Position numbers and translations under genes: made by a program. 64,000 bases of DNA, taken from Candidatus Rifleibacterium amylolyticum. GTDB taxonomy: Bacteria; Muiribacteriota; Ozemobacteria; Ozemobacterales; Ozemobacteraceae. Below, one piece after another: positions 1 through 64,000 of this stretch; within the stretch, counting starts at the first letter, position 1, and each line of letters starts with the position of its first letter. The notes beneath the pieces are model-generated. The model had not been told where the DNA came from. It was given only the letters and a program-made list of their open reading frames with translations, and did no database searches. The stretch is taken from the NCBI GenBank assembly GCA_009917695.1, contig JAACJG010000009.1, positions 62,001-126,000 on the forward strand, read 5' to 3'.

Positions 1-3
1 CAT
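1..3 (-). CDS. start codon of a leftward gene that leaves the window
   Basis: Only the initiation codon is inside the window. The minus strand reads AGGAG, then a seven-base spacer, then ATG at 3..1. This is a good ribosome binding site, and a promoter-like pair lies further upstream on the same strand (58-87). Nothing can be said about the product. Confidence 0.55.
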
Positions 4-57
4 GGTATCTCCTGTCATGTATAAATGCTGCAATAAATGCTCGGACGGTGTCTAGTC

Positions 58-87
58 ATTATAAACAGATTAAGCCGACAACTGCAA
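58..87 (-). promoter_or_regulatory. sigma-70-type promoter for the leftward gene at the window edge
   Basis: On the minus strand TTGCAG (87..82) is followed by an 18-base spacer and a perfect TATAAT (63..58). It faces the gene starting at position 3 and leaves a 5' leader of about 50 bases. Confidence 0.5.
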
Positions 88-168
88 ATTTGCGGCGGCA
101 AGAACTGTATTTTGCTGGACAAAGAGATATATTATTGGTAGCAATAAAAAACATCAATCGAGGTAATT

Positions 169-549
169 ATGACTGAAGCGAAAAAAAAAGAACGTGTGGT
201 AGTTCTGGGTGCGAGCACCAATCCTGAGCGATATTCGAACAAGGCAGTAAAAATGCTGCTCGAACATGGACACGAAGTGGTGCCGGTTCATCCGGTAGCC
301 CCCGAAATCGAGGGTCTCAAGGTGGTACCGAAGCTGAACCAGGTAACCGGCAAGGTCGATACGCTGACACTTTATCTGTCGCCCGACACACTGACACCGA
401 TGCAGGCCGACATCATCAAGCTGAACCCTGGCAGAATCATTTTCAATCCCGGCACAGAGAACCCACCACTGATGCAGGAACTACGCCAGCACGGCCTCAA
501 GGTCGTCGAAGCCTGCACTCTGGTTCTGCTGCGTACCAACCAGTTCTAA
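169..549 (+). CDS. CoA-binding domain protein (YccU type)
   Basis: A 126-residue protein that is essentially one Rossmann-like CoA-binding domain (CoA_binding_2 type). The N-terminal VVVLGASTNPERYSNKA is the nucleotide-binding glycine region. PVHPVAPEIEGLKV and the later IIFNPGTENP stretch match the family pattern. Its length is typical for these single-domain cytosolic proteins, which resemble the N-terminal domain of succinyl-CoA synthetase alpha. The cellular role is not established; binding of CoA or a related cofactor is the family expectation. The gene stands alone, divergent from the gene at the window edge, and the GAGGTAATT before the ATG serves as ribosome binding site. Confidence 0.8.
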   Translation: MTEAKKKERVVVLGASTNPERYSNKAVKMLLEHGHEVVPVHPVAPEIEGLKVVPKLNQVTGKVDTLTLYLSPDTLTPMQADIIKLNPGRIIFNPGTENPPLMQELRQHGLKVVEACTLVLLRTNQF

Positions 550-598
550 TAAGAGCAAAACCGTCGATAAAAAACTGCCACTCAAAGATGGCTTTGTT

Positions 599-835
599 AT
601 TCGGGCTCTCGGCGGAATCTCATTCGCTACAACTCTCCCCAGACGCAAGCAAAAGGTAAAAAGCTATGGCTTTGCGTCAATACAGCCTGGCTCGGCCGAG
701 CTGCTCTATCCTGCGCAGCTCGGCATAAGCACATCCTTGTGCAAAAAGTTTTCGCTCATGAGGCCCGGCGCTCGACCTCCTGTCGCGCCGGTCATAATCG
801 CCATCCTGGCGAAGAAAACCCGCCTGCGCCCTTAG
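599..835 (-). repeat. dispersed structured repeat, long copy
   Basis: This gene-free stretch shares its outer and central blocks with 43582-43710. The right-hand block has GCGCAGGCGGG on the minus strand, the middle has CTCATGAGCG and GAGCCAGGC, and the left block has GCGAATGAGATTCCGCCGA then GAGCCCGA. Relative to the short copy it carries two extra blocks made of hairpins (about 694-741 and 764-812). It begins about 45 bases beyond the stop of the leftward VWA gene, and no terminator is visible between them. On the minus strand a weak stem followed by six T residues lies near 566-590 and could end a transcript. Confidence 0.75.
695..811 (-). ncRNA. candidate GGA-loop hairpin RNA (CsrA/RsmA-sponge-like)
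   Basis: Read on the minus strand, four hairpins follow each other and each exposes GGA in its loop. They are CGCCA-GGA-TGGCG (811..799), a CCGGCG/CGCCGG stem with inner CGAC/GTCG and loop AGGAG (791..765), GCACA-AGGA-TGTGC (742..729), and a nine-pair GCCGAGCTG/CAGCTCGGC stem whose loop holds AGGAT (724..695). The third contains ACAAGGATGT, which matches the published CsrA-binding consensus. Arrays of such hairpins are the hallmark of CsrB/RsmZ RNAs. No csrA gene or clear promoter is in view, so the role is inferred from structure alone; it may be a 3' UTR of the VWA gene. Confidence 0.5.
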
Positions 836-880
836 CGTAATACAAAAACAAAGTGTAATGTCTTATGATTTAAGCAAGCA

Positions 881-2503
881 TCAATCGAGGGTTTTGATTT
901 CGGGAAGGTCTGGCAGGGAAATGTCGAGCGAAGAACTGGCGCCTGACGGAGCTGTTTGCGCCGGTTTTGCCGGCTCTTCGGCCGCAAACTTTTCGCGCAG
1001 TTTCTGCTGATTGGCGGCAATCTCTTCGACGAAACGATTTTCGAGCTCCTGTAGAGCCTGAATGCGACTGGCGGTATTGCCGACAAAAAAAGCTTCGTCG
1101 AATTTTTCACCGCCGACCTGGGTCTTTTCGAAGTATTCAAGCTCGGCCAGGCTGCTTTTGAATTCAATCAGATATTCTTCGTATGCGCGCTTGCCCAGCA
1201 GTTCGATTTCCTGGCGCCTGAGATTGAGAAACTCGATGAAACGCGCGACTTTTTGACTCTCGGCTTCTCTGATACGTGGAGCTTCAGCCTTGGCATAAAA
1301 GGTTTTCAGCAGCCGATCGATGCTGCTGAGATGATCATCGAGATACCTTTTACGGGCGGCAAAATTCTGCTGATGCTTTTCTGCGGCCAGTTGATGAGCC
1401 TGATTGATCAGGTTGCGACAATCAGCAGCAGACAACCCCTGAAATGAAGCCAGACTCAGACCATGCACGGGCTGATTTGCCGGCAGCCTGATGCGGCTGA
1501 CCAGATGACTGCGATCGTCGCGTTCGAGCTTGAAGTGATCGAGCATTTCGTCGATACTCAGAGGCTTTTCCTGCTCGGCAGCGGCGGCTATTGCCAGAGC
1601 TTTGACACGGGTGGGAGTATGATACTGCCTGTTGCTTTCGGCTTCGAGACCGGCATGTTTGAGTGTAACCTTGAGCACGCGACTAGGCTGTTCTGACGCC
1701 GGAATCGGCGAATTATAGGAAAGCCGGTAGTGTTTTTTGAGTTTGAGTCGGGTGCTGAGTTTGTCACACAGGTCTGACAACTGATCGGAAGTCGCTGTCT
1801 GCAGATACCAGCCACCGGTTTCAGATGCAATCCCGCCGAGAAATTCAGTATCTATGTCATTGCCAAGGCCAAGAGTAATGACTCTGATATTCTTATCGAG
1901 CGCTGATTTAGTCACTTCGTGTGGTTCATGCCGCGAAAGACGGTGCTGGCCGCTTGGCGTGCTGTCCTGCCCGTCGGTCAGACATACTATGGTTTTGAGA
2001 TCGTTGATGCCAGCTTTGGTATTTAGCTCTTCGCATGCTTCATACAGAGCATCGAAAAGTGCTGTGCCACCCCATGGGCGTATCTTCGCAATTGAACCGA
2101 TAAGGGATTTCTTGTCGGTCGAAAAGTTGTGATCGGTGTCAATGTCGCTGCCGAAAGACATTATCGAAATATTAACCGGGCCGGCAAGACTTTTAACCAG
2201 AACCGCAGCGGCTTTTTTAACATCGGGCATGGCAGATTCGATGCTCGAAGAGCGATCGACCACAAGAATCAGGTAATGCGTAAAATCCTGCGGAGACAGC
2301 TTGAATTCAGCAATTGCTGTGGCGTTTTCTTCGACGGCAAGAAGATCGTTGGTCAAATCAAAAGGCTTGTCGTGATATACGCGCAACATGGCTTCAATTA
2401 CCGGAAAGCCGGAAGCGTCGATATGAGTAAGCCGGGCAGTTAGTTCTGCCGTATAGCCTGAAGCAGCTGTCATAACCATGATCAACAACAAAAGTATTCT
2501 TTT
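881..2503 (-). CDS. secreted von Willebrand factor A domain protein
   Basis: A VWA-domain protein of about 540 residues. I place the start at the internal ATG encoding MKRILLLLIMVMTAASGYTA. It gives a clean signal peptide and removes a 16-base overlap with the gene before it, and AAGGA precedes it. After an N-terminal strand-rich region comes a VWA domain with an intact MIDAS: DRSSS, the Thr of GGTALFDAL and the Asp of CLTDGQDS. The rest is charged and helical (long E/K/R/Q-rich stretches, probable coiled coil). It follows the fusion acyltransferase gene by 17 bases and is likely in the same leftward operon. The metal-dependent adhesion site suggests a protein ligand in the periplasm or at the surface; the ligand is unknown. 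Confidence 0.75.
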   Translation of the reverse strand, partial: KRILLLLIMVMTAASGYTAELTARLTHIDASGFPVIEAMLRVYHDKPFDLTNDLLAVEENATAIAEFKLSPQDFTHYLILVVDRSSSIESAMPDVKKAAAVLVKSLAGPVNISIMSFGSDIDTDHNFSTDKKSLIGSIAKIRPWGGTALFDALYEACEELNTKAGINDLKTIVCLTDGQDSTPSGQHRLSRHEPHEVTKSALDKNIRVITLGLGNDIDTEFLGGIASETGGWYLQTATSDQLSDLCDKLSTRLKLKKHYRLSYNSPIPASEQPSRVLKVTLKHAGLEAESNRQYHTPTRVKALAIAAAAEQEKPLSIDEMLDHFKLERDDRSHLVSRIRLPANQPVHGLSLASFQGLSAADCRNLINQAHQLAAEKHQQNFAARKRYLDDHLSSIDRLLKTFYAKAEAPRIREAESQKVARFIEFLNLRRQEIELLGKRAYEEYLIEFKSSLAELEYFEKTQVGGEKFDEAFFVGNTASRIQALQELENRFVEEIAANQQKLREKFAAEEPAKPAQTAPSGASSSLDISLPDLPEIKTLD

Positions 2504-2520
2504 CATATAGCCAGATTTCC

Positions 2521-5500
2521 TTATGCAGCCTGACATAGAGCTTTGCCTGCCAGTTCCTTGACACCGCGCAGATCGACCTTGCCGGTGCCAAGGACCGGAA
2601 TTTTATCGACCTTCACGAATTTGTCCTTCTTGGGAATGAACAGATTCGGCAGGCCCATTCCTGCCATTTTTTCGAGAGTTTCGGCAATCTTTGCTTCATC
2701 GATGGTGTGCAGAACCGCGAGAGTTTCACCTTTTCGCTCATCAGGCACCGAAGTAACGGCAAAAACCTTGATCTCAGAGCCATAAGCTTCATGCAGTGCG
2801 TCTTCGACCTTGCCATGCGGCACCATTTCACCACCGATCTTAGAAAAGCGCGACAGGCGATCGGTAATCTTGATAAAGCCGCTTTCGTCCATGATTGCTA
2901 TGTCTCCGGTGACATACCAGCCATCACGCATTGCTTTTTCGGTAAGATCGGCGCGACCGATGTAGCCCTGCATTACGTTCGGGCCCTTGACCAGCAGCAT
3001 GCCCGGGCTTCCTGGCGGCAACAGCTCACCGCTTTCAGGATCGACTATCCGCACCGAAACGCCTGGCACCGGGTGCCCGACAAAGCCGCGCCGCGAGCCA
3101 GACTGATAGATGCCCTGACCACGATAATCGAGAGTGCTGACAGTAATTGCGGGCGCGCACTCGGTTGCGCCATAGCCTTCTATGGGTCTGATTCCGAACT
3201 TCTCTTCGAAAGTCAGCGCGAGGCGCTCGCTGAGCTTCTCGGCCCCGGTGAACACTATGCGCAGACTGCCAAACTGGCCTGGCGAACAGCGTCGCATGTA
3301 AATCTGCAGAAAGGTCGGCGTGGCAATAAGAAAAGTCACGCCCTGATGCTCGACGATGTCGCCTATTTTAGCGGCATCGAGCGGGTTTGGATGAAATGCT
3401 ATGCTCATGCCAAAGCGAATCGCATACCAGAGCGACATGAAGCCGAACGAATGAAACAACGGCAGAATGCCAAGCAGGCGGTCTTCATCGTTTACCGTCA
3501 TCACCTGCCCGACCGCCTCGACGTTCGAGGTCACGTTGTAGTGCGACAGCATCACGCCCTTGGGCTCGCCGGTGCTGCCACTGGAAAAAATGACAGTTGC
3601 GGTCGAATCGATGTCCGGGTGTGCCGAAGCGCCACAATAGCTTTCGAGCCAGCGAACCGGCAGGGTGACAGCAGCTATCAGCGCACAGATTCTCGTGAGA
3701 ATGCCGACAGCGCCAACGACATCTTCCAGATAGACAAGATTAACGCCTTCTGGCATTTCGATTGCAGCTTTTTCGATAAATTCTCGGCTGGTGATAATAC
3801 TGGCAATGCCGGCCTGCTTTATTGCCGAAGTCATACCAGACTTGCCGGCAGTAAAGTTGAGATTAACGCTGACTTTGCCGGCCATGGCTACAGCCACGTT
3901 AGTCAGTGCTCCGCCAATGGTAGGCGGCATCAAAACTCCGACATACTGTTGATCTTGCCAGACCGGGGCGAACTGGCGCGCCATAGCAATAGTCGAAACC
4001 AGTGCTTTGAGGCGGCGAACCACCTTACCAGAAGAGTCTGAGAAGGCGACTCGCCATGGGCGTGTACGCATGCGCCTGATAAAGTAGTGATGCAGCGGTC
4101 GCGAGTCCTGGCGGCGGGTTTCCCATGAGCGGGTCGCCAGTTCCTGAACGGCAAGACGTATTTTGTGAGCTGGCGAATCAGAGGGCAGCGGTTCGCCAAA
4201 GGAAACAGTTATGGGATAGGGATAAGTTTCGGGAAGCTTGGTGAGAAAACGTCCGCCCGAACGACTGTAAATACTTCCCCAGACCCGATCGAGGCAAACG
4301 GGTATGATTGGCGCAGTACGGCCGCGCACGATTTTTTCCAGCCCGCGACGAAATGGCAGCATCATACCGGTGCGGGTCACCTGACCCTCGGCGAAGATGC
4401 AGACAAGGTCGCCTTCATCAAGGAAATTACCGGCATCACGCAGAGCGCGCAGTATAACTTTGAGACCGCCGGTAGCCGAAACCGGAATCGCGTGCATGGC
4501 CTTCATCAGTGGATGCAGCCAGCGGTTGTTGTAGTAAATTTCATCGACGATGAAACGCACCTGACGGTCGGTGCTTGCCATGACCAGAAAACCATCAATG
4601 AACGAGACATGGTTGGGAACCAGCAGGGCGCCGCCTTCGAGCGGTATTTTTTCGCCGCCGACGATGGTAAGACGGTAAAAAGTGTGGGTAACGATTACGA
4701 AAATCAGCCTGATCAGGAAATCGGGCAGCAGGTATATCGCCCACAACATGCCACCGGTAGTGATGATCGAGGCGAAAATCAGTATGCCAAGTGGCGACAG
4801 GCCGGCAGCGGCGAGACCGGCGGCGTTGAGCGAGCCGACCATGATAGCGGCGAAAATAAAAACGTTGGCGAGCGCAATGACGCCGCCGCGGCGCTCAGCC
4901 GGCGAGCGCCACTGTAGAATGGCATTGAGAGGCACGACGATGAAACCGCTGGAAATGCCAAGCGCTACCATTATGGCGAGAGTTGCATAGTAACCTGGTG
5001 CGAACAACCCGAATAACAGTGTGAGCAGGCCGACGCCGATGGCTCCGAGCGGAATCAGGCCATATTCGACCAGGCGGCCAGAAATACGACCGGCCCAGAC
5101 GCTGCCGAGGCCGACACCGAGCCCATAAAAAGCAAGCGGAAGACCGCTCATGGTGTCTGAGTTTTTCATACCAACAGTGAGAGTTTTGGCATAAACGAGA
5201 ATGTCCTGACCGAGCAGGCTGGCAACGGCCCAGAACAGACCTGAACCGAGAACGGCAAGCCAGATCACGCGGTCAGCAATTATCGCATTGAACGAGCCTT
5301 TGAGCGTATCGACAAAGCCCCCCTCACTGCGTGCAGCCGGCACCTGGGCAACACCGAACGAAGCGAACATGCCGACGACGGCAAAACCGGCGAGAATCAT
5401 GCCGGCCAGCCAGGCATCAGCGCCAACAGCATCGAGAATCAGACCACCAGAGGCGGTGCCGGCAATGATTGCGACGAACGTCCACATTTCGAGGGCACCG

Positions 5501-6012
5501 TTGCCTTTCGACAGCTTGTCATGCGGCAGCAGTTCGGGCAGAATGCCGTATTTGGCCGGGCTGAAGAAAGCTGACTGCATTCCCATAAGTGCGAGAACCA
5601 GCAAAGGTGGCAGATAATCGGGATAAGCGAGGCTGACGGCAGCCATCAGCATGAGAATTACTTCGAGAACCTTCATGTAGACAATGATGCTGGTTTTGCT
5701 GATACGATCAGCAACCACGCCGGCTGGCAGAGAAAACAGCATTATCGGCAGAGTGAACACAACAAAGGTAAGAGTAGTCTGCATCTGCGAAATGTTTTCT
5801 AATTCAGGATTTTCTGCCGTCATTCCGCTGGTGGCAGCGCGAATAGCAAGAAAAGCGACGATCATTTTGAGGGCATTGTCATTGAAAGCTCCAAAAAACT
5901 GAGCAATCAACAGTTGTCGCAGTGAAGCCGGCATAGCATTTTGTTTATGCTGCTCCTGGCCGGCAAACTTTTCTCGAAGCGGACCTGGCTGCGAGTTTTG
6001 CTGTTCGTTCAT
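2521..6012 (-). CDS. aas: MFS lysophospholipid transporter / acyltransferase / acyl-ACP synthetase fusion (LplT-Aas type)
   Basis: A 1163-residue inner-membrane protein with three modules. Residues about 20-430 form a 12-helix MFS transporter like LplT. Residues about 445-640 form a PlsC-type acyltransferase with the HX4D motif in NHVSFIDGF and the FAEGQVTRTG motif. Residues about 680-1155 form an AMP-binding ligase with SSGSTGEPKGVMLSH near residue 807, then GYGATE and YVTGD. In enterobacteria LplT and Aas are separate neighbours that import lysophospholipid and reacylate it using acyl-ACP; here all steps sit in one chain. It overlaps the upstream secreted-protein gene by four bases, so the two are probably translationally coupled. 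Confidence 0.88.
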   Translation of the reverse strand: MNEQQNSQPGPLREKFAGQEQHKQNAMPASLRQLLIAQFFGAFNDNALKMIVAFLAIRAATSGMTAENPELENISQMQTTLTFVVFTLPIMLFSLPAGVVADRISKTSIIVYMKVLEVILMLMAAVSLAYPDYLPPLLVLALMGMQSAFFSPAKYGILPELLPHDKLSKGNGALEMWTFVAIIAGTASGGLILDAVGADAWLAGMILAGFAVVGMFASFGVAQVPAARSEGGFVDTLKGSFNAIIADRVIWLAVLGSGLFWAVASLLGQDILVYAKTLTVGMKNSDTMSGLPLAFYGLGVGLGSVWAGRISGRLVEYGLIPLGAIGVGLLTLLFGLFAPGYYATLAIMVALGISSGFIVVPLNAILQWRSPAERRGGVIALANVFIFAAIMVGSLNAAGLAAAGLSPLGILIFASIITTGGMLWAIYLLPDFLIRLIFVIVTHTFYRLTIVGGEKIPLEGGALLVPNHVSFIDGFLVMASTDRQVRFIVDEIYYNNRWLHPLMKAMHAIPVSATGGLKVILRALRDAGNFLDEGDLVCIFAEGQVTRTGMMLPFRRGLEKIVRGRTAPIIPVCLDRVWGSIYSRSGGRFLTKLPETYPYPITVSFGEPLPSDSPAHKIRLAVQELATRSWETRRQDSRPLHHYFIRRMRTRPWRVAFSDSSGKVVRRLKALVSTIAMARQFAPVWQDQQYVGVLMPPTIGGALTNVAVAMAGKVSVNLNFTAGKSGMTSAIKQAGIASIITSREFIEKAAIEMPEGVNLVYLEDVVGAVGILTRICALIAAVTLPVRWLESYCGASAHPDIDSTATVIFSSGSTGEPKGVMLSHYNVTSNVEAVGQVMTVNDEDRLLGILPLFHSFGFMSLWYAIRFGMSIAFHPNPLDAAKIGDIVEHQGVTFLIATPTFLQIYMRRCSPGQFGSLRIVFTGAEKLSERLALTFEEKFGIRPIEGYGATECAPAITVSTLDYRGQGIYQSGSRRGFVGHPVPGVSVRIVDPESGELLPPGSPGMLLVKGPNVMQGYIGRADLTEKAMRDGWYVTGDIAIMDESGFIKITDRLSRFSKIGGEMVPHGKVEDALHEAYGSEIKVFAVTSVPDERKGETLAVLHTIDEAKIAETLEKMAGMGLPNLFIPKKDKFVKVDKIPVLGTGKVDLRGVKELAGKALCQAA

Positions 6013-7979
6013 GGTTTCCTCCCGGGCTGGCTGGCAGTTGAAGAGAGCTGGTATAGATCAGAGTCGAGCTTTATCTCAGGATCGAAAGTCAGCAGGGCGT
6101 TGTCAGCCCGCAGAACGTTGCCGTATTTTCTGATCAGCAGTTCGTCGAAGATATCGCATTGAGCTGGTTTTTCGACAGTGCCATCGCCACTGTCGATTAC
6201 ATAGTACACCGGCGCATCGCCACCAGAAGACTCAAACAGCAGCTCGGGCTCGCCATCTTCATTGGCGGCATGATCGTAGACAGCTCGCAACCAGGGCTTG
6301 TCGAAGTCTGAGTCGAATGCGAAAAATTCGACTTTTTCGACGTCGGGCCAGCGACTGGCGCGATCGATCTGTTCAGCTGTCAACAGGCGGTAGCCATCTT
6401 TTCCGTGTCTGACTCGATAGACCGGGCATGGCATATATAGACGCCCATCGTCGAGCTGCAGGCGGTACATGACCTGGTTATAATCGCTGCGCGGTTTTTT
6501 GTGCTCTTTTGCCGTAAAAAACGCGGTGAACGTCCCCTCAATGTAAACTTTGCGTCCGTCATCAGCGTCAAACCAGGGGTGATGCACCGGGTTATAAAAA
6601 TTGTAGGCATCATGCTCGATGATCTTGCGCGCATACAGCCATGGCCCGGTGAAGGTATCGGCCTCGCTGTACCAGATTTCGCCAGTGTTCCCCTGAGCGA
6701 ACATGACCCAGCGATCGCGATAACGGTTATAACTTATCGAGCCGGTAAAATCGCCAATGCGGCGACCAGTACCAAGCTCGATCAGGCTCAGCCAGGTTTC
6801 ATCGGCTTTGATGTATCCTTCCTTCAAAAGCTGCTTTTGAACAGCGGCATCATAGGGCAATGTGCCACGACGCCATTTCAATTGCGGTCGACCGTCTGAA
6901 CCGCGTTCGATTTCGTAATTTCTGCCGGCAATCTGACAGGCATCAGAGGTTGCACTGGCCGGATCGATCGCGGTCAGGCAGGAGTAATAATCATAATCTT
7001 CCGGCGTGGAAAATGCGCTCAGAGTTCGGGTTACTCTTTCCCATGGCTGCAGGCAGAAACCCGTAACCTCGCCATATTTAACCGGAACCGCACGCGCCGA
7101 TTTGTGCGGGCGCGACGATTCTATGCGTCTGAACGGAACAAAAACGCCCTGCAGCTCATCAAACACGGCATAACCGGTTTCTACTGCCTCTTCGAGGGTT
7201 TTATGAACGACGTAGCGGCAGGCAAGAATTTCTTTGTCGTTGTCAGTATCAGCAAGCAAAGGTACAACTGTTTCGACCCAGACGAAGCCCGGTTCCACCA
7301 GTGGAACCATGCGGCTGGCAAATCCTTCCTGTTCGGTAAAAAACCTCAGCGGCAGCTGACGATCTGGGACCCCGGACTTTGTCAGATCTATCTCAGCGCC
7401 AGAACCGCTCAAATTGATGCGATTTGGCCCGAGGGTATCGCCATAAAAGCTCAGCAAACGATTCTGCCAGACGACCGGAACAGCCGAATCAAGGCCAAGA
7501 ACATCGCCGACCAGCTCAAAAGGCTGACCCGCGAGATCGATGCCGGCCAGCGAGCTGTCGCGATAACGTCCACTGCCAGTAATACGATAAAGTCTTTCGG
7601 CAATGGCGGTTCGTTCGAGTGCTAACGTAAAACTTGTACCAGGCTCGATCTTAACGGTTACTGAGCGTTCACCAAAGAAGTCGATCTGCGGCACCCGGTA
7701 ACCATGCCCGCGCACCAGAAAACGCACGGTTTTTCCCACCAGATCTGGCTCACATACCGCAATATTGCCAAGATTGTCGCTTTGCAGAGTCAGGGCATTG
7801 AAGGCTTCGAGCTCAACCAGAGGGATTCCGCGGCCATCAGCAGCATCGACCGTTCTGATCAGAAAAACGTTCGCCGCAACCGGCTTTTCAGCTGCCTTCA
7901 ATTCGGCGATCTGGCACACAACCAGCAATATAAGAAGCTGCAGGCACGCTGAGCGGCAAATTCGATTTTTCCAGATCAT
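6009..7979 (-). CDS. secreted protein of unknown function, propeller-like repeats
   Basis: About 656 residues. The start chosen is the ATG of MIWKNRICRS, preceded by AGGGG at six bases and followed by a signal peptide ending near KAAEKP. The first ~110 residues after it resemble a carboxypeptidase-regulatory-like (transthyretin-type) beta domain. The rest is beta-rich, with motifs such as RWVMFAQGNTGEIWYSEA, DTFTGPW and FYNPVHHPWF that recall blades of five-bladed glycosidase-like propellers. I do not recognise the family and see no assignable catalytic residues. Its stop overlaps the start of the transporter-acyltransferase fusion by four bases, so it may act on the same envelope process. 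Confidence 0.6.
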   Translation of the reverse strand: MIWKNRICRSACLQLLILLVVCQIAELKAAEKPVAANVFLIRTVDAADGRGIPLVELEAFNALTLQSDNLGNIAVCEPDLVGKTVRFLVRGHGYRVPQIDFFGERSVTVKIEPGTSFTLALERTAIAERLYRITGSGRYRDSSLAGIDLAGQPFELVGDVLGLDSAVPVVWQNRLLSFYGDTLGPNRINLSGSGAEIDLTKSGVPDRQLPLRFFTEQEGFASRMVPLVEPGFVWVETVVPLLADTDNDKEILACRYVVHKTLEEAVETGYAVFDELQGVFVPFRRIESSRPHKSARAVPVKYGEVTGFCLQPWERVTRTLSAFSTPEDYDYYSCLTAIDPASATSDACQIAGRNYEIERGSDGRPQLKWRRGTLPYDAAVQKQLLKEGYIKADETWLSLIELGTGRRIGDFTGSISYNRYRDRWVMFAQGNTGEIWYSEADTFTGPWLYARKIIEHDAYNFYNPVHHPWFDADDGRKVYIEGTFTAFFTAKEHKKPRSDYNQVMYRLQLDDGRLYMPCPVYRVRHGKDGYRLLTAEQIDRASRWPDVEKVEFFAFDSDFDKPWLRAVYDHAANEDGEPELLFESSGGDAPVYYVIDSGDGTVEKPAQCDIFDELLIRKYGNVLRADNALLTFDPEIKLDSDLYQLSSTASQPGRKP

Positions 7980-8065
7980 ATCCATCCCCTGCTTTATAAT
8001 TTTGTTAAATATACCATTATGCCCTCTCAGTCTAAAGTATAGTTTCAATTCAGAGACTGCAGGAA

Positions 8066-8108
8066 TTAAAAATGCCGGGCGGCTGCTGTTTGAGCAGTGC
8101 CCGGCATT
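8066..8108 (-). terminator. rho-independent terminator of the AGCS symporter gene
   Basis: A perfect ten-pair stem AATGCCGGGC/GCCCGGCATT (8071-8080 with 8099-8108) encloses a smaller CTGCT/AGCAG stem. On the minus strand it is followed by ATTTTTAA. It lies 20 bases past the symporter stop. Confidence 0.8.
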
Positions 8109-8128
8109 ACCTGCGACCGGCGATGAAG

Positions 8129-9562
8129 TCAGCGTAATGGGCGCATGTCGGGGTAACGCGCTTCGTAATCGCGTAACATGCCTGCGACTACGCCTGAGAG
8201 AGCCAGCAGGGCAATCAGATTCGGAAATGCCATCAGGCCGTTGGCGATATCTGACAGGTTCCAGATCAGTTCGAGCGGAACTGCTGCGCCAATCGGAATC
8301 AGCAGCACGTAAACAAGGCGATAGATAAATACAGCCTTCTTGGCGCGTTTGGGATTGGCATCGAACATATAGCGAACCGAGCGGTCACCGTAATAGCTCC
8401 AGCCGATCATTGTCGAGAAGGTAAAAAAGATCAGGCCGAAACTGACGACATGATGGCCCCAGGCGACATTGTGTCTGAAAGCTGCGGCGGTGAGCTCAGC
8501 GCCTTTGAGACCAGCGAACACAGTGGCCTCAGCCGGGTTGAAATAACCGCTGGTAATGATTACCAATGCAGTCATAGTGCAAATTACAATAGTGTCGATG
8601 AAGGGTTCGAGCAGTGCAACCATGCCTTCGCGCACCGGCTCAGAGGTTTTGGCAGCGGCATGGGCAATTGGCGCCGAGCCGAGACCGGCTTCATTCGAAA
8701 ACAGGCCACGCGCAATACCCCAGCGCATTGCCTGGGCGACGCCGTAGCCGAGCATGCCACCGGCGGCTTCCTGCAGACCGAATGCTGAGCCAAAAATCAT
8801 TTTAAAAGCCGGAATCAGATTCTCACGCTGCACAAAAAGAATGTACAGCGATGCCGAAACGTAGAAAAACGCCATGAACGGCACAACCTTGTCGGCAAAA
8901 CTGGCAATGCGCTTGATACCGCCAAGAATGACGATTCCTACCAGTATGGCGATTATAATGCCGATTACCAGGCGCACCATATTAAAACCTTCACCGGTTG
9001 CGGCTTCGACCAGTCCTGCTTCGCTCAGATAGCTATGTAACGGGCCAGCAACTGAGTTGGCCTGCACCATGTTGCCAATGCCAAATGAAGCAACAAAAGC
9101 AAAAATAGCGAAAAGCATGCCGAGTTTTGGCATTTTAAGGCCATCACGCAGATAAAACATCGGGCCACCGGAAACCTCGCCGTCTGAGTCGATCTCGCGG
9201 TATTTCAGCGCAAGCAGGCAGCAGGTGAACTTGGTACACATGCCGATAAAGGCGCTGACCCACATCCAGAAAACGGCGCCCGGCCCGCCGCTGGCAATGG
9301 CAGTGGCGACGCCGGCGATATTACCGGTGCCAACCGTTGCGGCCAGAGCTGTCGACAGCGCCTGAAAGTGCGTGATTTCACCTTTGTCGTCAGGCTTTTC
9401 CCATTTGCCGGAAATCAGCGACCAGGCGTGTGTGAAAAACCTGATCTGCACGACTCTCATTCTAATGGTAAGCCAGATGCCGGTGCCAACAATCATGAAC
9501 ATGAGAAAGTAGCCCCAGACATAGCCGTTTACCAGCTCGACCCATTTTGCGAATTCTTCCAC
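8129..9562 (-). CDS. sodium/alanine symporter family protein (AGCS)
   Basis: A polytopic inner-membrane transporter of the alanine/glycine:cation symporter family, about 477 residues and roughly eleven helices. Family signatures are visible: the GTGNIAGVATAIASGGPGAVFWMW block, GGPMFYL, and RGLFSNEAGLGSAPIAHAAA. It should import alanine, glycine or a similar small amino acid with Na+. An open frame continues upstream to a TTG, but GGAGGT directly precedes the GTG at 9562, which I take as the start. The gene is monocistronic and has its own terminator. The substrate cannot be fixed from sequence. Confidence 0.87.
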   Translation of the reverse strand: MEEFAKWVELVNGYVWGYFLMFMIVGTGIWLTIRMRVVQIRFFTHAWSLISGKWEKPDDKGEITHFQALSTALAATVGTGNIAGVATAIASGGPGAVFWMWVSAFIGMCTKFTCCLLALKYREIDSDGEVSGGPMFYLRDGLKMPKLGMLFAIFAFVASFGIGNMVQANSVAGPLHSYLSEAGLVEAATGEGFNMVRLVIGIIIAILVGIVILGGIKRIASFADKVVPFMAFFYVSASLYILFVQRENLIPAFKMIFGSAFGLQEAAGGMLGYGVAQAMRWGIARGLFSNEAGLGSAPIAHAAAKTSEPVREGMVALLEPFIDTIVICTMTALVIITSGYFNPAEATVFAGLKGAELTAAAFRHNVAWGHHVVSFGLIFFTFSTMIGWSYYGDRSVRYMFDANPKRAKKAVFIYRLVYVLLIPIGAAVPLELIWNLSDIANGLMAFPNLIALLALSGVVAGMLRDYEARYPDMRPLR

Positions 9563-9655
9563 ATTTACCTCCGAACAGATAATACTATCTCCTTTCAACT
9601 ATCGGGTCGCCGGCAACTGAGAATAATAGCAAACCGGCAAAAAATGTTTTACCGA

Positions 9656-9685
9656 TTGGACTTTATGGCTTAGTGCAATTATAAT
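9656..9685 (+). promoter_or_regulatory. sigma-70-type promoter of the flavoprotein operon
   Basis: TTGGAC (9656-9661), an 18-base spacer and a perfect TATAAT (9680-9685) lie 33 bases before the first ATG of the operon. Confidence 0.55.
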
Positions 9686-9718
9686 GCGGCATGTCGAAAA
9701 TCAATACGGGTGAAGCTT

Positions 9719-10336
9719 ATGCAAAACGAGATTAACTGGGAATCGGCAAACGAAAACGCGTTTCCGATGAAGCTGGTCGAGAAAGGCCTTGACCTCAAAG
9801 GCCGCAACGCATTTTTCTTTTATTTTTCGGTCACTATCGCGGTAGTTTCGATGGTCTGGGTGATCATGCTGTCGATCCGCATCATGATGCTGAGCCGCAC
9901 CGACCCGTCGATTCCGGGTTATTACGTTACGATTGCGATGGTCTGTATCGCTGTCAGCCTGGTCAGTCTGCACCATTTCTACCGGGTTTTCGCAGACCGC
10001 AAAGCCTATTTCAAGCAGGTCGAAATCGATGACGGCGGCCTGGTGAAATTTCTCGAAGTAACCCGGGAGGGTCGCCGCGAATGGCAGGAAAAGCTGCGCA
10101 AGTTCGAATCGATCAGCCTGCGCCACTACACTTACCGGGGTAAAGATTCCTGGTATGTTGCCATTGTCCACAGCGACAAGAGCAGAAGTTTCCCAATTTT
10201 TTCGCCGACGGAAACAGACCGCGAAGCTCCCGAGGAAGCCAAACGCCAGCTTCTTGCCCGCCTTGGCAGCCAGTTCAGTCAGTTCGGTCTGGTAACCAGT
10301 TACGAAAAAAAATCAGAGAATGAAGAGCAAAGCTGA
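9719..10336 (+). CDS. two-helix membrane protein, PH-like cytosolic tail
   Basis: A 205-residue protein I do not recognise as a named family. Two hydrophobic helices (about residues 25-50 and 65-85) are followed by a soluble part that begins QVEIDDGGLVKFLEV and alternates strands much like bacterial PH (YcxB-type) domains. Three codons upstream there is a GTG; the ATG is better placed after GGGTGA. It opens a four-gene operon and its TGA overlaps the next ATG by one base. Its presence with flavoproteins may be accidental; no cofactor motif is visible in it. Confidence 0.6.
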   Translation: MQNEINWESANENAFPMKLVEKGLDLKGRNAFFFYFSVTIAVVSMVWVIMLSIRIMMLSRTDPSIPGYYVTIAMVCIAVSLVSLHHFYRVFADRKAYFKQVEIDDGGLVKFLEVTREGRREWQEKLRKFESISLRHYTYRGKDSWYVAIVHSDKSRSFPIFSPTETDREAPEEAKRQLLARLGSQFSQFGLVTSYEKKSENEEQS

Positions 10337-10926
10337 TGAAGAAAACACAGGACTCCCCTAACAGAGAAAAATCTCTCTGGCAGCCGACAACTATTCTGGC
10401 ACCGGTTCCGGCGGTCATGGTAACCTGCCAGGGCAGTCAGGGCCGCCCCAATATCATTACTCTCGCCTGGGTCGGTACGGTGAATTCAGAACCGCCAATG
10501 CTGTCGATTTCGGTGCGCCCTGAGCGGTACTCTTATCCGCTGATCAAAGAAAGCGGCGAATTCGTGGTTAACCTTGCCGACCGCCAGACCGCACAGGCAA
10601 CCGATCTCTGTGGCGTAATCAGCGGCCGCGACCATGACAAGTTTCACGAAACCGGCCTGACGGCAGGACGCAGTCAGACAGTGCAAGCGCCGATAATAAT
10701 CGAATGTCCGATAAACATTGAATGCAAAGTCGAGCAGGAAATAGCTCTCGGCTCGCACAACATGTTCATTGCCCGCATCACAGCGGTGCAGGTAACACAG
10801 AAACTTATCGACAAGGACGATTGCCTGCATATCGAAAATGCCTCTCTGGTCGGATTTGCGCACGGACATTACTATCAGCTCGGCCGACAACTTGGACAGT
10901 TCGGCTTCAGTGTGAAAAAGAAGTGA
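10336..10926 (+). CDS. flavin reductase-like (flavoredoxin) protein
   Basis: A 196-residue FMN-binding split-barrel protein of the flavin-reductase-like family. The opening TTILAPVPAVMVTCQ, then NIITLAWVGTVNSEPPMLSISVRPERYSYPLI and FVVNLAD, match flavoredoxins and related proteins that bind FMN and shuttle electrons or reduce flavin for a partner. There are no NADH-binding motifs, as usual in the family. It is translationally coupled on both sides (1-base overlap before, 4-base overlap after) to the membrane protein and the HI0933-like flavoprotein, so it may supply electrons or flavin to them. Confidence 0.82.
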   Translation: MKKTQDSPNREKSLWQPTTILAPVPAVMVTCQGSQGRPNIITLAWVGTVNSEPPMLSISVRPERYSYPLIKESGEFVVNLADRQTAQATDLCGVISGRDHDKFHETGLTAGRSQTVQAPIIIECPINIECKVEQEIALGSHNMFIARITAVQVTQKLIDKDDCLHIENASLVGFAHGHYYQLGRQLGQFGFSVKKK

Positions 10927-12191
10927 GCGCTATCGACCTGCTGGTTGTCGGCGCCGGCGCGGCCGGCCTGATGGCTGCCATTAAAGCGGCTGACGAAGGC
11001 CTGCGCGTCTGCATCGTCGAATCTATGGCAAAACCGGCCCGCAAACTCGGCATTGCCGGCAAAGGCCGCGGCAATCTTACAAATACCGCGCCGTTAGCGG
11101 AGTTTCTCAAACACTTCAACCGGCACGGGCGATTTTTAAAAGCCTCGTTTGCTGCGTTTTTCAACAAAGAACTCATCGATTTTTTCGAAAAGGAAGGATT
11201 GAAAACCGTCGAAGAGCGTGGCGGGCGGGTTTTTGTTGCTTCCGGCAGGGCTACTGATGCGGTAAGATGCCTGCACCATGCCATTGAACGCCGTGGCATC
11301 AGATTGCTGACCAGCAACCCGGTGCGCGAACTGTTGATCGCCGAAAAGTGCTGCCATGGCGTAATTCTGGCGGACGGACGCAAACTCGAAGCAACCAGAA
11401 CACTGCTGGCAACCGGTGGCATGTCATACCCGCTGACCGGCTCGACCGGTGACGGCCTGAGAATGGCAAAAAAGTGCGGTCACACAATAATAACTCCCCT
11501 GCCCGCGCTGGTAGCCCTCAAACCTGAGCAGACACTGCCAGAAAATCTACAGGCTGTCGTGCTTAAGAATGTCTCGGCTGAACTGCGTATCGACGGCAAA
11601 AAAGAAGCTGCCGAATTCGGCGAAATGGCATTTCTCGACGGCTGCCTGGCCGGGCCGATCATCATAACCCTCAGCCGATCAGCCGTTCAGGCGCTTCATG
11701 CCGGACACAAGGTCGAAATAGTGCTTGACCTGAAGCCGGCACTCGATCATGCAACCATCGATCGCCGCCTGCTGCGCGAAATCGAAAACAATCGCGGCAT
11801 CGACATCGCAGGCCTGATCGCCAAATTGCTGCCAGCTGATCTGCGCCGCTACTGTCTTGAACAGACCGGCCTGATCGGCAGCAAAAAAGCGGATCAGATG
11901 AGTGCAGAGCAAAGAAAAATTCTGCGCCTGTGGCTCAAGGAGCAACACTATCAGGTCGCTGGTCACGCCCCATGGGAACAGGCTATAGTAACAGCCGGCG
12001 GCATAACCACTACTGAGATCAACCCGAATACGCTTGCGTCAAAGATCATCGCCAACCTGCATTTTGCTGGCGAAATAATCGACATCGACGCTGATACCGG
12101 TGGCTACAATCTGCAGGCCGCCTTTTCTACCGGCTGGCTGGCTGGCATGTCAGCCGCACAGGCCATCAAAAACGCCGGCAAAGCTCGTTAA
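10923..12191 (+). CDS. HI0933-like FAD-dependent oxidoreductase (BaiN/RdsA type)
   Basis: A 422-residue flavoprotein. I start it at the GTG that overlaps the stop of the flavin-reductase gene by four bases, because the dinucleotide-binding strand follows at once (LLVVGAGAAGLMAAIKAADEG). GIAGKGRGNLTNT is the family signature. GGMSYPLTGSTGDGLRMAKKCGH and the C-terminal FAGEIIDIDADTGGYNLQAA complete the FAD site. Relatives include gut bacterial BaiN and other poorly characterised reductases; the natural substrate is generally unknown. The longer open frame upstream lies inside the previous gene and is not used here. Confidence 0.85.
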   Translation: MSAIDLLVVGAGAAGLMAAIKAADEGLRVCIVESMAKPARKLGIAGKGRGNLTNTAPLAEFLKHFNRHGRFLKASFAAFFNKELIDFFEKEGLKTVEERGGRVFVASGRATDAVRCLHHAIERRGIRLLTSNPVRELLIAEKCCHGVILADGRKLEATRTLLATGGMSYPLTGSTGDGLRMAKKCGHTIITPLPALVALKPEQTLPENLQAVVLKNVSAELRIDGKKEAAEFGEMAFLDGCLAGPIIITLSRSAVQALHAGHKVEIVLDLKPALDHATIDRRLLREIENNRGIDIAGLIAKLLPADLRRYCLEQTGLIGSKKADQMSAEQRKILRLWLKEQHYQVAGHAPWEQAIVTAGGITTTEINPNTLASKIIANLHFAGEIIDIDADTGGYNLQAAFSTGWLAGMSAAQAIKNAGKAR

Positions 12192-12212
12192 AAACACAAA
12201 GGAATCCACACC

Positions 12213-13829
12213 ATGAAATTCATATTACGCCAGCTCGAACTGCCTCTTGATTATAACGACGAAGACCTGCCGGCAGCAGCAGCACGCCGCCTCAAATGCG
12301 ACGTCGAAGAAATAATTCATGTCGAGCTCGTAAAAAGATCGATAGATGCCAGACCAAGACGGCCGGCACCGCTGTTTATTGCCGCCGTGAAACTTGAAAT
12401 GGCCGCCCGCTTCCGCCTGCCGTCATGGCTGAAAAAAGACATCGAAGAGCTCTCTGATGAGCTTGGCTCAGCAGAGTCTCCAGTAAAACCCGCTCTGAAA
12501 AGCGGCGATCCACGACCTGTCGTCGTCGGCGCCGGACCAGCCGGTCTGATGGCTGCCTGGCATCTGGCAATGGCAGGACTCAAGCCAATTCTAATCGAGC
12601 GAGGAGACCGGGCCGATCGTCGCAAACCTGTCGTCGATAATTTCTGGCGAACTGGCGCTTTCGCCCCGGAAAACAACGCACTCTACGGGGAAGGCGGAGC
12701 CGGCCTGTTTTCTGATGGCAAACTTACTGCACGCAGCAAGGATCGCCCACGCATACGTACTTTTTTTGAAACACTTGTGCGCTGCGGTGCGCCGCGCGAC
12801 ATTCTGATCGATGCAGAGCCGCACCTCGGCAGCGACGTTTTGCTCGAAGTCGTTGCCAGCATGCGCCAGCTCATCGAGGCAAATGGTGGTGAAACCCTCT
12901 ACAATACTGCGCTCACCGATCTCATCTGCGAAAACGGCGCCATTATCGGCATTAAATGCGGCGACAAAGAACTGTCTTGCAACAGATTGATTCTGGCAAC
13001 CGGTCACAGTGCCCGCGATGTCTACCGTTTGCTCCAGAATAAATGCGCCAGTCTCGAAAGTAAGCCTCTCGCTGTCGGCATCAGACTCGAGGCCCCCCAG
13101 GCTCAGATAAATATGTCGCAATACGGCCGCTTCGCCGGCCATCCACGACTGAAAGCCGCGAGCTATCGGGTGACCCGACGCCCGGAAAATAATGCCAGAG
13201 CCTGTTACAGTTTCTGCATGTGTCCGGGAGGCCTGGTCATCTGCTGTGCATCAGAGCATGGCGCGCTCACAACCAACGGCATGAGCTATTCAGGCCGTGA
13301 CAGCATCTGGGGCAATGCTGCCTTCATCGTGCCGGTTGAGCCTGGCGACTTTGCCGACCCGGCCTTCGCAGCTTCAGGCAAAGAACTTGCCGGCATGCTC
13401 TTTCAGGAAAAAATTGAAAAAGCCGCATTTACGGCAACTGGCGGCGACTTCGTCGTACCGGCACTTATGCTGGCCGATTTTCTTGCAGATAAAGTTTCAG
13501 CCAGCCTCCCGGCCAACAGATCGTGCCCGCGCTCAAAGCCGGCTTCTTTCGACAACATTCTGCCTGATTTCGTGACCCGAACCCTGCGACAATCCATTCC
13601 GCCAATGCTGCGAGAACTTGGCAGCATCAACATCGCAGATTGTATCGTTTATGCCGCCGAAACCCGCAGCTCAAGTTCAGTGCGCATTCTTCGCGACGAC
13701 TCTGGCCAGTCGCCAACTCTGCGCGGCCTTTTCCCAACCGGCGAAGGAGCTGGCTACGCCGGAGGTATCGTCAGTTCGGCAGTAGACGGCTTGAAGGCGG
13801 CAGAACAACTCATCGAGAGTCTTTGCTGA
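12213..13829 (+). CDS. FAD-dependent dehydrogenase (COG2509 type)
   Basis: A 538-residue flavoprotein. The first ~95 residues form a small alpha/beta domain typical of this group, then PVVVGAGPAGLMAAWHLAMAG opens the Rossmann fold, followed by ERGDRADRR, GEGGAGLFSDGKLTAR and a C-terminal LFPTGEGAGYAGGIVSSAVDG. This matches the COG2509 uncharacterised dehydrogenases. CYSFCMCPGGLVI in the middle is the conserved Cys-rich loop. It starts 21 bases after the HI0933-like gene with AAAGGA upstream, so two distant FAD oxidoreductases are made from one transcript. Function is unknown beyond redox chemistry. Confidence 0.83.
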   Translation: MKFILRQLELPLDYNDEDLPAAAARRLKCDVEEIIHVELVKRSIDARPRRPAPLFIAAVKLEMAARFRLPSWLKKDIEELSDELGSAESPVKPALKSGDPRPVVVGAGPAGLMAAWHLAMAGLKPILIERGDRADRRKPVVDNFWRTGAFAPENNALYGEGGAGLFSDGKLTARSKDRPRIRTFFETLVRCGAPRDILIDAEPHLGSDVLLEVVASMRQLIEANGGETLYNTALTDLICENGAIIGIKCGDKELSCNRLILATGHSARDVYRLLQNKCASLESKPLAVGIRLEAPQAQINMSQYGRFAGHPRLKAASYRVTRRPENNARACYSFCMCPGGLVICCASEHGALTTNGMSYSGRDSIWGNAAFIVPVEPGDFADPAFAASGKELAGMLFQEKIEKAAFTATGGDFVVPALMLADFLADKVSASLPANRSCPRSKPASFDNILPDFVTRTLRQSIPPMLRELGSINIADCIVYAAETRSSSSVRILRDDSGQSPTLRGLFPTGEGAGYAGGIVSSAVDGLKAAEQLIESLC

Positions 13830-13934
13830 TAATTGAACAAAAATGCTTTAAGCAAATCCGGCAATTCTGATACAATGAATATAATAAAATAGTTCCAGCT
13901 GGCGTCGGAACAAAAAAAATTAAATGGTGAGAAA

Positions 13935-15824
13935 ATGGATATTGAGAGAAATTGTGTCAACCAGCAGCTGCTGACTCAGATCGAAGAGGCAATTGCCTTA
14001 CCAGCGTTCAACGATAAGGCCGATGTTGACGCAAACGAACAGGCGGCGCGTTATCGGGAATTTTCGACACGCTGCTTCTGGCAGGAAATCGCAGTCGCCG
14101 CCACCCTGGTTACCTGTTTTTTCCTTGCCTATCTGATCTGCTATCTGGTCGGAATTGAATATGGCAGCTTTCTTCACGGCAAGATCCTCTACGCCGTGTT
14201 CGTATTCTTCAATATTTATGCGGCAGGCCAGGCATTTTACAGCTGGGCCGTCATGCGAAGCAAGAGCGTTGTACGTGACTACATGTTCTTCTGGGCGATC
14301 GCTTTTATCGGCGCTGCCATTGGCAACTCAATCGATTATCTGCTCTGGGTAAGCGAAACAGCCGAATTCAAGCAAAATACGCTGACCAATCTGATTTTTG
14401 TTTTTTCAATTATTTTGTCATTTCCAGCCATTTATTTTCTAGCTCAAGTTTGTAAGGTAAAGATTACCAGACAACCCATACTGTATTTCCTGCCAATGAT
14501 GTTTACTTTTGCGATCATACCAGCCTTCATGAACCTCGATATTATTAAAAGCATTTTTGGCGCGGCCAGCCTCGAGAGCATACGCAATATACCGAACCTC
14601 AAAGAATTTCTTTTTGGCTTTTTTTATTCACTGGCTGCCGGCTATATTTCTGCCGTAAGCCTCTTCATCTGGCAGTCAGGAAAAGGTCGCCTCGTCCATT
14701 CAGCCAGACTGGTAACGATCGGCACTATACTCTTCAGCTTCAGCTGTGCAATTTATGCCGGTTTTTTCCCGTCAGCGCCATTGCTCGATATTCCGGGCAA
14801 TCCGGTTCACATACTTATCGCTTTGAGTTATGTGCTGGTAGCCCTCGGCGTCAGACGCAGCGAAAACACGATCAAACTGCTGATGAATCTTGAAACGAAT
14901 CAGCTGCCCCCGGCGGTAACTTTGATGGAACTCTTCGGTGAAACCGAAGGGCTGGCTGTCTACAAACGTCTTGAAAACAGCGTTGAGAAGACTCTTCTCG
15001 AATTGATGAGATCACGCGAAGAAACGCAGCACAAGCAGAAAGAAATCGGCCTGCTCGAACAGGAGATCGCGCTCAGAAAAAAGACAGAGCATGAGCTGTT
15101 GCTGGCAAAGGAAAGAGCCGAGGAAGCCAGTCGCGCCAAGTCAGAGTTTCTGGCCCTGATGAGTCACGAACTCAAAACTCCGCTGACGGCTATAAAAGGT
15201 TACAGCGCCCTGCTAAAAGACAATACCTTGAAAAAGCTCATAGAAACGCAGCAAATTTCAGGTGTTGCTGCTGAGATACAGGTCAATTCAAATCATCTCG
15301 AACAGATGGTTAACGATCTGCTCGAGTTTTCTCAGCTCGAAAGCGGTCGCCTGGAATATGAAAAAGAAATTTTTTCTTTCGACGAGATTCTTGCTTACAT
15401 CCGATCGATCAGCAACACACACCAGCAAACTATCGGCTGCAAGTACACCGAGATAATCCCCGATGAAGCAATCAAAGTTGAGGCAAACCGCAAGGTTATT
15501 CAGCAGATTATCACCAATCTTCTGGTGAATGCCTTCAAGTTCTGCAATAAGACAAGCGTAACCCTTGAAATAACGAGGTCAGCTTCAGATTTGAAGATAG
15601 TCGTCGCAGACGAAGGCATCGGCATAGCAAAAGATCATCAGGAAAAAATCTTTGAAGCTTTCTTTCAGGTAAGCCTTGGCACAACTAGAAAATATGGTGG
15701 TATCGGCCTTGGACTGAGCATTGTAAAAAAACTGGTCACCTGGCTCAATGGCTGCATAAAGCTTGAAAGCGCCCCTGGCCAGGGAAGCCGCTTCGAAGTT
15801 ACGCTTCCCGTCATTGCAAAGTGA
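13935..15824 (+). CDS. membrane sensor histidine kinase, 7TM-type input
   Basis: A 629-residue sensor kinase. The N-terminal ~320 residues contain about seven to eight hydrophobic helices and no obvious extracytoplasmic domain, like the 7TM histidine-kinase input modules. A coiled coil (about 355-400, rich in E, K and R) leads to a HisKA domain with phospho-acceptor His411 in MSHELKTPLTA. A HATPase domain follows, with its N box (NLLVNAFKFCNKT) and G boxes (DEGIGIAKDH, GGIGLGLSIVKKL). There is no receiver domain, and no response regulator gene adjoins it, so it is an orphan kinase. GGTGAG stands before the ATG. Confidence 0.88.
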   Translation: MDIERNCVNQQLLTQIEEAIALPAFNDKADVDANEQAARYREFSTRCFWQEIAVAATLVTCFFLAYLICYLVGIEYGSFLHGKILYAVFVFFNIYAAGQAFYSWAVMRSKSVVRDYMFFWAIAFIGAAIGNSIDYLLWVSETAEFKQNTLTNLIFVFSIILSFPAIYFLAQVCKVKITRQPILYFLPMMFTFAIIPAFMNLDIIKSIFGAASLESIRNIPNLKEFLFGFFYSLAAGYISAVSLFIWQSGKGRLVHSARLVTIGTILFSFSCAIYAGFFPSAPLLDIPGNPVHILIALSYVLVALGVRRSENTIKLLMNLETNQLPPAVTLMELFGETEGLAVYKRLENSVEKTLLELMRSREETQHKQKEIGLLEQEIALRKKTEHELLLAKERAEEASRAKSEFLALMSHELKTPLTAIKGYSALLKDNTLKKLIETQQISGVAAEIQVNSNHLEQMVNDLLEFSQLESGRLEYEKEIFSFDEILAYIRSISNTHQQTIGCKYTEIIPDEAIKVEANRKVIQQIITNLLVNAFKFCNKTSVTLEITRSASDLKIVVADEGIGIAKDHQEKIFEAFFQVSLGTTRKYGGIGLGLSIVKKLVTWLNGCIKLESAPGQGSRFEVTLPVIAK

Positions 15825-16018
15825 CCGAGAGATTCTCAGGCAGCATTTTTCGACTGCCGGCCGCTAACTCAGCAAAGCATTAATTCCAGACGGGCAGGCT
15901 ATCCCGAATCCTGCGACTGCGTGCCGGATGGCTATGACACAATTGTCGGATATTGTCCGGCTTCGTCCGCCGGCTGCGTGAAAAATAACAGAAAAGTTCG
16001 CAACCAGAGACTTGAATT
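15825..16018. other. intergenic, nothing assignable
   Basis: Between the histidine kinase stop and the leftward terminator I see only a five-pair hairpin (GGCAG/CTGCC with a T-rich loop) just after the stop, which could serve as a weak terminator, and no credible coding frame. Confidence 0.4.
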
Positions 16019-16260
16019 CGCTAAAAAAAAGGGCCCCTGGTCAGAAAGCCAGGGGCAAAGTGAGAGGATCTTTTGAGAGGATACGTGAAGTCGCGCGGGG
16101 ACGCGACTAAGCGTAAAAACAAAAACTGAATTGTAGAAAACCTGGTGTGACAGATATGTTACGAAATATACAGCATAAGTTTGTAACAACCGCTTACGCG
16201 GTGGCACCTGACAATTCAGTCTCTTGTTGACAAAGAACTGTAACTTAATAAGCAATAAGC
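16019..16260 (-). ncRNA. candidate structured small RNA with strong terminator
   Basis: Read leftward, the sequence has a ten-base complementary pair ACTGAATTGT/ACAATTCAGT (16220..16211 with 16134..16125). It encloses a hairpin ACCGC-GTAA-GCGGT (16202..16189) with a GNRA tetraloop. Next come a GTCGCG/CGCGAC hairpin (16107..16090) with a C-rich loop, two copies of TCCTCTCA 13 bases apart (16081..16074 and 16068..16061), and an intrinsic terminator. No convincing reading frame covers it. It matches no RNA family that I recognise. The 5' end is uncertain and no clean promoter was found, so the extent is approximate. Confidence 0.55.
16023..16056 (-). terminator. rho-independent terminator, leftward
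   Basis: GCCCCTGG/CCAGGGGC is a perfect eight-pair stem with an eight-base loop (16033-16040 with 16049-16056). On the minus strand it is followed by CC and eight T residues (16030..16023). No leftward gene ends here, which is what points to the RNA gene upstream of it. Confidence 0.85.
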
Positions 16261-16318
16261 GTGCCAACATTCAAAAACATTAAAAACACCGAATTATGCG
16301 AGTTTTATCAAATCCAGT

Positions 16319-16352
16319 CATGTGTAATTTTCGCACATGTGAAATTTTTGCA
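16319..16352. repeat. tandem 17-bp repeat with TGTG...CACA symmetry
   Basis: Two adjacent 17-base units, CATGTGTAATTTTCGCA and CATGTGAAATTTTTGCA, each contain a TGTG-(N9)-CAC(A/G) inverted repeat. The spacing and symmetry resemble sites for CRP/FNR-family regulators, though the half-sites are one base further apart than in E. coli CRP sites. They lie between the leftward RNA candidate and the hslO promoter. Confidence 0.45.
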
Positions 16353-16440
16353 CGCACAGCGGCAAAAATAACTCAACCTGTGCACGCAGATGACAAGTTA
16401 TCCGTCCAGATCGACTCTACCAGAATCATCAATTTAATCA

Positions 16441-16469
16441 TTGAATTAAGTCGTGTGCGAAGGTATAAT
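16441..16469 (+). promoter_or_regulatory. sigma-70-type promoter of hslO
   Basis: TTGAAT (16441-16446), a 17-base spacer and TATAAT (16464-16469). This leaves a leader of about 80 bases before the preferred hslO start. Confidence 0.65.
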
Positions 16470-16555
16470 ATACGCTGCTTTTAACAAGACCGGCACCGGT
16501 TGTGTCTGCCGCAGATGCGCAGCTGGCGATTTTTTCTATGAGGCTCGAGCTAAGC

Positions 16556-17440
16556 ATGGATCAACTTTTTTATGGTTATTCCAGAGAGAAAATGATTTCT
16601 CTAACCTTCGCCGACGTCACAGAATCAGCTAAACTCCTCGAAAAAAAGCATCTCTCGGGGCCAACTGCCGGCAGATTTCTGGGCGAGGCCCTTGTCGCCG
16701 CAGCGCTTTTATCTGCCAACCTGCACAATGAAGATGAGCGCATTTCGCTACAGGTGCAGGTCAGCGGCCCAATCGGCGGCTGTCTGGTTGATGCCTCTCG
16801 CAACGGCAATCTACGCGGCTACACTATGATCAAAATACTCAACGACTTCGATGTCTCGGACTCTACTCCATTGCAGAAGGTGCTCGGAGATGCCGGAGCC
16901 CTAACATTAATTCATTCCAGCCGCAGCAGCGTGCTTTCGCAGCATCAGATTCAATGCAACCCCATGAATCTCAGACACGGACTGGCAAGATACTTCAACG
17001 ACTATCAGCAAAAACCCACCGCCATCGAAATCAGCGCTACCAGTCGAGATCATTACCTGCACCGGGCTGTTGGTCTCTGCATGAGCAGAATGCCGGAAGG
17101 CCAGTCGGAGAATTTCATCCCTCTCCTCGAAAGATTCAACGACAAAACCATCGCAAAGGCTCTCGACCAGGCAGTTGACATAGAAGTGCTCAGCAACATG
17201 CTTGGGCTTGAAGATCTGGTAATTCTTGAACGCCGCGTTCTCGCGGCAAAATGCACCTGCAGCCATGAGAAAGTATTATATTCGGTCTCATGTCTGCCAG
17301 CAGAGGAACTCGAAGAAATCCTCGAACAAAATGAAATCCCTGAAGTGACCTGCCATTTCTGCAGCAGTTCATACCGCGTGGAAACAGCAGAAATAGCCCG
17401 TCTGCTCCGAGAAAAAAAAGAACAGCAGGACAAAGAATAA
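16556..17440 (+). CDS. hslO: redox-regulated chaperone Hsp33
   Basis: A 294-residue cytosolic holdase activated by oxidation. The frame is open to a GTG at 16502, but alignment with Hsp33 proteins places the start at MDQLFYGYSREK. Typical segments are GPTAGRFLGEALVAAALLSA, QVSGPIGGCLVDA and the SSVLSQHQIQC region. The C-terminal zinc site is intact: CTC near residue 242 and CHFC near residue 273 give the C-X-C...C-X2-C tetrad that releases zinc on disulfide formation. A promoter lies upstream, and a secreted-protein gene follows 21 bases after the stop. Confidence 0.92.
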   Translation: MDQLFYGYSREKMISLTFADVTESAKLLEKKHLSGPTAGRFLGEALVAAALLSANLHNEDERISLQVQVSGPIGGCLVDASRNGNLRGYTMIKILNDFDVSDSTPLQKVLGDAGALTLIHSSRSSVLSQHQIQCNPMNLRHGLARYFNDYQQKPTAIEISATSRDHYLHRAVGLCMSRMPEGQSENFIPLLERFNDKTIAKALDQAVDIEVLSNMLGLEDLVILERRVLAAKCTCSHEKVLYSVSCLPAEELEEILEQNEIPEVTCHFCSSSYRVETAEIARLLREKKEQQDKE

Positions 17441-17461
17441 CGAGAAATTCTGGAGGAAATT

Positions 17462-18220
17462 ATGAAAATGCTTCGACCCCTGGCCATAGTGGCTCTGATA
17501 CTGGCCATATCCGGCACACTGCATGCCTTTTCAGGCAATGAACGCAGCGAATTTGCCAACAAGTTCATGGTTATGAAAAAGCTCGCAGCAAGCTGCCGCA
17601 GCACCAGCGAAAATACATCTGTAGCAGCTCTCAACGCCTTGCGCGAAGTGTTTTTCCGCAACACTGAAGCTTATGGAATGCTATCTGCTTCGAGTGAGAT
17701 GACAGGTGATTCTTTTCAGGGGCTTTGCGATAAAATGAATTCTGATGTCGACAAAATCTACACCGGCATAAGAAATCTCGAAAACAGCCTGAAGGTTTCT
17801 GACCCCTACGACATCTCTGACAAATACCTCAACGAAATTTTGCGATTTCTGCTGATCTCAGAAATCACCATGATACTGAATGATCAGCAGTTTTTTGTCA
17901 CACGCGACAAAATCATAAGCGACATTCAGCAGAGCCGTCAGTTCGTGCTCTCGGCGATGTATGTTCCACCGACCGGCGCTGCCAACAGCGACCTGCTTGT
18001 TCTCGACCGCCTCTCAAATCTGGTCGATCTTGCCGGCTACATTTATAACGAACAGGTGCAATGGATGATGAACTGTTCTTTCGCCGTGCAGAATCTCGAC
18101 GTCACCAGCTATTCCATTGCCGGGGACAGCGTTTTTAAAGGGTTTGCAACTAACCGGCCGCCGCGGCTTTACATACCTGGCGACCCAGATGATTACACAC
18201 TGTCGGGCGGTTCCCGCTGA
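17462..18220 (+). CDS. secreted protein of unknown function
   Basis: A 252-residue protein with a signal peptide (MKMLRPLAIVALILAIS, cleavage probably after LHAFS) and a strong TGGAGG before the ATG. The mature part is helical and polar, with no motif I recognise; it has three cysteines (in SCRS, GLCDK and MNCSF). It follows hslO by 21 bases and may share its transcript. Periplasmic or outer-membrane location is inferred only from the signal peptide. Confidence 0.65.
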   Translation: MKMLRPLAIVALILAISGTLHAFSGNERSEFANKFMVMKKLAASCRSTSENTSVAALNALREVFFRNTEAYGMLSASSEMTGDSFQGLCDKMNSDVDKIYTGIRNLENSLKVSDPYDISDKYLNEILRFLLISEITMILNDQQFFVTRDKIISDIQQSRQFVLSAMYVPPTGAANSDLLVLDRLSNLVDLAGYIYNEQVQWMMNCSFAVQNLDVTSYSIAGDSVFKGFATNRPPRLYIPGDPDDYTLSGGSR

Positions 18221-18272
18221 TCTGAAAACAAGGCATTGCCAGTTCAGGGCAAATGCCGTATAGTCCGGTAAA

Positions 18273-18776
18273 TCAGAGGTCTGAGCTCAGGTTCAGACCT
18301 TCAATTTTTATGCCCTTCAACAGGCCATTATCACTCAATTGTCGCTCGCCGGGCTGAAAACTGCCACCGGCATCACGTGGCTCAGCGCCAGGCATCGGCC
18401 GGCCAGCATCTTTCGCAGCATCTTGCTGCATGCGGCGCTCAGTGTCGCGATGTATTTCCAAAGCCTCGGCATCACTTATCTCACCATTATTGTCGGCATC
18501 GAAACGACGCAATATTCTTCGGTAAGCCTGAGGATTATTATCGCGTTGATGATTCAAATGACCTCTGACGGCCGCAAGAATTTCTTCTTCACTGACAACG
18601 CCATCTCCATCAGCATCGATATTCGGAGGAGCGGGCTGCATACCTGGTTGAGGCCTGTTCCTGTCCTGATTTAGTCTGGGGAAAAGGCGCGGCCGGTTGG
18701 GAAAGCGCTGACCGGGCTGCTGCGCCAACAGAACCGTTGAACAAAAGCACATACAGAAAAGAATTTTGAATTTCAC
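18273..18776 (-). CDS. secreted EF-hand calcium-binding protein
   Basis: A 167-residue protein with a signal peptide (MKFKILFCMCFCSTVLLA) and a proline/asparagine/arginine-rich linker. Two EF-hand loops follow, DADGDGVVSEEE (about residues 55-66) and DADNNGEISDAE (about residues 93-104), both with the acidic residues needed at positions 1, 3, 5 and 12. The C-terminal tail is low in complexity. It is likely a calcium-binding periplasmic or surface protein. It lies just downstream of the NFACT-R gene on the same strand (six-base gap), although a functional link is not evident. Confidence 0.78.
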   Translation of the reverse strand: MKFKILFCMCFCSTVLLAQQPGQRFPNRPRLFPRLNQDRNRPQPGMQPAPPNIDADGDGVVSEEEILAAVRGHLNHQRDNNPQAYRRILRRFDADNNGEISDAEALEIHRDTERRMQQDAAKDAGRPMPGAEPRDAGGSFQPGERQLSDNGLLKGIKIEGLNLSSDL

Positions 18777-18781
18777 TGGTC

Positions 18782-19195
18782 TTATCCCCCACCCGCTTCG
18801 GGATTGTATTCTGGTAATACTGAAGGCCGTACCTTGATTACCTTTTCATTTTTTATGCTCACAGTACCTTTTGGCGAACCTGAAGGCTTGCTGACAAAAC
18901 GCGCCAGCGTCATCGAAACCGGTGTGATACCGCCATTGCGGCCTTTACTGTGCCAGACCGCTGCTGCAGCGGCGGCTTCGATTGTCTTTTTATCAGGTTC
19001 TTCGCCGCTGGTTGAGCGCAGCAACACATGGCTGCCCGGCATGCCGCGCACGTGAAACCAGAGGTCATTCGGCGACGCTGCCTTCAGGCTGATAAATTCG
19101 TTGTCATTGCTGGTGCGGCCGGCAATGATGTAAAAACCTTCGGCCGGCTGATATATAAATGCCTGCCGTCGCAACTGACCCAGATCTTCGATCAT
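18782..19195 (-). CDS. stand-alone NFACT-R (DUF814) RNA-binding protein
   Basis: A 137-residue protein made of only the NFACT-R domain found at the end of RqcH/FbpA/NEMF proteins. The signatures are DLWFHVRGMPGSHVLLR, the AAAAVWHSKGR helix and VSKPSGSPKGTVSI. Full-length RqcH is a ribosome-quality-control factor of about 550 residues; the NFACT-N, HhH and coiled-coil parts are missing here and no fragment of them lies upstream. GGCGGAG before the ATG and a divergent xthA gene show that the short form is the intended gene. Binding of tRNA or stalled 50S particles is the family-based expectation. Confidence 0.82.
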   Translation of the reverse strand: MIEDLGQLRRQAFIYQPAEGFYIIAGRTSNDNEFISLKAASPNDLWFHVRGMPGSHVLLRSTSGEEPDKKTIEAAAAAAVWHSKGRNGGITPVSMTLARFVSKPSGSPKGTVSIKNEKVIKVRPSVLPEYNPEAGGG

Positions 19196-19277
19196 GAAGC
19201 ACTCCGCCGTGAATTTGCACTGTTAACCCATGTAGTATAATATAAATTCTCACATTTAACCAGCAGGCGGAACACCC

Positions 19278-20090
19278 ATGAAAATAGTCACTTTTAACGT
19301 CAACGGCATACGGGCACGGCTTCACCAGCTCCAGAAGCTGATCGAAAAGCACCGGCCAGACATTATCGCAGTTCAGGAGATTAAATGCGTAGACGATGCA
19401 TTCCCTTATGACGCCATCAGCGAGCTTGGTTATCACAGCGAGGTCTTCGGCCAGAAAGGGCACTACGGTGTCGCCCTGTTATCACTGCGAAAGCCTGTCG
19501 ATGTCAGACGCAATTTCCCAGGCAGCCCTGCATGCGCGCAGCGCCGTCTGATCGTCGGCACCTGGGTAGATGACAGTAAAAGACCACTGGTAGTTATAAA
19601 TGGCTATTTTCCTCAGGGCGAAAGCCGGGAACACCCCGAAAAGTTTCCGGCAAAACAAAAGTTTTACGCTGATCTGCTGGCCTATCTGAAATCTGATTTC
19701 AAGCCTTCCGACAATCTTATCATAGTCGGCGACATGAACGTGGCACCTGGTGATCTTGATATAGGAATCGGCGAAAAGAACGCGCAACGCTGGCTGAAAA
19801 CCGGCAAATGTTCGTTTCTGCCCGAAGAGCGCGAATGGCTTAATCACCTGCTCAATTGGGGCACCCGCGATCTTTATCGCGAGCTACACCCAGACTGTAA
19901 TCAGTGGTTCAGCTGGTTCGACTATCGTTCTGGCGGATTTGAAGACGAGCCCAGAAGAGGCCTGCGCATAGACCTGATGCTGGCGACCGCTGCTCTGCTT
20001 GAGCGCTGCCAGAGCGCAACCATCGACTACGAGATCAGAGGTATGGAAAAACCCTCTGACCACGCGCCGGTGCTGGTCGAATTCAGCTGA
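19278..20090 (+). CDS. xthA: exodeoxyribonuclease III
   Basis: A 270-residue endonuclease/exonuclease/phosphatase-fold enzyme for base-excision repair (AP endonuclease and 3'-5' exonuclease). It shows the conserved blocks in order: TFNVNGIRAR, VQEIKC (metal-binding Glu), GHYGVALLS, VINGYFPQGE, IVGDMNVAP (catalytic Asp/Asn), WFSWFDYR and the final SDHAPV with the catalytic His. Length is normal. It starts after GGCGGAA, divergent from the NFACT-R gene with a short shared promoter region containing TATAAT. Confidence 0.93.
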   Translation: MKIVTFNVNGIRARLHQLQKLIEKHRPDIIAVQEIKCVDDAFPYDAISELGYHSEVFGQKGHYGVALLSLRKPVDVRRNFPGSPACAQRRLIVGTWVDDSKRPLVVINGYFPQGESREHPEKFPAKQKFYADLLAYLKSDFKPSDNLIIVGDMNVAPGDLDIGIGEKNAQRWLKTGKCSFLPEEREWLNHLLNWGTRDLYRELHPDCNQWFSWFDYRSGGFEDEPRRGLRIDLMLATAALLERCQSATIDYEIRGMEKPSDHAPVLVEFS

Positions 20091-20099
20091 TAAGCTCTT

Positions 20100-20291
20100 T
20101 TAGTCGCTGTGACAGATATCGTAATCAGGGCAGCGGCCTTCTGAAGTCTGGCATTCAAGCAGACCCTGAGTCTTGCCGGTGCAGGCAACTTTCATACCGG
20201 TCTGGCGGCGTGACTTGCGGTTCAACTCGATTTTTTCCTTGCGCAGTTCGACAACTTCATCGTCAGTGAGTCTTTTCGCCGGATTGATCAT
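20100..20291 (-). CDS. small cysteine-containing protein, unknown
   Basis: A 63-residue protein. The N-terminal half is charged and helical (PAKRLTDDEVVELRKEK); the C-terminal half has four cysteines (in VACTG, LLECQ, GRCPD and DICHSD) that could bind a metal. AGGAGG lies upstream, slightly far from the ATG. I do not recognise the family. The codon pattern and regular amino-acid composition favour a real gene. It lies tail to tail with xthA. Confidence 0.5.
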   Translation of the reverse strand: MINPAKRLTDDEVVELRKEKIELNRKSRRQTGMKVACTGKTQGLLECQTSEGRCPDYDICHSD

Positions 20292-20442
20292 ATATGCCTG
20301 TTATTCCTCCTGGATTGCATAATCAAGTCGGCATAGAGTAGCGCTTTCAGCATTTTTTTTCAACTCTTTCCGACAAAAATCACAGAACGCGCCGAAGCCA
20401 TGTGATATAATCGTTTTGTCAACATCACACAGCGGACAAAGT

Positions 20443-21927
20443 ATGAGCGAACCCCAGGCACCATATCTTGAAGACTCGCTTGAAGCAATACCCTGCGGGC
20501 ATTCCTGCCGGGCCCTTGATTTTCTTCAGCAGATTTATCATGCCGCTCCTGTCGGTATGGTAGTGGTAGATGACAGACAGGAAGTCGTCAGACTCAACCA
20601 GAAATTCAGCAGCCTGCTCGCTCTCGACTCAGACTCATGTATCGGAGTCCGTATCGGTCGTCTGCTGCCGACTCTGGCCAGCCGCCTGAATATTCTGCTT
20701 AACGATGTTTTGACCAGCATGACTGCACGCAACGAGCAGGAATTCACGTTCCGCCTCGATGGCGAACTGCGAACCTGGTCTATTACCGCGTACCCGGTTC
20801 GACGCTCTGAATCTGAAGCTGCCATGGTAAGCCTCATCATTCACGATATAACAGAGTTGCGCAAGGCTGAAAGCGATCTGGCCGAAGCACTCAATCAGAT
20901 CAGAACGCTCGAAGAAAAATTGCGCCTGGAAAACCAGCTGCTTAGAGATGAAATCACCAGGGAAAGCGAACACTCGCATATGGTCGGAAGCAGCCCAAGC
21001 CTGCGTGAGGCTGTCGGCAAAATCAGACAGGTTGCGCCAACCGATGCAACGGTATTGATCACCGGAGAAACCGGTACCGGCAAAGAACTTGCCGCACGCG
21101 AGATTCATCGACTGAGTCGACGGGCTGAACAGCCGATCATTGTGGTAAATTGCGCGGCTTTACCGGCGAACCTGATCGAGAGCGAGCTCTTCGGCCATGA
21201 AAAAGGCTCATTCACCGGTGCGATAGCTCGCAAGATCGGTCGCTTCGAAATTGCTGATGGCGGCACGATTTTTCTCGATGAAATCGGCGAAATGCCGCTT
21301 GAACTGCAGAGCAAACTGCTGCGCGTGCTCCAGGAAAACCAGATCGAACGAATCGGCAGTCATCGACTTATCGACATTGACGTCAGAGTAATCGCCGCCA
21401 CCAATCGCAACCTGCATGAAGAAGTAAAATCCGGGCGCTTTCGCGAAGACCTTTATTTCAGACTCAATGTCTTTCCCATTCATCTGCCGGCATTGCGCGA
21501 ACGCGGCAGCGATATAATCGAAATTGCCCGCGACTACATGCTCTTTTGTGCGCGCAAACACGGACGGCATGTAACGGCACTTTCCCCCTCTTCCGAAAAG
21601 CAGCTGCTCGCCTACGAATGGCCGGGCAATATTCGTGAATTGCGTAATCTGATCGAGCGTTCGGTTATTTTGTGTCATACTGACACACTTGCTGTCGAAA
21701 TACCTTACTCACAGTCTCTAACCCTGTCAGCCAATACGAAAACAAACGACAGCACGATGAGAACACTCGTCGAAGTGCAAAAACTTCACATTTTGAAAAT
21801 TCTTGAGCGCACAGCCTGGCGAGTTCGCGGCGCCCATGGTGCCGCTGAAATACTTGGCCTGAAGCCGACTACGCTCGAATCAAAAATGAAAAAACTTGGA
21901 ATATCGAGAAAAACCGCCGGCGATTGA
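20443..21927 (+). CDS. sigma-54-dependent transcriptional activator with PAS domain
   Basis: A 494-residue enhancer-binding protein. An N-terminal PAS domain (about 20-140, [18 protein letters not shown]) and a coiled coil precede the AAA+ domain. Walker A is GETGTGKE near residue 207 and the sigma-54 contact loop is GSFTGA near residue 255. Walker B is [11 protein letters not shown], with an arginine-finger region further on. A Fis-type HTH closes the protein ([22 protein letters not shown]). I use the ATG at 20443 rather than an upstream TTG. There is no receiver domain, so activity is probably set by PAS ligand or cofactor binding. A matching -24/-12 promoter lies 53 bases past the stop. 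Confidence 0.9.
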
Positions 21928-21980
21928 GCGACAACCGCAAATCCTTTCCCCTGGCGGCCTGGACTCGAATCAACCAATAA

Positions 21981-21996
21981 TGGCATGACACTTGCT
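21981..21996 (+). promoter_or_regulatory. sigma-54 (-24/-12) promoter
   Basis: TGGCATGACACTTGCT matches the RpoN consensus TGGCACG-N4-TTGCW at all but one position and has the required ten bases between GG (-24) and GC (-12). Transcription would start near 22007. It stands directly downstream of the sigma-54 activator gene and upstream of a 36-codon frame. Confidence 0.7.
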
Positions 21997-22040
21997 AATT
22001 TAATGCCAGCATGTAATTCACACAAGAAAGAGTCGACAGC

Positions 22041-22151
22041 ATGATTATCCTTTTTAACATATTGATGATCTGGGTAAGATTCATGATGTTCCTCTCTGCC
22101 GTAAAACAAGCTGTCAGAACCGGTCGAAAACAACAGGCGCAATATCGCTGA
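22041..22151 (+). CDS. 36-residue membrane miniprotein under the sigma-54 promoter
   Basis: ATG to TGA, 36 residues. The first ~20 are strongly hydrophobic (MIILFNILMIWVRFMMFLSA) and should form one membrane helix. The tail is basic and polar (KQAVRTGRKQQAQYR) and should stay in the cytoplasm. AAAGAG lies eight bases before the ATG, and the predicted sigma-54 start gives a leader of about 34 bases. It has no recognised family. A stem GGCTGTTTC/GAAACAGCC at 22181-22203 could end the transcript, although no T run follows. Reality rests on the promoter, the ribosome site and the helix. Confidence 0.5.
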   Translation: MIILFNILMIWVRFMMFLSAVKQAVRTGRKQQAQYR

Positions 22152-22171
22152 ACACAACACTCATTACACCG

Positions 22172-22396
22172 ACATGCAGGGGCTGTTTCCAGGCGAAACA
22201 GCCTGATTTCCGTATCTGCTTCCGCATTACCTTTGATCTCAAATGCAGCACTGTTGGAGTACATGGTAGTATCTGGAGCGACCATTTTGCCGGCTACGTG
22301 AGTTATCGTCGGGGAATTTATGGCGAAAACGGTCGAAGATGTGAATAGAAAAGCTGTCAGAAATGCACAGAGAATAAAGGCCAGGTTAGTATTCAA
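22172..22396 (-). pseudogene. remnant of a secreted-protein gene
   Basis: The leftward frame encodes a plausible signal peptide (NTNLAFILCAFLTAFLFTSS...VFA) and then an Ig-like domain beginning (SPTITHVAGKMVAPDTTM, FEIKGNAEADTEIRLFRLE). At about 22175 the sense stops and the frame continues as improbable Cys-rich sequence opposite the miniprotein gene. There is no ATG or ribosome site at its beginning. I read it as a 3'-truncated gene fragment. Confidence 0.4.
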
Positions 22397-22506
22397 GACA
22401 ATTCGTCTTCGAAAAGGGTTTGCCAAATCCCGGTCTGGTACATAAAAAACCCGACCGGCGGCTGCGCTGGGCCCCCTGTGCGGGATATGCCCCATGTATG
22501 CCCCCT

Positions 22507-22520
22507 GTTATTCGAATAAC
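22507..22520. promoter_or_regulatory. 14-bp perfect palindrome
   Basis: GTTATTCGAATAAC is a perfect palindrome in otherwise gene-free sequence upstream of the truncated leftward gene. It could be an operator half a turn from a lost promoter; no regulator can be named. Confidence 0.25.
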
Positions 22521-22597
22521 CCTTCAAATTAAGTGTAGAAGATTTTTTAAATTATGTAAAGGCGACCAGCCAATTCACCTTAATTCTCGATCAAACT

Positions 22598-22641
22598 GTC
22601 ACTGCGAAGAGGGCAAACCCGACGAAGCAGCTTCAATGCTC
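22598..22641. repeat. REP-like repeat (CACTGCGA...GAAGCAG type), copy 1
   Basis: GTCACTGCGAAGAGG and CGACGAAGCAGCTTC reproduce the widely seen intergenic repeat TCATTGCGAGGAG...CGACGAAGCAATCTC. A second, inverted copy is at 26311-26367. Confidence 0.55.
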
Positions 22642-22711
22642 AAAAAGATCATCACATCGCTGCCTGTGATAAAAAATGGGTAAATTCATAAAATTTAGCC
22701 CGGCTGATCTA

Positions 22712-22740
22712 TTGACAGCGTTGCTGCACAATGGTAAAAT
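22712..22740 (+). promoter_or_regulatory. sigma-70-type promoter of the second RNA candidate
   Basis: A perfect TTGACA (22712-22717), a 17-base spacer and TAAAAT (22735-22740). It is the best -35/-10 pair in the window and lies about 190 bases before the next protein gene. Confidence 0.75.
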
Positions 22741-22746
22741 CAATTC

Positions 22747-22900
22747 TTCCCAATTTTCAGATGGATCAGCTTGAGATTGAGAAATATTCTTCAGTTAAAC
22801 AACATTTTCAAGGCGAATAATGCTGCCAGGTGGGGCAAGACCTGAGCAGCGGGTGTTTTGTGTAGCTTTATCCCCGCAGCCAATGCGGGGTCATTTTTTT
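22747..22900 (+). ncRNA. candidate small RNA, ~155 nt, own promoter and terminator
   Basis: Between a strong promoter and an intrinsic terminator lies a stretch without a reading frame. Its core is the hairpin GCTGC-CAGGT-(GGGGCAAG)-ACCTG-A-GCAGC (22822-22850), which has ten pairs and one bulged A. An upstream CTTGA...TCAAG arm may form a second stem. The GCTG/CAGGT...GCAGC arrangement is reminiscent of the apical arm of small bacterial SRP RNA, but the GGAA tetraloop and the flanking symmetric loop are absent, so I leave it unnamed. Alternatively it is a regulated leader of the kinase gene, whose ATG is 30 bases beyond the terminator. Confidence 0.6.
22872..22900 (+). terminator. rho-independent terminator
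   Basis: CCCCGCA/TGCGGGG stem (22872-22878 with 22884-22890), loop GCCAA, then TCA and seven T residues. It lies before, not after, a protein gene, so it ends the short transcript that begins near 22747. Confidence 0.88.
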
Positions 22901-22930
22901 GTGGAATGAAATTATCAAAGAGGTAAACAG

Positions 22931-24628
22931 ATGGACGAACTACAGGAAAAGACAACAGAGAATAACGAAGAAGTCGAACAGGTGACGGTAACGCTGCCTG
23001 ATGGCAGCAAACATAAACTTGCCAAAGGCAAACCCATTATCGAATTGGCCCGACTCCTGCCACAGGAGCCGGATCTGCCCTATATATGCGCAAAAGTAAA
23101 CAATGAAGTGCAGAGCCTCGATTTTTCGCCCGAAATGAACTGCAATATCGAGTTTCTCAATTATAAATCGCCGCAGGGCCGTGACTGTTACCGCCGCAGC
23201 ATGACCTTCGTGCTTGCCCGCGCCATCATGGAACTCTACCGCAATGCTCGCCTCGCCATCGATCATTCAATCGGCAACGGCTTCTTTTACGACCTTTTCA
23301 CCGATGTTCCGGTTTCAGAGCATATTCTCGGCTATATTAAAACAAAAATGCTCGAGATCATCAACAAAGACGAAGCATTCGGCAAAAAGACCATGACCCG
23401 CACCGAAGCGATCGCCCTGTTCAATCGCGAAGGCTACCCCGAAAAAGCACGCCTGCTCAAAAACCTCAACACCGACAAGGTCGGCATCGTTTCGTGCTGG
23501 AAGTACATCGACCTTGATTTTGGCGCGATGGTTCCGTCTGCCGGCTATCTCAAGGTATTCGACCTCAAGCAGTATGCGCAGGGCTTTGTCCTGTTGTTCC
23601 CAGAAAATGACGATCCTTCGATACCCGGTCAGATAAGGCGTCAGCCCAAGATTTTCCAGGCCTATCGCGAAAGCAAAAGCTGGGGCAAGATTCTTGAAGT
23701 CAACAACGTCGGGCGCCTCAACGAGCGCATCAAGGACGGCACCATCTCGGATTTCATCAAAACCGCCGAAGCCCTGCATTCAAAAAAGATTCAGGAAATT
23801 GCCGACGAAATTACCAGTCATCCAGCCGTGCGCATCGTGCTGATTGCCGGCCCGTCCAGCTCAGGCAAAACAACATTCAGCAAGCGTCTGTGCACGCATC
23901 TGAAAGTCAACGGTCTGCGCCCCGTCGCGCTGTCTCTCGACAACTACTTTCTCGACCGCCAGCACACTCCGCGCGACGAACACGGCGACTACGATTTCGA
24001 ATCAATCTATGCTCTCGACCTCGAGCTGTTCAACCAGCACCTGAGAGAACTTCTCGACGGCAAAGTCGCTCAGATACCAGAATTTGACTTTCATACCGGT
24101 CATCGCAAGGAAAAAACCGACCCGATGCGCATCAACGAAGACCAGATCATCATTATCGAAGGCATTCACGGCCTCAACGATGAACTGACCAGATCGGTTC
24201 CGGCTGAATGCAAATACAAAATCTATATCAGCGCCCTCACCCAGCTGGTCATCGATGATTACAACCGAATTGCCACTACCGACACCCGCCTGATCAGGCG
24301 CACCGTGCGTGACAGCAAGTATCGCGGCTATTCTGCCGAAAACACCTTCAACCGCTGGCCTTCAGTGCGTCGCGGCGAAGAACGCAACATCTTTCCGTTC
24401 CAGGAATGCGCCAACACAGTCTTCAATTCTGCCGTTCCCTACGAATGGGCGGTATTGCGACCGATAGCAGAACCTCTGCTTCTTGACATTCCACCAGAAA
24501 GCCCGTCTTATACTCAGGCTCGCCAGATCCTGAGAACTCTTTCGTTCTTCGCTCCACTTGACCCCAAAGAAGTGCCACCGACCTCGATTCTGCGTGAATT
24601 TATCGGCGGCAGCTCTTTCCAGTATTGA
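22931..24628 (+). CDS. TGS-domain nucleoside (uridine) kinase-like protein
   Basis: A 565-residue protein of the TGS-plus-uridine-kinase family. Residues about 15-80 form a TGS-like beta-grasp (VTLPDGSKHKLAKGKPIIELA). Residues 85-230 resemble the threonyl/alanyl-tRNA synthetase second additional domain (DHSIGNGFFYD). The last ~280 residues form a P-loop kinase of the phosphoribulokinase/uridine kinase group with GPSSSGKTTFSKRL, SLDNYFLDR and EGIHGLND. Characterised relatives phosphorylate nucleosides; the editing-like domain is unexplained. The start has AGAGGTAA upstream. The TIGR02757 gene follows 13 bases later. Confidence 0.85.
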   Translation: MDELQEKTTENNEEVEQVTVTLPDGSKHKLAKGKPIIELARLLPQEPDLPYICAKVNNEVQSLDFSPEMNCNIEFLNYKSPQGRDCYRRSMTFVLARAIMELYRNARLAIDHSIGNGFFYDLFTDVPVSEHILGYIKTKMLEIINKDEAFGKKTMTRTEAIALFNREGYPEKARLLKNLNTDKVGIVSCWKYIDLDFGAMVPSAGYLKVFDLKQYAQGFVLLFPENDDPSIPGQIRRQPKIFQAYRESKSWGKILEVNNVGRLNERIKDGTISDFIKTAEALHSKKIQEIADEITSHPAVRIVLIAGPSSSGKTTFSKRLCTHLKVNGLRPVALSLDNYFLDRQHTPRDEHGDYDFESIYALDLELFNQHLRELLDGKVAQIPEFDFHTGHRKEKTDPMRINEDQIIIIEGIHGLNDELTRSVPAECKYKIYISALTQLVIDDYNRIATTDTRLIRRTVRDSKYRGYSAENTFNRWPSVRRGEERNIFPFQECANTVFNSAVPYEWAVLRPIAEPLLLDIPPESPSYTQARQILRTLSFFAPLDPKEVPPTSILREFIGGSSFQY

Positions 24629-24641
24629 GCTGACTGGCGTC

Positions 24642-25523
24642 ATGAAAAAACCGGCGGCGAAATCGGCTGATTTAAAACCTCTTCTTGAAAAGGTTCTCTC
24701 CGATTTCCCGCCGGTCGCACGTACCAAAGCCGACCCGATTCAATTTCCGCGCTGGTTTTTTGACCATGGCCGACCCGCCGCCGAAGTTGAAGCTGTCGCG
24801 CTGTTTGCGGCGATGCTCGCCTATGGCTCGGCCGCCCAGTTTATCAAAAAGATCGAGCAGACTCTCGACGCCTGTAAATGGCACTTTCTCGATCTGATAC
24901 TCGACCAGAAAAAGGCGGAAAAATTCGCCTGGCCGGCATATCGCCTGAGCACCGGCGATGAAATCGGCATATTGGCAAGAGCAGCCGGCCGACTTATCGG
25001 CCGCCACAAAAGTCTCAAAACCGTTTTTCTCAAGGGCTACAAACCCGACAAAAGCATCAAAGAAGGTTTAACCGCGCTACATAAAGCTCTCTGCCTCGAA
25101 GCCGAAGCGATTGCCGGCCCGCTCACGCGCGGCACCAGGCATCTTCTGCCCGACCCGGCGGCAGGCGGCTGTGTCAAGCGCTGGCACATGTTCCTGCGCT
25201 GACTGGTGCGACCTGAAGACGGTGTCGATATGAACCTGTGGCCTGAGGTATCCCCTGCCCTGCTGCTGATTCCACTCGACCGCCATATCAGCCGGATCGC
25301 CCGCAATCTTGAACTGACAAGCCGTGGCAGCGACGACTGGAAAACCGCCGAAGAGGTTTCTGCCAGCCTCGCCCGCTTCTGCCCGGAAGACCCGATAAAA
25401 TACGATTTTTCGCTCTGCCATCTTGGCATTGCCGGCGAGTGCACGCACGGCAAAGATCAGGAACTCTGCCGCCGCTGTCTGCTGGCATCCGCCTGCCTGG
25501 CGGCAAAGCCCGGCAGAAATTGA
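24642..25523 (+). pseudogene. TIGR02757-family (DUF2400) gene interrupted by one TGA
   Basis: Two in-frame open segments (24642-25202 and 25203-25523) together give a complete protein of about 293 residues of the TIGR02757 family. The first ends ...CVKRWHMFLR and the second continues LVRPEDGVDMNLWPEVSP...LIPLDRHISRIARNLEL...PEDPIKYDFSLCHLGI. In relatives FLR is followed by Trp (FLRWMVR); here the codon is TGA, one base from TGG. Everything before and after is well conserved, including the C-terminal cysteines. It is a recent nonsense mutation, a sequence error or a leaky stop. The family function is unknown. Confidence 0.75.
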
Positions 25524-25581
25524 CATGTTTCATACCCGAGAGTAAACTGACGCAAACACCAGCCCATTGGAGAAGCAAAAA

Positions 25582-26292
25582 ATGCTTGAGATTAAAGAAT
25601 TCTTTGCCCGACTACCCGAATTTGTCTGCCCTGAGCTTTTTGAGACCGAAGTTGAAGGCTTTGCCAGACTCGAAAACATCTGGGATATACTCAAAAGGAT
25701 TCAGGCCGGGTTCACGGCAAAATTCGTTAAACCCGAGATTCTAGGCACTGTCGAAGAAGGCGCTTTTTTGCGCGGCAACGACATTTATCTCGGCAAAGGC
25801 TCGGTAGTTGAAGCAGGCGCCATGGTCTGCGGCCCGGCCATCATCGGCGAGAACGTCGAAATCAGGCACGGGGCCTTTGTGCGCGGTCATGTGATCATCG
25901 GCAACGGTGCAGTAGTCGGCCATTCAAGCGAAACCGTGCGCTCGGTTTTTCTGCCCGGCGCCAAGGCACCACACTTTAATTATGTCGGCGACTCGATTCT
26001 CGGCTCAGGCGTCAATCTCGGAGCCGGCACCAAGCTGTCGAACCTCAAGAATGACGGTTCTAACGTGCGCACGCGCATCGGCGAACATGTCGTCGATACC
26101 GGCATTCGTAAATTCGGTGCGATTCTTGGCGACAACTGCCTGCTTGGCTGCAATTCGGTAACCAACCCGGGCACCATAATGGAACCCAATTGCATGGTCT
26201 ACCCCTGTGCCAGCATTAACGGGCATTTTGCCGCTGGCTCGATAGTCAAACTGCGTCAGAACATCGAAACCGCGATCAGCCAGAAAATATAA
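25582..26292 (+). CDS. left-handed beta-helix acyltransferase (GlmU C-terminal-like)
   Basis: A 236-residue protein. Residues about 1-55 are helical, then hexapeptide repeats form a left-handed beta-helix (GKGSVVEAGAMVCGPAIIGENVEIRHGAFVRGHVIIG). Motifs shared with the acetyltransferase half of GlmU follow: KAPHFNYVGDSILG and LGAGTKLSNLKNDG. There is no nucleotidyltransferase domain. It should transfer an acyl group to a sugar or sugar nucleotide in the cytosol. I start at the ATG with GGAGAA seven bases before it, rather than the in-frame TTG upstream. Confidence 0.82.
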   Translation: MLEIKEFFARLPEFVCPELFETEVEGFARLENIWDILKRIQAGFTAKFVKPEILGTVEEGAFLRGNDIYLGKGSVVEAGAMVCGPAIIGENVEIRHGAFVRGHVIIGNGAVVGHSSETVRSVFLPGAKAPHFNYVGDSILGSGVNLGAGTKLSNLKNDGSNVRTRIGEHVVDTGIRKFGAILGDNCLLGCNSVTNPGTIMEPNCMVYPCASINGHFAAGSIVKLRQNIETAISQKI

Positions 26293-26310
26293 AAAACTTC
26301 GCAGGATAAT

Positions 26311-26367
26311 GTCTCGATCTCGCAACAGTGAGACTGCTTCGGAGACCTCGGTCTCCTCGCAGTGACG
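26311..26367. repeat. REP-like repeat, copy 2 (inverted)
   Basis: On the minus strand it reads CACTGCGAGGAGACC...GAAGCAGTCTCACTG, the same intergenic repeat type as 22598-22641. It carries a GGAGACC/GGTCTCC stem (26341-26347 with 26350-26356) and lies between two convergent genes, where it may also help termination. Confidence 0.65.
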
Positions 26368-26374
26368 CTGAGGA

Positions 26375-26899
26375 TCAGAACTCGATGCCGGGGCGAGCTT
26401 TGATGCCGCGGTCGAAATAGTGCTTGTGTTTGACCATTCTGGTAACGAGGTCTGCTTTTTCGAGCAGCTCTTTGTCTGTGCAGCGGCCGGTCAAGACCAG
26501 TTCGAGATTTTCCGGGCAGCGGTCGATAAGCTCTTCCAGAGCCTTTTTATCGAGCAGTCCGTAGGTCATGCTGGTCAATACCTCGTCAAGAACCAGAAGA
26601 TCGAGGCGACCGGCGGCGATAATCTCTGAGGCCAGTTCTATGCCACGCACCGCCTCGGCTTTGTCTTCTTCGAGAACGCCGAACCTGAAAGTTCCATCAG
26701 GCTTCATGCGCTCGAGACCGGTAACATGATATTCAATTGCCAGCCGGTCAAGAACGACAAGTTCGTTATGACGATAAGTCTCGCTGCCTTTGTCGAAAAA
26801 AATGACGCCAACGCGGCGACCTGAGCCAAAAGCTCTGATCAACAGACCTACCGCCGCTGTCGTCTTGCCCTTCCCGTCGCCTGTGTATGCATGAATCAT
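26375..26899 (-). CDS. cobO: cob(I)yrinic acid a,c-diamide adenosyltransferase
   Basis: A 174-residue P-loop ATP:corrinoid adenosyltransferase of the BtuR/CobO/CobA class, which adds the adenosyl ligand to cob(I)alamin or cob(I)inamide. GDGKGKTTAAVGLLIRAFG is the family Walker A region. DLLVLDEVLTSMTYGLL is the conserved Asp/Glu segment, and ENLELVLTGR closes the core. No other corrin gene and no cobalamin riboswitch is in view, so salvage is more likely than local synthesis. It is the last gene of a leftward operon after two secreted-protein genes (three-base gap). Confidence 0.92.
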   Translation of the reverse strand: MIHAYTGDGKGKTTAAVGLLIRAFGSGRRVGVIFFDKGSETYRHNELVVLDRLAIEYHVTGLERMKPDGTFRFGVLEEDKAEAVRGIELASEIIAAGRLDLLVLDEVLTSMTYGLLDKKALEELIDRCPENLELVLTGRCTDKELLEKADLVTRMVKHKHYFDRGIKARPGIEF

Positions 26900-26901
26900 A
26901 A

Positions 26902-27852
26902 TTAAAACTCGATATCAAATTCCGAGCCAAACAGCGGGTCTTCGGCAAACGCTGGCAAAGAAGGCTGTCCTGGCTGTTTAACCGGCTGAGTTAGCGCTGG
27001 CGCAGAAGACTGCGTGCTGGCCGCAGGCTTTGCCTCACTCTTAACTGCAGTCGGGCTGCCAAAAATGTCTTCGAATCCGTCACCAGGCTTTGCCGGCGTA
27101 GCGTTGGCTGCCGCAGTTCCTGTTCTTTCTGGCGATGAGCTCGGAACCTGCGCTACGCTACCAACTGGTTCGCCAGCCAGCGAGGTCGGAGTAGTTACTG
27201 CCACAGCTTCACCGGTTGCGGCTGGCGCTGCGGTTGATGAATTGGCTGCAGTCGCCTGGGCCGAACCAGTATTTGCGCGACCAGGCACAGCCGGAGCATG
27301 CTCGATGAATTTTGCCTTCTCCGGCGGCGTCTCGATTTTTACCATGTCAAAGGGCCGGGTGCGTTCGCCGCTCATATCCCAGATGGTGTAGAGAGGTTTC
27401 CAGGTTTCTCTGGTACCTTCCACTTCCCTGCGCATGATAAAAATGTCGCCGGTTTTGTTGGGCAGCATGGTGGCGACAAAGGGACGACGCCAGAAACCGC
27501 CTGAATCCTTGCGTTGAATATCCATCACAACGATATAAAAACCATCCTGATAAATAAAACGCTCGATCACAGCCGGCCGATAATCGAACATGGTCGGCCC
27601 CGGCGCCCAGACCAGAAGCATGTATTTTTCAAAATCGATGGCCGGCATGCCCTCGGCAGCGTTGGCCTGTTGCCAGAACCGCTCGAGATCGTAGAGGTCA
27701 CGAATGATGAAAAACGGCCGCGCCGATTTGAACATGCAGTTGTCGCCACGCCAGTCAGCGTAGACGCCAAGTTCCACTGTCTTCTGGGCAGATACCTGAC
27801 CGGGCAGAAGAAGAAGAACCGCAATTAAAATCAGCAGCAGCCTCGACATCAT
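26902..27852 (-). CDS. secreted protein with Ala/Pro-rich tail, unknown
   Basis: A 316-residue protein: signal peptide (MMSRLLLILIAVLLLLPGQVSA), a folded domain to about residue 165 (FFIIRDLYDLERFWQQ, KYMLLVWAPGPTMFDYRP, FYIVVMDIQRKDSGGFWRRPFVATMLP), then a low-complexity Ala/Thr/Pro/Ser stretch and a short acidic end. The folded part looks like a small alpha/beta domain seen in envelope proteins, but I cannot name it. Its start overlaps the stop of the preceding gene by four bases, so the two are coupled and may form a complex. Confidence 0.6.
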   Translation of the reverse strand: MMSRLLLILIAVLLLLPGQVSAQKTVELGVYADWRGDNCMFKSARPFFIIRDLYDLERFWQQANAAEGMPAIDFEKYMLLVWAPGPTMFDYRPAVIERFIYQDGFYIVVMDIQRKDSGGFWRRPFVATMLPNKTGDIFIMRREVEGTRETWKPLYTIWDMSGERTRPFDMVKIETPPEKAKFIEHAPAVPGRANTGSAQATAANSSTAAPAATGEAVAVTTPTSLAGEPVGSVAQVPSSSPERTGTAAANATPAKPGDGFEDIFGSPTAVKSEAKPAASTQSSAPALTQPVKQPGQPSLPAFAEDPLFGSEFDIEF

Positions 27853-28679
27853 CTGATCTCCAGCCCGGCAGCGGTCGGGTAGATTTCGAGGCCATTGAAA
27901 ATCACTATGGCTTCAAGAATTTCGTGCCATGGCCGGTCGCGCAAAGAGCAGTAAAGGGGAAGCACAACCGGATTCTGCCAGCTTATGCGCACATTGGTTG
28001 CGAAGGCGATGCGCTGCAAAGCCTGATCAAGAGGCTTACCGTCGCTGATAATTGTTCCGTTCTCGTTGAGTATGGGAAAATATTCGGCCAAGGTGCGACT
28101 GCGATAGTTCTGAACACGCTCCATCAGGTATTTCCAGCCGGTGCCCTGAATATGGACGGGGGCAACAAAAAACAGACCGCGACGCGGATAAAAGCGATGA
28201 TGCGGCGAAACGACAAGATCCATCATGGCCTCCTGGCCGCGAACATGGCGTCTTACCTGATTCTGTGCCGTGGTCGAGTAGTGACAGATGTAATCCTTGC
28301 GATAGGCTAGCCCGACCATGCGGGTGATTTTCCAGATCGGCAGCGGTAAAGTCCAGATTACGTCAGTACGATCTTTATAAGCCAGGCCGCCTGCCGGCAC
28401 AATTACGTGATATTGTTTGCTTTCCGGCCGATAGAGAACGACACTGTCATGTCTGATCGCAACGACGCGCAGGTCGGTACCGACCATATAACCTGAAGTC
28501 ACCAGAATTTCGTGACCGTTCCACTTCAACCAGGCCGCGCCATCTTCGCCAAAACTCACCAGTCCTTCCACTTCTATTTCGTCAGGGTTGGCAATCATCA
28601 AAGCAGATGCCGCCACCGGTATAACTACCGCCAGCGCGCAGCATAAAAATAATCTCAGCCAGAAACTTGCCTTGTTCAT
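27849..28679 (-). CDS. secreted protein with C-terminal STN-like domain
   Basis: A 276-residue protein with a signal peptide (FLCCALAVVIPVAASALM). The N-terminal part is beta-rich and includes paired Tyr/His-rich segments. Residues about 215-276 (GKPLDQALQRIAFATNVRISW...LRDRPWHEILEAIVIFNGLEI) fit the secretin/TonB short N-terminal (STN) fold, usually found in outer-membrane secretins and TonB receptors; here it is alone at the C terminus. First gene of a three-gene leftward operon. A role in an envelope assembly is inferred from the STN-like domain only. Confidence 0.6.
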   Translation of the reverse strand: MNKASFWLRLFLCCALAVVIPVAASALMIANPDEIEVEGLVSFGEDGAAWLKWNGHEILVTSGYMVGTDLRVVAIRHDSVVLYRPESKQYHVIVPAGGLAYKDRTDVIWTLPLPIWKITRMVGLAYRKDYICHYSTTAQNQVRRHVRGQEAMMDLVVSPHHRFYPRRGLFFVAPVHIQGTGWKYLMERVQNYRSRTLAEYFPILNENGTIISDGKPLDQALQRIAFATNVRISWQNPVVLPLYCSLRDRPWHEILEAIVIFNGLEIYPTAAGLEIR

Positions 28680-28799
28680 CGAATCTATCCTTTCACATAA
28701 AATGCAGCTAAACTAATGTAACATATCAGAAGAATTTATTATAGAATATGCCGTCAGGCAACAGCCTTGTCAAATTGAGAATCGTCTCCGGAGGCCACA

Positions 28800-30908
28800 A
28801 TGAAAATTTACCTTTTACTCTCAGTCATATTCGCACTCTGCCTTCCTGCCATCACGGCAAAGTGTGATGTGCCGGTAGCGCCAACTGCCAGACAACAGCC
28901 CGAAAGCAAAGAAATTCATGGCATAACCCTGACCGACCCCTACGCCTGGTTGCGCAATCGGGAAAATAAAGAAGTGATGAGTTATCTCAAGAACGAAAAC
29001 CTGTATACCTCTGAAATCATGCAGGACACCGAAGATCTGCAGAAATGGCTGTTCGAAGAAATGAAAAGCCGCATCAAGGAAACCGATCTTTCGGTTCCGA
29101 GCAGAATTGACAGTTACTATTATTACAGCCGCACCGAGCAGGGCAAACAGTATAAAATTCATTGCCGCCGCGGAATCGAAGAAGGCGCACCCGAGGAAAT
29201 CATATTTGATGAAAACAAATACGCCGAAGGAAAGCCTTATTTCGCGCTTGGCGCACTCGAAGTCAGCCCAAACCACAACATTCTCGCCTTCTCGATCGAT
29301 AACAGCGGCGCCGAAAAGTTTGAGCTGGCGTTTCTCAATCTGGTTACCGGCCAGACCTACCCTGATCGCATAGCTTCAACGACCTACGGTGTCGAATGGG
29401 CTGAAGACAACAAAACTGTTTTCTATACTCTCATGGACGACACCGGTCGGGCCTGCCGCATACAAAAACATCGTCTTGGTGAGGAAGTTGCCAGCGACAC
29501 CCAGGTGTATTTAGAAGAAGACGGTCAATTCTGGGCTGGAATCGGCAAAACTCGTGACCGCAAATATCTGGTACTTGGCGCCAGCAGCTCTACTTCTTCC
29601 GAAGTGCGCATTCTCGATGCAAGCAATCCCGATGGCGAATTCAAGATCTTCCGACCGCGACAAAAGGGTGTGGAATACGGACTTGTTCACCAGAATGGCT
29701 ATTTTTACATACTTACCAACGAAAATGCCGTTAATTTCAAGGTCATGCGCACACGCGACAACGAAATTGAACCTGAAAAATGGCAGGAATTCATCGCTGC
29801 GCGCGACGATGTTCTCGTCGATGACGTCGATGCTTTTGCCGATTATCTGGTGATCAGCGAACGCGAAAACGGCCTGCAGAAAATACGTTATTTCGACAAA
29901 GACGGGCAGTTCAAACACATTCCGTTTGATGAAGCCGTTTACAGCGCCGAAGTCGATGAGAATCCCGAGTTCAAGACATCGATTGTGCGTTACCGCTATA
30001 CTTCGCTGACGACGCCGCAATCTATCTTCGATTTCGACATGGCCACCGGCAAAGCCGAACTGAAAAAACAGACCGAAGTGCTCGGCACCTTTGACAAGGC
30101 GAACTATCAGTCTGAGCGCATTTTTGCCAAGGCTCCAGACGGCACCATGGTACCGATCTCACTGGTATACCGCAAAGACATGCGCAAAAAGGGCCCGGCC
30201 AAGACCTATCTCACCGGATACGGCTCTTACGGATCATCGTTCGATCCCTATTTCTCTTCGATACGTCTGACCCTTCTCGATCGCGGCTTCATCTATGCCA
30301 TCGCCCATATCAGAGGCGGTCAGGAAATGGGTCGCCCCTGGTATGACAACGGCAAGCTGCTCAACAAGAAGAACACCTTCACCGACTTCATCAGCTGCGC
30401 CGAACATCTGATCGAACAGGGCTACACCGACCGTGAGCTCCTGGTCATCAACGGCGGCAGCGCCGGTGGTCTTCTTATGGGAGCTGTGGTTAACATGCGC
30501 CCGGATCTATTCAAGGCAGTCATTGCAGACGTTCCATTTGTCGATGTCATCAATACCATGCTCGACCCCAGTCTGCCGCTGGTAAGAGAAGAATACGAAG
30601 AATGGGGCAATCCGAACGAAAAGGAATACTTCGACTACATGTATTCTTATTCGCCATACGACAACATCAAGGCGCAGGATTACCCGGCCATGCTGGTTAC
30701 CGCCGGGCTCAACGACCCGCGCGTATCATACTGGGAACCGGCTAAATTCGTAGCCAGACTGCGCACCATGAAAACAGACCGCAATCTGCTGCTGCTCAAA
30801 ACCAACCTTGACGCCGGTCATGCCGGTGCTTCTGGCCGTTATGACTACATCAAGGAAATAGCTTTTGAATACGCCTTCATCTTCAAGATGCTCGGCGTTA
30901 AATTCTGA
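28800..30908 (+). CDS. prolyl oligopeptidase family peptidase (S9A), exported
   Basis: A 702-residue serine peptidase with a short signal peptide (MKIYLLLSVIFALCLPAITA). Residues about 30-440 form the seven-bladed propeller, starting with the family motif DPYAWLRNRENKEV. The C-terminal alpha/beta hydrolase carries the nucleophile in NGGSAGGLLMGAVVN, the acid in AGLNDPRV and the histidine in AGHAGASGR. RGGQEMGRPWYDNGK is typical of oligopeptidase B/POP enzymes. It should cleave short peptides, probably after proline or basic residues, in the periplasm. GGAGG precedes the ATG. Confidence 0.9.
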   Translation: MKIYLLLSVIFALCLPAITAKCDVPVAPTARQQPESKEIHGITLTDPYAWLRNRENKEVMSYLKNENLYTSEIMQDTEDLQKWLFEEMKSRIKETDLSVPSRIDSYYYYSRTEQGKQYKIHCRRGIEEGAPEEIIFDENKYAEGKPYFALGALEVSPNHNILAFSIDNSGAEKFELAFLNLVTGQTYPDRIASTTYGVEWAEDNKTVFYTLMDDTGRACRIQKHRLGEEVASDTQVYLEEDGQFWAGIGKTRDRKYLVLGASSSTSSEVRILDASNPDGEFKIFRPRQKGVEYGLVHQNGYFYILTNENAVNFKVMRTRDNEIEPEKWQEFIAARDDVLVDDVDAFADYLVISERENGLQKIRYFDKDGQFKHIPFDEAVYSAEVDENPEFKTSIVRYRYTSLTTPQSIFDFDMATGKAELKKQTEVLGTFDKANYQSERIFAKAPDGTMVPISLVYRKDMRKKGPAKTYLTGYGSYGSSFDPYFSSIRLTLLDRGFIYAIAHIRGGQEMGRPWYDNGKLLNKKNTFTDFISCAEHLIEQGYTDRELLVINGGSAGGLLMGAVVNMRPDLFKAVIADVPFVDVINTMLDPSLPLVREEYEEWGNPNEKEYFDYMYSYSPYDNIKAQDYPAMLVTAGLNDPRVSYWEPAKFVARLRTMKTDRNLLLLKTNLDAGHAGASGRYDYIKEIAFEYAFIFKMLGVKF

Positions 30909-30934
30909 GCCTGAAAATCTGAGCGTTTGTCTGA

Positions 30935-30958
30935 CAGCCTGACCGCAAGGTCAGGCTG
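30935..30958. terminator. bidirectional hairpin terminator between convergent genes
   Basis: A perfect ten-pair stem CAGCCTGACC/GGTCAGGCTG with loop GCAA, followed on the plus strand by ATTCTTTATC. It overlaps the stop codon of the leftward STAS gene. Confidence 0.7.
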
Positions 30959-31295
30959 ATTCTTTATCGATGCTGCTGACATCGATCATTTCGTCGAGCA
31001 TGGTCAGGTGAAAAACCCTGAATACGCCTTCGCTACAGTTGATAACTTTCAACTTCTGCCCCAGTCCACGCTTTTTAAAGCAGTCGGCATACCAGGCAAA
31101 AATTGCAAGACCGGCACTGGCAATAAAATCAACCTCTTCGAGGTCAAAAATCAGCAGATCAACTTTTTCAGCAGAACGGGCGCTGAGTTCATTTCTCAAA
31201 TCCTTGAGAGACATCTGATCGAGTTCGCCATAGAGTTTGACGAGTATCGTGCTTTCGCCTTCCTGAGTTACCGATATATCGAGAATTCTGCTCAT
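30951..31295 (-). CDS. STAS-domain protein (anti-sigma factor antagonist type)
   Basis: A 114-residue single STAS domain: strand ILVKLYGELDQMSLKDL, then VDLLIFDLEEVDFIASAGLAIFAWY, where the Ser of IASAGL occupies the position phosphorylated in SpoIIAA/RsbV. Such proteins bind partner-switch kinases. No RsbW-type kinase or sigma factor is nearby, so partners are unknown. AGGAGAATAATTT precedes the ATG, and a small membrane-protein gene lies 18 bases upstream in the same direction. Confidence 0.82.
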   Translation of the reverse strand: MSRILDISVTQEGESTILVKLYGELDQMSLKDLRNELSARSAEKVDLLIFDLEEVDFIASAGLAIFAWYADCFKKRGLGQKLKVINCSEGVFRVFHLTMLDEMIDVSSIDKESA

Positions 31296-31313
31296 AAATT
31301 ATTCTCCGCTCTA

Positions 31314-31544
31314 TCAGCCGATAAGATAACCGATAAGCGAAAACAGAACACCGGCCATGCTGATAAAAAAAGGCCGGTACCATCTCGCATAATCTACGGC
31401 AAAAGCATAATAGCCGCTGTAAAAAGGCGTAAACACCAGTGCCAGGGCTCCCTCCAGCAGATCCTTTTTCAAGGCCTCACCGGTTGTCCAGATTAGACTC
31501 ATCATGAACAACAACATACCTGTAAGCAAAAGCATCGAACCCAT
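31314..31544 (-). CDS. small two-helix membrane protein
   Basis: A 76-residue protein with two hydrophobic helices (about 3-22 and 55-75) and a middle amphipathic segment (GEALKKDLLEGALALVFTPFYSGYYAF). AGGGG lies seven bases before the ATG. I know no family for it. The tight spacing to the STAS gene suggests that they are co-transcribed and may act together at the membrane. Confidence 0.55.
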   Translation of the reverse strand: MGSMLLLTGMLLFMMSLIWTTGEALKKDLLEGALALVFTPFYSGYYAFAVDYARWYRPFFISMAGVLFSLIGYLIG

Positions 31545-31767
31545 TATATACCCCTGAAACTTTGCATCTGCGCAGACGCTTTATCTACGGCAGAATCCAG
31601 CCTTCTGCCGAACCTCTGCATATCTTACATAATTAACATATAATACTCAACAATGCAAAATCATAGATTTGCGAAACGATATTTATCTGAATGTCGCGCG
31701 AGGGGTTTACCGATCATGGCATTTCTGTTATTTTGGCAGCACAACATACTGTGCAGCAGAGGGAAAA

Positions 31768-32829
31768 ATGACAGCACAGCTCGAAAAGATTCTGATCAGA
31801 CCCGAAACCAGCATACTCGATACGCTAAAGGTAATCGATGATGCCGCTTTGGAAATTGCTCTCGTCGTCGATGAAAATAGCAGACTGGTCGGTACAGTTA
31901 CCGACGGTGATATCAGGCGCGGGATAATAAGAGGAGCCAGTCTTCAGAGCCCGATTGTCGATTTGATGAACCGGCAACCCATCATTGCCGGGCAGAACAC
32001 CACCGACGACGAACTGCTTTTTCTGATGACCAACCGTTCGATCAAGCATCTTCCCGTCGTCGATCGTAACAACTGCGTTATCAAGCTGGTTCAGCTTAAA
32101 GACCTGATCGCCCGCAAACCTCGCGAAAATCAGGCAGTGATAATGGCCGGCGGACTGGGTTCGCGCCTCGGCGAACTTACCCGCGACATGCCAAAACCAC
32201 TGCTGCCTGTCGGCAACCGCCCGATAATAGCTCTTATCGTCGAACAATTGCGCCGACATGGCATTCTGAATGTTCACATTTCTGTCAATTATCATGCCGA
32301 CCGCATCAAAAACTATTTTGCCGAAAACCCGATAAAGGGCGTAACGATAGATTATCTCGAAGAAAAAGAATTTCTCGGCACCGCCGGCTCACTTTCGCTG
32401 TTGCAGGCACCGGTTCGCCAGCCACTGATAGTTATGAACGGAGACATTCTGTCACCGGTCAATTTCGGCAATCTGCTCGACTTTCATGCTGCCGGCCGCA
32501 AGCCGATGACCATATGTGCCCGCGAGTTCAACTTTCAAATACCTTACGGCGTTCTACAAATGCGCGGTGATGAGCTGATAGACATTGAAGAAAAACCATC
32601 TCACAGCATATTCATCAACGCCGGCATCTACGTTATCGAACCTTCGGTTCTTGCCAACATCGCCCCCGGAAAGCGACTCGACATGCCAGATCTGATCAAG
32701 AGCATCAACAGCTCTGCCGGCGGCGTCAGCTGTTACCCGGTATCTGAATTCTGGCTCGATATCGGCAGCCCGGTTGATTATGCGCGCGCCCACGAAAATT
32801 TTGCAGGAATCGCAGACAGATATGAATAA
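31768..32829 (+). CDS. CBS-domain sugar nucleotidyltransferase (PtmE/LegE-like)
   Basis: A 353-residue protein. Two CBS domains (about 5-115, LIRPETSILDTLKVIDDAA and KHLPVVD) precede a nucleotidyltransferase with AVIMAGGLGSRLGELTRDMPKPLLPVGNRPI and VMNGDIL. This order is found in PtmE-type guanylyltransferases, which make GDP-glucosamine for legionaminic acid synthesis in Campylobacter. I start at MTAQLEKI with GAGGG upstream and discard 33 upstream codons that lack a ribosome site. It heads a sugar cluster and overlaps the dehydratase gene by eight bases. Confidence 0.8.
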   Translation: MTAQLEKILIRPETSILDTLKVIDDAALEIALVVDENSRLVGTVTDGDIRRGIIRGASLQSPIVDLMNRQPIIAGQNTTDDELLFLMTNRSIKHLPVVDRNNCVIKLVQLKDLIARKPRENQAVIMAGGLGSRLGELTRDMPKPLLPVGNRPIIALIVEQLRRHGILNVHISVNYHADRIKNYFAENPIKGVTIDYLEEKEFLGTAGSLSLLQAPVRQPLIVMNGDILSPVNFGNLLDFHAAGRKPMTICAREFNFQIPYGVLQMRGDELIDIEEKPSHSIFINAGIYVIEPSVLANIAPGKRLDMPDLIKSINSSAGGVSCYPVSEFWLDIGSPVDYARAHENFAGIADRYE

Positions 32830-33817
32830 AGTCAGCATGATGGATCGCAAAGTTGCAGTTACCGGCGCCGCTGGTTTTATCGGCAGTCACCTGACTGAAC
32901 AGCTGCTGGCCACGGGGGCTCATGTCAGAGCGTTGATCCGCTACAATTCCCGCTCAGACGCCGGATGGCTGAAAGAGTCGCAACGCCACCCCAATCTGAC
33001 GATTGTCAGTGGCGACATTCGTGATCCATTCCAGGTCAGAAGCTTTCTTGAAGGCTGCGACACGGTTTTTCATCTCGCGGCGCTTATTGCTATTCCCTTT
33101 TCTTATCAGGCTCCGCAGAGTTATGTCGAAACCAACGTAACCGGTACTCTCAACCTGCTGGAGGCGGCAAGGGGCCACAATGTTCGTAAGATTATACTGA
33201 CTTCGACATCTGAGGTTTACGGAACCGCTCTTCGGGTGCCGATCGATGAAGAGCACCCGCTGCAACCGCAATCGCCCTACTCTGCCAGCAAAATCGCAGC
33301 AGACATGATGGGAAGAGCATACGCAAGTTCCTTTGAACTTCCGGTCGTCATCGTTCGCCCGTTCAATACCTACGGACCACGCCAGTCGCTGCGGGCGGTG
33401 ATCCCGACAATCATCACGCAGGCCCTCGATGGACATAGCATCAGGCTTGGCGATCTCAGGCCCGTAAGAGATTTCAATTTCGTAACTGATACGGCCTCTG
33501 GTTTCATTGCAGCTGCCTGCAGCACCTGCAGCCGCGGCGAAACCTTTAACCTCGCTACCGGCAGAGGAGTCAGCATAGGTGAAACTGTCGAAATAACTGG
33601 CCGTCTCCTCGATAAAAAACTCGAGATCATCGAAGAAGAAAGCCGACTGCGGCCGCCCGACTCAGAAGTGATGCGCCTGATCGGGAATGCTGACAAAGCT
33701 GTTCAGCAACTGGGCTGGCAGCCAAAGCATTCATTTGAAGACGGGCTTCGCCAGACAATAGAATGGATTAGAGCCAACCGCAGCGAATATTCGCAATCAC
33801 AAAAATATCATTACTGA
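32822..33817 (+). CDS. NAD-dependent 4,6-dehydratase/epimerase (LegB-like SDR)
   Basis: A 331-residue extended short-chain dehydrogenase with the NAD site VTGAAGFIGSHLTEQLL. The catalytic pieces are TSTSEVYGTA and YSASKIAAD (Tyr-X3-Lys), and the substrate-loop motif is RPFNTYGPRQS. It is close in pattern to LegB/PglF-type sugar-nucleotide 4,6-dehydratases. In the legionaminic pathway this enzyme acts on GDP-GlcNAc after the PtmE step, which fits its place directly behind the nucleotidyltransferase. The start overlaps the previous gene by eight bases; a second ATG pair lies five codons in. Confidence 0.82.
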   Translation: MNKVSMMDRKVAVTGAAGFIGSHLTEQLLATGAHVRALIRYNSRSDAGWLKESQRHPNLTIVSGDIRDPFQVRSFLEGCDTVFHLAALIAIPFSYQAPQSYVETNVTGTLNLLEAARGHNVRKIILTSTSEVYGTALRVPIDEEHPLQPQSPYSASKIAADMMGRAYASSFELPVVIVRPFNTYGPRQSLRAVIPTIITQALDGHSIRLGDLRPVRDFNFVTDTASGFIAAACSTCSRGETFNLATGRGVSIGETVEITGRLLDKKLEIIEEESRLRPPDSEVMRLIGNADKAVQQLGWQPKHSFEDGLRQTIEWIRANRSEYSQSQKYHY

Positions 33818-33818
33818 A

Positions 33819-34862
33819 ATGTTTCTGGACAAATTCACAAAAAAGCCACTCATCATCGCTGAGGCCGGCGTTAACCATAACGGCAGCCCGGAGCTGGCGC
33901 ATCGCCTGATCGAAGCCGCAGCAACGTCCGGGGCCGATGCGATAAAGTTTCAGACTTTCAAGGCCGAAGAATGCGCCGGGCGCTTCGCAGAGACAGCTGA
34001 ATATCAGAAAAGCTGCGCGGTCGCAGATCAATTCATGCTGTTAAAAGGCCTTGAGCTGCCTTTTTCTGAATTCGCTGAATTGAAGAGGCATGCAGAAAAA
34101 CTGGGTATGCTTTTTTTATCTACCCCTGATGGAACCGTAAGTCTCGACCTGCTCTGCCGCCTCGATGTGGCTGTCATAAAAACAGGCTCGGGTGAAGTTA
34201 CCAACCTGCCTTTTCTCAGAGAAATTGCGAAACGCCAGCGACCGGTCATTCTGTCAACAGGCATGAGCAGTCTCGGGGAGGTTCAAAAGGCTCTGGCTGA
34301 GCTATGCAAAGGGAGTGCCAGCGACATAATGCTGCTGCACTGCACCAGCGAATACCCGGCACCTCCTGCCGACTGCAATCTCAATTGCATTCCGCTGCTG
34401 AAGCAGGCGTTTTCGCTGCCCGTCGGTTTTTCTGATCATTCAGAAGGTCATGAAGCGGCAATCGCCGCTACCGCTCTCGGAGCGTTGATAATCGAAAAAC
34501 ACCTGACTCTCGACCGCAACATGGCAGGCCCGGATCATTCAGCCTCACTCGATCCTCAGCAGTTTGCTGAAATGGTGGCGGCAGTGCGAAAAACATCTTT
34601 AATGCTGGGCAACGGGCACAAAGAGGCGGCGCCTGGAGAAAAGGCAAACCGACAGCTGGTTCGCCGCAGTCTGGTGGCTGCCGTAGATCTTGAAGCCGGC
34701 GAAATCCTCACTGGTGAGAAAGCTTTAATCAAACGCCCGGCTGGCGGCATTGCCCCGGAAATGTTACAACATGCTGTTAACCGTCGCGTTTGCAAGAGCT
34801 TACGCGCCGACGAACCAATAACCTGGCAGCATCTGGGCGAGGTTGTCAAAGTTGAGCCTTGA
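33819..34862 (+). CDS. nonulosonate synthase (NeuB/LegI family)
   Basis: A 347-residue enzyme that condenses phosphoenolpyruvate with a hexosamine to form a sialic- or legionaminic-type nine-carbon acid. The TIM barrel starts IIAEAGVNHNG and contains ADAIKFQTFKAEE, FLSTPDG, KTGSGEVTNLPFL and LHCTSEYPAP...VGFSDHSEG. Residues about 285-340 form the SAF (antifreeze-like) domain (RRSLVAAVDLEAGEIL, LIKRPAGGIAP). Starts one base after the dehydratase stop. The CMP-transferase, aminotransferase and hydrolyzing epimerase expected for the pathway are not in this cluster. Confidence 0.88.
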   Translation: MFLDKFTKKPLIIAEAGVNHNGSPELAHRLIEAAATSGADAIKFQTFKAEECAGRFAETAEYQKSCAVADQFMLLKGLELPFSEFAELKRHAEKLGMLFLSTPDGTVSLDLLCRLDVAVIKTGSGEVTNLPFLREIAKRQRPVILSTGMSSLGEVQKALAELCKGSASDIMLLHCTSEYPAPPADCNLNCIPLLKQAFSLPVGFSDHSEGHEAAIAATALGALIIEKHLTLDRNMAGPDHSASLDPQQFAEMVAAVRKTSLMLGNGHKEAAPGEKANRQLVRRSLVAAVDLEAGEILTGEKALIKRPAGGIAPEMLQHAVNRRVCKSLRADEPITWQHLGEVVKVEP

Positions 34863-35901
34863 ATTCATCACCGACCTGGAGCGCTGGCAACAGGTAGTAG
34901 ACACGCTGCCCGAATTTTGCGGAAAAGTCTATTACAACGCCTGTTATTACCAGGCCTGCGAAATCAATGGTGACGGCAGGCCGGCCGCCCTTTATTTTAA
35001 TGAAGATCAGACCATAATATTTTATCCTTTTCTGATCAGGCCGGTGCCAGCCATATTAGGTTTCAGCGGCAGTTTCGACATGCAGACAGCTTACGGTTAC
35101 TCTGGGCCGGCTATTTTTGGCGGCACTCCACCGACAGTTGCCAGATTTGCTGAGATGCAGGCGCGCTGGGCTGAAGACGCCGGAATAATTGCCGAGTTTG
35201 TCAGATTCAACCCGTTTTTCGACATGCATACACTTGCGCATATTTTCAAGCCGGAGCTGAATCGCAAAACAGTCAGCATCGAGCTTGACCATGATTTTTC
35301 GGTTATGCTGCGGCAGTCTTCCGGGCCGCGGCAGCGCAATTACCGCAAGGCACTGCGTGCCGGACTCAGCTACGTTGCATTACCTGACTGCAAAGAAATC
35401 GCGAAAATTTATCGCAAGGCAATGCAGCGAATTGGCGCAGATGAATACTATTATTTTTCCGACCGCTATTTTTCAGCACTGCAAGAAATACCACCAGAAA
35501 ACCGCTTTTTTGCAGGAATCAGGGGCAGTGACGGCAAGCTGATCGCTGGTGGAATATTTCTTCAGGACTCGGTCGCAGCGCACTATCACCTGGGTGCCTC
35601 AGTTACCGAAGCCAGAGAATTGCAGCCTGATGCCTTCATGTTATTTGAGGCAGCGAGAATTGCAGCTGCCAATGACAGAAAACTGCTGCATCTTGGCGGC
35701 GGGCTATCGCTGGCAGAAGACGATGGACTATATCGCTTCAAGTCTGGCTTTTCCCAGAAGCGCCAGGATTTCTACATTGCGCGAAAGATACACCAGCAGA
35801 AACTTTATGACAAAATCTCAAAAAAGTGGCAGAATCTGACCGGTCGTAAACCTCATATTTTGCTGCATTATCATGAAGGATTAGAGCATGCAGACGTTTG
35901 A
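34852..35901 (+). CDS. GNAT/FemAB-like acyltransferase
   Basis: A protein of about 349 residues with a double-GNAT (FemAB/acetyltransf_6) fold. PRQRNYRKALRAG is the typical middle element, followed by AGIRGSDGKLIAGGIFLQDSVAAHYHLGA and LLHLGGGLS. I take the TTG at 34852 as start, since GAGG lies nine bases before it; the frame overlaps the synthase gene by 11 bases. In such clusters these enzymes N-acylate the sugar or attach amino acids; here the acceptor is not known. It overlaps the methyltransferase gene by 14 bases. Confidence 0.72.
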   Translation: MSLEFITDLERWQQVVDTLPEFCGKVYYNACYYQACEINGDGRPAALYFNEDQTIIFYPFLIRPVPAILGFSGSFDMQTAYGYSGPAIFGGTPPTVARFAEMQARWAEDAGIIAEFVRFNPFFDMHTLAHIFKPELNRKTVSIELDHDFSVMLRQSSGPRQRNYRKALRAGLSYVALPDCKEIAKIYRKAMQRIGADEYYYFSDRYFSALQEIPPENRFFAGIRGSDGKLIAGGIFLQDSVAAHYHLGASVTEARELQPDAFMLFEAARIAAANDRKLLHLGGGLSLAEDDGLYRFKSGFSQKRQDFYIARKIHQQKLYDKISKKWQNLTGRKPHILLHYHEGLEHADV

Positions 35902-36565
35902 CAAACAATGGAACCAGGTACACGGAACCCGCAACTGGGGACGTTACCCGGCAGAAGAACTGGTAAGATTTATGGCGCGTAATTACTACAACCAGCAACG
36001 GAACCTGATCAGAGTGCTCGATCTTGGTTGCGGTACAGGTGCCAACACCTGGTTTCTCTGCCGCGAAGGCTTTAATACAGTGGCATTCGATGGTTCTTTT
36101 GTCGCTACTCAAAAAGCAGCGGCCTTTTGCAGCGAACTTGCAGCGCCTGGCGTTTTTCTGCAGGCTGATGCCGGCATGCTGCCTTTTGCAGACAGCGTAT
36201 TCGATGTGGTAGCCGATATCGGTGCGATTTCTGCCAACAACAGCCGCGGTATCAGTCAGATACTGCGAGAAATCTGGCGGGTTCTCAAGCCGGGCGGACG
36301 GGTGTTCTCTTCAGTGCTGTTCACAACTTCGACCAGCGGCTACAAGACCGGCGAAAAAATAGACAGTCACAGCTATCGCAATATTGAATCAGGGCCAGTT
36401 GCCGGACTCGGCACCATTCATTTTTTCACCCGAGCTGAAATTAAAAGAGTATGGCAGCAGGCAGGGTTTGAACAGCTGGTTATCGACGTGATCTCACGCA
36501 CAGATCATGGCGGCAGTCAGCGGGTCAGTTTTTATACAGCGGCCGCCCGCAAGTCTGGGGGCTGA
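35888..36565 (+). CDS. class I SAM-dependent methyltransferase
   Basis: A 225-residue methyltransferase with a clear motif I (VLDLGCGTGANTWFL), an acidic motif II (TVAFDGS), the LQADAGMLPFADSVFDVV region and the post-motif helix LREIWRVLKPGGRVFSS. It belongs to the broad UbiE/type 11 group. Placement at the end of the sugar cluster suggests methylation of the glycan or of a lipid-linked sugar; the substrate cannot be deduced. AAGGA lies upstream of the ATG, inside the previous gene. Confidence 0.8.
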   Translation: MQTFDKQWNQVHGTRNWGRYPAEELVRFMARNYYNQQRNLIRVLDLGCGTGANTWFLCREGFNTVAFDGSFVATQKAAAFCSELAAPGVFLQADAGMLPFADSVFDVVADIGAISANNSRGISQILREIWRVLKPGGRVFSSVLFTTSTSGYKTGEKIDSHSYRNIESGPVAGLGTIHFFTRAEIKRVWQQAGFEQLVIDVISRTDHGGSQRVSFYTAAARKSGG

Positions 36566-36566
36566 C

Positions 36567-37085
36567 ATGTCAGACCAGACCAGCAAAATCAGCAACAGTT
36601 CAAAACTTTCAGTTGTTCTCATCGAACCAGATATACCGCAGAATACCGGCAACATTGCGAGACTATGTTATGCAACCGGGTGCGAACTTGTGCTGGTCAG
36701 ACCTTTCGGCTTCAGGCTTACAGATGCATCATTGCAGCGGGCCGGTATGGATTACTGGAAAAATCTAGAACCCCTGATTCTTTCTGATGTCGAAGAATAT
36801 TTCGAATGGGTCGGGCCGCGCCGAGTCTACTATCTTTCTGCACATGGCAGTCGCAACTACGCGCAAGTCAGCTATAACTCAGGTGATGTTCTGGTGTTTG
36901 GCTCAGAATCGCGGGGACTGCCGGCAGAGGTGCTTACAGCCGGCAAAGCTGCGAACAGCCTGATTACACTGCCTATGATCGCACCCGCACGCTGCCTGAA
37001 TGTGTCTTCAGCTGCAGCCGCAACGGTTTACGAGGCTCTGCGCCAGATAAATCACTGGTCATCGTCTCCGCCGGAAAGTGTCTGA
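36567..37085 (+). CDS. trmL: tRNA (cytidine(34)-2'-O)-methyltransferase
   Basis: A 172-residue SPOUT enzyme of the TrmL (YibK) group that methylates the wobble ribose in tRNA-Leu. Motif 1 is EPDIPQNTGNIARLCYATG; motifs 2 and 3 are LVFGSESRGLPAEVL and ITLPMIAPARCLNVSSAAAATVYEALRQ. The start MSDQTSKISN is preceded by a GGGGG ribosome site overlapping the methyltransferase stop, and is one base after that stop. The final 34 bases overlap the convergent FmdB gene. Confidence 0.9.
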   Translation: MSDQTSKISNSSKLSVVLIEPDIPQNTGNIARLCYATGCELVLVRPFGFRLTDASLQRAGMDYWKNLEPLILSDVEEYFEWVGPRRVYYLSAHGSRNYAQVSYNSGDVLVFGSESRGLPAEVLTAGKAANSLITLPMIAPARCLNVSSAAAATVYEALRQINHWSSSPPESV

Positions 37086-37423
37086 GAAGGTGCATCCATT
37101 CCGCCATCCCCGCCGGCAAACTCTTCCTGCGCCATGCTTTCGATCTCTTCATCCATGTTTTCGCCCATTTCCCTCGCCATCTTCTTGGCCCATGTCGCGA
37201 AAGTGCGGGGATCATTTTCATCGAGTCCCGAAAGAGCTGAAGGGTCAGCAAGACTTTCCATTATCTGCTCTTCAGTACGCACCGTTTTGACGCGCGAGAC
37301 CAGTCGCCGGCAATTCGTTTCACCACAATGTTGACAGGCCTGAGGATTATCGCGATCAGCAATGCTGCACAGCACAGTGAACTTTTTAAAACATTTCGAA
37401 CAGCAGAATTCATAGAGCGGCAT
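37052..37423 (-). CDS. FmdB-family zinc-ribbon protein
   Basis: A 123-residue protein. The first ~50 residues form the FmdB regulatory zinc ribbon: MPLYEFCCSKCFKKF and then CQHCGETNC, giving two CXXC knuckles. The C-terminal part is acidic and Met-rich (DENDPRTFATWAKKMAREMGENMDEE) without known motif. The family is of uncertain function, sometimes linked to regulation of amidase/formamidase genes. Its 3' end overlaps trmL by 34 bases. Confidence 0.8.
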   Translation of the reverse strand: MPLYEFCCSKCFKKFTVLCSIADRDNPQACQHCGETNCRRLVSRVKTVRTEEQIMESLADPSALSGLDENDPRTFATWAKKMAREMGENMDEEIESMAQEEFAGGDGGMDAPSQTLSGGDDDQ

Positions 37424-37518
37424 GTTTTTTCACTCCCTGAAAATTGTTTTAATGCCGAAGATTATATGGTATTCTCTACAGATATATCAAGATGATAAAC
37501 TCAGGCTGAGGAAGCTGA

Positions 37519-40500
37519 ATGAGTCGCTCGCCTTACGAACTGATCAAAAGCACCGACGATGCACTCTGGCGTGAGGGTCTTGGGGCCCTGCTGATAGAAC
37601 ACACCCCGGAGTCGGGCGCAGCCATAATCGGCATGTTGTGTGACAAAGCCTGGCACAAACGCGAGGCCGCAGCAAAAGCGCTTCTCGAATGGGGCCCGGA
37701 AATCGGCCCTCTCATACTCGATCACCTCAACGAGCAGAATCACGACCAGTTTTACTGGATGTTGCATGTTCTTGGCCAACTGGGCGATGATAATTCACTG
37801 GCAGCTGTTAAACAAATACTTCACCACCGCGATGCTGAACTGCGTGGATATGCAATAAGGGCTGTCGCTTCCCACAAAAAAATTGAGAACGCGCGCACTC
37901 TTTACCCGCTGCTGAACGATCCCAACTGGGCAATTCGCAAGCTTGTGTTTGAGCAATTGCTGGCTTTTGGCGAGGCCATTCTCGACGACCTGCGCAAAAT
38001 TATCAACACGCCCTCCAAAGTGCCCAATCACAGTGTTATTGCTCTGTTTGTCAAGATCGGCCAGGACAACGTCATTGAAGAACTTCGCAAAATCTATCAG
38101 GATGGAACTTTTGCCCTGCGCTATTCGATAGTTTCTGCCTTGGGCGAACTCGGCACTGCTCCGGCCATAGACTTTCTCATTAACTCGATGGCTGATGGCT
38201 CATGGGCTATTAGGCAGTTGGCAGCCGAGCAATTCATAAAACTCGGCCCCAAAGTTTTCGAAAAGCTTACAGCTGCTTTCGGTCGCAGCGACTCATTGAT
38301 CAGATACGACATCATAAAAATTCTTGTCGAACTTCTTGGCGATAAGTCGATGCCGCTTATTCAAAGACTGTTGTCGGCTACCGACCAGGAACACAAACTT
38401 CTTGCGATAGAGAATCTGACCAGACTCAAGAGCGATGATGCCACCGCGACCCTGTTGCGTTGTCTGTCTGACCATGACCGCATAGTCGCAGATTACGCGG
38501 CAGACTGCCTTTCCCAGAAGCCAAACCTCAACATAGAACTGCTACTTCAGCACTTGAACACCGAAGACGAGAACCTGAGATTTCAGATTATCAAGATCAT
38601 CGGTTCTATAGGCGGTATGGCGCTGTCACCGATCATTAAAATACTTGAGTCCGGCAACAAGCAGGAACGCCTCTTCCTGCTCGGCGTGCTTCAGAAAATA
38701 GCCCCACACCCGCAACTGATTGAGGTTTTGATACAGCTGTTAGGTGACGCCAATTGGCCGGTGCGCAACGCAGCGGCAAACTGTCTTGTTAACTACGGTG
38801 AGGCTTCAGTTACTTCGATCGTAAAAGCGCTTAACGATCATTCTGACGACATTCAGTTCTGGTCGCGAAAGGCTCTGGCTATGATAGGCCCCAGAGCAGT
38901 GATAACACTCAAGCAGATTCTCGAAGAGAATACTGAACCGGGCCTTATACCACATATCGTCTCGGCACTTCTGTCAATGAACCATCCAGAAGCCGTACCG
39001 GCGGTTACCCGATTTCTTGAAAGCAGCGACGACTATCGTATCGAGGCGGTCATGTCATCGGTTCCAAGTATCACCTCAAAAGATGTGGTTAACACGATTC
39101 TCAATCTGCTTACTCATCCCGACGAAAAAGTCTGCCGCTGGCTGGCGTATCTGCTAAAAAAGGCTGATGCGAACTCTTTGCGACGAACTGTATTTCTAGG
39201 TTTCAGCCATTCCAATGATATGGTTCGCTATTATATCGCTGAAGCTGTATCAGAGTGGAAGAACCTTACAGAAAACGACATCAAGGTTATTGCTCGCCAG
39301 CTGCAGGTCGAAAAATCTCTCAAGAACCTGCGTGCAATGGTCATGATACTGGCCCGCCATCCGTATCCTTCTACAATAAAAGCGCTTCAGGAATATCTTG
39401 AAGCCAGTCCGCCAACGACGATGCTAGATTTGATGCTGGTGGCAGCTGGGCAGAAGAAACCGGAATATCTGAAGATGCTTGACCAATTGCTGAATAGAAG
39501 GTCTGAAGTCATCACCATCGATGATGTCGATCGCGTCGGCAAAATTCTTGGACATGTCTATCAGGATCACCCGGAAGGCCTTGTTCAGGGGCTTACTTCG
39601 CCCAGCAAAGCCTACCGCCTGTGCTGCATTATTGCGCTCGATTCAATTGACGACCGACGCATAGCCTTTTCCATCATGGAAACCCTGTTACCCAATGAAG
39701 AGGCAGACGTTCTCTGTCGCGCAGTTAAAACTCTCGCCCGTTATTTCTTTCATGATGATTTCAGGCTCAAAGGTGCAATCACCGACTTTTTCCTGAGTCT
39801 TGGCAAAATGATCACCGAGCCGCTGAGCGAATACATTGAGGAACTCGAAAACGAAATAGACCGCAAATCTCTGGTAGACATGATCGAAAGCGTTGGTGGC
39901 AGCGTAGACCCCGAACTGTTGCGCCCCAAAGGCGAGGCGAAGGTTGTGCTGTCGGACAACCATCTCGACGAAGTTCTCGAAAAACGACGCCAGGCTCTCG
40001 AAGAACTCGAAAAATACGACGAACTCATCAAAACCACACACACACTCGATCTTTCGATCATGTTTACCGACGTCAAAGGCTATACGGCTTTCAGCGCCAA
40101 AGCCTCGCTGTCAGAAGTCATGTCGATGCTCAAACAACATGACGAAATTCTCAAACCGGTATTCGAAAAATACTCGGGTGATATTCTCAAAAAGATTGGC
40201 GATGCCTTTCTGGTGGTATTCGAAAATCACAATAACGCCATTCTCGCCGCCATTGAAATTCAGCGCAAACTTAACGCCTTTAATGCATCAGTAGCCGAAG
40301 AGCGCCGACTTGCCATCAGAATCGCCGTCAACAGCGGCTCGGTCATCAGAACTGAAAACGACGTTCTCGGTGATACAGTCAACCTCGCATCCCGCCTCGA
40401 GGGCATTGGCGATGCTTTCGAAATCCTGATCTCAGAATTCACCCTGCAACGAATCAACCGCCAGATCTTCGAGATAGAAGCACATGGCGAGCACATGCTC

Positions 40501-40545
40501 AAAGGCATCGACAAACCCGTAAAAGCCTACAAGGTAAAGTGGTAA
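37519..40545 (+). CDS. HEAT-repeat protein with C-terminal class III nucleotide cyclase
   Basis: A 1008-residue cytosolic protein. Residues about 1-800 are a continuous array of HEAT/PBS-lyase-like repeats (recurring motifs such as DPNWAIRKLVFEQLL, DGSWAIRQLAAEQFI, DANWPVRNAAANCLV). After a coiled coil (about 815-840) a class III adenylate/guanylate cyclase domain starts near residue 845. Metal-binding Asp are in SIMFTDVKGYTAFS and KKIGDAFLVVF, and the transition-state residues in LGDTVNLASRLEG. The Lys before IGDAF favours ATP as substrate. There is no membrane segment. It is convergent with the HEAT-PilT gene, 70 bases away, and the repeats look related. Confidence 0.88.
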   Translation: MSRSPYELIKSTDDALWREGLGALLIEHTPESGAAIIGMLCDKAWHKREAAAKALLEWGPEIGPLILDHLNEQNHDQFYWMLHVLGQLGDDNSLAAVKQILHHRDAELRGYAIRAVASHKKIENARTLYPLLNDPNWAIRKLVFEQLLAFGEAILDDLRKIINTPSKVPNHSVIALFVKIGQDNVIEELRKIYQDGTFALRYSIVSALGELGTAPAIDFLINSMADGSWAIRQLAAEQFIKLGPKVFEKLTAAFGRSDSLIRYDIIKILVELLGDKSMPLIQRLLSATDQEHKLLAIENLTRLKSDDATATLLRCLSDHDRIVADYAADCLSQKPNLNIELLLQHLNTEDENLRFQIIKIIGSIGGMALSPIIKILESGNKQERLFLLGVLQKIAPHPQLIEVLIQLLGDANWPVRNAAANCLVNYGEASVTSIVKALNDHSDDIQFWSRKALAMIGPRAVITLKQILEENTEPGLIPHIVSALLSMNHPEAVPAVTRFLESSDDYRIEAVMSSVPSITSKDVVNTILNLLTHPDEKVCRWLAYLLKKADANSLRRTVFLGFSHSNDMVRYYIAEAVSEWKNLTENDIKVIARQLQVEKSLKNLRAMVMILARHPYPSTIKALQEYLEASPPTTMLDLMLVAAGQKKPEYLKMLDQLLNRRSEVITIDDVDRVGKILGHVYQDHPEGLVQGLTSPSKAYRLCCIIALDSIDDRRIAFSIMETLLPNEEADVLCRAVKTLARYFFHDDFRLKGAITDFFLSLGKMITEPLSEYIEELENEIDRKSLVDMIESVGGSVDPELLRPKGEAKVVLSDNHLDEVLEKRRQALEELEKYDELIKTTHTLDLSIMFTDVKGYTAFSAKASLSEVMSMLKQHDEILKPVFEKYSGDILKKIGDAFLVVFENHNNAILAAIEIQRKLNAFNASVAEERRLAIRIAVNSGSVIRTENDVLGDTVNLASRLEGIGDAFEILISEFTLQRINRQIFEIEAHGEHMLKGIDKPVKAYKVKW

Positions 40546-40615
40546 ACGATCGGCCGCTTAGCTGACATCAGAAGTTGAGCCTTTAAAATCTGCAAGAGCG
40601 GGAATTCAAAGTCTA

Positions 40616-43414
40616 TCAGTGACCTTTTACCTGAGGCTTATCTGTTATCGCCGGTTTTCCAACACCGGGAGGCTGCTTATCACCCTTGGGAGCCTCACCT
40701 GTTGCAAATACGCGCCCGGTTTTCTTGCCCATGCGTTCTTCGAGACGCTTTTGGAATTCTTTCTTGTCTTCGGCGTTCTTGAGTCCGTCGTCGTAAGTGA
40801 TTTTTTTAGCGACAACAAGATCTTCCAGGCATTGATCCATGGTCAACATGCCATCGGCGCGGCTGGTCTGCATGATGGTGATCAACTGATCGGTCTTGTC
40901 TTCTTTGATACAGCGCTTAACTGGAGTTGAGCCGACGAGAACTTCGTAGGCAAGAACGCGGCCGGCAGAAAGGTAGGCGGGAACCAGTCTCTGAGAGACT
41001 ACTCCACGCAAAGTGCCGGCCAGCTGCATACGCACCGACTGCTGCAGATCGCCCGGAAAACTGCCGACAACACGGTGAATAGATTCATACGCGTTGATCG
41101 TATGCAGTGTCGAAAAGACAAGGTGACCTGTTTCGGCGGCGGCAATTGCCAGATTCATGGTTTCGAGGTCGCGCATTTCACCGACAAGTATGACGTCAGG
41201 GTCTTCGCGAAGGGCACTGCGAAGCGCGTTAGAAAACGACAATGTATTGGTGCCCAGTTCACGCTGGGTTACAACGCTGCGCTTATGCTGATGCACGAAT
41301 TCGATAGGATCTTCGATAGTGATGATATGGTCGTAACGCGTGCGATTGACGTAGTCGATCATCGCCGCCAGAGTAGTCGATTTACCTGAGCCGGTGGCGC
41401 CGGTCACCAGAATCAGTCCGGTCTTATTGTTACAGATCTTTTCCATTATCGTGCGGTCGATCGACAATTCATCGAAGCTTGGCACGGTATTTGGAATAAT
41501 TCGAAATACGCCGGCCATACCGTTCTTCTGCATGAACACGTTGACGCGGAAACGGGCACAATCTGAGACTTCATAAGAGAAGTCGAGTTCCATGCGCTCG
41601 TTGAACTCGCGTTTTTGAGCATCATTCATGATCGAGAACAGCAGAAAACGGCTTTTCTCAGGAGTTATTGTTTCGAAAGTGGTTCGAATCAATTCTCCAT
41701 GAATTCTTATGCTGGGCGGAAGGCCGATCGCGATATGCAAGTCGGAGCCGCGCTCTTCGTGCAGATAATACAGAAGCTCTTTGAGATCGGTAATGTTTTC
41801 TTTGTTGAATTTGCGCCGCAGAACCCTGGTTTCGACATTCTCAGGTTTGAGCGAGTCGAACGTGATCTTTTCATCGCGCAGCACAGCATCGAGCTGATCT
41901 TCGGAAAGCTTGGAAACCAGCGAAATCATGCGGTCTTTCTCGACGTCGGTAGAATTGTCATAAAGGTTGAGAAAAGACGAAACGCCAAAATAGTCGCGGC
42001 GCTTGAGAATCTCGCGCGACCACCAGGCAATGTCTGAACTCTTATCGAAGCAGGCTGCAACCAGCTCTTTGAGGAATGCCTTGCGGTGCTGACGCGAAAG
42101 ATTTTCAACAATTGTATGTCTGATCGAGAGATCTTTGTCATCAAGCTTCAACAACAGCAGACCAGCAATAAGCTCAAATTTTTGCAGCTTGGCAATGGCT
42201 TCAATGGCGCATGTTCTCACCAGAGTGTTTCTGGAGTTGTCGATAAGAAAAAGCAGCGGGCGCAAAGCCTCTTTTGAGCCGATAACACCAATGACCTTGA
42301 GAACCTGAATAATAAGCTCTTCGTCTTCTGTGTCGAGACAGGCCAGCAAGGGGTCTACCGCATGAACACCCAGCTGTGAAAGAATTCGATGTGAGTATTC
42401 CTGAATGAAAATCGATTCATCTTTGAGATATGGCAGAAGTTCTGCGACGACAGAGGGGTCTCTTACTTCGCCCAGCGCGGTAAGCAGAAAATATTTGGCC
42501 TCCTGGGTCGGAGCGCCGAACTTCTCGTTGAACAGCTTGATTACTTCGAGGCCGAGAACCTTGCCAAGCAACATCATCATGCTGATGCGGGTTTCTTTTG
42601 TCGCAGTCGGGAAAATCGCCATGACCGGCGCCACGACTTCACGCCCCCAGTTAGTCAGCGACTTTATCGCTTCCTGACGAACTACCATCGAATCATCATC
42701 GAGAAGACCGAGCAGGGTCTTCATCGAATTCTCGTTCTTGATTTCGCCAAGACCGGCGCAGATATAAGGCTTATAGGCTCCGGTGCGGTCTGACTCAAGC
42801 ATGCGCTGGAAAAGCATGAACGCTTTTTCACGCAGAATCAGCGGGATAATCTTTATGCATTCATATTTCTGCTGACTTGAACAGCTCTGAAAATATTCCT
42901 GAATGATCTGGTAAATCGAATCACCCTGCTCAATCAGCGCGCGTTTTGCCTGCTTGCGAACGATCCAGCTCGGGTCGGAAATCTTATCGAGAAAAGCGAC
43001 AATTACCTTTTTATCAGGGTTTTTGGCGAGGGCTTCAACGACTATTTTTCTGATTTCGTCGTTTTCGCGGCTGTTGAGGATGTCAAGAAGTTCATCCTGA
43101 TGGACAAAGCCGAGTTCGATAAGAATAAAAAAGGCCCAGAAGCGCACAGTCATGTCTGAAGAAAGGCGCAAAGCCGGCAATACGTCTTTCAGAATTGTCG
43201 GATAGTTGATGACTATCTGAACAGCCTTCTTCTGAATACTTTCAAATTTACTGGCGAGTGCGATCGGCAGCGTGGTTGAAATGACTTTTTTCTGCTTTTC
43301 CGAGTTCTGTGACTGTAAAAGTGATGCCAGCTTGTCCAGAGCCTGCTCGTTATCAAGAAAGTCCTGGCTGCGCAGTTTGTCCTGTAGACTCTTTAAGAGG
43401 ATTTCCTCTATCAT
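40616..43414 (-). CDS. HEAT-repeat protein fused to PilT-type retraction ATPase
   Basis: A 932-residue protein. Residues about 1-525 are HEAT repeats (DPSWIVRKQAKRALIEQG, DDSMVVRQEAIKSLTNWG). Residues about 545-890 are a complete PilT/PilU ATPase: the N-terminal PAS-like part (GSDLHIAIGLPPSIRIHGE), Walker A GATGSGKSTT near 670, the Asp box ITIEDPIEFVH, Walker B ALREDPDVILVGEMRD and the His box AAETGHLVFSTLHT. The AIRNLIRE-type motif of PilT is altered (TDQLITIMQTSRADGMLTMDQCL). Normal PilT is ~345 residues and lacks the repeats, which may dock it to a pilus base or a regulator. Confidence 0.9.
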   Translation of the reverse strand: MIEEILLKSLQDKLRSQDFLDNEQALDKLASLLQSQNSEKQKKVISTTLPIALASKFESIQKKAVQIVINYPTILKDVLPALRLSSDMTVRFWAFFILIELGFVHQDELLDILNSRENDEIRKIVVEALAKNPDKKVIVAFLDKISDPSWIVRKQAKRALIEQGDSIYQIIQEYFQSCSSQQKYECIKIIPLILREKAFMLFQRMLESDRTGAYKPYICAGLGEIKNENSMKTLLGLLDDDSMVVRQEAIKSLTNWGREVVAPVMAIFPTATKETRISMMMLLGKVLGLEVIKLFNEKFGAPTQEAKYFLLTALGEVRDPSVVAELLPYLKDESIFIQEYSHRILSQLGVHAVDPLLACLDTEDEELIIQVLKVIGVIGSKEALRPLLFLIDNSRNTLVRTCAIEAIAKLQKFELIAGLLLLKLDDKDLSIRHTIVENLSRQHRKAFLKELVAACFDKSSDIAWWSREILKRRDYFGVSSFLNLYDNSTDVEKDRMISLVSKLSEDQLDAVLRDEKITFDSLKPENVETRVLRRKFNKENITDLKELLYYLHEERGSDLHIAIGLPPSIRIHGELIRTTFETITPEKSRFLLFSIMNDAQKREFNERMELDFSYEVSDCARFRVNVFMQKNGMAGVFRIIPNTVPSFDELSIDRTIMEKICNNKTGLILVTGATGSGKSTTLAAMIDYVNRTRYDHIITIEDPIEFVHQHKRSVVTQRELGTNTLSFSNALRSALREDPDVILVGEMRDLETMNLAIAAAETGHLVFSTLHTINAYESIHRVVGSFPGDLQQSVRMQLAGTLRGVVSQRLVPAYLSAGRVLAYEVLVGSTPVKRCIKEDKTDQLITIMQTSRADGMLTMDQCLEDLVVAKKITYDDGLKNAEDKKEFQKRLEERMGKKTGRVFATGEAPKGDKQPPGVGKPAITDKPQVKGH

Positions 43415-43461
43415 ATGGTGACTGTTCCTCTATGTAGTTAGCGGGTATTCATTCCTGTGAG

Positions 43462-43489
43462 ATTATAACAGCAAAATTGTCATGTGCAA
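43462..43489 (-). promoter_or_regulatory. sigma-70-type promoter of the HEAT-PilT gene
   Basis: On the minus strand TTGCAC (43489..43484), a 16-base spacer and TATAAT (43467..43462), about 50 bases before the ATG. Confidence 0.55.
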
Positions 43490-43581
43490 AGAAATATTCA
43501 AATAAGATGCAAAACACCACAAGCCAACGACCAGGCGGTATTTTGCAAACACAATTCGCCAATCCGCTCATGTTTACTTAA

Positions 43582-43710
43582 TCGGGCTCTCGGCGGAATC
43601 TCATTCGCTTCAACTCTCACCAGTAGAGAGCAATGGTGAATAGCGATGGATTTGCGTCAAAACTGCCTGGCTCGAAGTTTCCGCTCATGAGAAACCCGCC
43701 TGCGCCCTTA
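43582..43710 (-). repeat. dispersed structured repeat, short copy
   Basis: The same element as 599-835 but without the GGA-loop hairpin blocks. On the minus strand it runs AAGGGCGCAGGCGGGTTT, CTCATGAGCGGAAACTTCG, GAGCCAGGC, TTGACGCAAATCCATCGC and ends GCGAATGAGATTCCGCCGA, GAGCCCGATTAAGT. It begins 78 bases past the stop of the leftward HTH-PIN gene. The rest of 43415-43787 holds the promoter above and a terminal fragment of the same element. Confidence 0.75.
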
Positions 43711-43761
43711 ATGAGGCTTTTATTCACAATTTCAAATTTGTCGGATGACTGGCTCATATAC

Positions 43762-43790
43762 ACTTAATCGGGCTCCCAATCTCATTATTA
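43762..43790 (-). repeat. terminal fragment of the same dispersed repeat
   Basis: Leftward it reads TAATGAGATTGGGAGCCCGATTAAGT, the end block of the element with an internal deletion of the CCGCCGA segment. It overlaps the stop codon of the HTH-PIN gene, so the gene's last codons abut the repeat. Confidence 0.5.
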
Positions 43791-44489
43791 GTAACCGCAG
43801 ACAGGAAGGCCGGGAGTTTTGAGCAGGATGCGGTCAGAAGTCACAAACATGGCAGCTCCGGCTTCGATGCAGCAGCAATAGCTCTGCAGTGATATCTCAG
43901 CAGCAGCGGTGGGAAGTTCAAGGGCGCGCCTCAGCGCTGCTTCGCTCAAGGGTGCCAGTTCGAAAATATTCTGCGCCAGAACGAAATCGAGCAGTGCGGG
44001 ATAGTGCCCGGGAATTCTGGCTGCGCGCCGCAACACCCACAGAGCCAGCGGAACGGAAATGACCAATCCTTCAGCCCGGCCAGCAAGTGCCATTAGACCG
44101 GCAGCACCTTCTCCATCAGTCAACCATGTCATCAGTGGCCCGGCGTCAAAAGCCAGCAACCCGCCGGTAAAACCGGGCATGCGTTCAGAGACAACATTTT
44201 CAGGGGCCTTGATCAGCCCGCGCAACAATCCCCTGCCGGCGATAAAACGTTCGCGCCAGTAGGCGGTGCGGGCAGCCGGATTATCCGAATACAAAGCGCC
44301 GCGCCTCTGATCAAGCCAGGCAGAGACTTCAGCTTCAACAAAAACGGTACGGCGACCGGCATGACGAGCCATTATGGCAAACTCCGGCCGATGATTGGGT
44401 GAACTCGGCGAGATCCAGGCCTGTACAGTATGCCGCGACACCCGCAACAGCGACGCCACTTCACCGAGCGTTATCAATCTGTCAGCCAT
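43788..44489 (-). CDS. HTH (excisionase/MerR-like) and PIN-like domain fusion
   Basis: A 233-residue protein. Residues about 5-62 are a winged HTH of the helix_turn_helix_17 type (LITLGEVASLLRVSRHTVQAWI...FVEAEVSAWLDQRR). Residues about 110-225 look like a PIN ribonuclease domain, beginning LLAFDAGPLMTWLTDGEG (Asp115) and ending AAMFVTSDRILL (Asp219). Two acidic residues expected in active PIN domains are not evident (VPLALWVL and ISLQSYCC at their places), so nuclease activity is doubtful. Antitoxin-like DNA binding and toxin-like domain are thus in one chain. AGGAGA precedes the ATG and 10-bp iterons lie just upstream. Confidence 0.7.
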   Translation of the reverse strand: MADRLITLGEVASLLRVSRHTVQAWISPSSPNHRPEFAIMARHAGRRTVFVEAEVSAWLDQRRGALYSDNPAARTAYWRERFIAGRGLLRGLIKAPENVVSERMPGFTGGLLAFDAGPLMTWLTDGEGAAGLMALAGRAEGLVISVPLALWVLRRAARIPGHYPALLDFVLAQNIFELAPLSEAALRRALELPTAAAEISLQSYCCCIEAGAAMFVTSDRILLKTPGLPVCGY

Positions 44490-44525
44490 AATAATATCTC
44501 CTGAACAACGACTTTATTTAATATG

Positions 44526-44555
44526 TTACAATATATTGCAATATTTAACAATACA
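44526..44555. repeat. three 10-bp iterons, probable operator of the HTH-PIN gene
   Basis: TTACAATATA, TTGCAATATT and TAACAATACA follow each other without gaps, sharing the core (A/G)CAATA at exactly one helical turn. They lie 37 bases upstream of the HTH-PIN start. The remainder of 44490-44805 is AT-rich, with weak short frames on both strands that I do not accept as genes, plus the rpsB promoter. Confidence 0.5.
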
Positions 44556-44727
44556 CGACAAAACCAGCTCCAGATGCCACTTTCACGATGCGCATCAAAA
44601 AACCGCAAACCATTAACCACACTGAGTTTGATCGAGTGTTTTTTATCAGAGCTCACTCCCGAACAGCATCTCAAGGCAATAATCCTGCACAATACTGATC
44701 AACAATGAGTTTTTTGCCGCAAAATAC

Positions 44728-44756
44728 TTGACCACAAAACGGAAATGAGCTAACAT
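44728..44756 (+). promoter_or_regulatory. sigma-70-type promoter of the rpsB operon
   Basis: TTGACC (44728-44733), a 17-base spacer and TAACAT (44751-44756), about 50 bases before the rpsB ATG. Confidence 0.6.
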
Positions 44757-44805
44757 ATCACAACCAATTTAACTTTATGGAAAATCTCCCGGAGGTACAG
44801 TTTCA

Positions 44806-45618
44806 ATGTCCATGGTATCAATGAAAAGCCTGCTCGAAGCCGGCGTACATTTTGGTCATCAGACCAGAAGATGGAACCCCAAGATGGCCAAGTACATCTT
44901 CACCGCCCGCAACGGCATCTACATTATCGACCTGCAGAAAACCACCAAGCTTCTCGATGAAGCCTGTGATTTTATCAAAAGCGTCGTGCGCGAAGGCAAA
45001 CCTCTGCTTTTCGTAAGCACCAAGCGCCAGGCACAGGACATCATCAAACAGGAAGCCGAACGCTGTGGCATGTATTTTGTCAACTATCGCTGGCTTGGCG
45101 GTATGCTGACCAACTACGTAACTATCGAAAAGCGCATCAAAAGACTGAAAGAACTCAGTGAGCTGATCGACAGCGGCAAAATCGAGTCATACCCGAAAAA
45201 AGAAGCTTCTAAAATGAAGAAGGAATGCGAAAAACTTGATCGCGCTCTCGGCGGAATCAAGAACATGAAGGGCATGCCCGGCGCTCTGTTCGTAATCGAT
45301 CCTCACAAAGAAGCTATTGCCGTTGCCGAAGCCAGAAAAATGGGAATCCCCATAGTATCTGTTGTAGATACCAACTGCGACCCCGACAACATTGACTTCG
45401 TTATCCCCGGCAACGACGATGCAATCAGAGCCGTCAAGCTGGTTACCGGTATCATCGCCGACTCAGTCCTCGAAGCACTCGAAGGCAAGTCATTCGAAAA
45501 GGTCAGCGAAGAAGCTGAATCACGCGATGAAATGGCTGAAGGCGAAATCGACATGGCTGCCGCACTTGGCAACGTAGAAACCGCCGATGACGCTGACGAC
45601 AAACTGGTAATAGACTAA
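44806..45618 (+). CDS. rpsB: 30S ribosomal protein S2
   Basis: A 270-residue S2 protein, part of the 30S head-platform junction. Signatures: the opening [61 protein letters not shown] and [21 protein letters not shown]. The C-terminal ~40 residues are an acidic extension ([31 protein letters not shown]). CCGGAGGT serves as ribosome site. It is the first gene of the translation/lipid block that continues to rseP. Confidence 0.97.
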
Positions 45619-45641
45619 TTTTAATTTGAAAGGTAAAAGCT

Positions 45642-46739
45642 ATGCAGATAACTGCTCAACTCGTAAAAGAACTTCGTGAAAAAACCGGCGCCGGCATGCT
45701 CAAATGCAAAGAGGCTCTGGTGGAATGCAATGGCGATTTCGAAACCGCCGTTGACTATCTCCGCAAGAAGGGTCTTGCCTCAGCCGACAAACGCTCTGGC
45801 CGAGCCACATCACAGGGCCTGGTAATTCCTTTGGCCACCGCCGACAAGCGCACCGCTGCCATTGTCGAAGTCAACTGTGAAACTGACTTTGTCGCCAGAA
45901 ACGAAGACTTCGCGGCTTTTGCCAACAAGATCGCAGATCTGGTTCTCAAAACCCCATCTGTAAAAACCGTAGAAGACCTCAACAAGCTGACTGTCGACGG
46001 TCATCCGTTCGAAGAATTCATTAAGTCAAAAATCGCCACCACCGGCGAAAACATCTCGGTAAGCCGCGCTGAACACCTCGCGTTTCCCGCCGGCCAGAAT
46101 GGCATCTTTGCTACCTACGTCCACGGCGAAGGCAGCATCGGTGTTCTCATTCAGGTCAAAACTGAAACCGAAGCCGCCGCGAAAAACCCGGAAGTGGCCA
46201 GTTACGCCCATGAAGTAGCCCTTCAGGTTGCTGCCATGAATCCAATTGCTCTGTCTTCTGATAACATCACCCAGGAAGTAAAAACCAGAGAACTTAATAT
46301 TGCCATCGAAAAGACAAAAGCTGAACTCATTGGCAAAGCCGTTAACAAAGCTCTTGAGAAAGAAAAAATCAATCCTGCTCATGTTGACAGCGAAGACCAC
46401 ATGAAGTCAAACATGGAAAAAGGCTGGATCGACCAGGCAACGGTAGACAAAGCACGCGAAATCATTAAAACGGCTTCGGCTGCGGCTGCCGCTTCCCTGA
46501 ACGATAAAATGATTCACTCAATTGCCGAAGGCAGATTGAACAAATATTTCATGGAAAGCTGTCTCCTTGATCAGGCCTATGTTAAAGATGACAAAAAGTC
46601 GATCTCTGACCTTACCAATGAAGCATCCAAAGCAATCGGTGCCAAGATAGAACTGGTCGGCTATCGTAGATGGGCCCGTGGTGAAGCCGAAGCTGGCGAA
46701 GCCACCCCGGAAGAAAAAGCATCTGAAGCAGCCGGGTAA
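45642..46739 (+). CDS. tsf: elongation factor Ts
   Basis: A 365-residue guanine-nucleotide exchange factor for EF-Tu. The N-terminal UBA-like domain reads VKELREKTGAGMLKCKEALVE, the core has AIVEVNCETDFVARNEDF and the dimerisation part ends KIELVGYRRWARGE. It is longer than E. coli EF-Ts (283): extra residues lie in the second half (about 235-290, ELIGKAVNKALEKEKINPAH...TASAAAAASLND), plus a Glu/Ala-rich tail. It follows rpsB with a 23-base gap and AAAGGT. Confidence 0.96.
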   Translation: MQITAQLVKELREKTGAGMLKCKEALVECNGDFETAVDYLRKKGLASADKRSGRATSQGLVIPLATADKRTAAIVEVNCETDFVARNEDFAAFANKIADLVLKTPSVKTVEDLNKLTVDGHPFEEFIKSKIATTGENISVSRAEHLAFPAGQNGIFATYVHGEGSIGVLIQVKTETEAAAKNPEVASYAHEVALQVAAMNPIALSSDNITQEVKTRELNIAIEKTKAELIGKAVNKALEKEKINPAHVDSEDHMKSNMEKGWIDQATVDKAREIIKTASAAAAASLNDKMIHSIAEGRLNKYFMESCLLDQAYVKDDKKSISDLTNEASKAIGAKIELVGYRRWARGEAEAGEATPEEKASEAAG

Positions 46740-46782
46740 GTGCTTTTGTTGAAACTGATTTCCAGAAAGTTAAGGTAACCCA

Positions 46783-46815
46783 GTAGAGACGCCTGAAAGG
46801 TTCAGGCGTCTCTAC
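46783..46815. repeat. perfect 15-bp hairpin between tsf and pyrH
   Basis: GTAGAGACGCCTGAA and its exact complement flank a three-base loop AGG. No T run follows, so it is not an ordinary terminator. GTAGAGACG...CGTCTCTAC hairpins occur as mobile palindromic repeats in other bacteria. The location, inside an operon and 30 bases before the pyrH ribosome site, could set relative expression or RNA stability. Confidence 0.8.
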
Positions 46816-46847
46816 CCCTGTTTCGACCAGAGAAAGGGAACCAGGAC

Positions 46848-47579
46848 ATGACAACAGCCAGCGACCAGATACGTTTCCGACGACCACTGCTCAAACTAAG
46901 TGGCGAAATGCTCGGCGGCAGCGATGGCTTCGGCTTCAACCGCTCTGTCCTCGATGGTTTTGCCAAAGAAATCAAAACGCTCACTGAATCTGGTATAGTT
47001 CCTGGCATTGTTCTCGGCGGCGGCAATTTTTTTCGCGGCGCCAGAACCACTCTGCCAGCGCTCAAACGCCACCGCGCCGATGCGATCGGCATGCTCGCCA
47101 CTGTAATGAACGCCATCTGTTTTGCCGAACACCTGGAAGCAGCCGGCGTAAAAGCAAAAGTTTACTCTGCCGTTCCCATGCATCCGCTTGTCGCAGCTTA
47201 TGACATAGATGACGCGATTGCAAACTTAAAAGCCGGAGTTGTCTGTCTGTATTCTGGCGGAACCGGAAACCCATATTTCAGCACCGACTCAGCCGCAGCT
47301 CTGCGCGCAATTGAGACCGGCTGCGATGTATTGATCAAAGGCACCAAGGTTGATGGCGTCTACGACTCAGACCCCGTTAAAAACCCGTCTGCCACCAAAT
47401 TTTTACAGATCACCTACGAAGAAGTTCTGCGCCGCAATCTCGGCGTAATGGATCTTGTCGCCATAACCCTATGCCGCGACAATCGAATGCCGTTGAAAGT
47501 TCTCTCGCTCGCCGATTCCGGCAACCTGCTCAAAGCCTGCTCCGGTGCCACAACTGGCACAGACGTAATAGAAAGTTAA
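46848..47579 (+). CDS. pyrH: UMP kinase
   Basis: A 243-residue bacterial UMP kinase of the amino-acid-kinase fold, making UDP for RNA and glycan synthesis. Signatures: LLKLSGEMLGG, GIVPGIVLGGGNFFRGA, RADAIGMLATVMNA, YSGGTGNPYFSTDSAAALRA, LIKGTKVDGVYDSDPVKNP and DLVAITLCRDNRMPL. The start is at ATG after an AGGGAACCAGGA site. It is in its usual place between tsf and frr. Confidence 0.95.
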   Translation: MTTASDQIRFRRPLLKLSGEMLGGSDGFGFNRSVLDGFAKEIKTLTESGIVPGIVLGGGNFFRGARTTLPALKRHRADAIGMLATVMNAICFAEHLEAAGVKAKVYSAVPMHPLVAAYDIDDAIANLKAGVVCLYSGGTGNPYFSTDSAAALRAIETGCDVLIKGTKVDGVYDSDPVKNPSATKFLQITYEEVLRRNLGVMDLVAITLCRDNRMPLKVLSLADSGNLLKACSGATTGTDVIES

Positions 47580-47597
47580 TATATCAGGAGGAATAAT

Positions 47598-48158
47598 ATG
47601 TCTCTGGAAACAATCATAAACGATGCCAAAACCAAAATGCTTCAGTCGGTAGAAGTTCTCAAGAAGGAATATTCGACCATGCGCACCTCCAGAGCGACGC
47701 CTTCATTGCTCAGTCGCATAACGGTAAATCAGTATGGCCAGGAAGTTCCACTCCAGCACGTGGCTTCGGTTTCGGCACCAGATCCCAAGTCACTCGTCAT
47801 CCAGCCATGGGATAAAACGGTGTTGAGCGAAATCGAAAAGGCCATTCAGAAATCTGATCTGGGTCTCAACCCCCAGAATGATGGCAACCTTATCCGCCTG
47901 CCGATTCCTCCGCTTACCGAAGAGCGTCGCAACGATCTGGTGAAGTCAGCCAAAAAGAAAGCAGAAGATTTCAAGGTTGCTCTGCGCAACGTCAGAAGAG
48001 ACGCCAACGAAGATCTCAAAGCCCGCGAGAAAAAGAGTGAAATTACTCAGGACGAATGCAAAAAAGCACTCGACCGCATACAGAAACTTACCGACGAGCA
48101 TATCGCTCAGATCGACAGCGTATTCAAGGCCAAGGAAAACGAAATTCTCGGGAAATAA
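47598..48158 (+). CDS. frr: ribosome recycling factor
   Basis: A 186-residue RRF, which splits post-termination ribosomes with EF-G. It shows MRTSRATPSLLSRITVNQYG, VSAPDPKSLVIQPWDKTVLSEIEKAI, LGLNPQNDGNLIRLPIPPLTEERR and the C-terminal three-helix-bundle segment (KLTDEHIAQIDSVFKAKENEIL). TCAGGAGGA lies seven bases before the ATG. Standard length. Confidence 0.96.
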   Translation: MSLETIINDAKTKMLQSVEVLKKEYSTMRTSRATPSLLSRITVNQYGQEVPLQHVASVSAPDPKSLVIQPWDKTVLSEIEKAIQKSDLGLNPQNDGNLIRLPIPPLTEERRNDLVKSAKKKAEDFKVALRNVRRDANEDLKAREKKSEITQDECKKALDRIQKLTDEHIAQIDSVFKAKENEILGK

Positions 48159-48161
48159 GCC

Positions 48162-48332
48162 ATGTACAGAATTACTGAAGAATGCGTATCATGCGGAACC
48201 TGCCAGCCGGTCTGCCCGGCCAAGGCAATCAAGGTCGGGTTTCCTTACGTCATAACTGCCAAATGCACAGACTGCGGCAAGTGCGCTGAAGTCTGTCCGG
48301 TCGATGCAATTGTACCGGATGGCCAGGACTAA
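48162..48332 (+). CDS. small 2[4Fe-4S] ferredoxin
   Basis: A 56-residue clostridial-type ferredoxin. Two binding motifs are complete: CVSCGTCQPVCPAKAI and CTDCGKCAEVCPVDAI, each CX2CX2CX3CP. It begins three bases after the frr stop, and the uppS start is three bases past its own stop. It is a cytosolic low-potential electron carrier. Its insertion in this translation/isoprenoid block is unusual; a role with reductive isoprenoid enzymes (IspG/IspH type) is conceivable but not shown. Confidence 0.92.
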   Translation: MYRITEECVSCGTCQPVCPAKAIKVGFPYVITAKCTDCGKCAEVCPVDAIVPDGQD

Positions 48333-48334
48333 CA

Positions 48335-49087
48335 TTGGACAAAAACAGGGAAAAACTCAAAAACGAGCTGCTCGACCGTCTCGATAAAACCAGGATTCCT
48401 GCCCATATCGGCATAATCATGGACGGCAACGGCCGCTGGGCCAAGTCTCGCGGCAAGACCCGAATTCATGGTCATCAGGAGGGTGCCCGCCGGGTAAAAG
48501 GCATAGTCAGATTCGCCAACGACCTGGGCGTTCGCCATATCAGCCTGTATGCCTTTTCGGTCGAGAACTGGGCACGCCCCAGCTTCGAAGTATCGGCATT
48601 GATGCGCCTGATACGTGCCTACATAATCAGAGAACGCAACGATCTGCATGCTGAAGGCGTAAAATTCAGGCTTCTCGGGCGCATGGAAGAACTTGCCCCC
48701 GAGATCATCAAACAGGCAAACATCTCGACTGAACTGATGAAAAACAACCCGGGCCTGTCGCTGAATCTATGCATCAATTATGGCGGTCGCGCCGAAATTG
48801 TCGATGCCGTAAAAAAAATAATAGCTGCCGGGCACAAGCCTGAAGATATCAGCGAAGAGCTGATCAGCCGGCATCTTTACTGGCCGGAGCTGCCCGATGT
48901 CGATCTCATGATCAGAACCAGCGGTGAAATGCGCACCAGTAACTTTCATCTCTGGCGTGGTGCTTATGCAGAACTTTACTTCACCCCGGTATTATGGCCG
49001 GACTTCGATGAAGTGGAGCTGCTGACAGCAATTGAAGTTTATCAGAACCGCGAAAGACGGTTCGGCAAAATCAGCGAACAACTATAA
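48335..49087 (+). CDS. uppS: undecaprenyl diphosphate synthase (isoprenyl transferase)
   Basis: A 250-residue cis-prenyltransferase making the lipid carrier for wall and glycan synthesis. Signatures: IPAHIGIIMDGNGRWAKSRG, GHQEGARRVKGIV, LYAFSVENWARP, NLCINYGGRAEIVDAV and LMIRTSGEMRTSNFHLWRGAYAELYF. The frame starts with TTG, supported by CCAGGA seven bases upstream; no in-frame ATG fits the conserved N terminus. It lies three bases after the ferredoxin stop. Confidence 0.94.
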   Translation: MDKNREKLKNELLDRLDKTRIPAHIGIIMDGNGRWAKSRGKTRIHGHQEGARRVKGIVRFANDLGVRHISLYAFSVENWARPSFEVSALMRLIRAYIIRERNDLHAEGVKFRLLGRMEELAPEIIKQANISTELMKNNPGLSLNLCINYGGRAEIVDAVKKIIAAGHKPEDISEELISRHLYWPELPDVDLMIRTSGEMRTSNFHLWRGAYAELYFTPVLWPDFDEVELLTAIEVYQNRERRFGKISEQL

Positions 49088-49096
49088 GGAAAAGCA

Positions 49097-49879
49097 ATGC
49101 TGGCTCGCATACCGGTCATACTATTTGGCATTCCCGCAGTATATGGGCTGCTGGTTGCAGCTGGCGACGTAGTCAGAATGGTTTTCCTGGCACTGGTCTG
49201 CATTCTCGGACAATACGAGCTCAATCAGATGCTCAGTCGCGGCAACGGTGGCAAACCCTGGATCGAATGGGCTGGAGCGCTTACCATTCTGCCGGCCTCG
49301 CACTTTTATGGCGAAAAAGGTCTGCTGATGTCATTCGCAGCTTCTGCTGTCTTGCTGGTGGCTTTCACTGTGTTAAGAGGTCTGCATGGAGACAACACCC
49401 AGCGATTCATGCGTGGCTTGTTCAGTCTTGTTTATCTGCCATTCTGCCTGGCGTTTTACCTCATGCTGGCGCGAGCCGACAGTGGTCTGACCCTTTTTAT
49501 TATTCTATCATCGGTATGGGCACTTGATATTGGCGCATATTCCTTTGGCATGAGCATTCGCGGGCCAAAGCTGGCTCCGGCAATCAGCCCGAACAAAACA
49601 ATATCGGGAGCTGTCGGTGGTGCGCTCAGCTGCGCGGCTTTTATTATCGCGGCCGGGCACTTTGCACTGCTCAAGCTTTCCCAGCCGCGCCTGATAATTA
49701 TGGCGATAACCATTGCCACAATCGGTCAAATTGCCGATTTATTTGAATCAGTACTTAAACGCGAGTCAGAAGTAAAAGACTCTGGCGCTCTTTTGGGCGC
49801 ACACGGTGGCGTTCTTGACCGTATCGACAGTGTTCTTTTTCTCGGACCGCTGTGTTATGCTCTTGTAGTTTTTAATTAA
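49097..49879 (+). CDS. cdsA: phosphatidate cytidylyltransferase
   Basis: A 260-residue polytopic enzyme that makes CDP-diacylglycerol. About seven hydrophobic helices are visible. The family signature is intact near the C terminus: SVLKRESEVKDSGALLGAHGGVLDRIDS, together with SPNKTISGAVGG. ATAAGGAAAAGC precedes the ATG nine bases after uppS. In many genomes dxr follows cdsA; here rseP comes next. Confidence 0.92.
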   Translation: MLARIPVILFGIPAVYGLLVAAGDVVRMVFLALVCILGQYELNQMLSRGNGGKPWIEWAGALTILPASHFYGEKGLLMSFAASAVLLVAFTVLRGLHGDNTQRFMRGLFSLVYLPFCLAFYLMLARADSGLTLFIILSSVWALDIGAYSFGMSIRGPKLAPAISPNKTISGAVGGALSCAAFIIAAGHFALLKLSQPRLIIMAITIATIGQIADLFESVLKRESEVKDSGALLGAHGGVLDRIDSVLFLGPLCYALVVFN

Positions 49880-49899
49880 TAGTCTGGAAAGGTCTTTGG

Positions 49900-51111
49900 A
49901 TGCTAGCTTTTCTTTTTGTCGCCATTAAAACAATACTCTCGATATGTTTCGTACTGGTCAGCATCGCTCTGGTGCATGAACTGGGTCATTATATCACAGC
50001 CAAACTCTGCGGCATCTGGGTTCTTGAATTCGCCATAGGCTTCGGCAACCGTCTGTTTAAAAAGCAATGGGGCGAGACTCTCTATTCGTTCCGCCCATTT
50101 CCGCTCGGCGGCTTTGTCAGACTGGCCGGCATGGACAATGCCGAAGAAGATACTCCTGAGGGTGAGAAGCCCGAGGTCGATGAAGATCTCCCGGTAGTGC
50201 CGCCCGATCACCCGCGCAGCTACCTGACCCGACCGGCATGGGCCCGCATAATCGTGCTTTCAGCCGGTTCGATAATGAATCTGCTCTGGGCGATTTTTCT
50301 GTTCATTGCAATTTATACAATTTCGGGCGGCCCCCTTACCAACATTCAGGTTATCGAAGCAGCCCAGGGTAAACCGGCCTACGAAGCCGGTATCAAAGCC
50401 GGCGACATCATAACCGCCGTCGATGGAGTCAAAATAAATGACTGGAGCGACGGTGTCGGCCTGATCGGGCAGGCTGGCGGCAAAGAAATTACTTTGAGCG
50501 TGCTGCGCAACCACCCGATTCGAAAATCAGCGGCTGGCGGCGGCATCATGCAGGATGACGTGGCCACCACCGACCTTTCTTATGAAATCCACGACCAGGA
50601 AACTCTTGCCTTTAAGGTTGTACCAGAAGGCCCGCCCGGAGCGGCACGCATCGGCATCAGTCTGGCACCCAACAATTTTGATTTTCAGATTCTGCCTTTC
50701 TCAAAAGCTGTCAGCAAAGGCATTAATGATGGTCTTAACGTAATCGCGCAGACAGTTGGCGGTCTCTTCAAAATGTTCACGCGTCAGACTCAGGCAGATG
50801 TCGCCGGCCCGGTTAAAATCATGAAAATGATCAAGGATCAGTCGTCTAAAGGTATCTTCGATCTGCTTTATCTGACCGCTATCCTTTCGGTTAACATAGG
50901 TCTGATCAATCTGCTGCCACTACCCGTTCTCGATGGCGGCCGCATAGTATTCGTTCTGCTCGAATTGATCTTCTGGGTAATCAACAGCTTGACCGGCCTG
51001 AAGCTGGCAATAACGAGCAAGGTCGAAGAAACCGTGCATTTTGCCGGAATGATCGCCCTGCTCAGCCTGCTGGTATTTGTAACCTACAAAGATATCGCCA
51101 GTTTCTTCTAA
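49900..51111 (+). CDS. rseP: RIP site-2 metalloprotease RseP
   Basis: A 403-residue membrane zinc protease for regulated intramembrane proteolysis. The zinc site VHELGHYITAKLCG lies in the first helix and the second ligand in LLPLPVLDGGRIVF near residue 345. A single PDZ domain (about 145-255, AQGKPAYEAGIKAGDIITAVDG) lies between them, where E. coli RseP has two. Four membrane helices. It ends the rpsB block and overlaps the convergent LEA-like gene by four bases. Likely substrates are anti-sigma factors or signal-peptide remnants. Confidence 0.93.
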   Translation: MLAFLFVAIKTILSICFVLVSIALVHELGHYITAKLCGIWVLEFAIGFGNRLFKKQWGETLYSFRPFPLGGFVRLAGMDNAEEDTPEGEKPEVDEDLPVVPPDHPRSYLTRPAWARIIVLSAGSIMNLLWAIFLFIAIYTISGGPLTNIQVIEAAQGKPAYEAGIKAGDIITAVDGVKINDWSDGVGLIGQAGGKEITLSVLRNHPIRKSAAGGGIMQDDVATTDLSYEIHDQETLAFKVVPEGPPGAARIGISLAPNNFDFQILPFSKAVSKGINDGLNVIAQTVGGLFKMFTRQTQADVAGPVKIMKMIKDQSSKGIFDLLYLTAILSVNIGLINLLPLPVLDGGRIVFVLLELIFWVINSLTGLKLAITSKVEETVHFAGMIALLSLLVFVTYKDIASFF

Positions 51112-51836
51112 CGATTGCCGACAACGAAGCTACGTCTGACAGGGATCTCAATACCGCCGGCCGAAATTCTGAATTCGGCTGTGCCTTCAAGAACGCTGAC
51201 GTTTTTGAGGTCGTTGCCGACATTGCTGCGAGCTGAAATGATTGCCGGCACCGGCTGACTCTTCTGCCCCTCGATGACCTTCTGCAGACCACGCCGCGTC
51301 ATTATAGAATCGGCCTGACACCACACCGGTACGGTTGCGGCAGCGTTGCCTTTGATAAGAGTTCTCGGCATAAAGGCGGCATCTTTGGCCACTGTATATC
51401 CGCCAAGATGCATGCTGAAGCTGACGTTCTGCAACACCACATTCAGCGGCAACCGGTTGACGACCCTGAAGTTTATATTTGCCCGGCTGCTGCGATCTGT
51501 AAGACTGGAAGGGTCGATAGTCACGCGCTCGACACTTATCAACAGGCGCTCACCTGCTTTTCCCATAAAATAGTCCAGATTGGCGAAGAAAACTATAAAA
51601 ACCAGGCTAAAAACAGCCAGTGAAGCCATAAACAATATTGCCACCAGTTTAAAGAAGCCTTTGAGCCCGGAAAATCTGGATGCTTTTGCCGGACGAGACG
51701 GCTTTTCCTCGCGATCCTTGAGGGCTTTTCCCCGACGGTCGGCAGCGCGACGGTCATTACGATTGCGACGGTCTCCGGCACTTTCGGTTGATCCTCGTCG
51801 TCCCTGAGATTTCCTTCTGTCAGTCGTCATTGTCAT
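51108..51836 (-). CDS. membrane-anchored LEA/WHy-like protein
   Basis: A 242-residue protein. Residues 1-50 are strongly basic (Arg/Lys/Asp-rich, DRRNRNDRRAADRRGK), then one membrane helix (about 58-85, KLVAILFMASLAVFSLVFIVFF). The outer domain (about 95-242) fits LEA14/WHy-type proteins: ANINFRVVNRLPLNVVLQNVSFSMHLGGY and a second strand block near the end. Such domains sit in the periplasm of diderms, with unclear ligand. Convergent with rseP (four-base overlap). Confidence 0.62.
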   Translation of the reverse strand: MTMTTDRRKSQGRRGSTESAGDRRNRNDRRAADRRGKALKDREEKPSRPAKASRFSGLKGFFKLVAILFMASLAVFSLVFIVFFANLDYFMGKAGERLLISVERVTIDPSSLTDRSSRANINFRVVNRLPLNVVLQNVSFSMHLGGYTVAKDAAFMPRTLIKGNAAATVPVWCQADSIMTRRGLQKVIEGQKSQPVPAIISARSNVGNDLKNVSVLEGTAEFRISAGGIEIPVRRSFVVGNR

Positions 51837-51950
51837 TTTCCCAAAAAAAGAGCTTGCCTGTAGATAAACCCCGGCTAATCTATTACCATATCGTAAATAT
51901 TCAAAAATTGTTTATATGCCAGTATTTTTTATCAAGGAGTACCAATAACC

Positions 51951-52661
51951 ATGGAATCCGGCCAGACACCGCGGCCACTGGCCTGCAGCGAACGTGCCGC
52001 AGTTCTGCTGAATGGCGAATACGATCTGTCGCCAGATTTTTTCAGGCTGAGCATGGAATACGAAACTTTCGACTTTTTCTGCGCCGATGGCGGTGCCAAT
52101 CTTGCCGTCAAACTTGGCATCGTTCCACAGCTGGTCATGGGTGACATGGATTCAATAAGCATTCAAACACGGCGCCGGCTCGAAAAACAGTGCCGTTTTA
52201 TCGAACTGCCGGTCGACAAAGACGTCAGCGATGCAGAAGCCCTGCTCAACATGCTGAACGAACAGGGATACAGCGAAATTCACATTTTCGCGGCAACCGG
52301 CGGCCGAATTGACCAGACCATGTTCAATCTCCAGCTGCTGCAAAGATTTCCTCAAGCCCGCATAATTACCAGAGACGAGGAAATAAGCTACATAGCCAGT
52401 TCCAGCCGCATTACCGGCAAAGTTGGATGCCGAGCGTCTTTGCTCGCAATAAGCGGACGCGTCAGCGGACTGACGCTCGAAGGGTTCCAGTTCAATCTGC
52501 ATAACAGAAGCATTGAATCTGGTTCGACACTGACTCTGAGTAATGTTATAATCAGCAGCAGCGCCAGAGTCAAATACGATGAAGGCGCACTGCTTCTTAT
52601 CGCTGAAAGGCTCGCACCCGCCGATGCAAAGCCAAAACAGAGGCTGCATCTGGTCAAATAG
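51951..52661 (+). CDS. thiN: thiamine pyrophosphokinase
   Basis: A 236-residue enzyme that forms thiamine diphosphate from thiamine and ATP. Typical segments are FFCADGGANLAVKLGIVPQLVMGDMDSI, the LPVDKDVSDAEALLNML motif (usually KDxTD), FAATGGRIDQTMFNLQLL and a C-terminal beta-barrel (LEGFQFNLHNRSIESGSTLTLSN). No thiamine biosynthesis genes or TPP riboswitch adjoin it, so it probably serves salvage. AAGGAG is upstream of the ATG. Confidence 0.88.
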   Translation: MESGQTPRPLACSERAAVLLNGEYDLSPDFFRLSMEYETFDFFCADGGANLAVKLGIVPQLVMGDMDSISIQTRRRLEKQCRFIELPVDKDVSDAEALLNMLNEQGYSEIHIFAATGGRIDQTMFNLQLLQRFPQARIITRDEEISYIASSSRITGKVGCRASLLAISGRVSGLTLEGFQFNLHNRSIESGSTLTLSNVIISSSARVKYDEGALLLIAERLAPADAKPKQRLHLVK

Positions 52662-52680
52662 GGATCATCAAGAGGAATAT

Positions 52681-54600
52681 ATGACATTAAGACCATCACC
52701 GGATGCCGAGAACGCAATCCCATTGCGGCATGAATTTGTCTGCACGGGGTTTGTCGAAAGAATAGCCAGCTGGGCCAGGTTTTTATGCCTGAGTTTTTTG
52801 TTCATTCAGCTTCTGGCCATTGCCATAAACCTGGTTTTCCCATTTGCAATCGATCCACCGCCGTTCTTTAACCAGATTCTGTTTTTTCTGCTGGCTTGCG
52901 CAGCTTTTGAGATATTTGCCATTCCAATTGAGGCAATCAAGGATCACTGCATAATAGATCTGCAGAAGGCTATGGTAGTCAAAGTCTACAACCGCTATCT
53001 GTTTACCAGGGTAGAAGTTATCTCGCCTTTTGACAACATCAGAGCGATTGGTGTCTCATCGAGAGCAGCGCCAATCTGGCGCAACCTTTTCTCTGACTCG
53101 CCACTGCGCTACGCCATACTTATACTTTCAGACAAGTCCATAGTAACACGTCTGACTGATTACAATCTCAGTCTCGATGCCGCCAATAAACTGGTTAAAT
53201 CTCTGCACGAAAGCTATCTGCGTAATGCAAATGTCACTTATGGTTCGAGAAACGTCGAACTAGTTTTTGATCATACGATCAGCAATACTCTGATCACCAG
53301 ACACTGCGAGCGCTCAACTTTATCTCTGGTAGATGCCGCCGTCCTGCCGGCTTTTCAGGCCGGCCTGGGTACAGCTCTGGTTATCGTCCTGATCGGTATA
53401 ACCGCCATGGTTGGTGATTTTGTTGCAGAGCAGCTTTTCAGCACCAGCCTTAAAATTGCCAATCAGCCAGTGTTTCAGCTGTTAGTTTCTCCCGGAACCC
53501 CATCTCCTGAGCAGACTCCACTTACACCACCCGAAGGACCGCCACCGGCTGATCCGTCATCAGCTCAGAACAGGGTTGCAGCCGTGCAAGCAGCGCCAGA
53601 ACAGGTTGCCATAGCCACAACAGAAGTTTCAACTCTGTCGGCAGCTTTGCCAGACTCTGCTTCGCTGGAAACGCAATCACAGCCGTCATCAGAAGATATT
53701 GTCACTGGTGCAATAACAGAAATCACAACTACGCCTCTGGAAACTCCCCCCGGTTCCACCGCCTCAACCGATTTGGTTGTAGAAGCTAAAGTAGCAGCTG
53801 AACCAGAAAAAACCGAGCCGATAAAGGAGATTGACAGCGCTGTCGAAGTTGTATCGCATGAGCCCGAGACTACTGTTAAAGCAGCTGTTTCCGGTGATCT
53901 GGCTTCATCGATAATACACAAAACAACGCTCAGACCTGAAGCTTACGTCCTTGTGCCACTACCAAGCAGAGTTCCATCGCTTGACGAAAAAAGCATTCTT
54001 GCTGCAAATCCCGAACAGACAAATGCCGATAAACCGTCACCTCTGCGTATTATACTACCGGACATATCTCCCTCAAGAACTGCGGTTGCCAATTCTACAG
54101 AAGTTCAACCGCCGACTCCAAAGTTTGCAGACAGCAGAGATACGACTGCAGATATCTCAGGTATTATCGAGAAAACAGCTGAACCCGCACAATCAGAAGC
54201 TCTGGCAAAAGTCAGTGAAGTGAAAATCACAGACTATATCGGTCAAGATGTCGAATCTGTAATAGAACGGCTGGGGAAACCTGTTGCGAACATCAAGTCT
54301 TCCTCAGGCCAGCAGCTGATCTATTCGGGCATCACCATGCAAACTGATGCTTCGGGTTCTACTATTCGCCAGGTAAATCTGACCAGCCAGCAGAGCAAGA
54401 TTCTTGGCCCTCTTTATACTCACGGTGACCTCGCAGTCGGCAGCACAATTCGCGAAGCAAGAAGAAGACTGGGGGTTCCTCAGGAAAACCCCGATTCTCC
54501 CGGCCTGCATTTCCCGAAGCAGGGCATATCGATCTACCCGCTACCAGGCGCCCCCGACATTATCGGATCGATCAAGCTGTATAAACGCTCGTCCGACTGA
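52681..54600 (+). CDS. membrane protein with Pro/Thr-rich linker and SmpA-like tail
   Basis: A 639-residue protein starting at MTLRPSPDAEN after AAGAGGAATAT. Two helices near residues 30-80 and a hydrophobic segment near 215-245 frame a cytosolic beta-rich part (VVKVYNRYLFTRVEVISPFDNIRAIGVSS) resembling a PH-like domain. A long disordered Thr/Pro/Glu/Ala region (about 265-500) leads to a C-terminal domain (about 515-639, KITDYIGQDVESVIERLGKP...VGSTIREARRRLG) that recalls SmpA/OmlA-type repeats. Unknown function; probable envelope spanning role. Ankyrin-protein gene follows by 35 bases. Confidence 0.6.
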   Translation: MTLRPSPDAENAIPLRHEFVCTGFVERIASWARFLCLSFLFIQLLAIAINLVFPFAIDPPPFFNQILFFLLACAAFEIFAIPIEAIKDHCIIDLQKAMVVKVYNRYLFTRVEVISPFDNIRAIGVSSRAAPIWRNLFSDSPLRYAILILSDKSIVTRLTDYNLSLDAANKLVKSLHESYLRNANVTYGSRNVELVFDHTISNTLITRHCERSTLSLVDAAVLPAFQAGLGTALVIVLIGITAMVGDFVAEQLFSTSLKIANQPVFQLLVSPGTPSPEQTPLTPPEGPPPADPSSAQNRVAAVQAAPEQVAIATTEVSTLSAALPDSASLETQSQPSSEDIVTGAITEITTTPLETPPGSTASTDLVVEAKVAAEPEKTEPIKEIDSAVEVVSHEPETTVKAAVSGDLASSIIHKTTLRPEAYVLVPLPSRVPSLDEKSILAANPEQTNADKPSPLRIILPDISPSRTAVANSTEVQPPTPKFADSRDTTADISGIIEKTAEPAQSEALAKVSEVKITDYIGQDVESVIERLGKPVANIKSSSGQQLIYSGITMQTDASGSTIRQVNLTSQQSKILGPLYTHGDLAVGSTIREARRRLGVPQENPDSPGLHFPKQGISIYPLPGAPDIIGSIKLYKRSSD

Positions 54601-54635
54601 CACAGCGACCAGACAACAACAAACTGAACCAAAAT

Positions 54636-55529
54636 ATGAAATATCAAAGAGAAAAACAGCCACCATCGTGCCTGACATCTATATTTGGCTTCGCCTTTGT
54701 GATCTTCTGGGCTCTGGTATGCATTTACCCGGCTTTCTGGCATGTGATGACCGACGACCCATGCTATCGTCGTTACGGTATCTGGCGGGTATCTTCCTTT
54801 ACCGTCGGTGCGGTGAGTGTAGCATTTTACGATCTCTACCACAGATACCTTTATCCGGTACACAATGCAGTTATCAGAAGTCGTGCCGATCTGCTCAGGC
54901 AGATGACAAAAGCACAGCTCAAATCAGATCAGAAAGATGGATTTGATATGACAGCTCTCGCCTATGCTGCGCGCTACGGGCTGAAGAGCGAGCTCGAAAT
55001 CCTTCTTGCCAACGGCGCAAGCCCCGATCTCATAACCTGGAACGATATGACCGCGACAATGCATGCCCTCGACAAGGGTCACTATAAAATCGCACTCTAT
55101 CTGGTTGAAAATGGTGCCGATGCGAGCATTGCCAATCTGAACGGCAAAAGTGCAATTCACCTCGCCGCCCAGATGAACCAGGATCAGATTATCGCAAAAG
55201 TGGCCGAAAACCCTGCAAACCTGACAAAACTGGACGTGCCAGACATAAAAGGACTGACACCTCTCGACTACGCCATCAATAAAAACTCTTTCCGTGCGAT
55301 AATGCAACTGGCCGCGTCTGGAGCAGAATGTCAGTTCAGCACCACGCCGAAAACTGACGAGATCTCGGTATTTCTGAGCAACTGGCAAAAATCAGGAGAA
55401 AAGCCTTTTACCATGTCCGTTTCCGCCGAATCTGAGGGTGGCTACTATTCGACGGTCATAAGTGATAAAATACCAGCCGAACTGCCCGAAAACGTTAAAC
55501 CTGAGACATTCAGAAATCGAGGCCACTGA
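54636..55529 (+). CDS. ankyrin-repeat membrane protein
   Basis: A 297-residue protein with two N-terminal membrane helices (about 12-35 and 50-72) and then ankyrin repeats between about residues 100 and 230: MTALAYAARYGLKSELEILLANGASPDL, MHALDKGHYKIALYLVENGADASI, KSAIHLAAQMNQDQIIAKV and LTPLDYAINKNSFRAIMQLAASGAE. The repeats should bind a protein partner on the cytosolic side. Last ~60 residues are not assigned. Its TGA overlaps the ATG of the MazG-like gene by one base. Confidence 0.75.
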   Translation: MKYQREKQPPSCLTSIFGFAFVIFWALVCIYPAFWHVMTDDPCYRRYGIWRVSSFTVGAVSVAFYDLYHRYLYPVHNAVIRSRADLLRQMTKAQLKSDQKDGFDMTALAYAARYGLKSELEILLANGASPDLITWNDMTATMHALDKGHYKIALYLVENGADASIANLNGKSAIHLAAQMNQDQIIAKVAENPANLTKLDVPDIKGLTPLDYAINKNSFRAIMQLAASGAECQFSTTPKTDEISVFLSNWQKSGEKPFTMSVSAESEGGYYSTVISDKIPAELPENVKPETFRNRGH

Positions 55530-55876
55530 TGAAAACATACCACGAACTATTGAAAAAACTCATAATTTTCCGTCAGGAACGCAACTGGGAAAAGTTTCAT
55601 AAACCCAAAGACCTGGCAATGGCTGCGGCCATCGAAGCGGCCGAGTTAATGCAGGAATTTCTCTGGAAATCAGATGAAGAAGTTACGGTTGAGGTCACCA
55701 ACAACAAGCAACGTTTTGCCGATGAAATTGCCGACACCGTCGTCTATCTTATGCTTCTTGCCGACGATCTTGGCATCGACATGTACGAAGCCATCGACTC
55801 CAAGATGAAAAAGAATGCCGAACGCTACCCGGTCGATAAGTGCCGTGGCAAATCGACCAAGTATACCAACCTCTGA
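55529..55876 (+). CDS. MazG-like nucleotide pyrophosphohydrolase
   Basis: A 115-residue all-alpha NTP pyrophosphatase of the MazG/RS21-C6 (dCTPase) group. The metal-binding acidic helices are visible: KDLAMAAAIEAAELMQEFLW (EXXE) and FADEIADTVVYLMLLADDLG (EXXD). GRSTKYTNL-like ends are typical. It should clean up non-canonical (d)NTPs in the cytosol. Translationally coupled to the ankyrin gene before it. Confidence 0.86.
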   Translation: MKTYHELLKKLIIFRQERNWEKFHKPKDLAMAAAIEAAELMQEFLWKSDEEVTVEVTNNKQRFADEIADTVVYLMLLADDLGIDMYEAIDSKMKKNAERYPVDKCRGKSTKYTNL

Positions 55877-55894
55877 CACTGCCGATCAGAAAAG

Positions 55895-56299
55895 TCATAT
55901 CTCAACTTTAAAGGGAATCACCGACAGTGCGATGCCAATAACAGCATTGTAAATAACGCTGCTGACAAACATTGGAAGCAGGACAAGGCCGATCCCACAA
56001 AGCAAAAATCCCGCTCTGGCTGCTTTTTTACCATAAATGAAGTAGCCACTGCCTACCGCCCCCCATATAATACCAAGAAAGAGAGAAGTGCCATCCCAGC
56101 CGTCATCTGGGGCAGGCCTGCCGACAGCTGCAGATTCGGCTCCACTACCAGCTTCAGCTTCCAGAAGTTTTCTGGCAGTCTCTATCTGACCCTCATATGA
56201 GAGCTCGTGAGCCTTATTGAACATATCTTCATCTGTGCCGGCACAGAGTATAAAAGGGCACAGAACCAGAATCGTCAGAATCAGCAATAATCTTTTCAT
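55895..56299 (-). CDS. small exported membrane protein, unknown
   Basis: A 134-residue protein with a signal peptide or first helix (MKRLLLILTILVLCPFILCAG; the cysteine before AG could be a lipoprotein-type cysteine, though the box is weak). A helical polar stretch (MFNKAHELSYEGQIETARKLLEAE) looks like one tetratricopeptide unit, followed by two or three hydrophobic helices with GSGYFIYGKKAARAGF. I do not recognise the family. Monocistronic. Confidence 0.55.
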   Translation of the reverse strand: MKRLLLILTILVLCPFILCAGTDEDMFNKAHELSYEGQIETARKLLEAEAGSGAESAAVGRPAPDDGWDGTSLFLGIIWGAVGSGYFIYGKKAARAGFLLCGIGLVLLPMFVSSVIYNAVIGIALSVIPFKVEI

Positions 56300-56354
56300 A
56301 ACTCTCCCGCTATCTTAAAAAAGACATCCGACATATTCACTATACACCCAATTA

Positions 56355-56384
56355 TTGATATTTTGCTTTACTGATTGGTAAAAT
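56355..56384 (+). promoter_or_regulatory. sigma-70-type promoter of the ABC importer genes
   Basis: TTGATA (56355-56360), an 18-base spacer and TAAAAT (56379-56384), 40 bases before the permease ATG. No Fur box or riboswitch is evident in the gap. Confidence 0.5.
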
Positions 56385-56424
56385 CGGCTTATCATTCGGC
56401 GTTAACCTATTTAACAGACTCATC

Positions 56425-57438
56425 ATGACCGCAAAAAAATATCGTCTTACGCTAACATTGCTGGTTATTACTCTGGCGGTAACTGCATACATATCTTTAC
56501 ATATTGGCACGATCAGCATTCCATGGTTTGCTGTTCTTGTCAGCTTTGACGCTGGCGAACTCGATATCTCTGCGGAAACGGCAGAAACCTATAAAACAGT
56601 CGTCAGCCAGATAAGACTGCCCAGGGTATTGACCGCACTTCTTTGTGGAGCCGCGCTGGCAATCTCGGGAGCCGCCTATCAGAGCATGTTCATGAATCCG
56701 CTGGTCTCGCCCGCGCTACTTGGAGTATTGGCCGGAGCGGCTTTCGGGGCTTCGCTTGGCATGTTGATAAGCAATAACATTCTGGTAGCCCAACTTCTCG
56801 CATTCGGCTTTGGCGTTGTCTCCGTCGGCACAGCTGTTTTGCTCGCGCGCTTTTTCCCGGGAAATCGGCTGATTATGCTTATAATGGGTGGTGTCATCAG
56901 TTCATCGCTTTTTACTGCGCTGCTTTCTGTTATCAAATTTATCGCCGACACCCAGAATGAACTGCCGGCAATAGTTTACTGGCTGATGGGAGGGTTTTCG
57001 GCGGTTTCGAGCTCAGCAGCAGCAATGGTGCTGCCATTTGTCGCGGTCGGCATAGTTCTGATCATCGCCATGTCGGGTTATCTGAATGTTCTGAGCATGG
57101 GCGATGAAGAAGCCGCCAGCCTGGGAGTCAATGTAAAACGCAGCAGAATGGTTCTGATAATCATCACCACACTGATCAGCTCGCTGACGGTGGCTCTTGG
57201 CGGCATGATCGGCTGGGTCGGGCTGATGATACCTCATATCGCACGTATGATCTGTGGCGCCGACAATCGGCAGTTGCTGCCAATTTCAGCTCTTATCGGG
57301 GCGATCTACCTGCTGATCGTCGATAATATCTGCCGCACGGCTTTTGCCGGCGAAATTCCCATTGGCATCATGACCTCACTGATGGGTATACCATTTTTTA
57401 TACTTGTCCTCAGCCGCACTGAAAGCAGGTGGAACTGA
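56425..57438 (+). CDS. FecCD-family ABC transporter permease
   Basis: A 337-residue inner-membrane permease for iron-siderophore, heme or cobalamin import, with about nine to ten helices. Family motifs: RLPRVLTALLCGAALAISGAAYQSMFMNPLVSPALLG, YWLMGGFSAVSS, GDEEAASLGVNVKRSR and GMIGWVGLMIPHIARMICG, the coupling helix. No substrate-binding protein or TonB receptor is next to it, so the ligand is undecided. Its stop overlaps the ATPase start. Confidence 0.9.
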   Translation: MTAKKYRLTLTLLVITLAVTAYISLHIGTISIPWFAVLVSFDAGELDISAETAETYKTVVSQIRLPRVLTALLCGAALAISGAAYQSMFMNPLVSPALLGVLAGAAFGASLGMLISNNILVAQLLAFGFGVVSVGTAVLLARFFPGNRLIMLIMGGVISSSLFTALLSVIKFIADTQNELPAIVYWLMGGFSAVSSSAAAMVLPFVAVGIVLIIAMSGYLNVLSMGDEEAASLGVNVKRSRMVLIIITTLISSLTVALGGMIGWVGLMIPHIARMICGADNRQLLPISALIGAIYLLIVDNICRTAFAGEIPIGIMTSLMGIPFFILVLSRTESRWN

Positions 57439-58220
57439 TGTATCCACTCAAAGTAGAAAATCTCAGTTTTGCCTGGGGTTCGAAAATAACGATCGATGAC
57501 GTCACTTTCAGCATCGAGACCGGAACAGTTACATCGATTCTGGGGCCAAACGGCAGCGGCAAAACCACGCTTCTCAAACTTATGCTGGGTTTTCTAAGCC
57601 CGGTCAGTGGCAGAGTGATGCTGGGTGAACACGACCTTGCAACCCTTGATCTGGCCATGCGCGCAAAAAAGATGGCTTATGTACCGCAGCGCCACACCGC
57701 TGTTTTTTCGTACCGGGTTCTCGACATAGTGGTTCTCGGGCGCATCCCCTACTCGAATGTTTTCTGCAGAATAACTGACAATGACTACCAGATTGCCAGC
57801 GAATGCCTGACCCAGCTGGGTATAGGCCATCTTGCCGAGCGCTCTTACACAGAAATAAGTGGCGGCGAACAGCAGCTGGTTCTTATTGCAAGAGCTCTTG
57901 TACAGCAGGCTGAAATACTTATAATGGATGAACCGGTATCTGGCCTGGATTACGGCAATCAGTTGATGTTGCTCAAACAACTGCGACGATTAGCACAAAA
58001 TGGAATTACCTGCGTCAAAACGACCCATTACCCTGAACATGCATTGTGGACATCAGATCGGGCTATTTTTGTACGAGCCGGCAAAATTATCGCTACCGGC
58101 AACTCGGCTGATATAATAAACAGTTCTACGCTTAAAGATCTATACAACGCTGACATAAGAATACTGGAAAGCGAAGCAGGTTCGCAAAAAATGCGAACCT
58201 GCGTGCCTGTTTTCGATTAA
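57438..58220 (+). CDS. FecE/FepC-type ABC transporter ATP-binding protein
   Basis: A 260-residue ATPase partner of the preceding permease. Walker A GPNGSGKTTLLKLMLG, Q-loop YVPQRH, signature EISGGEQQLVLIARALV, Walker B EILIMDEPVSGLD and H-loop CVKTTHYPEHA are all intact. I start at the ATG overlapping the permease TGA (TGATG), with AGGTGG upstream, not at the GTG three codons earlier. There is no third component downstream; the next gene converges. Confidence 0.92.
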   Translation: MYPLKVENLSFAWGSKITIDDVTFSIETGTVTSILGPNGSGKTTLLKLMLGFLSPVSGRVMLGEHDLATLDLAMRAKKMAYVPQRHTAVFSYRVLDIVVLGRIPYSNVFCRITDNDYQIASECLTQLGIGHLAERSYTEISGGEQQLVLIARALVQQAEILIMDEPVSGLDYGNQLMLLKQLRRLAQNGITCVKTTHYPEHALWTSDRAIFVRAGKIIATGNSADIINSSTLKDLYNADIRILESEAGSQKMRTCVPVFD

Positions 58221-58234
58221 ATCAGGTTAAGAAC

Positions 58235-59311
58235 TCAGTGAAGAGTTTCGCCAGAATGAACTGCGTCAACCAGTTCGCTTTCGAGTTCATAATATTCGTC
58301 AATGTCCTGGGTTTTCGAATTCTTGATCGGATATAGACTTCTGATGTTGCCATTCATCGTATAAAGCTGCCAGTATGACTCGGCGCCGTTGATATTGGCA
58401 CGAAATCTCATGGCTCCTGCAATTCCGCCATTTTTACGGGCGACTTCCATTGCGATATGGCCGAGAGCCAGTATTGCCTGCACCGAATTGCCGATCGAAA
58501 AACCGCCGATAGACTTGTAGGCATTCGGCAGCGGGCCGTCTTCTCCGTCGGGATCCCAGTAGAAAGAACCGGTAAAGGCTTTCGGGTTGCCAACATCAGC
58601 TGTTACCGAACGAATCTCGGTGTTTCCAGCACGTTCGTCGTGATAAAACTTGTACCACCAGTGATAGCCGCTGACCTTTTTGCCATTGAGTTCGCCAGCG
58701 ATAACGTGTTCAAAGCCCAAACCGGAGCCGAACCAGTTCTTTTTAAGATCGGCAATAGTAGTACCAGTACTGGTCAAGGCATGTTTGATGACCGGATCGT
58801 TCTTTATTGAATCAAGATAGGCGTCAATTTCTTCTGAGAGTCTTGGGGCGTCATTGGTGCCGTTCTTTGGGTTGAACAGGCTACAAAGTTTTACGGCATC
58901 AGCGTAACTGCGCGGCAAACTTGCGTTGATATCTTCAAAAAGAAAATTTTCACCGGTTTTATACTTGGGGTTTTTTGCCACTTTCATGGCATCTTTATCG
59001 AGACCCGGTATTGCTGCAGCAATGCGACAGATTTCGTCTGAAACCGATGCCGAATTACGGCTGCCGTATGCCGAAAAGCTAACAGGATTGTTGCGATTAG
59101 CGGCAGCTTCTGCCTGTGATACTGCGAGATCGAAATCATGCTGATTTTCAATCAGACCAGCAATAATGCTGTTGCGAAGAGTCTGCTGAAGGGAACTGTC
59201 AGCTATAGAGTCGAGCTGCGAACTGAAAAGCGGCAGGCGGCTTTCCTGGGCTCCAAGGAAAGCAGAAGACAAAAGCAGGAAAGACAAAATACAAATTTGA
59301 ATGCGACGCAT
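58235..59311 (-). CDS. secreted EndoU-family (XendoU-like) ribonuclease
   Basis: A 358-residue protein with a signal peptide (MRRIQICILSFLLLSSAFLGAQ). The C-terminal half fits the EndoU fold of eukaryotic XendoU/placental protein 11: LGFEHVIAGELNGKKVSGYHWWYKFYHDERAG carries the two catalytic histidines (His202, His217), 15 residues apart as in the family. A Lys suited to the third catalytic place follows in GNPKAFTGSFYW. EndoU enzymes cut RNA after U leaving 2',3'-cyclic phosphates. Bacterial EndoU domains are mostly toxin tips; this one is a whole exported protein with a family-like helical N-terminal region. AAGAAGGAG precedes the ATG. Confidence 0.75.
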   Translation of the reverse strand: MRRIQICILSFLLLSSAFLGAQESRLPLFSSQLDSIADSSLQQTLRNSIIAGLIENQHDFDLAVSQAEAAANRNNPVSFSAYGSRNSASVSDEICRIAAAIPGLDKDAMKVAKNPKYKTGENFLFEDINASLPRSYADAVKLCSLFNPKNGTNDAPRLSEEIDAYLDSIKNDPVIKHALTSTGTTIADLKKNWFGSGLGFEHVIAGELNGKKVSGYHWWYKFYHDERAGNTEIRSVTADVGNPKAFTGSFYWDPDGEDGPLPNAYKSIGGFSIGNSVQAILALGHIAMEVARKNGGIAGAMRFRANINGAESYWQLYTMNGNIRSLYPIKNSKTQDIDEYYELESELVDAVHSGETLH

Positions 59312-59374
59312 TTACGCTCCTTCTTAATCGATACTCATATACTGTTGCGAAGCGGAGAAAACACACAAGAACTC

Positions 59375-59409
59375 AGATACTTATTACTTCATACTGAAGA
59401 TACTTATTA
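59375..59409. repeat. direct repeat upstream of the EndoU gene
   Basis: AGATACTTATTA occurs twice with a 23-base period (59375-59386 and 59398-59409), 64 to 98 bases upstream of the leftward EndoU start. It may be a regulator-binding pair. Confidence 0.35.
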
Positions 59410-59428
59410 GAGCTTAACAAAGTTTTGT

Positions 59429-59468
59429 AAAAAAAACAATCCCCCGACATTTTTTTATCGAGGGATTG
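59429..59468 (-). terminator. rho-independent terminator of the sulfur operon
   Basis: A CAATCCC/GGGATTG stem (59437-59443 with 59462-59468), extended by CGA/TCG pairs, is followed on the minus strand by eight T residues. It lies ten bases past the stop of the last operon gene. Confidence 0.85.
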
Positions 59469-59477
59469 TACAACAGC

Positions 59478-60653
59478 CTACTCAGCCGCAGCACCCGGCG
59501 GCGAAGCGCTGCCAACCGCCATACCAGAGCCGAGAAACATTGTGCGCCAATGATTGATTTCGTTAGCTTGTGCTTCTGACAATGGCTCGATGCGCAATGA
59601 TGCCGGCTTGAGAACTCTATCGAAAAAGCCACGCAGACCGTCGGCCATCACTTTTACATTGCGGTAACCGAATATCTGAAGAACGACCCAGGCCTGGCCG
59701 GGGTGTACCGAACCATTCGATACCAGAACGATAAGATCATGCTCACGATAACGGTCAAGCATCTTAACGGCGCTATTTATCGGCAGGTGTATAGAACCGG
59801 GAATATGCCATTCGTCATATTCTTCACGGCTCCGCAGATCTGCTATCACTATTCTTTTCTGACCGGCCAGGAGAGCACGCGCCACCTCCTCAGGTTCAAT
59901 ATGATCTTCAGCCAGTTCAACATGGTTCAACACCTCGCTCGCATAGACACCGGTCTCGACCACCTTGTACCCTGTGCTTCCAGATCGGTTGAGCGCCATG
60001 ACCATTACTGCACCGACAAGTATGAACACAGAAAAAGCCCACAAGCCCGAACTACGCTCGGCGAGACGTATAAAACTGAATCGTTCTTCGATAAGTTCAG
60101 ACGTCCAGAAGGCAAAAACTGCGATTACCGTTACCAACAAGGCAAAATCGCCGAATTCGATACCAGTTTCCTTATAAATATGGCTTACGCCCATATTGCC
60201 CCAGTTATAATAAGGCTCGATAAGAGGGTAAGCTTCGTTAAAAGCATAACTGCCTAAAATAGCGCCGAAAAGAAAAACCAGCGCGTCAAATTTGCCACTG
60301 ACAGCACCGACAACAGCAGTGCCCGGGCACCAGCCGCTCATGACAAAACCGATGCCGAATATGAAGCCTCCCAGAATCTGCGCACCAAGAATAGTTTCTG
60401 GAACATATATCGCATCAGGCCTGATCACGCCAAAGGCAAAGGCGAAGCCAAGACCAAGCATGGCTGTGACAACAGCACTGAACATAACCTTGAGCACTGC
60501 CATATCGCGAAAATAAAAAATACCGGCAAGGCGGCGCGAACTGCCAAAACCAGCCTGTTCGAGACACCAGCCAAAAGCTGCGCCAATAACCAGCGATATC
60601 AGAAAAGCGTTGGCCGATGAAAGACTGTTGCTGCTGAAAATAGTTTCAATCAT
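59478..60653 (-). CDS. YeeE/YedE sulfur permease with C-terminal rhodanese-like domain
   Basis: A 391-residue protein. About eight membrane helices with the YeeE/YedE (thiosulfate-transporter) features GWCLEQAGFGSSRRLAG and FGIGFVMSGWCPGTAVVGAVSG, each holding a conserved Cys. After residue ~240 a rhodanese fold follows (IVIADLRSREEYDEWHIPGSIHLPI), but the active-site loop reads VSNGSVHPGQA with Ser in place of the catalytic Cys, so this domain cannot form a persulfide. It may bind substrate or a partner. Last gene of a three-gene operon; overlaps the previous gene by eight bases. Confidence 0.85.
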   Translation of the reverse strand: MIETIFSSNSLSSANAFLISLVIGAAFGWCLEQAGFGSSRRLAGIFYFRDMAVLKVMFSAVVTAMLGLGFAFAFGVIRPDAIYVPETILGAQILGGFIFGIGFVMSGWCPGTAVVGAVSGKFDALVFLFGAILGSYAFNEAYPLIEPYYNWGNMGVSHIYKETGIEFGDFALLVTVIAVFAFWTSELIEERFSFIRLAERSSGLWAFSVFILVGAVMVMALNRSGSTGYKVVETGVYASEVLNHVELAEDHIEPEEVARALLAGQKRIVIADLRSREEYDEWHIPGSIHLPINSAVKMLDRYREHDLIVLVSNGSVHPGQAWVVLQIFGYRNVKVMADGLRGFFDRVLKPASLRIEPLSEAQANEINHWRTMFLGSGMAVGSASPPGAAAE

Positions 60654-61164
60654 GCCACTGCCTCCTGAACATGTATGCGGTCAGATAGCCTCCGGCAAAA
60701 GTAGCGAGCAGAAATGCCACCCCCCCGGTTGTGAGAAGTGCAGTTCCGGTCAATGCCATACCAGAAGTGCATCCTCTGGCAAGTCGCGTGGCAAATCCAG
60801 CTATAATTCCACCGATTAGAGCCAATGCCAGCCTCTTTCCGGCCGGACATGAGGCACCTCGTTCTGTCTGTATCTGTATGCGACGATTGACAAAGGCCGA
60901 AACGAAGCCACCCAGCAGAATGCCAGCGAGCATGAAGACCAGATAGTATTTTAGTGGCTGCGCGCCCCATGCACCAAAATACTCAGAGTTGAGTATGGAT
61001 TCAGGGTTGATGCAGAGACCGCACCAGGCGGAAATTCTTGCCAGCCCTCCGGAAGCGCCCAGGCCAGTGCCTAGAATCAGGAAAGATGCAAGAAGAGTCA
61101 GGCCAAGCAAAAAGCCAGCCAGATAAGGATTTAGATAAGGATTGCCCTGTTGTTCATTATACAT
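60646..61164 (-). CDS. YeeE/YedE-family permease subunit
   Basis: A 172-residue membrane protein with four to five helices and the family motif LARGCTSGMALTGTALLTTGG, whose Cys is conserved in thiosulfate-type transporters; a second Cys region is WCGLCINPES. It is about half the size of the neighbouring YeeE part, so the two may form a complex. It starts one base beyond the stop of the MBL-rhodanese gene and overlaps the next gene by eight bases, which indicates coupled translation. Confidence 0.84.
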   Translation of the reverse strand: MYNEQQGNPYLNPYLAGFLLGLTLLASFLILGTGLGASGGLARISAWCGLCINPESILNSEYFGAWGAQPLKYYLVFMLAGILLGGFVSAFVNRRIQIQTERGASCPAGKRLALALIGGIIAGFATRLARGCTSGMALTGTALLTTGGVAFLLATFAGGYLTAYMFRRQWHD

Positions 61165-61165
61165 A

Positions 61166-63211
61166 TCAGCAGCCGGCCCCCTTTCTCACAGGTTTTTCTG
61201 ATGCCGGTGGCGCAACGGGTTCTTTTACTTCTGGAACACTCCCTGGAGCCGGCTTTTGCGGTTGAGCCGGCATCATCTGGCTTGCTCCACCAGCCGGTTC
61301 GATCATGCGGTCGCGGATAAAGCCAGCTTCAACATGCTGCCAGTAAGCTTCCAGTCCTCCCAGCAGTGCCTTTATCGGTCTCTGGGTTTTACGTGAAAGG
61401 ATACCGGCGACCATCATCGCCAGCGAACCATCTCGATCAACGATAACCAGCGGCACATCTCCGGCAAGCCAGGACTTATTTTCCAACAGATCTATGATAT
61501 CGACAGCAGTTGCAGCAACCGGGTTGTAGTCATTTACCTGTGCTGCCGGTCTGATATCGACAATCTCAAAGGTTCCGGGCAGATCTTTGAGCATCTGCTG
61601 GAGTTGCGCAGGAACAAGACGTTCCGGCAGACCAGGATTTCTAAACGTCCTGGCAGAAGATGATGTCGTTTCACCGGCTGAAGCAGCCTCTATTCTGATG
61701 ACCGGCAAACCGGCATCTACCCAGGCTTCTGCCCCGCCCTGCATGCTTACGACATTTTTGAAGCCGGCACGGTTGAACAGCCCAACCGCCAGACTTGATC
61801 TGAATGCCGAATTGCAGACCGTCACAACCGGCTCATTAAGATTCAGGCGCTGAGCAGCATTTGCCTCAAGGGTATTAAGCGGAATGTTAAGAACTTCACC
61901 AATCTTCATGCCCATCCATTCCGCTGGCTTACGCACATCTACAATTACCGGGGCTTTGCCATCCTTCATCTGCTGATAAAGATCGGCGACCGCAATCATT
62001 TCGGCACTTTCGGTCTGTCCACCAGCGGCCAGATAATCTTCAAACACAATATAGTCAGAGTTGTAACCAACTCGCTGCAGACGCTTTGCTCCTTCGGCTA
62101 TTTCATCAGCACTGCCGGTCAGAATGATTCGACTGTGAAACGGAACAATTATTCCTGTCCAGGTTTCCAGGCGGCCGCGCAGAGCAATATTTACCGATCT
62201 TGGAATATGCTTATGGGAGTATGCATCAGCATCACGCAAATCAATGACATATACGTTCTGCTGTTCGATCAAGCCATCAAGGCTTGTCAATCGCTCACGA
62301 AATGGGGCGGCCCAGTTTACACGCTCAGGTCCCATCTGGTTCATCCTGGCATTCTCAGCAAAATAGCGGGGTGCCGGCTCAAGACCAGACAAAAAATTTG
62401 CAATAAAAGCACTTCTGTCATTGGCAAACTTGATGTATGGATTTGAAGCCTTTTCCTGACCAATCGTCGAAGAAGGCTCGTCGCGCAGATTCGCGCCGCA
62501 AAGCGACCCGGCACCATGCGCCGGCAAAATGACGGCATTGTCAGAAAGCTTGCTGAGCTTGAAGTTCCAGGTCTCGAACATCATCGCGGCAAGTTCTGAG
62601 GCGGCATAACTTCCACCCATCAGATCCGGGCGGCCGAGACTGCCAACAAACAAAGTATCGCCGGATAGAATGAATTCCTGCTGCATTACATTAGTAGCCG
62701 GGCTGACAATGCCGCAAAGACTGTCAGGAGTGTGGCCGGGAGTCTCCAGGATTCTTATCACCGCGCTTCCGACAATAATTGTATCGTCTTCTTTCACGGC
62801 CCGGTGCGGGTAACTGGCGCCGCTCTTATGGCCTGCAAAAATCGGCGTTCCAGTCGAAAATTCCATTTCTCGATGTCCGGCAACAAAGTCGGCATGCGAA
62901 TGCGTCAAAAATGTGCCTACCCATTCGAGGTTTTCGCGGGCAGCATAATCGAGATAGGCCTGCACATCGCGGCCTGGATCGACAACCAGCACCTTGCCTT
63001 CACTGACTACCAGATATGAGTAGTGCGACAACACGCCGAGGTTGAATTGCACTATATTGTAGCCGGTTCCGATGTAGGTGTTGACTATTTGATACTGGGC
63101 AGCCTCATTCGAATGTGTCGCCGATTCGCTATCGGCTATGCCGGCGGCGAAGGCCGGCAAGACACAACAGCAGACCAGCACCAAGCTCAATTTTATCAAT
63201 CTGGTAATCAT
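61166..63211 (-). CDS. exported metallo-beta-lactamase-fold / triple rhodanese protein (CstB-like)
   Basis: A 681-residue protein with a signal peptide (LVLVCCCVLPAFAAG). Residues about 40-290 are a persulfide-dioxygenase-like MBL fold: THSHADFVAGH, ETPGHTPDSL, LSGDTLFVGSLGRPDL and LPAHGAGS. Three rhodanese-like domains follow. The first (about 310-400) has no active Cys. The second (about 405-505) has CNSAFRSS, with the cysteine in place. The third (about 525-625) has none. The order MBL-inactive-active matches CstB, which oxidises persulfides, but CstB is cytosolic and has no third domain. A Pro-rich tail ends GAGC. Heads the sulfur operon. Confidence 0.85.
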   Translation of the reverse strand: MITRLIKLSLVLVCCCVLPAFAAGIADSESATHSNEAAQYQIVNTYIGTGYNIVQFNLGVLSHYSYLVVSEGKVLVVDPGRDVQAYLDYAARENLEWVGTFLTHSHADFVAGHREMEFSTGTPIFAGHKSGASYPHRAVKEDDTIIVGSAVIRILETPGHTPDSLCGIVSPATNVMQQEFILSGDTLFVGSLGRPDLMGGSYAASELAAMMFETWNFKLSKLSDNAVILPAHGAGSLCGANLRDEPSSTIGQEKASNPYIKFANDRSAFIANFLSGLEPAPRYFAENARMNQMGPERVNWAAPFRERLTSLDGLIEQQNVYVIDLRDADAYSHKHIPRSVNIALRGRLETWTGIIVPFHSRIILTGSADEIAEGAKRLQRVGYNSDYIVFEDYLAAGGQTESAEMIAVADLYQQMKDGKAPVIVDVRKPAEWMGMKIGEVLNIPLNTLEANAAQRLNLNEPVVTVCNSAFRSSLAVGLFNRAGFKNVVSMQGGAEAWVDAGLPVIRIEAASAGETTSSSARTFRNPGLPERLVPAQLQQMLKDLPGTFEIVDIRPAAQVNDYNPVAATAVDIIDLLENKSWLAGDVPLVIVDRDGSLAMMVAGILSRKTQRPIKALLGGLEAYWQHVEAGFIRDRMIEPAGGASQMMPAQPQKPAPGSVPEVKEPVAPPASEKPVRKGAGC

Positions 63212-63331
63212 TTATGCCTCCCCTGAGTGTATTTTTGCTTCATCACGTATTATACTACAACCGGACTGGCGAAACCATGACACGGCAACTCCGCTTTTCA
63301 AGCAGGTTGTAGACAAAGCACCATAATGAAA

Positions 63332-63357
63332 GCACCCCGGCATTTCTACCGGGGTGC
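63332..63357 (-). terminator. hairpin terminator of the barrel-protein gene
   Basis: GCACCCCGG/CCGGGGTGC, nine perfect pairs with an eight-base loop; on the minus strand TTTCATTAT follows. It is 27 bases past the stop of the gene entering from the right edge. Confidence 0.7.
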
Positions 63358-63383
63358 TTACAGGCATTAAGACAGACTGGCGT

Positions 63384-64000
63384 TTAATCCCAGCGATGGT
63401 TAAGTCCGAAGATCACACCAAAGTCATGGCCATAGCCAAACTCTTTCTGGAGCGCAATCGGGAAGGCAAGATTGCCTTGCCAGCGGTCGTTGAACAAAGT
63501 AAAGCCAACTATCATATCGACATTAGTGCCGGCAGTCTTGTTTTCGGCTGGCAGCGCGATACCAGGCGTCTTGGTGTAGATCAGCTGATCGTTGTTGTCA
63601 ACATCATAAGAGGTGCTGGTAAGTTCACCAACTATGGCAAAGTGTCTGTTTACACGATAGTCAAGGCCAGTGCGCATGATGAGCTTGGTAAGATTGTCTT
63701 CTGGATTATTGGCCAGAGCCATATTGACATGGCTTGCCCATCTTTCATTGAGAACTCCAGAGTAAGCTGCACCAACCTGCACTTCAGCGCCACGAGTAGC
63801 ACCAGCCGGGCCCATGATCGAACCGGTCTTGGTAGTGCCATCGACGGCCGTGCCAATTTCCTGCTGAGGTCTGTGGTAGTTTCCGCCAGGGAAACGCCCC
63901 TCGGCGTGAACGGTTACGGCATGGTCGCCATCAAGGTTCTTCCATACCTGATAACCTGCCTTGAGCGACGGGTCATGCAGTCCCGAGAGATCGGCAGTAT
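63384..64000 (-). CDS. outer-membrane barrel-like protein, C-terminal part
   Basis: The frame is open through the right edge (at least 205 residues), beyond the internal ATG at 63815. It shows alternating strands typical of a beta-barrel: AEVQVGAAYSGVLNERWASHVNM, LIMRTGLDYRVNRHFAIVGEL, DMIVGFTLFNDRW and a C-terminal FGVIFGLNHRWD. The upstream part (SLKAGYQVWKNLDGDHAVTV) also fits. The pattern is close to the MetA-pathway/transporter-type barrels of diderms. The terminal residue is Asp after Trp, not the usual aromatic end. The N terminus is outside the window. Confidence 0.6.
   Translation of the reverse strand, partial: TADLSGLHDPSLKAGYQVWKNLDGDHAVTVHAEGRFPGGNYHRPQQEIGTAVDGTTKTGSIMGPAGATRGAEVQVGAAYSGVLNERWASHVNMALANNPEDNLTKLIMRTGLDYRVNRHFAIVGELTSTSYDVDNNDQLIYTKTPGIALPAENKTAGTNVDMIVGFTLFNDRWQGNLAFPIALQKEFGYGHDFGVIFGLNHRWD

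Follow-up and report, generated by a model that had tools for sequence, protein, structure and literature searches.

Paired GGA-loop hairpins carried by dispersed repeats in Candidatus Rifleibacterium amylolyticum: a candidate CsrA-binding RNA element

The titration of CsrA by RNA is established in the Gammaproteobacteria, while the bacteria with FliW are thought to use protein antagonism. The CsrB/RsmB (RF00018), CsrC, and RsmX/Y/Z RNAs of the Gammaproteobacteria are single sRNA genes with arrays of A(N)GGA-loop hairpins, and the high-affinity site of CsrA or RsmE is an ANGGAN hexaloop, or CANGGANG, in which the N positions are variable (PMC7652899; PMC4894983). Outside this class, Gardner & Eldai (PMC4333381) predicted CsrA binding for TwoAYGGAY (RF01731, clan CL00106) in the Clostridia, and for the reverse strand of Bacillaceae-1 (RF01690), which has two CsrA-type hairpins, in the Bacillales, and a candidate antagonist RNA of Leptospira is also mentioned (PMC8668096). 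The flaA/hag leader of Campylobacter and Bacillus presents two adjacent ANGGA hexaloops, probably to one CsrA dimer, and the flaA mRNA acts as a titrator of CsrA in a bacterium that has FliW (PMC4894983). According to a 2020 review, it “remains to be determined” whether any species uses FliW and sRNAs together (PMC7652899). Given the predictions in the Clostridia and Bacillales and the Leptospira candidate, the novelty that the preliminary description of the present locus claimed for a repeat-borne or 3'-UTR CsrA sponge outside the proteobacteria is not supported in that form. The dispersed, modular form described here, in a FliW bacterium, does appear to be new, and a literature search of incomplete coverage retrieved nothing on CsrA in the Riflebacteria, nor any paper treating CsrA together with inverted-repeat elements.

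The window, that is, the whole stretch of 64,000 nucleotides that was analyzed, contains four consecutive GGA-loop hairpins on its minus strand (H1 to H4 in Table 1), which had been proposed from the letters and are borne out by both the sequence and the fold. The presence of ACAAGGAUGU in H3, within a GC-closed stem that matches the CsrA consensus, was also read correctly; it is compatible with the SELEX consensus RUACARGGAUGU, and the hairpin matches both the SELEX core ACARGGAUGU and CANGGANG (consensus from PMC7652899). The 141 nt between positions 680 and 820 fold at -60.6 kcal/mol, compared with -48.8 +/- 3.9 in shuffled sequences (z -3.1), and none of the 200 shuffles was equally stable. 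The GGA triplet is found in the loop of 2-7% of the perfect hairpins, in the window and the Markov shuffles alike, and three perfect GGA-loop hairpins within 130 nt are present on the real minus strand and in none of the Markov shuffles. The H2 hairpin is not seen by the strict perfect-hairpin finder, because it has a bulge. The four hairpins are not unrelated stems, given that H1+H2 and H3+H4 are tandem homologous copies of one two-hairpin module. In this module, as the comparison of copies shows, a U-run is followed by hairpin A, with 4-6 bp and the loop A(N)GGA(N), then by a linker UUAU(G/A), and lastly by hairpin B, with 7-10 bp, a small internal loop, an upper closing pair C-G, and the loop AGGA(N)(N).

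Table 1. Features of the repeat and of related loci; positions are those of the window unless a locus is named.
Feature	Position	Strand	Sequence or structure	Basis or remark
H1	798..812	minus	UCGCC-AGGAU-GGCGA	fold
H2	765..791	minus	CCGGCGC/GAC-AGGAG-GUC/ga/GCGCCGG	fold
H3	729..742	minus	GCAC-AAGGAU-GUGC	sequence; fold of module alone
H4	695..724	minus	GCCGAGCUGC/g/C-AGGAUA-G/a/GCAGCUCGGC	fold
GGA module M1	762..816	minus	H1 + H2, linker UUAUGA	R2 39.3 bits, E 1.4e-7 in window; also in L013
GGA module M2	694..747	minus	H3 + H4, linker UUAU	R2 74.4 bits, E 8.4e-16
Whole dispersed repeat, long form	602..833	minus		BLAST matches in own genome; copies compared by eye
VWA-domain ORF	881..2536	minus		name from earlier sequence reading; stop codon 48 nt upstream of repeat
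Terminator-like stem-loop	577..592	minus	GCCATCTTTGAGTGGC + AGTTTTTTAT	downstream of element
Short repeat copy without GGA modules	about 43582..43709	minus		BLAST match; copy comparison
Likely CsrA target, flagellin leader	L031 1150-1400; L169; L171		two ANGGA sites	
f5 element, copy in G035:C86	L328 120-420			
f5 element, copy in G027:C10	L330			
f5 element, copy in G033:C611	L335 about 1165-1408			

The hairpins are the cargo of a dispersed repeat, as had been proposed, and the long form of this repeat is composed of a basal stem (GGGCGCAGGCGG / CCGCCGAGAGCCC), central branches, and the two inserted GGA modules. The organism's own genome (5.39 Mb, 35 contigs) contains 41 BLAST matches to the repeat, most of them short and without the hairpins, as in the short copy of the window, which was confirmed. 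H3+H4 are present in 13 copies, one of them decayed (L012), and H1+H2 in two, the window copy and L013. A scan of genome contigs for the exact pattern revealed the same repeat in a congener, the MAG HGW-Riflebacteria-1, while the matches in taxa other than the Riflebacteria look like chance 20-mers. The elements of this congener (G002) have one or two modules each, and in a second congener (G005) one module occupies yet a third position in the element.

The hairpins occupy the convergent gap between the VWA ORF and an ORF on the plus strand (169-549). The preliminary description placed them in the 3' region of the VWA gene, and they do lie near its 3' end, but outside the gene, 70-186 nt past the stop codon. 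No promoter-like site for the element was found at this locus, and the VWA ORF is the probable source of a transcript running through the repeat. The one terminator-like site is weak, given that one was found and 0.6 would be expected by chance.

The conservation of the structure was evaluated in a set of 103 modules, 88 of them distinct. Standard pairs account for 91.5% of the pair cells in the distinct modules, compared with 62.3% in shuffled data, and 14 of the 15 base pairs have changes on both sides, with the GGA being kept. The covariation score was 0.630, compared with 0.139 +/- 0.011 in the shuffles and a maximum of 0.057 in the slid controls. These figures are biased towards the structure by the relatedness of the copies and by an alignment that had been fitted to the model, although the size of the effect makes it unlikely that model fitting and kinship are its whole cause. 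A MAFFT alignment of all the modules left the stems of the diverged M1 off by one column, and the pair counts therefore come from a structural table made by hand and from alignments based on the models. Compensatory pair changes with retention of the GGA, which the preliminary description had named as the support to be sought in homologous copies, are thus present in those that were tested.

The loops were also recovered without reference to their own sequence, through the pattern TTTTGN{12,13}CTTATRC, whose sole constraints are the U-run, the outer G-C, and the linker. This pattern has 87 matches in five genomes (30 when reversed), of which 63 form a 4-bp stem, and 55 of these 63 have GGA. 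Of the eight matches that form the stem but have no GGA, five are modules with small changes, and the only one of the 24 matches without a stem that has GGA is a decayed module. In the 25 distinct 6-nt loops, the successive positions are A (22 of 25), mixed, G (24), G (21), A (24), and mixed, which recovers the motif ANGGAN closed by C-G, that is, the published CsrA/RsmE motif, including its free positions. The small excess of G-U over A-C at the pairs (20:9) weakly indicates that the GGA strand is the one that folds.

The distribution of the modules was assessed using three covariance models, R1, built from 28 modules, R2, rebuilt from 59, and R3, based on a still more diverse set; the training copies of all three carried GGA, and the loop-blind searches serve as the checks. 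The R1 model recovered 22 modules in the own genome (G000), 43 in G002, and 27 in G005, as well as some in a second genus (G019), and its weak matches differ altogether in their stems and carry GGA in each of the two loops. The R2 counts were 34 in G000, 54 in G002, 47 in G005, 10 in G001, 9 in G004, 3 in G019, and 2 in G012, while the remaining 33 Riflebacteria genomes gave no match at E<=0.001, and a sample of 382 genomes none at E<=1e-4 outside this group. With R3 (E<=0.01), the counts were 37, 81, and 54 in G000, G002, and G005, so that the own genome has 34-37 modules, and the two congeners 54-81 and 47-54. No modules were found in another genome of the same genus (G003), which is 95% complete and has csrA, and they are therefore not essential. 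At one locus of G004 (L208, C466), four modules in both orientations form a dense cluster of GGA hairpins within about 300 nt.

Other elements of this type are found in the phylum. A second family (f5; G027, G031, G033, and G035) has an element that was found through a TwoAYGGAY search, and then R3, with 3-19 model matches per genome. This multi-copy element of roughly 190 nt has a long terminal stem; of its four GGA hairpins, three are CANGGANG hairpins, and its covariation exceeds that of the shuffles. Anchoring on the stems only gave 51 loops, of which about 50 are ANGGAN, and each of the four bases occurs at the N positions. The remaining loop, ATCCAT (in h1), probably comes from a match on the reverse strand, and a loop of 5 nt, AGGAG, which was entered as CAGGAG, keeps the GGA. 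In G033, the copy occupies the gap between csrA and the neighboring gene, and its GGA strand is antisense to csrA. The genome G011 has another dispersed repeat (L321, L322, L324, and L325), in at least three copies, with a long basal stem and two GGA-type hairpins, CAGGAAG and CAUGGAUG. Groups of CANGGANG hairpins are thus found on dispersed repeats in at least three settings in this phylum, the window-type modules, the f5 element, and the G011 repeat.

The element does not belong to a described family by score. No Rfam family was matched in the window at the gathering threshold. The arrangement of CsrB and RsmZ, with several A(N)GGA hairpins, is present here, with four in the window and two per module, but the gathering scores of their clan (CL00106) were unreached, with weak matches only, such as one to CsrB on the minus strand at 772-811, which is not significant (10.7 bits, E 0.8), and the sites are divided among dozens of repeat copies in a host with FliW, rather than being held in a single sRNA gene. 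Bacillaceae-1, a family reported from the Bacillaceae, has a weak full-length match on the plus strand at 753-812 (19.2 bits, E 0.35), below its 35-bit cut-off, with the GGA strand once again being the reverse. In form, the modules also resemble TwoAYGGAY, known from the human gut, gamma-Proteobacteria, and Clostridiales, whose two adjacent hairpins with AYGGAY-type loops are accompanied by an outer stem. The modules share the two A(N)GGA(N) hairpins, the first N being C or T in 16 of the 25 distinct 6-nt loops, but have other stems and the UUAU linker. Sub-threshold TwoAYGGAY matches fall exactly on two modules of the own genome (19.7 and 18.6 bits), and the best score in all 40 genomes of the phylum, 29.9 bits for the G011 repeat, does not reach the 43-bit cut-off.

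The csrA gene, on which the preliminary description had made its reading depend, is present in one copy (88 aa), in the order flgL-fliW-csrA-fliC (gene names from sequence likeness). Its product retains L4, R6, V42, and R44, as read from the sequence, of which L4 and R44 are highlighted as binding residues (PMC7652899), and among solved structures it is most closely related to 5dmb, a CsrA homologue. The leader of fliC contains ANGGAU, with CAUGGAGG at the ribosome site about 24 nt beyond it, an arrangement kept in G003 and G009, and it resembles the hag/flaA leaders. This leader is a likely direct target of CsrA. The hag/flaA leaders differ from the dispersed modules in being single mRNA leaders. 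The csrA gene was detected in 32 of the 40 genomes of the phylum, and in 12 of the 13 genomes with R3 matches, the 13th being a congener that is 75% complete (G001); there are no R3 matches in the seven other genomes in which csrA was not detected. This association (12/32 vs 1/8) is not significant alone, because many genomes with csrA, including G003, have no modules.

The feature is, rather probably, an RNA element of paired hairpins that binds CsrA and travels on mobile repeats; its GGA strand would be transcribed and bound by CsrA. A single CsrA dimer could hold the two loops of each unit, because these are adjacent A(N)GGA(N) hexa- or pentaloops closed by C-G. The units would be mobile or recombinogenic, lying within palindromic repeats between genes, MITE-like ones among them, at one to several units per locus, and in the window, two units, with four sites, would be made within the 3' UTR of the VWA mRNA. 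The summed copies might titrate CsrA alongside FliW, or tune their host mRNAs locally. The stronger version, a distributed CsrA sponge, in which the repeats seed each genome with roughly 70-160 CANGGANG-type sites, held in paired hairpins, and the strength of RNA titration evolves by copy number, separately in several Riflebacteria lineages, is a tentative proposal, and somewhat doubtful. The case combines FliW and csrA in one bacterium with dozens of CsrA-type hairpin pairs whose structure is conserved, and suggests a route, as the cargo of mobile repeats, for the origin and spread of regulator-binding RNA. If the sponge reading is true, CsrA would also be under RNA titration in a FliW-type bacterium.

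A CsrA-bound element may also act in cis on the stability, termination, or translation of the host mRNA, rather than as a titrating sponge, a possible but somewhat doubtful reading that overlaps with the favored one and, if CsrA binds, is about as probable as titration. In the window, the VWA stop codon precedes the copy and the terminator-like site follows it, and many copies are found less than 200 nt downstream of a co-directional gene. The flanking genes have no common function, however, given that the largest family among the 332 ORFs at 71 loci recurs at only five loci, and many copies are antisense to their neighbors. The gene upstream is on the same strand as the module in about 41 cases and on the opposite strand in about 29, and the tandem settings are sense in 20 cases and antisense in 13, neither being significant under the crude ORF calling. 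The proposed role in a 3' UTR fits the window copy, but is not matched by any significant strand preference relative to genes in the other copies.

This lack of a clear bias in orientation also keeps as a rival the possibility, an unlikely one, that the modules are mobile DNA hairpin doublets, similar to REP/BIME, recognized as single-stranded DNA by a transposase or another protein, with the likeness to CsrA sites being coincidental. The modules resemble REP/BIME and MITE repeats in being palindromic and dispersed in dozens of mostly intergenic copies, some with outer inverted repeats (TAGTCCTCTGTCACAT or TAAAGATTCAG) that, by eye, start and end in TA. Their insertion points also look clean by eye, both in the window-type repeat (AAACTT^CGAGCC, GGTTT^CTCATG, and CCCG^ACAACTC) and in unrelated palindromic repeats (gcaaagc^gtggcaatctc and gcgtagc^gagaaatctc), and Y1 transposase genes are present in G000, G002, and G005. 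The loops, by contrast, are conserved with a protein-binding motif, and the loop consensus equals the CsrA motif, including its free positions, in two differently built elements. None of the Y1 genes of G000, G002, and G005 has a module on each of its two sides, as would that of a REP/RAYT system, and no module was detected near that of G000, while no Y1 gene was detected in the module-bearing, but incomplete, genomes G004 and G019. A folding test for basal palindromes around the modules found a median of 21 spanning pairs, the same as at random positions of the same loci, and is uninformative for this reason, although several of the repeats are visibly palindromic.

The mimicry of Shine-Dalgarno sequences, with the loops binding 16S rRNA or ribosomes instead of CsrA, is highly improbable, given that, while some loops are AGGAG or AGGAU, the N positions vary, with many being AUGGAU, ACGGAC, or AAGGAC, which have little anti-SD complementarity past the GGA, and that the fixed leading A and the C-G closure would be left unexplained. 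The least credible reading is that of chance or hitch-hiking, in which the GGA loops would be kept only through the recent common descent of copies, many of which are near-identical, but the stems have been replaced by compensatory change, with the GGA kept, across genera and in a second family.

Some copies lie inside two kinds of outer inverted repeat (TAGTCCTCTGTCACAT... and TAAAGATTCAG..., at L025, L028, and L030, and at L005, L008, and L036), which are flanked by TA, as in MITEs of the IS630/Tc1 type, with one core thus having two outer shells. At three other loci (L229, L207, and L277), the modules adjoin, by eye, a degenerate sequence that resembles the 3' end of 5S rRNA, together with its terminator, and the GGA strand is antisense to this 5S-like rRNA. 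Further repeat pairs (D3, D4, I1, and I3), unrelated to the GGA element, are found in the window at 20698-26590 and 42151-63194.

Follow-up and report, generated by a model that had tools for sequence, protein, structure and literature searches.

The convergent genes and their products

The window, by which is meant the whole stretch of 64,000 nt that was analysed, lies on contig C9 of the 5.39-Mb draft genome G000 (Ozemobacteraceae, Candidatus Riflebacteria), and in the list of its ORFs two long ones stand tail to tail. HEAT-CYC (37519..40545, + strand) specifies a 1008-aa soluble HEAT-repeat class III nucleotide cyclase and HEAT-PilT (40616..43414, - strand) a 932-aa HEAT-repeat ATPase of the PilT/PilU family, with 70 bp (40546..40615) between their convergent stop codons. 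The preliminary description had placed two giant HEAT proteins here in just this orientation, and Pfam, with HEAT_2 and Guanylate_cyc in the one product and HEAT_2 and T2SSE in the other, bears it out. The lengths that it gave for the HEAT stretches also hold up well against Pfam and AlphaFold models, being ~795 residues in HEAT-CYC and ~520 in HEAT-PilT. On sequence comparison these are not chance ORFs, because orthologues 41-94% identical are present across the family.

On the cyclase side there is a small zinc-ribbon protein (37052..37423, - strand), which we take to be FmdB-like; it is divergent from HEAT-CYC and, by synteny and alignment, conserved at its side. Beyond it is a SpoU/TrmL-type methylase gene (36507..37085, + strand; Pfam, synteny), which in several genomes stays close to HEAT-CYC even though PilT lies apart. 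A gene for an HTH_17 protein (43788..44489, - strand; Pfam, synteny) adjoins HEAT-PilT, and not far off is rpsB (44806..45618, + strand; Pfam, synteny), which two genomes keep close to HEAT-PilT although their cyclase gene lies apart.

What sort of cyclase is involved? Pfam finds HEAT_2 (2.4e-53) and, at residues 844-1005, Guanylate_cyc (7.4e-23), and the PF00211 score of 81.5 bits against a cut-off of 21.9 identifies a class III cyclase domain. The HEAT solenoid, residues 1-795 (37519..39903, + strand), matches Pfam HEAT_2/HEAT and is all-helical in the model (pLDDT ~75-93). After it, at what is presumably the position of a cyclase transducer element, a linker helix of residues 813-837 (39955..40029, + strand) is modelled with low confidence, and the stretch 796-840 has 72% mean identity among orthologues. 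In the cyclase domain proper, residues 841-1008 (40039..40542, + strand), the two metal Asps (D851/D895), the purine-specifying pair (K891/D948, K891 being assigned by alignment) and the Asn/Arg pair (N955/R959) are invariant in all 21 aligned orthologues, so that the residues of a class III cyclase are all there and a homodimer-type site is complete. The K/D purine pair, which we take to be of the adenylate cyclase type, predicts ATP as substrate, and cAMP is the predicted product. A Pfam search of HEAT-CYC returned neither a membrane domain nor a sensor domain. Among known class III enzymes (PF00211), CyaB (3r5g, 50.4 bits) and Ma1120 (4wp3, 62.1 bits) were matched in a PDB search along with others, and the likeness is in the catalytic domain with its complete homodimer-type site; what differs is the input side, here a soluble HEAT solenoid of ~795 residues and not a membrane domain.

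The motor is no less complete, as the preliminary description had it. HEAT-PilT has Pfam HEAT_2 (1.6e-30) and, at residues 606-819, T2SSE (6.8e-48), and scores 462.3 bits against NCBIfam TIGR01420 (PilT/PilU), where the curated cut-off is 319.1, which places it in that family. Its HEAT solenoid, residues 1-520 (41855..43414, - strand; Pfam, model), has 74% mean identity among 16 orthologues, and the PilT motor, residues 540-897 (40724..41797, - strand), retains its motifs in the alignment. Of 22 aligned sequences, 21 have Walker A as G.TGSGKST and one, the distant paralogue in G010, has GPTGHGKST; apart from small changes, none has lost the Asp box, Walker B or His box. In a PDB search the best match is PilT (3jvu, 350.6 bits), with PilU (9n32) at 284.8 bits. 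Though the complete motor (Walker A, Asp box, Walker B, His box) is thus shared with the type IVa retraction ATPases PilT and PilU, the 520-residue N-terminal HEAT solenoid and the C-terminal tail are not, and neither, it seems, in the HEAT-PilTs of the window's family, is the AIRNLIRE-like helix, a C-terminal element outside the TIGR01420 definition whose role in PilT we assume. In its place the window's protein reads TPVKRCIKEDK in the alignment, and its relatives within the family have variants of this. Since the usual helix seems to be replaced, the retraction activity of HEAT-PilT is uncertain; HEAT-PilTs of other families have a more usual form, and the ordinary PilTs of G000 vary there too. 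These ordinary PilTs, for which the preliminary description had suggested a search, are specified elsewhere in the genome by nine ORFs of 349-394 aa, two with degenerate motifs, and in a tree the HEAT-PilT motor clusters, with moderate support (90/85), with the ordinary PilT whose gene is beside PilB on contig C6.

AlphaFold gives a continuous alpha-helical solenoid for HEAT-CYC 1-795 and HEAT-PilT 1-520, mostly at pLDDT 75-93, and models the cyclase core and the PilT motor poorly, the alignments being shallow (12 and 16 sequences). As its best 50 matches a fold search with the HEAT-CYC model gave HEAT proteins of a generic kind (CAND1, karyopherins, SF3B1), none above a query-normalised TM-score of 0.24, and so that search says no more than that the array is HEAT-like.

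Distribution and linkage in the phylum

The phylum sample comprised 39 genomes, 24 in the window's family and 15 outside it. HEAT-CYC orthologues occur in 23 of the 24, HEAT-PilT orthologues in 22, and both together in 22, a co-occurrence that fits what the preliminary description proposed for them. Contig ends truncate some of these orthologues, and in G005 one is split over two contigs. G023 (69% complete) is without both, and G010 has HEAT-PilT only as a distant paralogue, 39% identical and 2.4 kb from the cyclase. In the 15 genomes outside the family no HEAT-CYC orthologue was found, the best matches (≤190 bits) being to the HEAT part or the cyclase part alone. Among these 15, Pfam confirmed proteins that combine HEAT repeats with a PilT motor in three genomes, one from each of families f5, f7 and f8. 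A scan of wider genome contigs with the HEAT part of HEAT-PilT yielded 20 loci, of which 14 are labelled Riflebacteria, Ozemobacter or Ozemobacteraceae and six have vague or conflicting labels (e.g., Erysipelotrichia, Methylomirabilis); as such a scan can reach only close relatives, HEAT-PilTs elsewhere are possible.

Of the 22 genomes that have both genes, 14 have them side by side. The arrangement is convergent in 11, with gaps of 19-132 bp, and in the other three (G018, G021 and G022, all of genus g11) the genes are on the same strand, cyclase then PilT, with operon-like gaps of 34-49 bp. They are unlinked in seven (G008, G011, G013, G014, G015, G017 and G020), some of these calls resting on the neighbours of one side, and G004 was counted as neither linked nor unlinked. 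Since in the cyclase tree the linked G006 and G007 share a supported clade (100/99) with the unlinked G008, G017 and G020, most of the family probably inherited the linkage from a common ancestor, with at least two later losses. Such a history would suit a functional bond without demonstrating it. When the genes are apart the cyclase often stays by the TrmL-type methylase (G008, G014, G015, G017) and PilT sometimes by rpsB (G017, G020), and for that reason the adjacency may be inherited synteny; coinciding as it does with two conserved gene blocks, the linkage may mean nothing for function. Since block synteny accounts for much of the adjacency, this was rejected as a proof of coupling.

In three of the unlinked genomes, G020 and G008 (both g4) and G013 (g9), HEAT-CYC is followed directly, on its own strand, by genes for two membrane cyclases, one C2-like and one C1-like in the sense described in the last section (L185:1541-7557, L191:11222-17214 and L201:143-6129, respectively).

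Pilus motors, HEAT scaffolds and cAMP

The type IV pilus genes presupposed by the preliminary description are there in abundance, G000 having 27 PF00437, 5 PilM and 98 N-methyl (pilin-type) matches, and with them, in 5.4 Mb, 61 class III cyclase and 19 cNMP-binding matches. That cyclases are statistically overrepresented near PF00437 genes as a whole was considered and rejected: for G000 a hand estimate predicts ~1.8 cyclase loci at 5 kb or less from a PF00437 locus, and the 3 seen are not a significant excess.

Individual links of pilus motor genes with cyclase and HEAT genes are conserved. An overlapping operon on contig C2 (L148:6656-10147), conserved in relatives, has two PilT genes and a class III cyclase gene whose product bears a zinc ribbon at its C terminus. 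The cyclase (470 aa, PF00211 and zinc ribbon) is present in 11 of the 39 genomes at E ≤1e-60, and a PilT gene is directly upstream in 12 of the 13 loci examined, from 11 genomes, the 13th beginning at a contig edge; two pairs of the loci counted are pieces of one gene. G000 also has operons of two PilT genes and a HEAT/TPR gene (L149:5507-11959, L150:6412-10915), one of them flanked by more PilT genes, including two in which the Walker motifs are degenerate. PilT is directly upstream of the HEAT/TPR gene in all 30 loci examined, among 44 matches listed in 22 of the 39 genomes. Thirdly, on contig C17 there is a 604-aa PilT (L153:6221-8035) that scores 447 bits against TIGR01420 and carries an MshEN-like domain as well as, at its N terminus, a cNMP-binding domain. 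This fusion occurs in 13 of the 24 family genomes, and in the 12 of the 13 that were aligned (L259 being left out) the G-E and R residues of what we take to be the phosphate-binding motif are all kept. All three features are outside the window and, as far as sequences go, support a wider link between PilT and cAMP. Searches within one collection of open-access papers gave, among the matches listed, nothing relevant on PilT with HEAT repeats, on HEAT repeats with adenylate cyclase, or on PilT with cNMP and MshEN domains.

Two further architectures in G000 are of note: a 1024-aa PilB-like ATPase with a C-terminal HATPase domain of the histidine-kinase type (L151:7003-10077, contig C21), and a second kind of HEAT-cyclase, of 754 aa, with sCache, HAMP, a partial cyclase domain and C-terminal HEAT repeats (L167:4406-6670, contig C2).

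We incline, tentatively and well short of conviction, to HEAT-PilT and HEAT-CYC being soluble parts of a family-wide network of pilus retraction and cAMP, in which retraction motors, HEAT scaffolds and class III cyclases would have been repeatedly combined. HEAT-PilT would be an accessory pilus-retraction ATPase with a HEAT arm on each subunit, so that a hexamer would present six arms to the cytoplasm, there to dock to a scaffold or to a partner at the pilus base. HEAT-CYC would be an adenylate cyclase, soluble and homodimeric, with a long HEAT array that takes up a protein signal; passed through the linker helix to the catalytic pair, and gated by a partner bound to the array, the signal would become cAMP, to be read by, among others, the cNMP-binding PilT and transcription factors. 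HEAT-CYC could in this way report pilus or surface state, and HEAT-PilT could be one motor of the same circuit with no need for permanent mutual binding. The recurring PilT-HEAT and PilT-cyclase links are better support for a shared circuit than is the one convergent pair.

There is a precedent in the surface sensing of Pseudomonas aeruginosa (PilT/PilU, Pil-Chp, cAMP), where the likeness to what is proposed here is that of retraction motors and cAMP in one circuit. According to passages of one report, cAMP in Pseudomonas is high in pilU mutants and low in mutants of pilA, pilT or pilJ (PMC12607626), and on the strength of those phenotypes a link from motor to cAMP, through Pil-Chp, is established there. 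The same passages call unclear how pilus pulling becomes a second-messenger signal (PMC12607626). While the Pseudomonas aeruginosa link runs via the Pil-Chp chemosensory system, here it is by operons, HEAT scaffolds and a cNMP-binding PilT that motors and cyclases are joined.

Could the two be mere neighbours? HEAT-PilT might be an accessory motor and HEAT-CYC one of ~60 cyclases with a separate signal, two gene blocks having been joined in the ancestor of most of the family. With 61 cyclase and at least 145 HEAT_2 matches in the genome, neighbours of such kinds will meet by chance, and the methylase kept by the cyclase in several unlinked genomes, the rpsB kept by PilT in two, and the membrane cyclases that g4 and g9 have directly downstream of HEAT-CYC instead, would all fit. 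Against this, adjacency persists in both deep branches of the cyclase tree, g11 keeps it though the cyclase's other neighbour has been lost, and the other PilT-cyclase and PilT-HEAT operons are conserved. On balance unrelated neighbours are unlikely, if by no means outlandish.

Direct binding of HEAT-PilT to HEAT-CYC is possible, and a stricter version would have the two HEAT arrays bind each other, or one shared partner, such that turnover or stalling of the motor gates the cyclase mechanically as a one-step surface sensor. The adjacency in 14 of 22 genomes, with the short same-strand gaps in three, would suit it, as would the slow change of the array on PilT and the likeness of the arrays in repeat type and register. 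Yet seven genomes have the genes unlinked, other families have HEAT-PilT and lack HEAT-CYC, and the similarity of the arrays is unspecific, and a couple of this kind is to be regarded as improbable. Quite improbable is the particular form in which a hexamer of PilT contacts the array of a dimeric cyclase through its HEAT arms, retraction load then setting cAMP in one step, with no chemosensory relay, and the cAMP-binding PilT closing the loop.

That unspecificity became apparent when profiles made from the orthologues of each array were run against the ORFs of the HEAT and motor loci fetched from G000, where there are at least 145 HEAT_2 matches. The two arrays align at ~25% identity over 383 columns in similar register (CYC 79-453 with PilT 92-470) and are of the same repeat type. 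To the cyclase-array profile, however, four other HEAT proteins score higher (L214 266, L211 238, L210 182 and L209 134 bits) than HEAT-PilT at 130 bits, and to the PilT-array profile three do (L210 182, L211 143 and L214 140 bits), with HEAT-CYC again at 130. The ranking is rough, longer proteins offering more repeats to score, and was made on an incomplete HEAT gene list (150 of 260 candidates scored, one 94-aa ORF left out). By it the two arrays are not nearest relatives, and they are members of one HEAT type common in the genome rather than a private pair. The idea in the preliminary description that a recent domain exchange gave both proteins the same array finds some comfort in the 383-column match, but is contradicted by this ranking, on which it was rejected, and by the spread of HEAT-PilT over four families of the phylum, in three of which no HEAT cyclase was found, and is scarcely credible.

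To return to the reading of a shared network, the lineage offers several joints between pilus and second messenger, namely HEAT-PilT beside HEAT-CYC, the PilT-PilT-cyclase operon, the PilT-HEAT/TPR operons and the cNMP-binding PilT, and each is open to study as purified proteins.

Complementary half-sites in other cyclases

Many of the other cyclases of G000 are ~1000 or ~2000 aa long with predicted membrane segments. The site was scored in 42 cyclase domains (36 from fetched G000 loci, six from three relatives): it is complete in 12, has the metal Asp pair but lacks the Asn/Arg in 15, and has the Asn/Arg but lacks the Asp pair in 15. The membrane cyclases of ~2000 aa have two domains per chain, the first with the metal Asps and lacking Asn/Arg, the second with Asn/Arg and lacking the first metal Asp. 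Such fused cyclases are specified at L164:2751-8765 and 8816-14791 (contig C23) and at L163:8889-14849 and 14846-19900 (contig C1) in G000, and at L367-L378 in relatives. In all nine proteins, from nine genomes, with both domains checked the first is C1-like and the second C2-like; three more loci are cut and have the first domain alone visible. The family is present, at E 1e-100, in 18 of the 39 genomes. In sequence these fused bacterial chains resemble the mammalian C1/C2 pseudoheterodimers in having complementary half-sites. According to a 2022 review, no bacterium is known to have a class III cyclase of the fused dimeric kind (PMC9552081), and among the matches listed from the same collection of open-access papers there was no report of one.

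The genes for the cyclases of ~1000 aa can also stand in tandem. In G000 there are arrays of them in which C1-like and C2-like domains alternate (L160:1910-13817, L161:1878-13800, L162:5450-17091, L165:2596-8534 and L166:1636-7480), an order of half-sites which suggests that heterodimers may be formed from the products of neighbouring genes.
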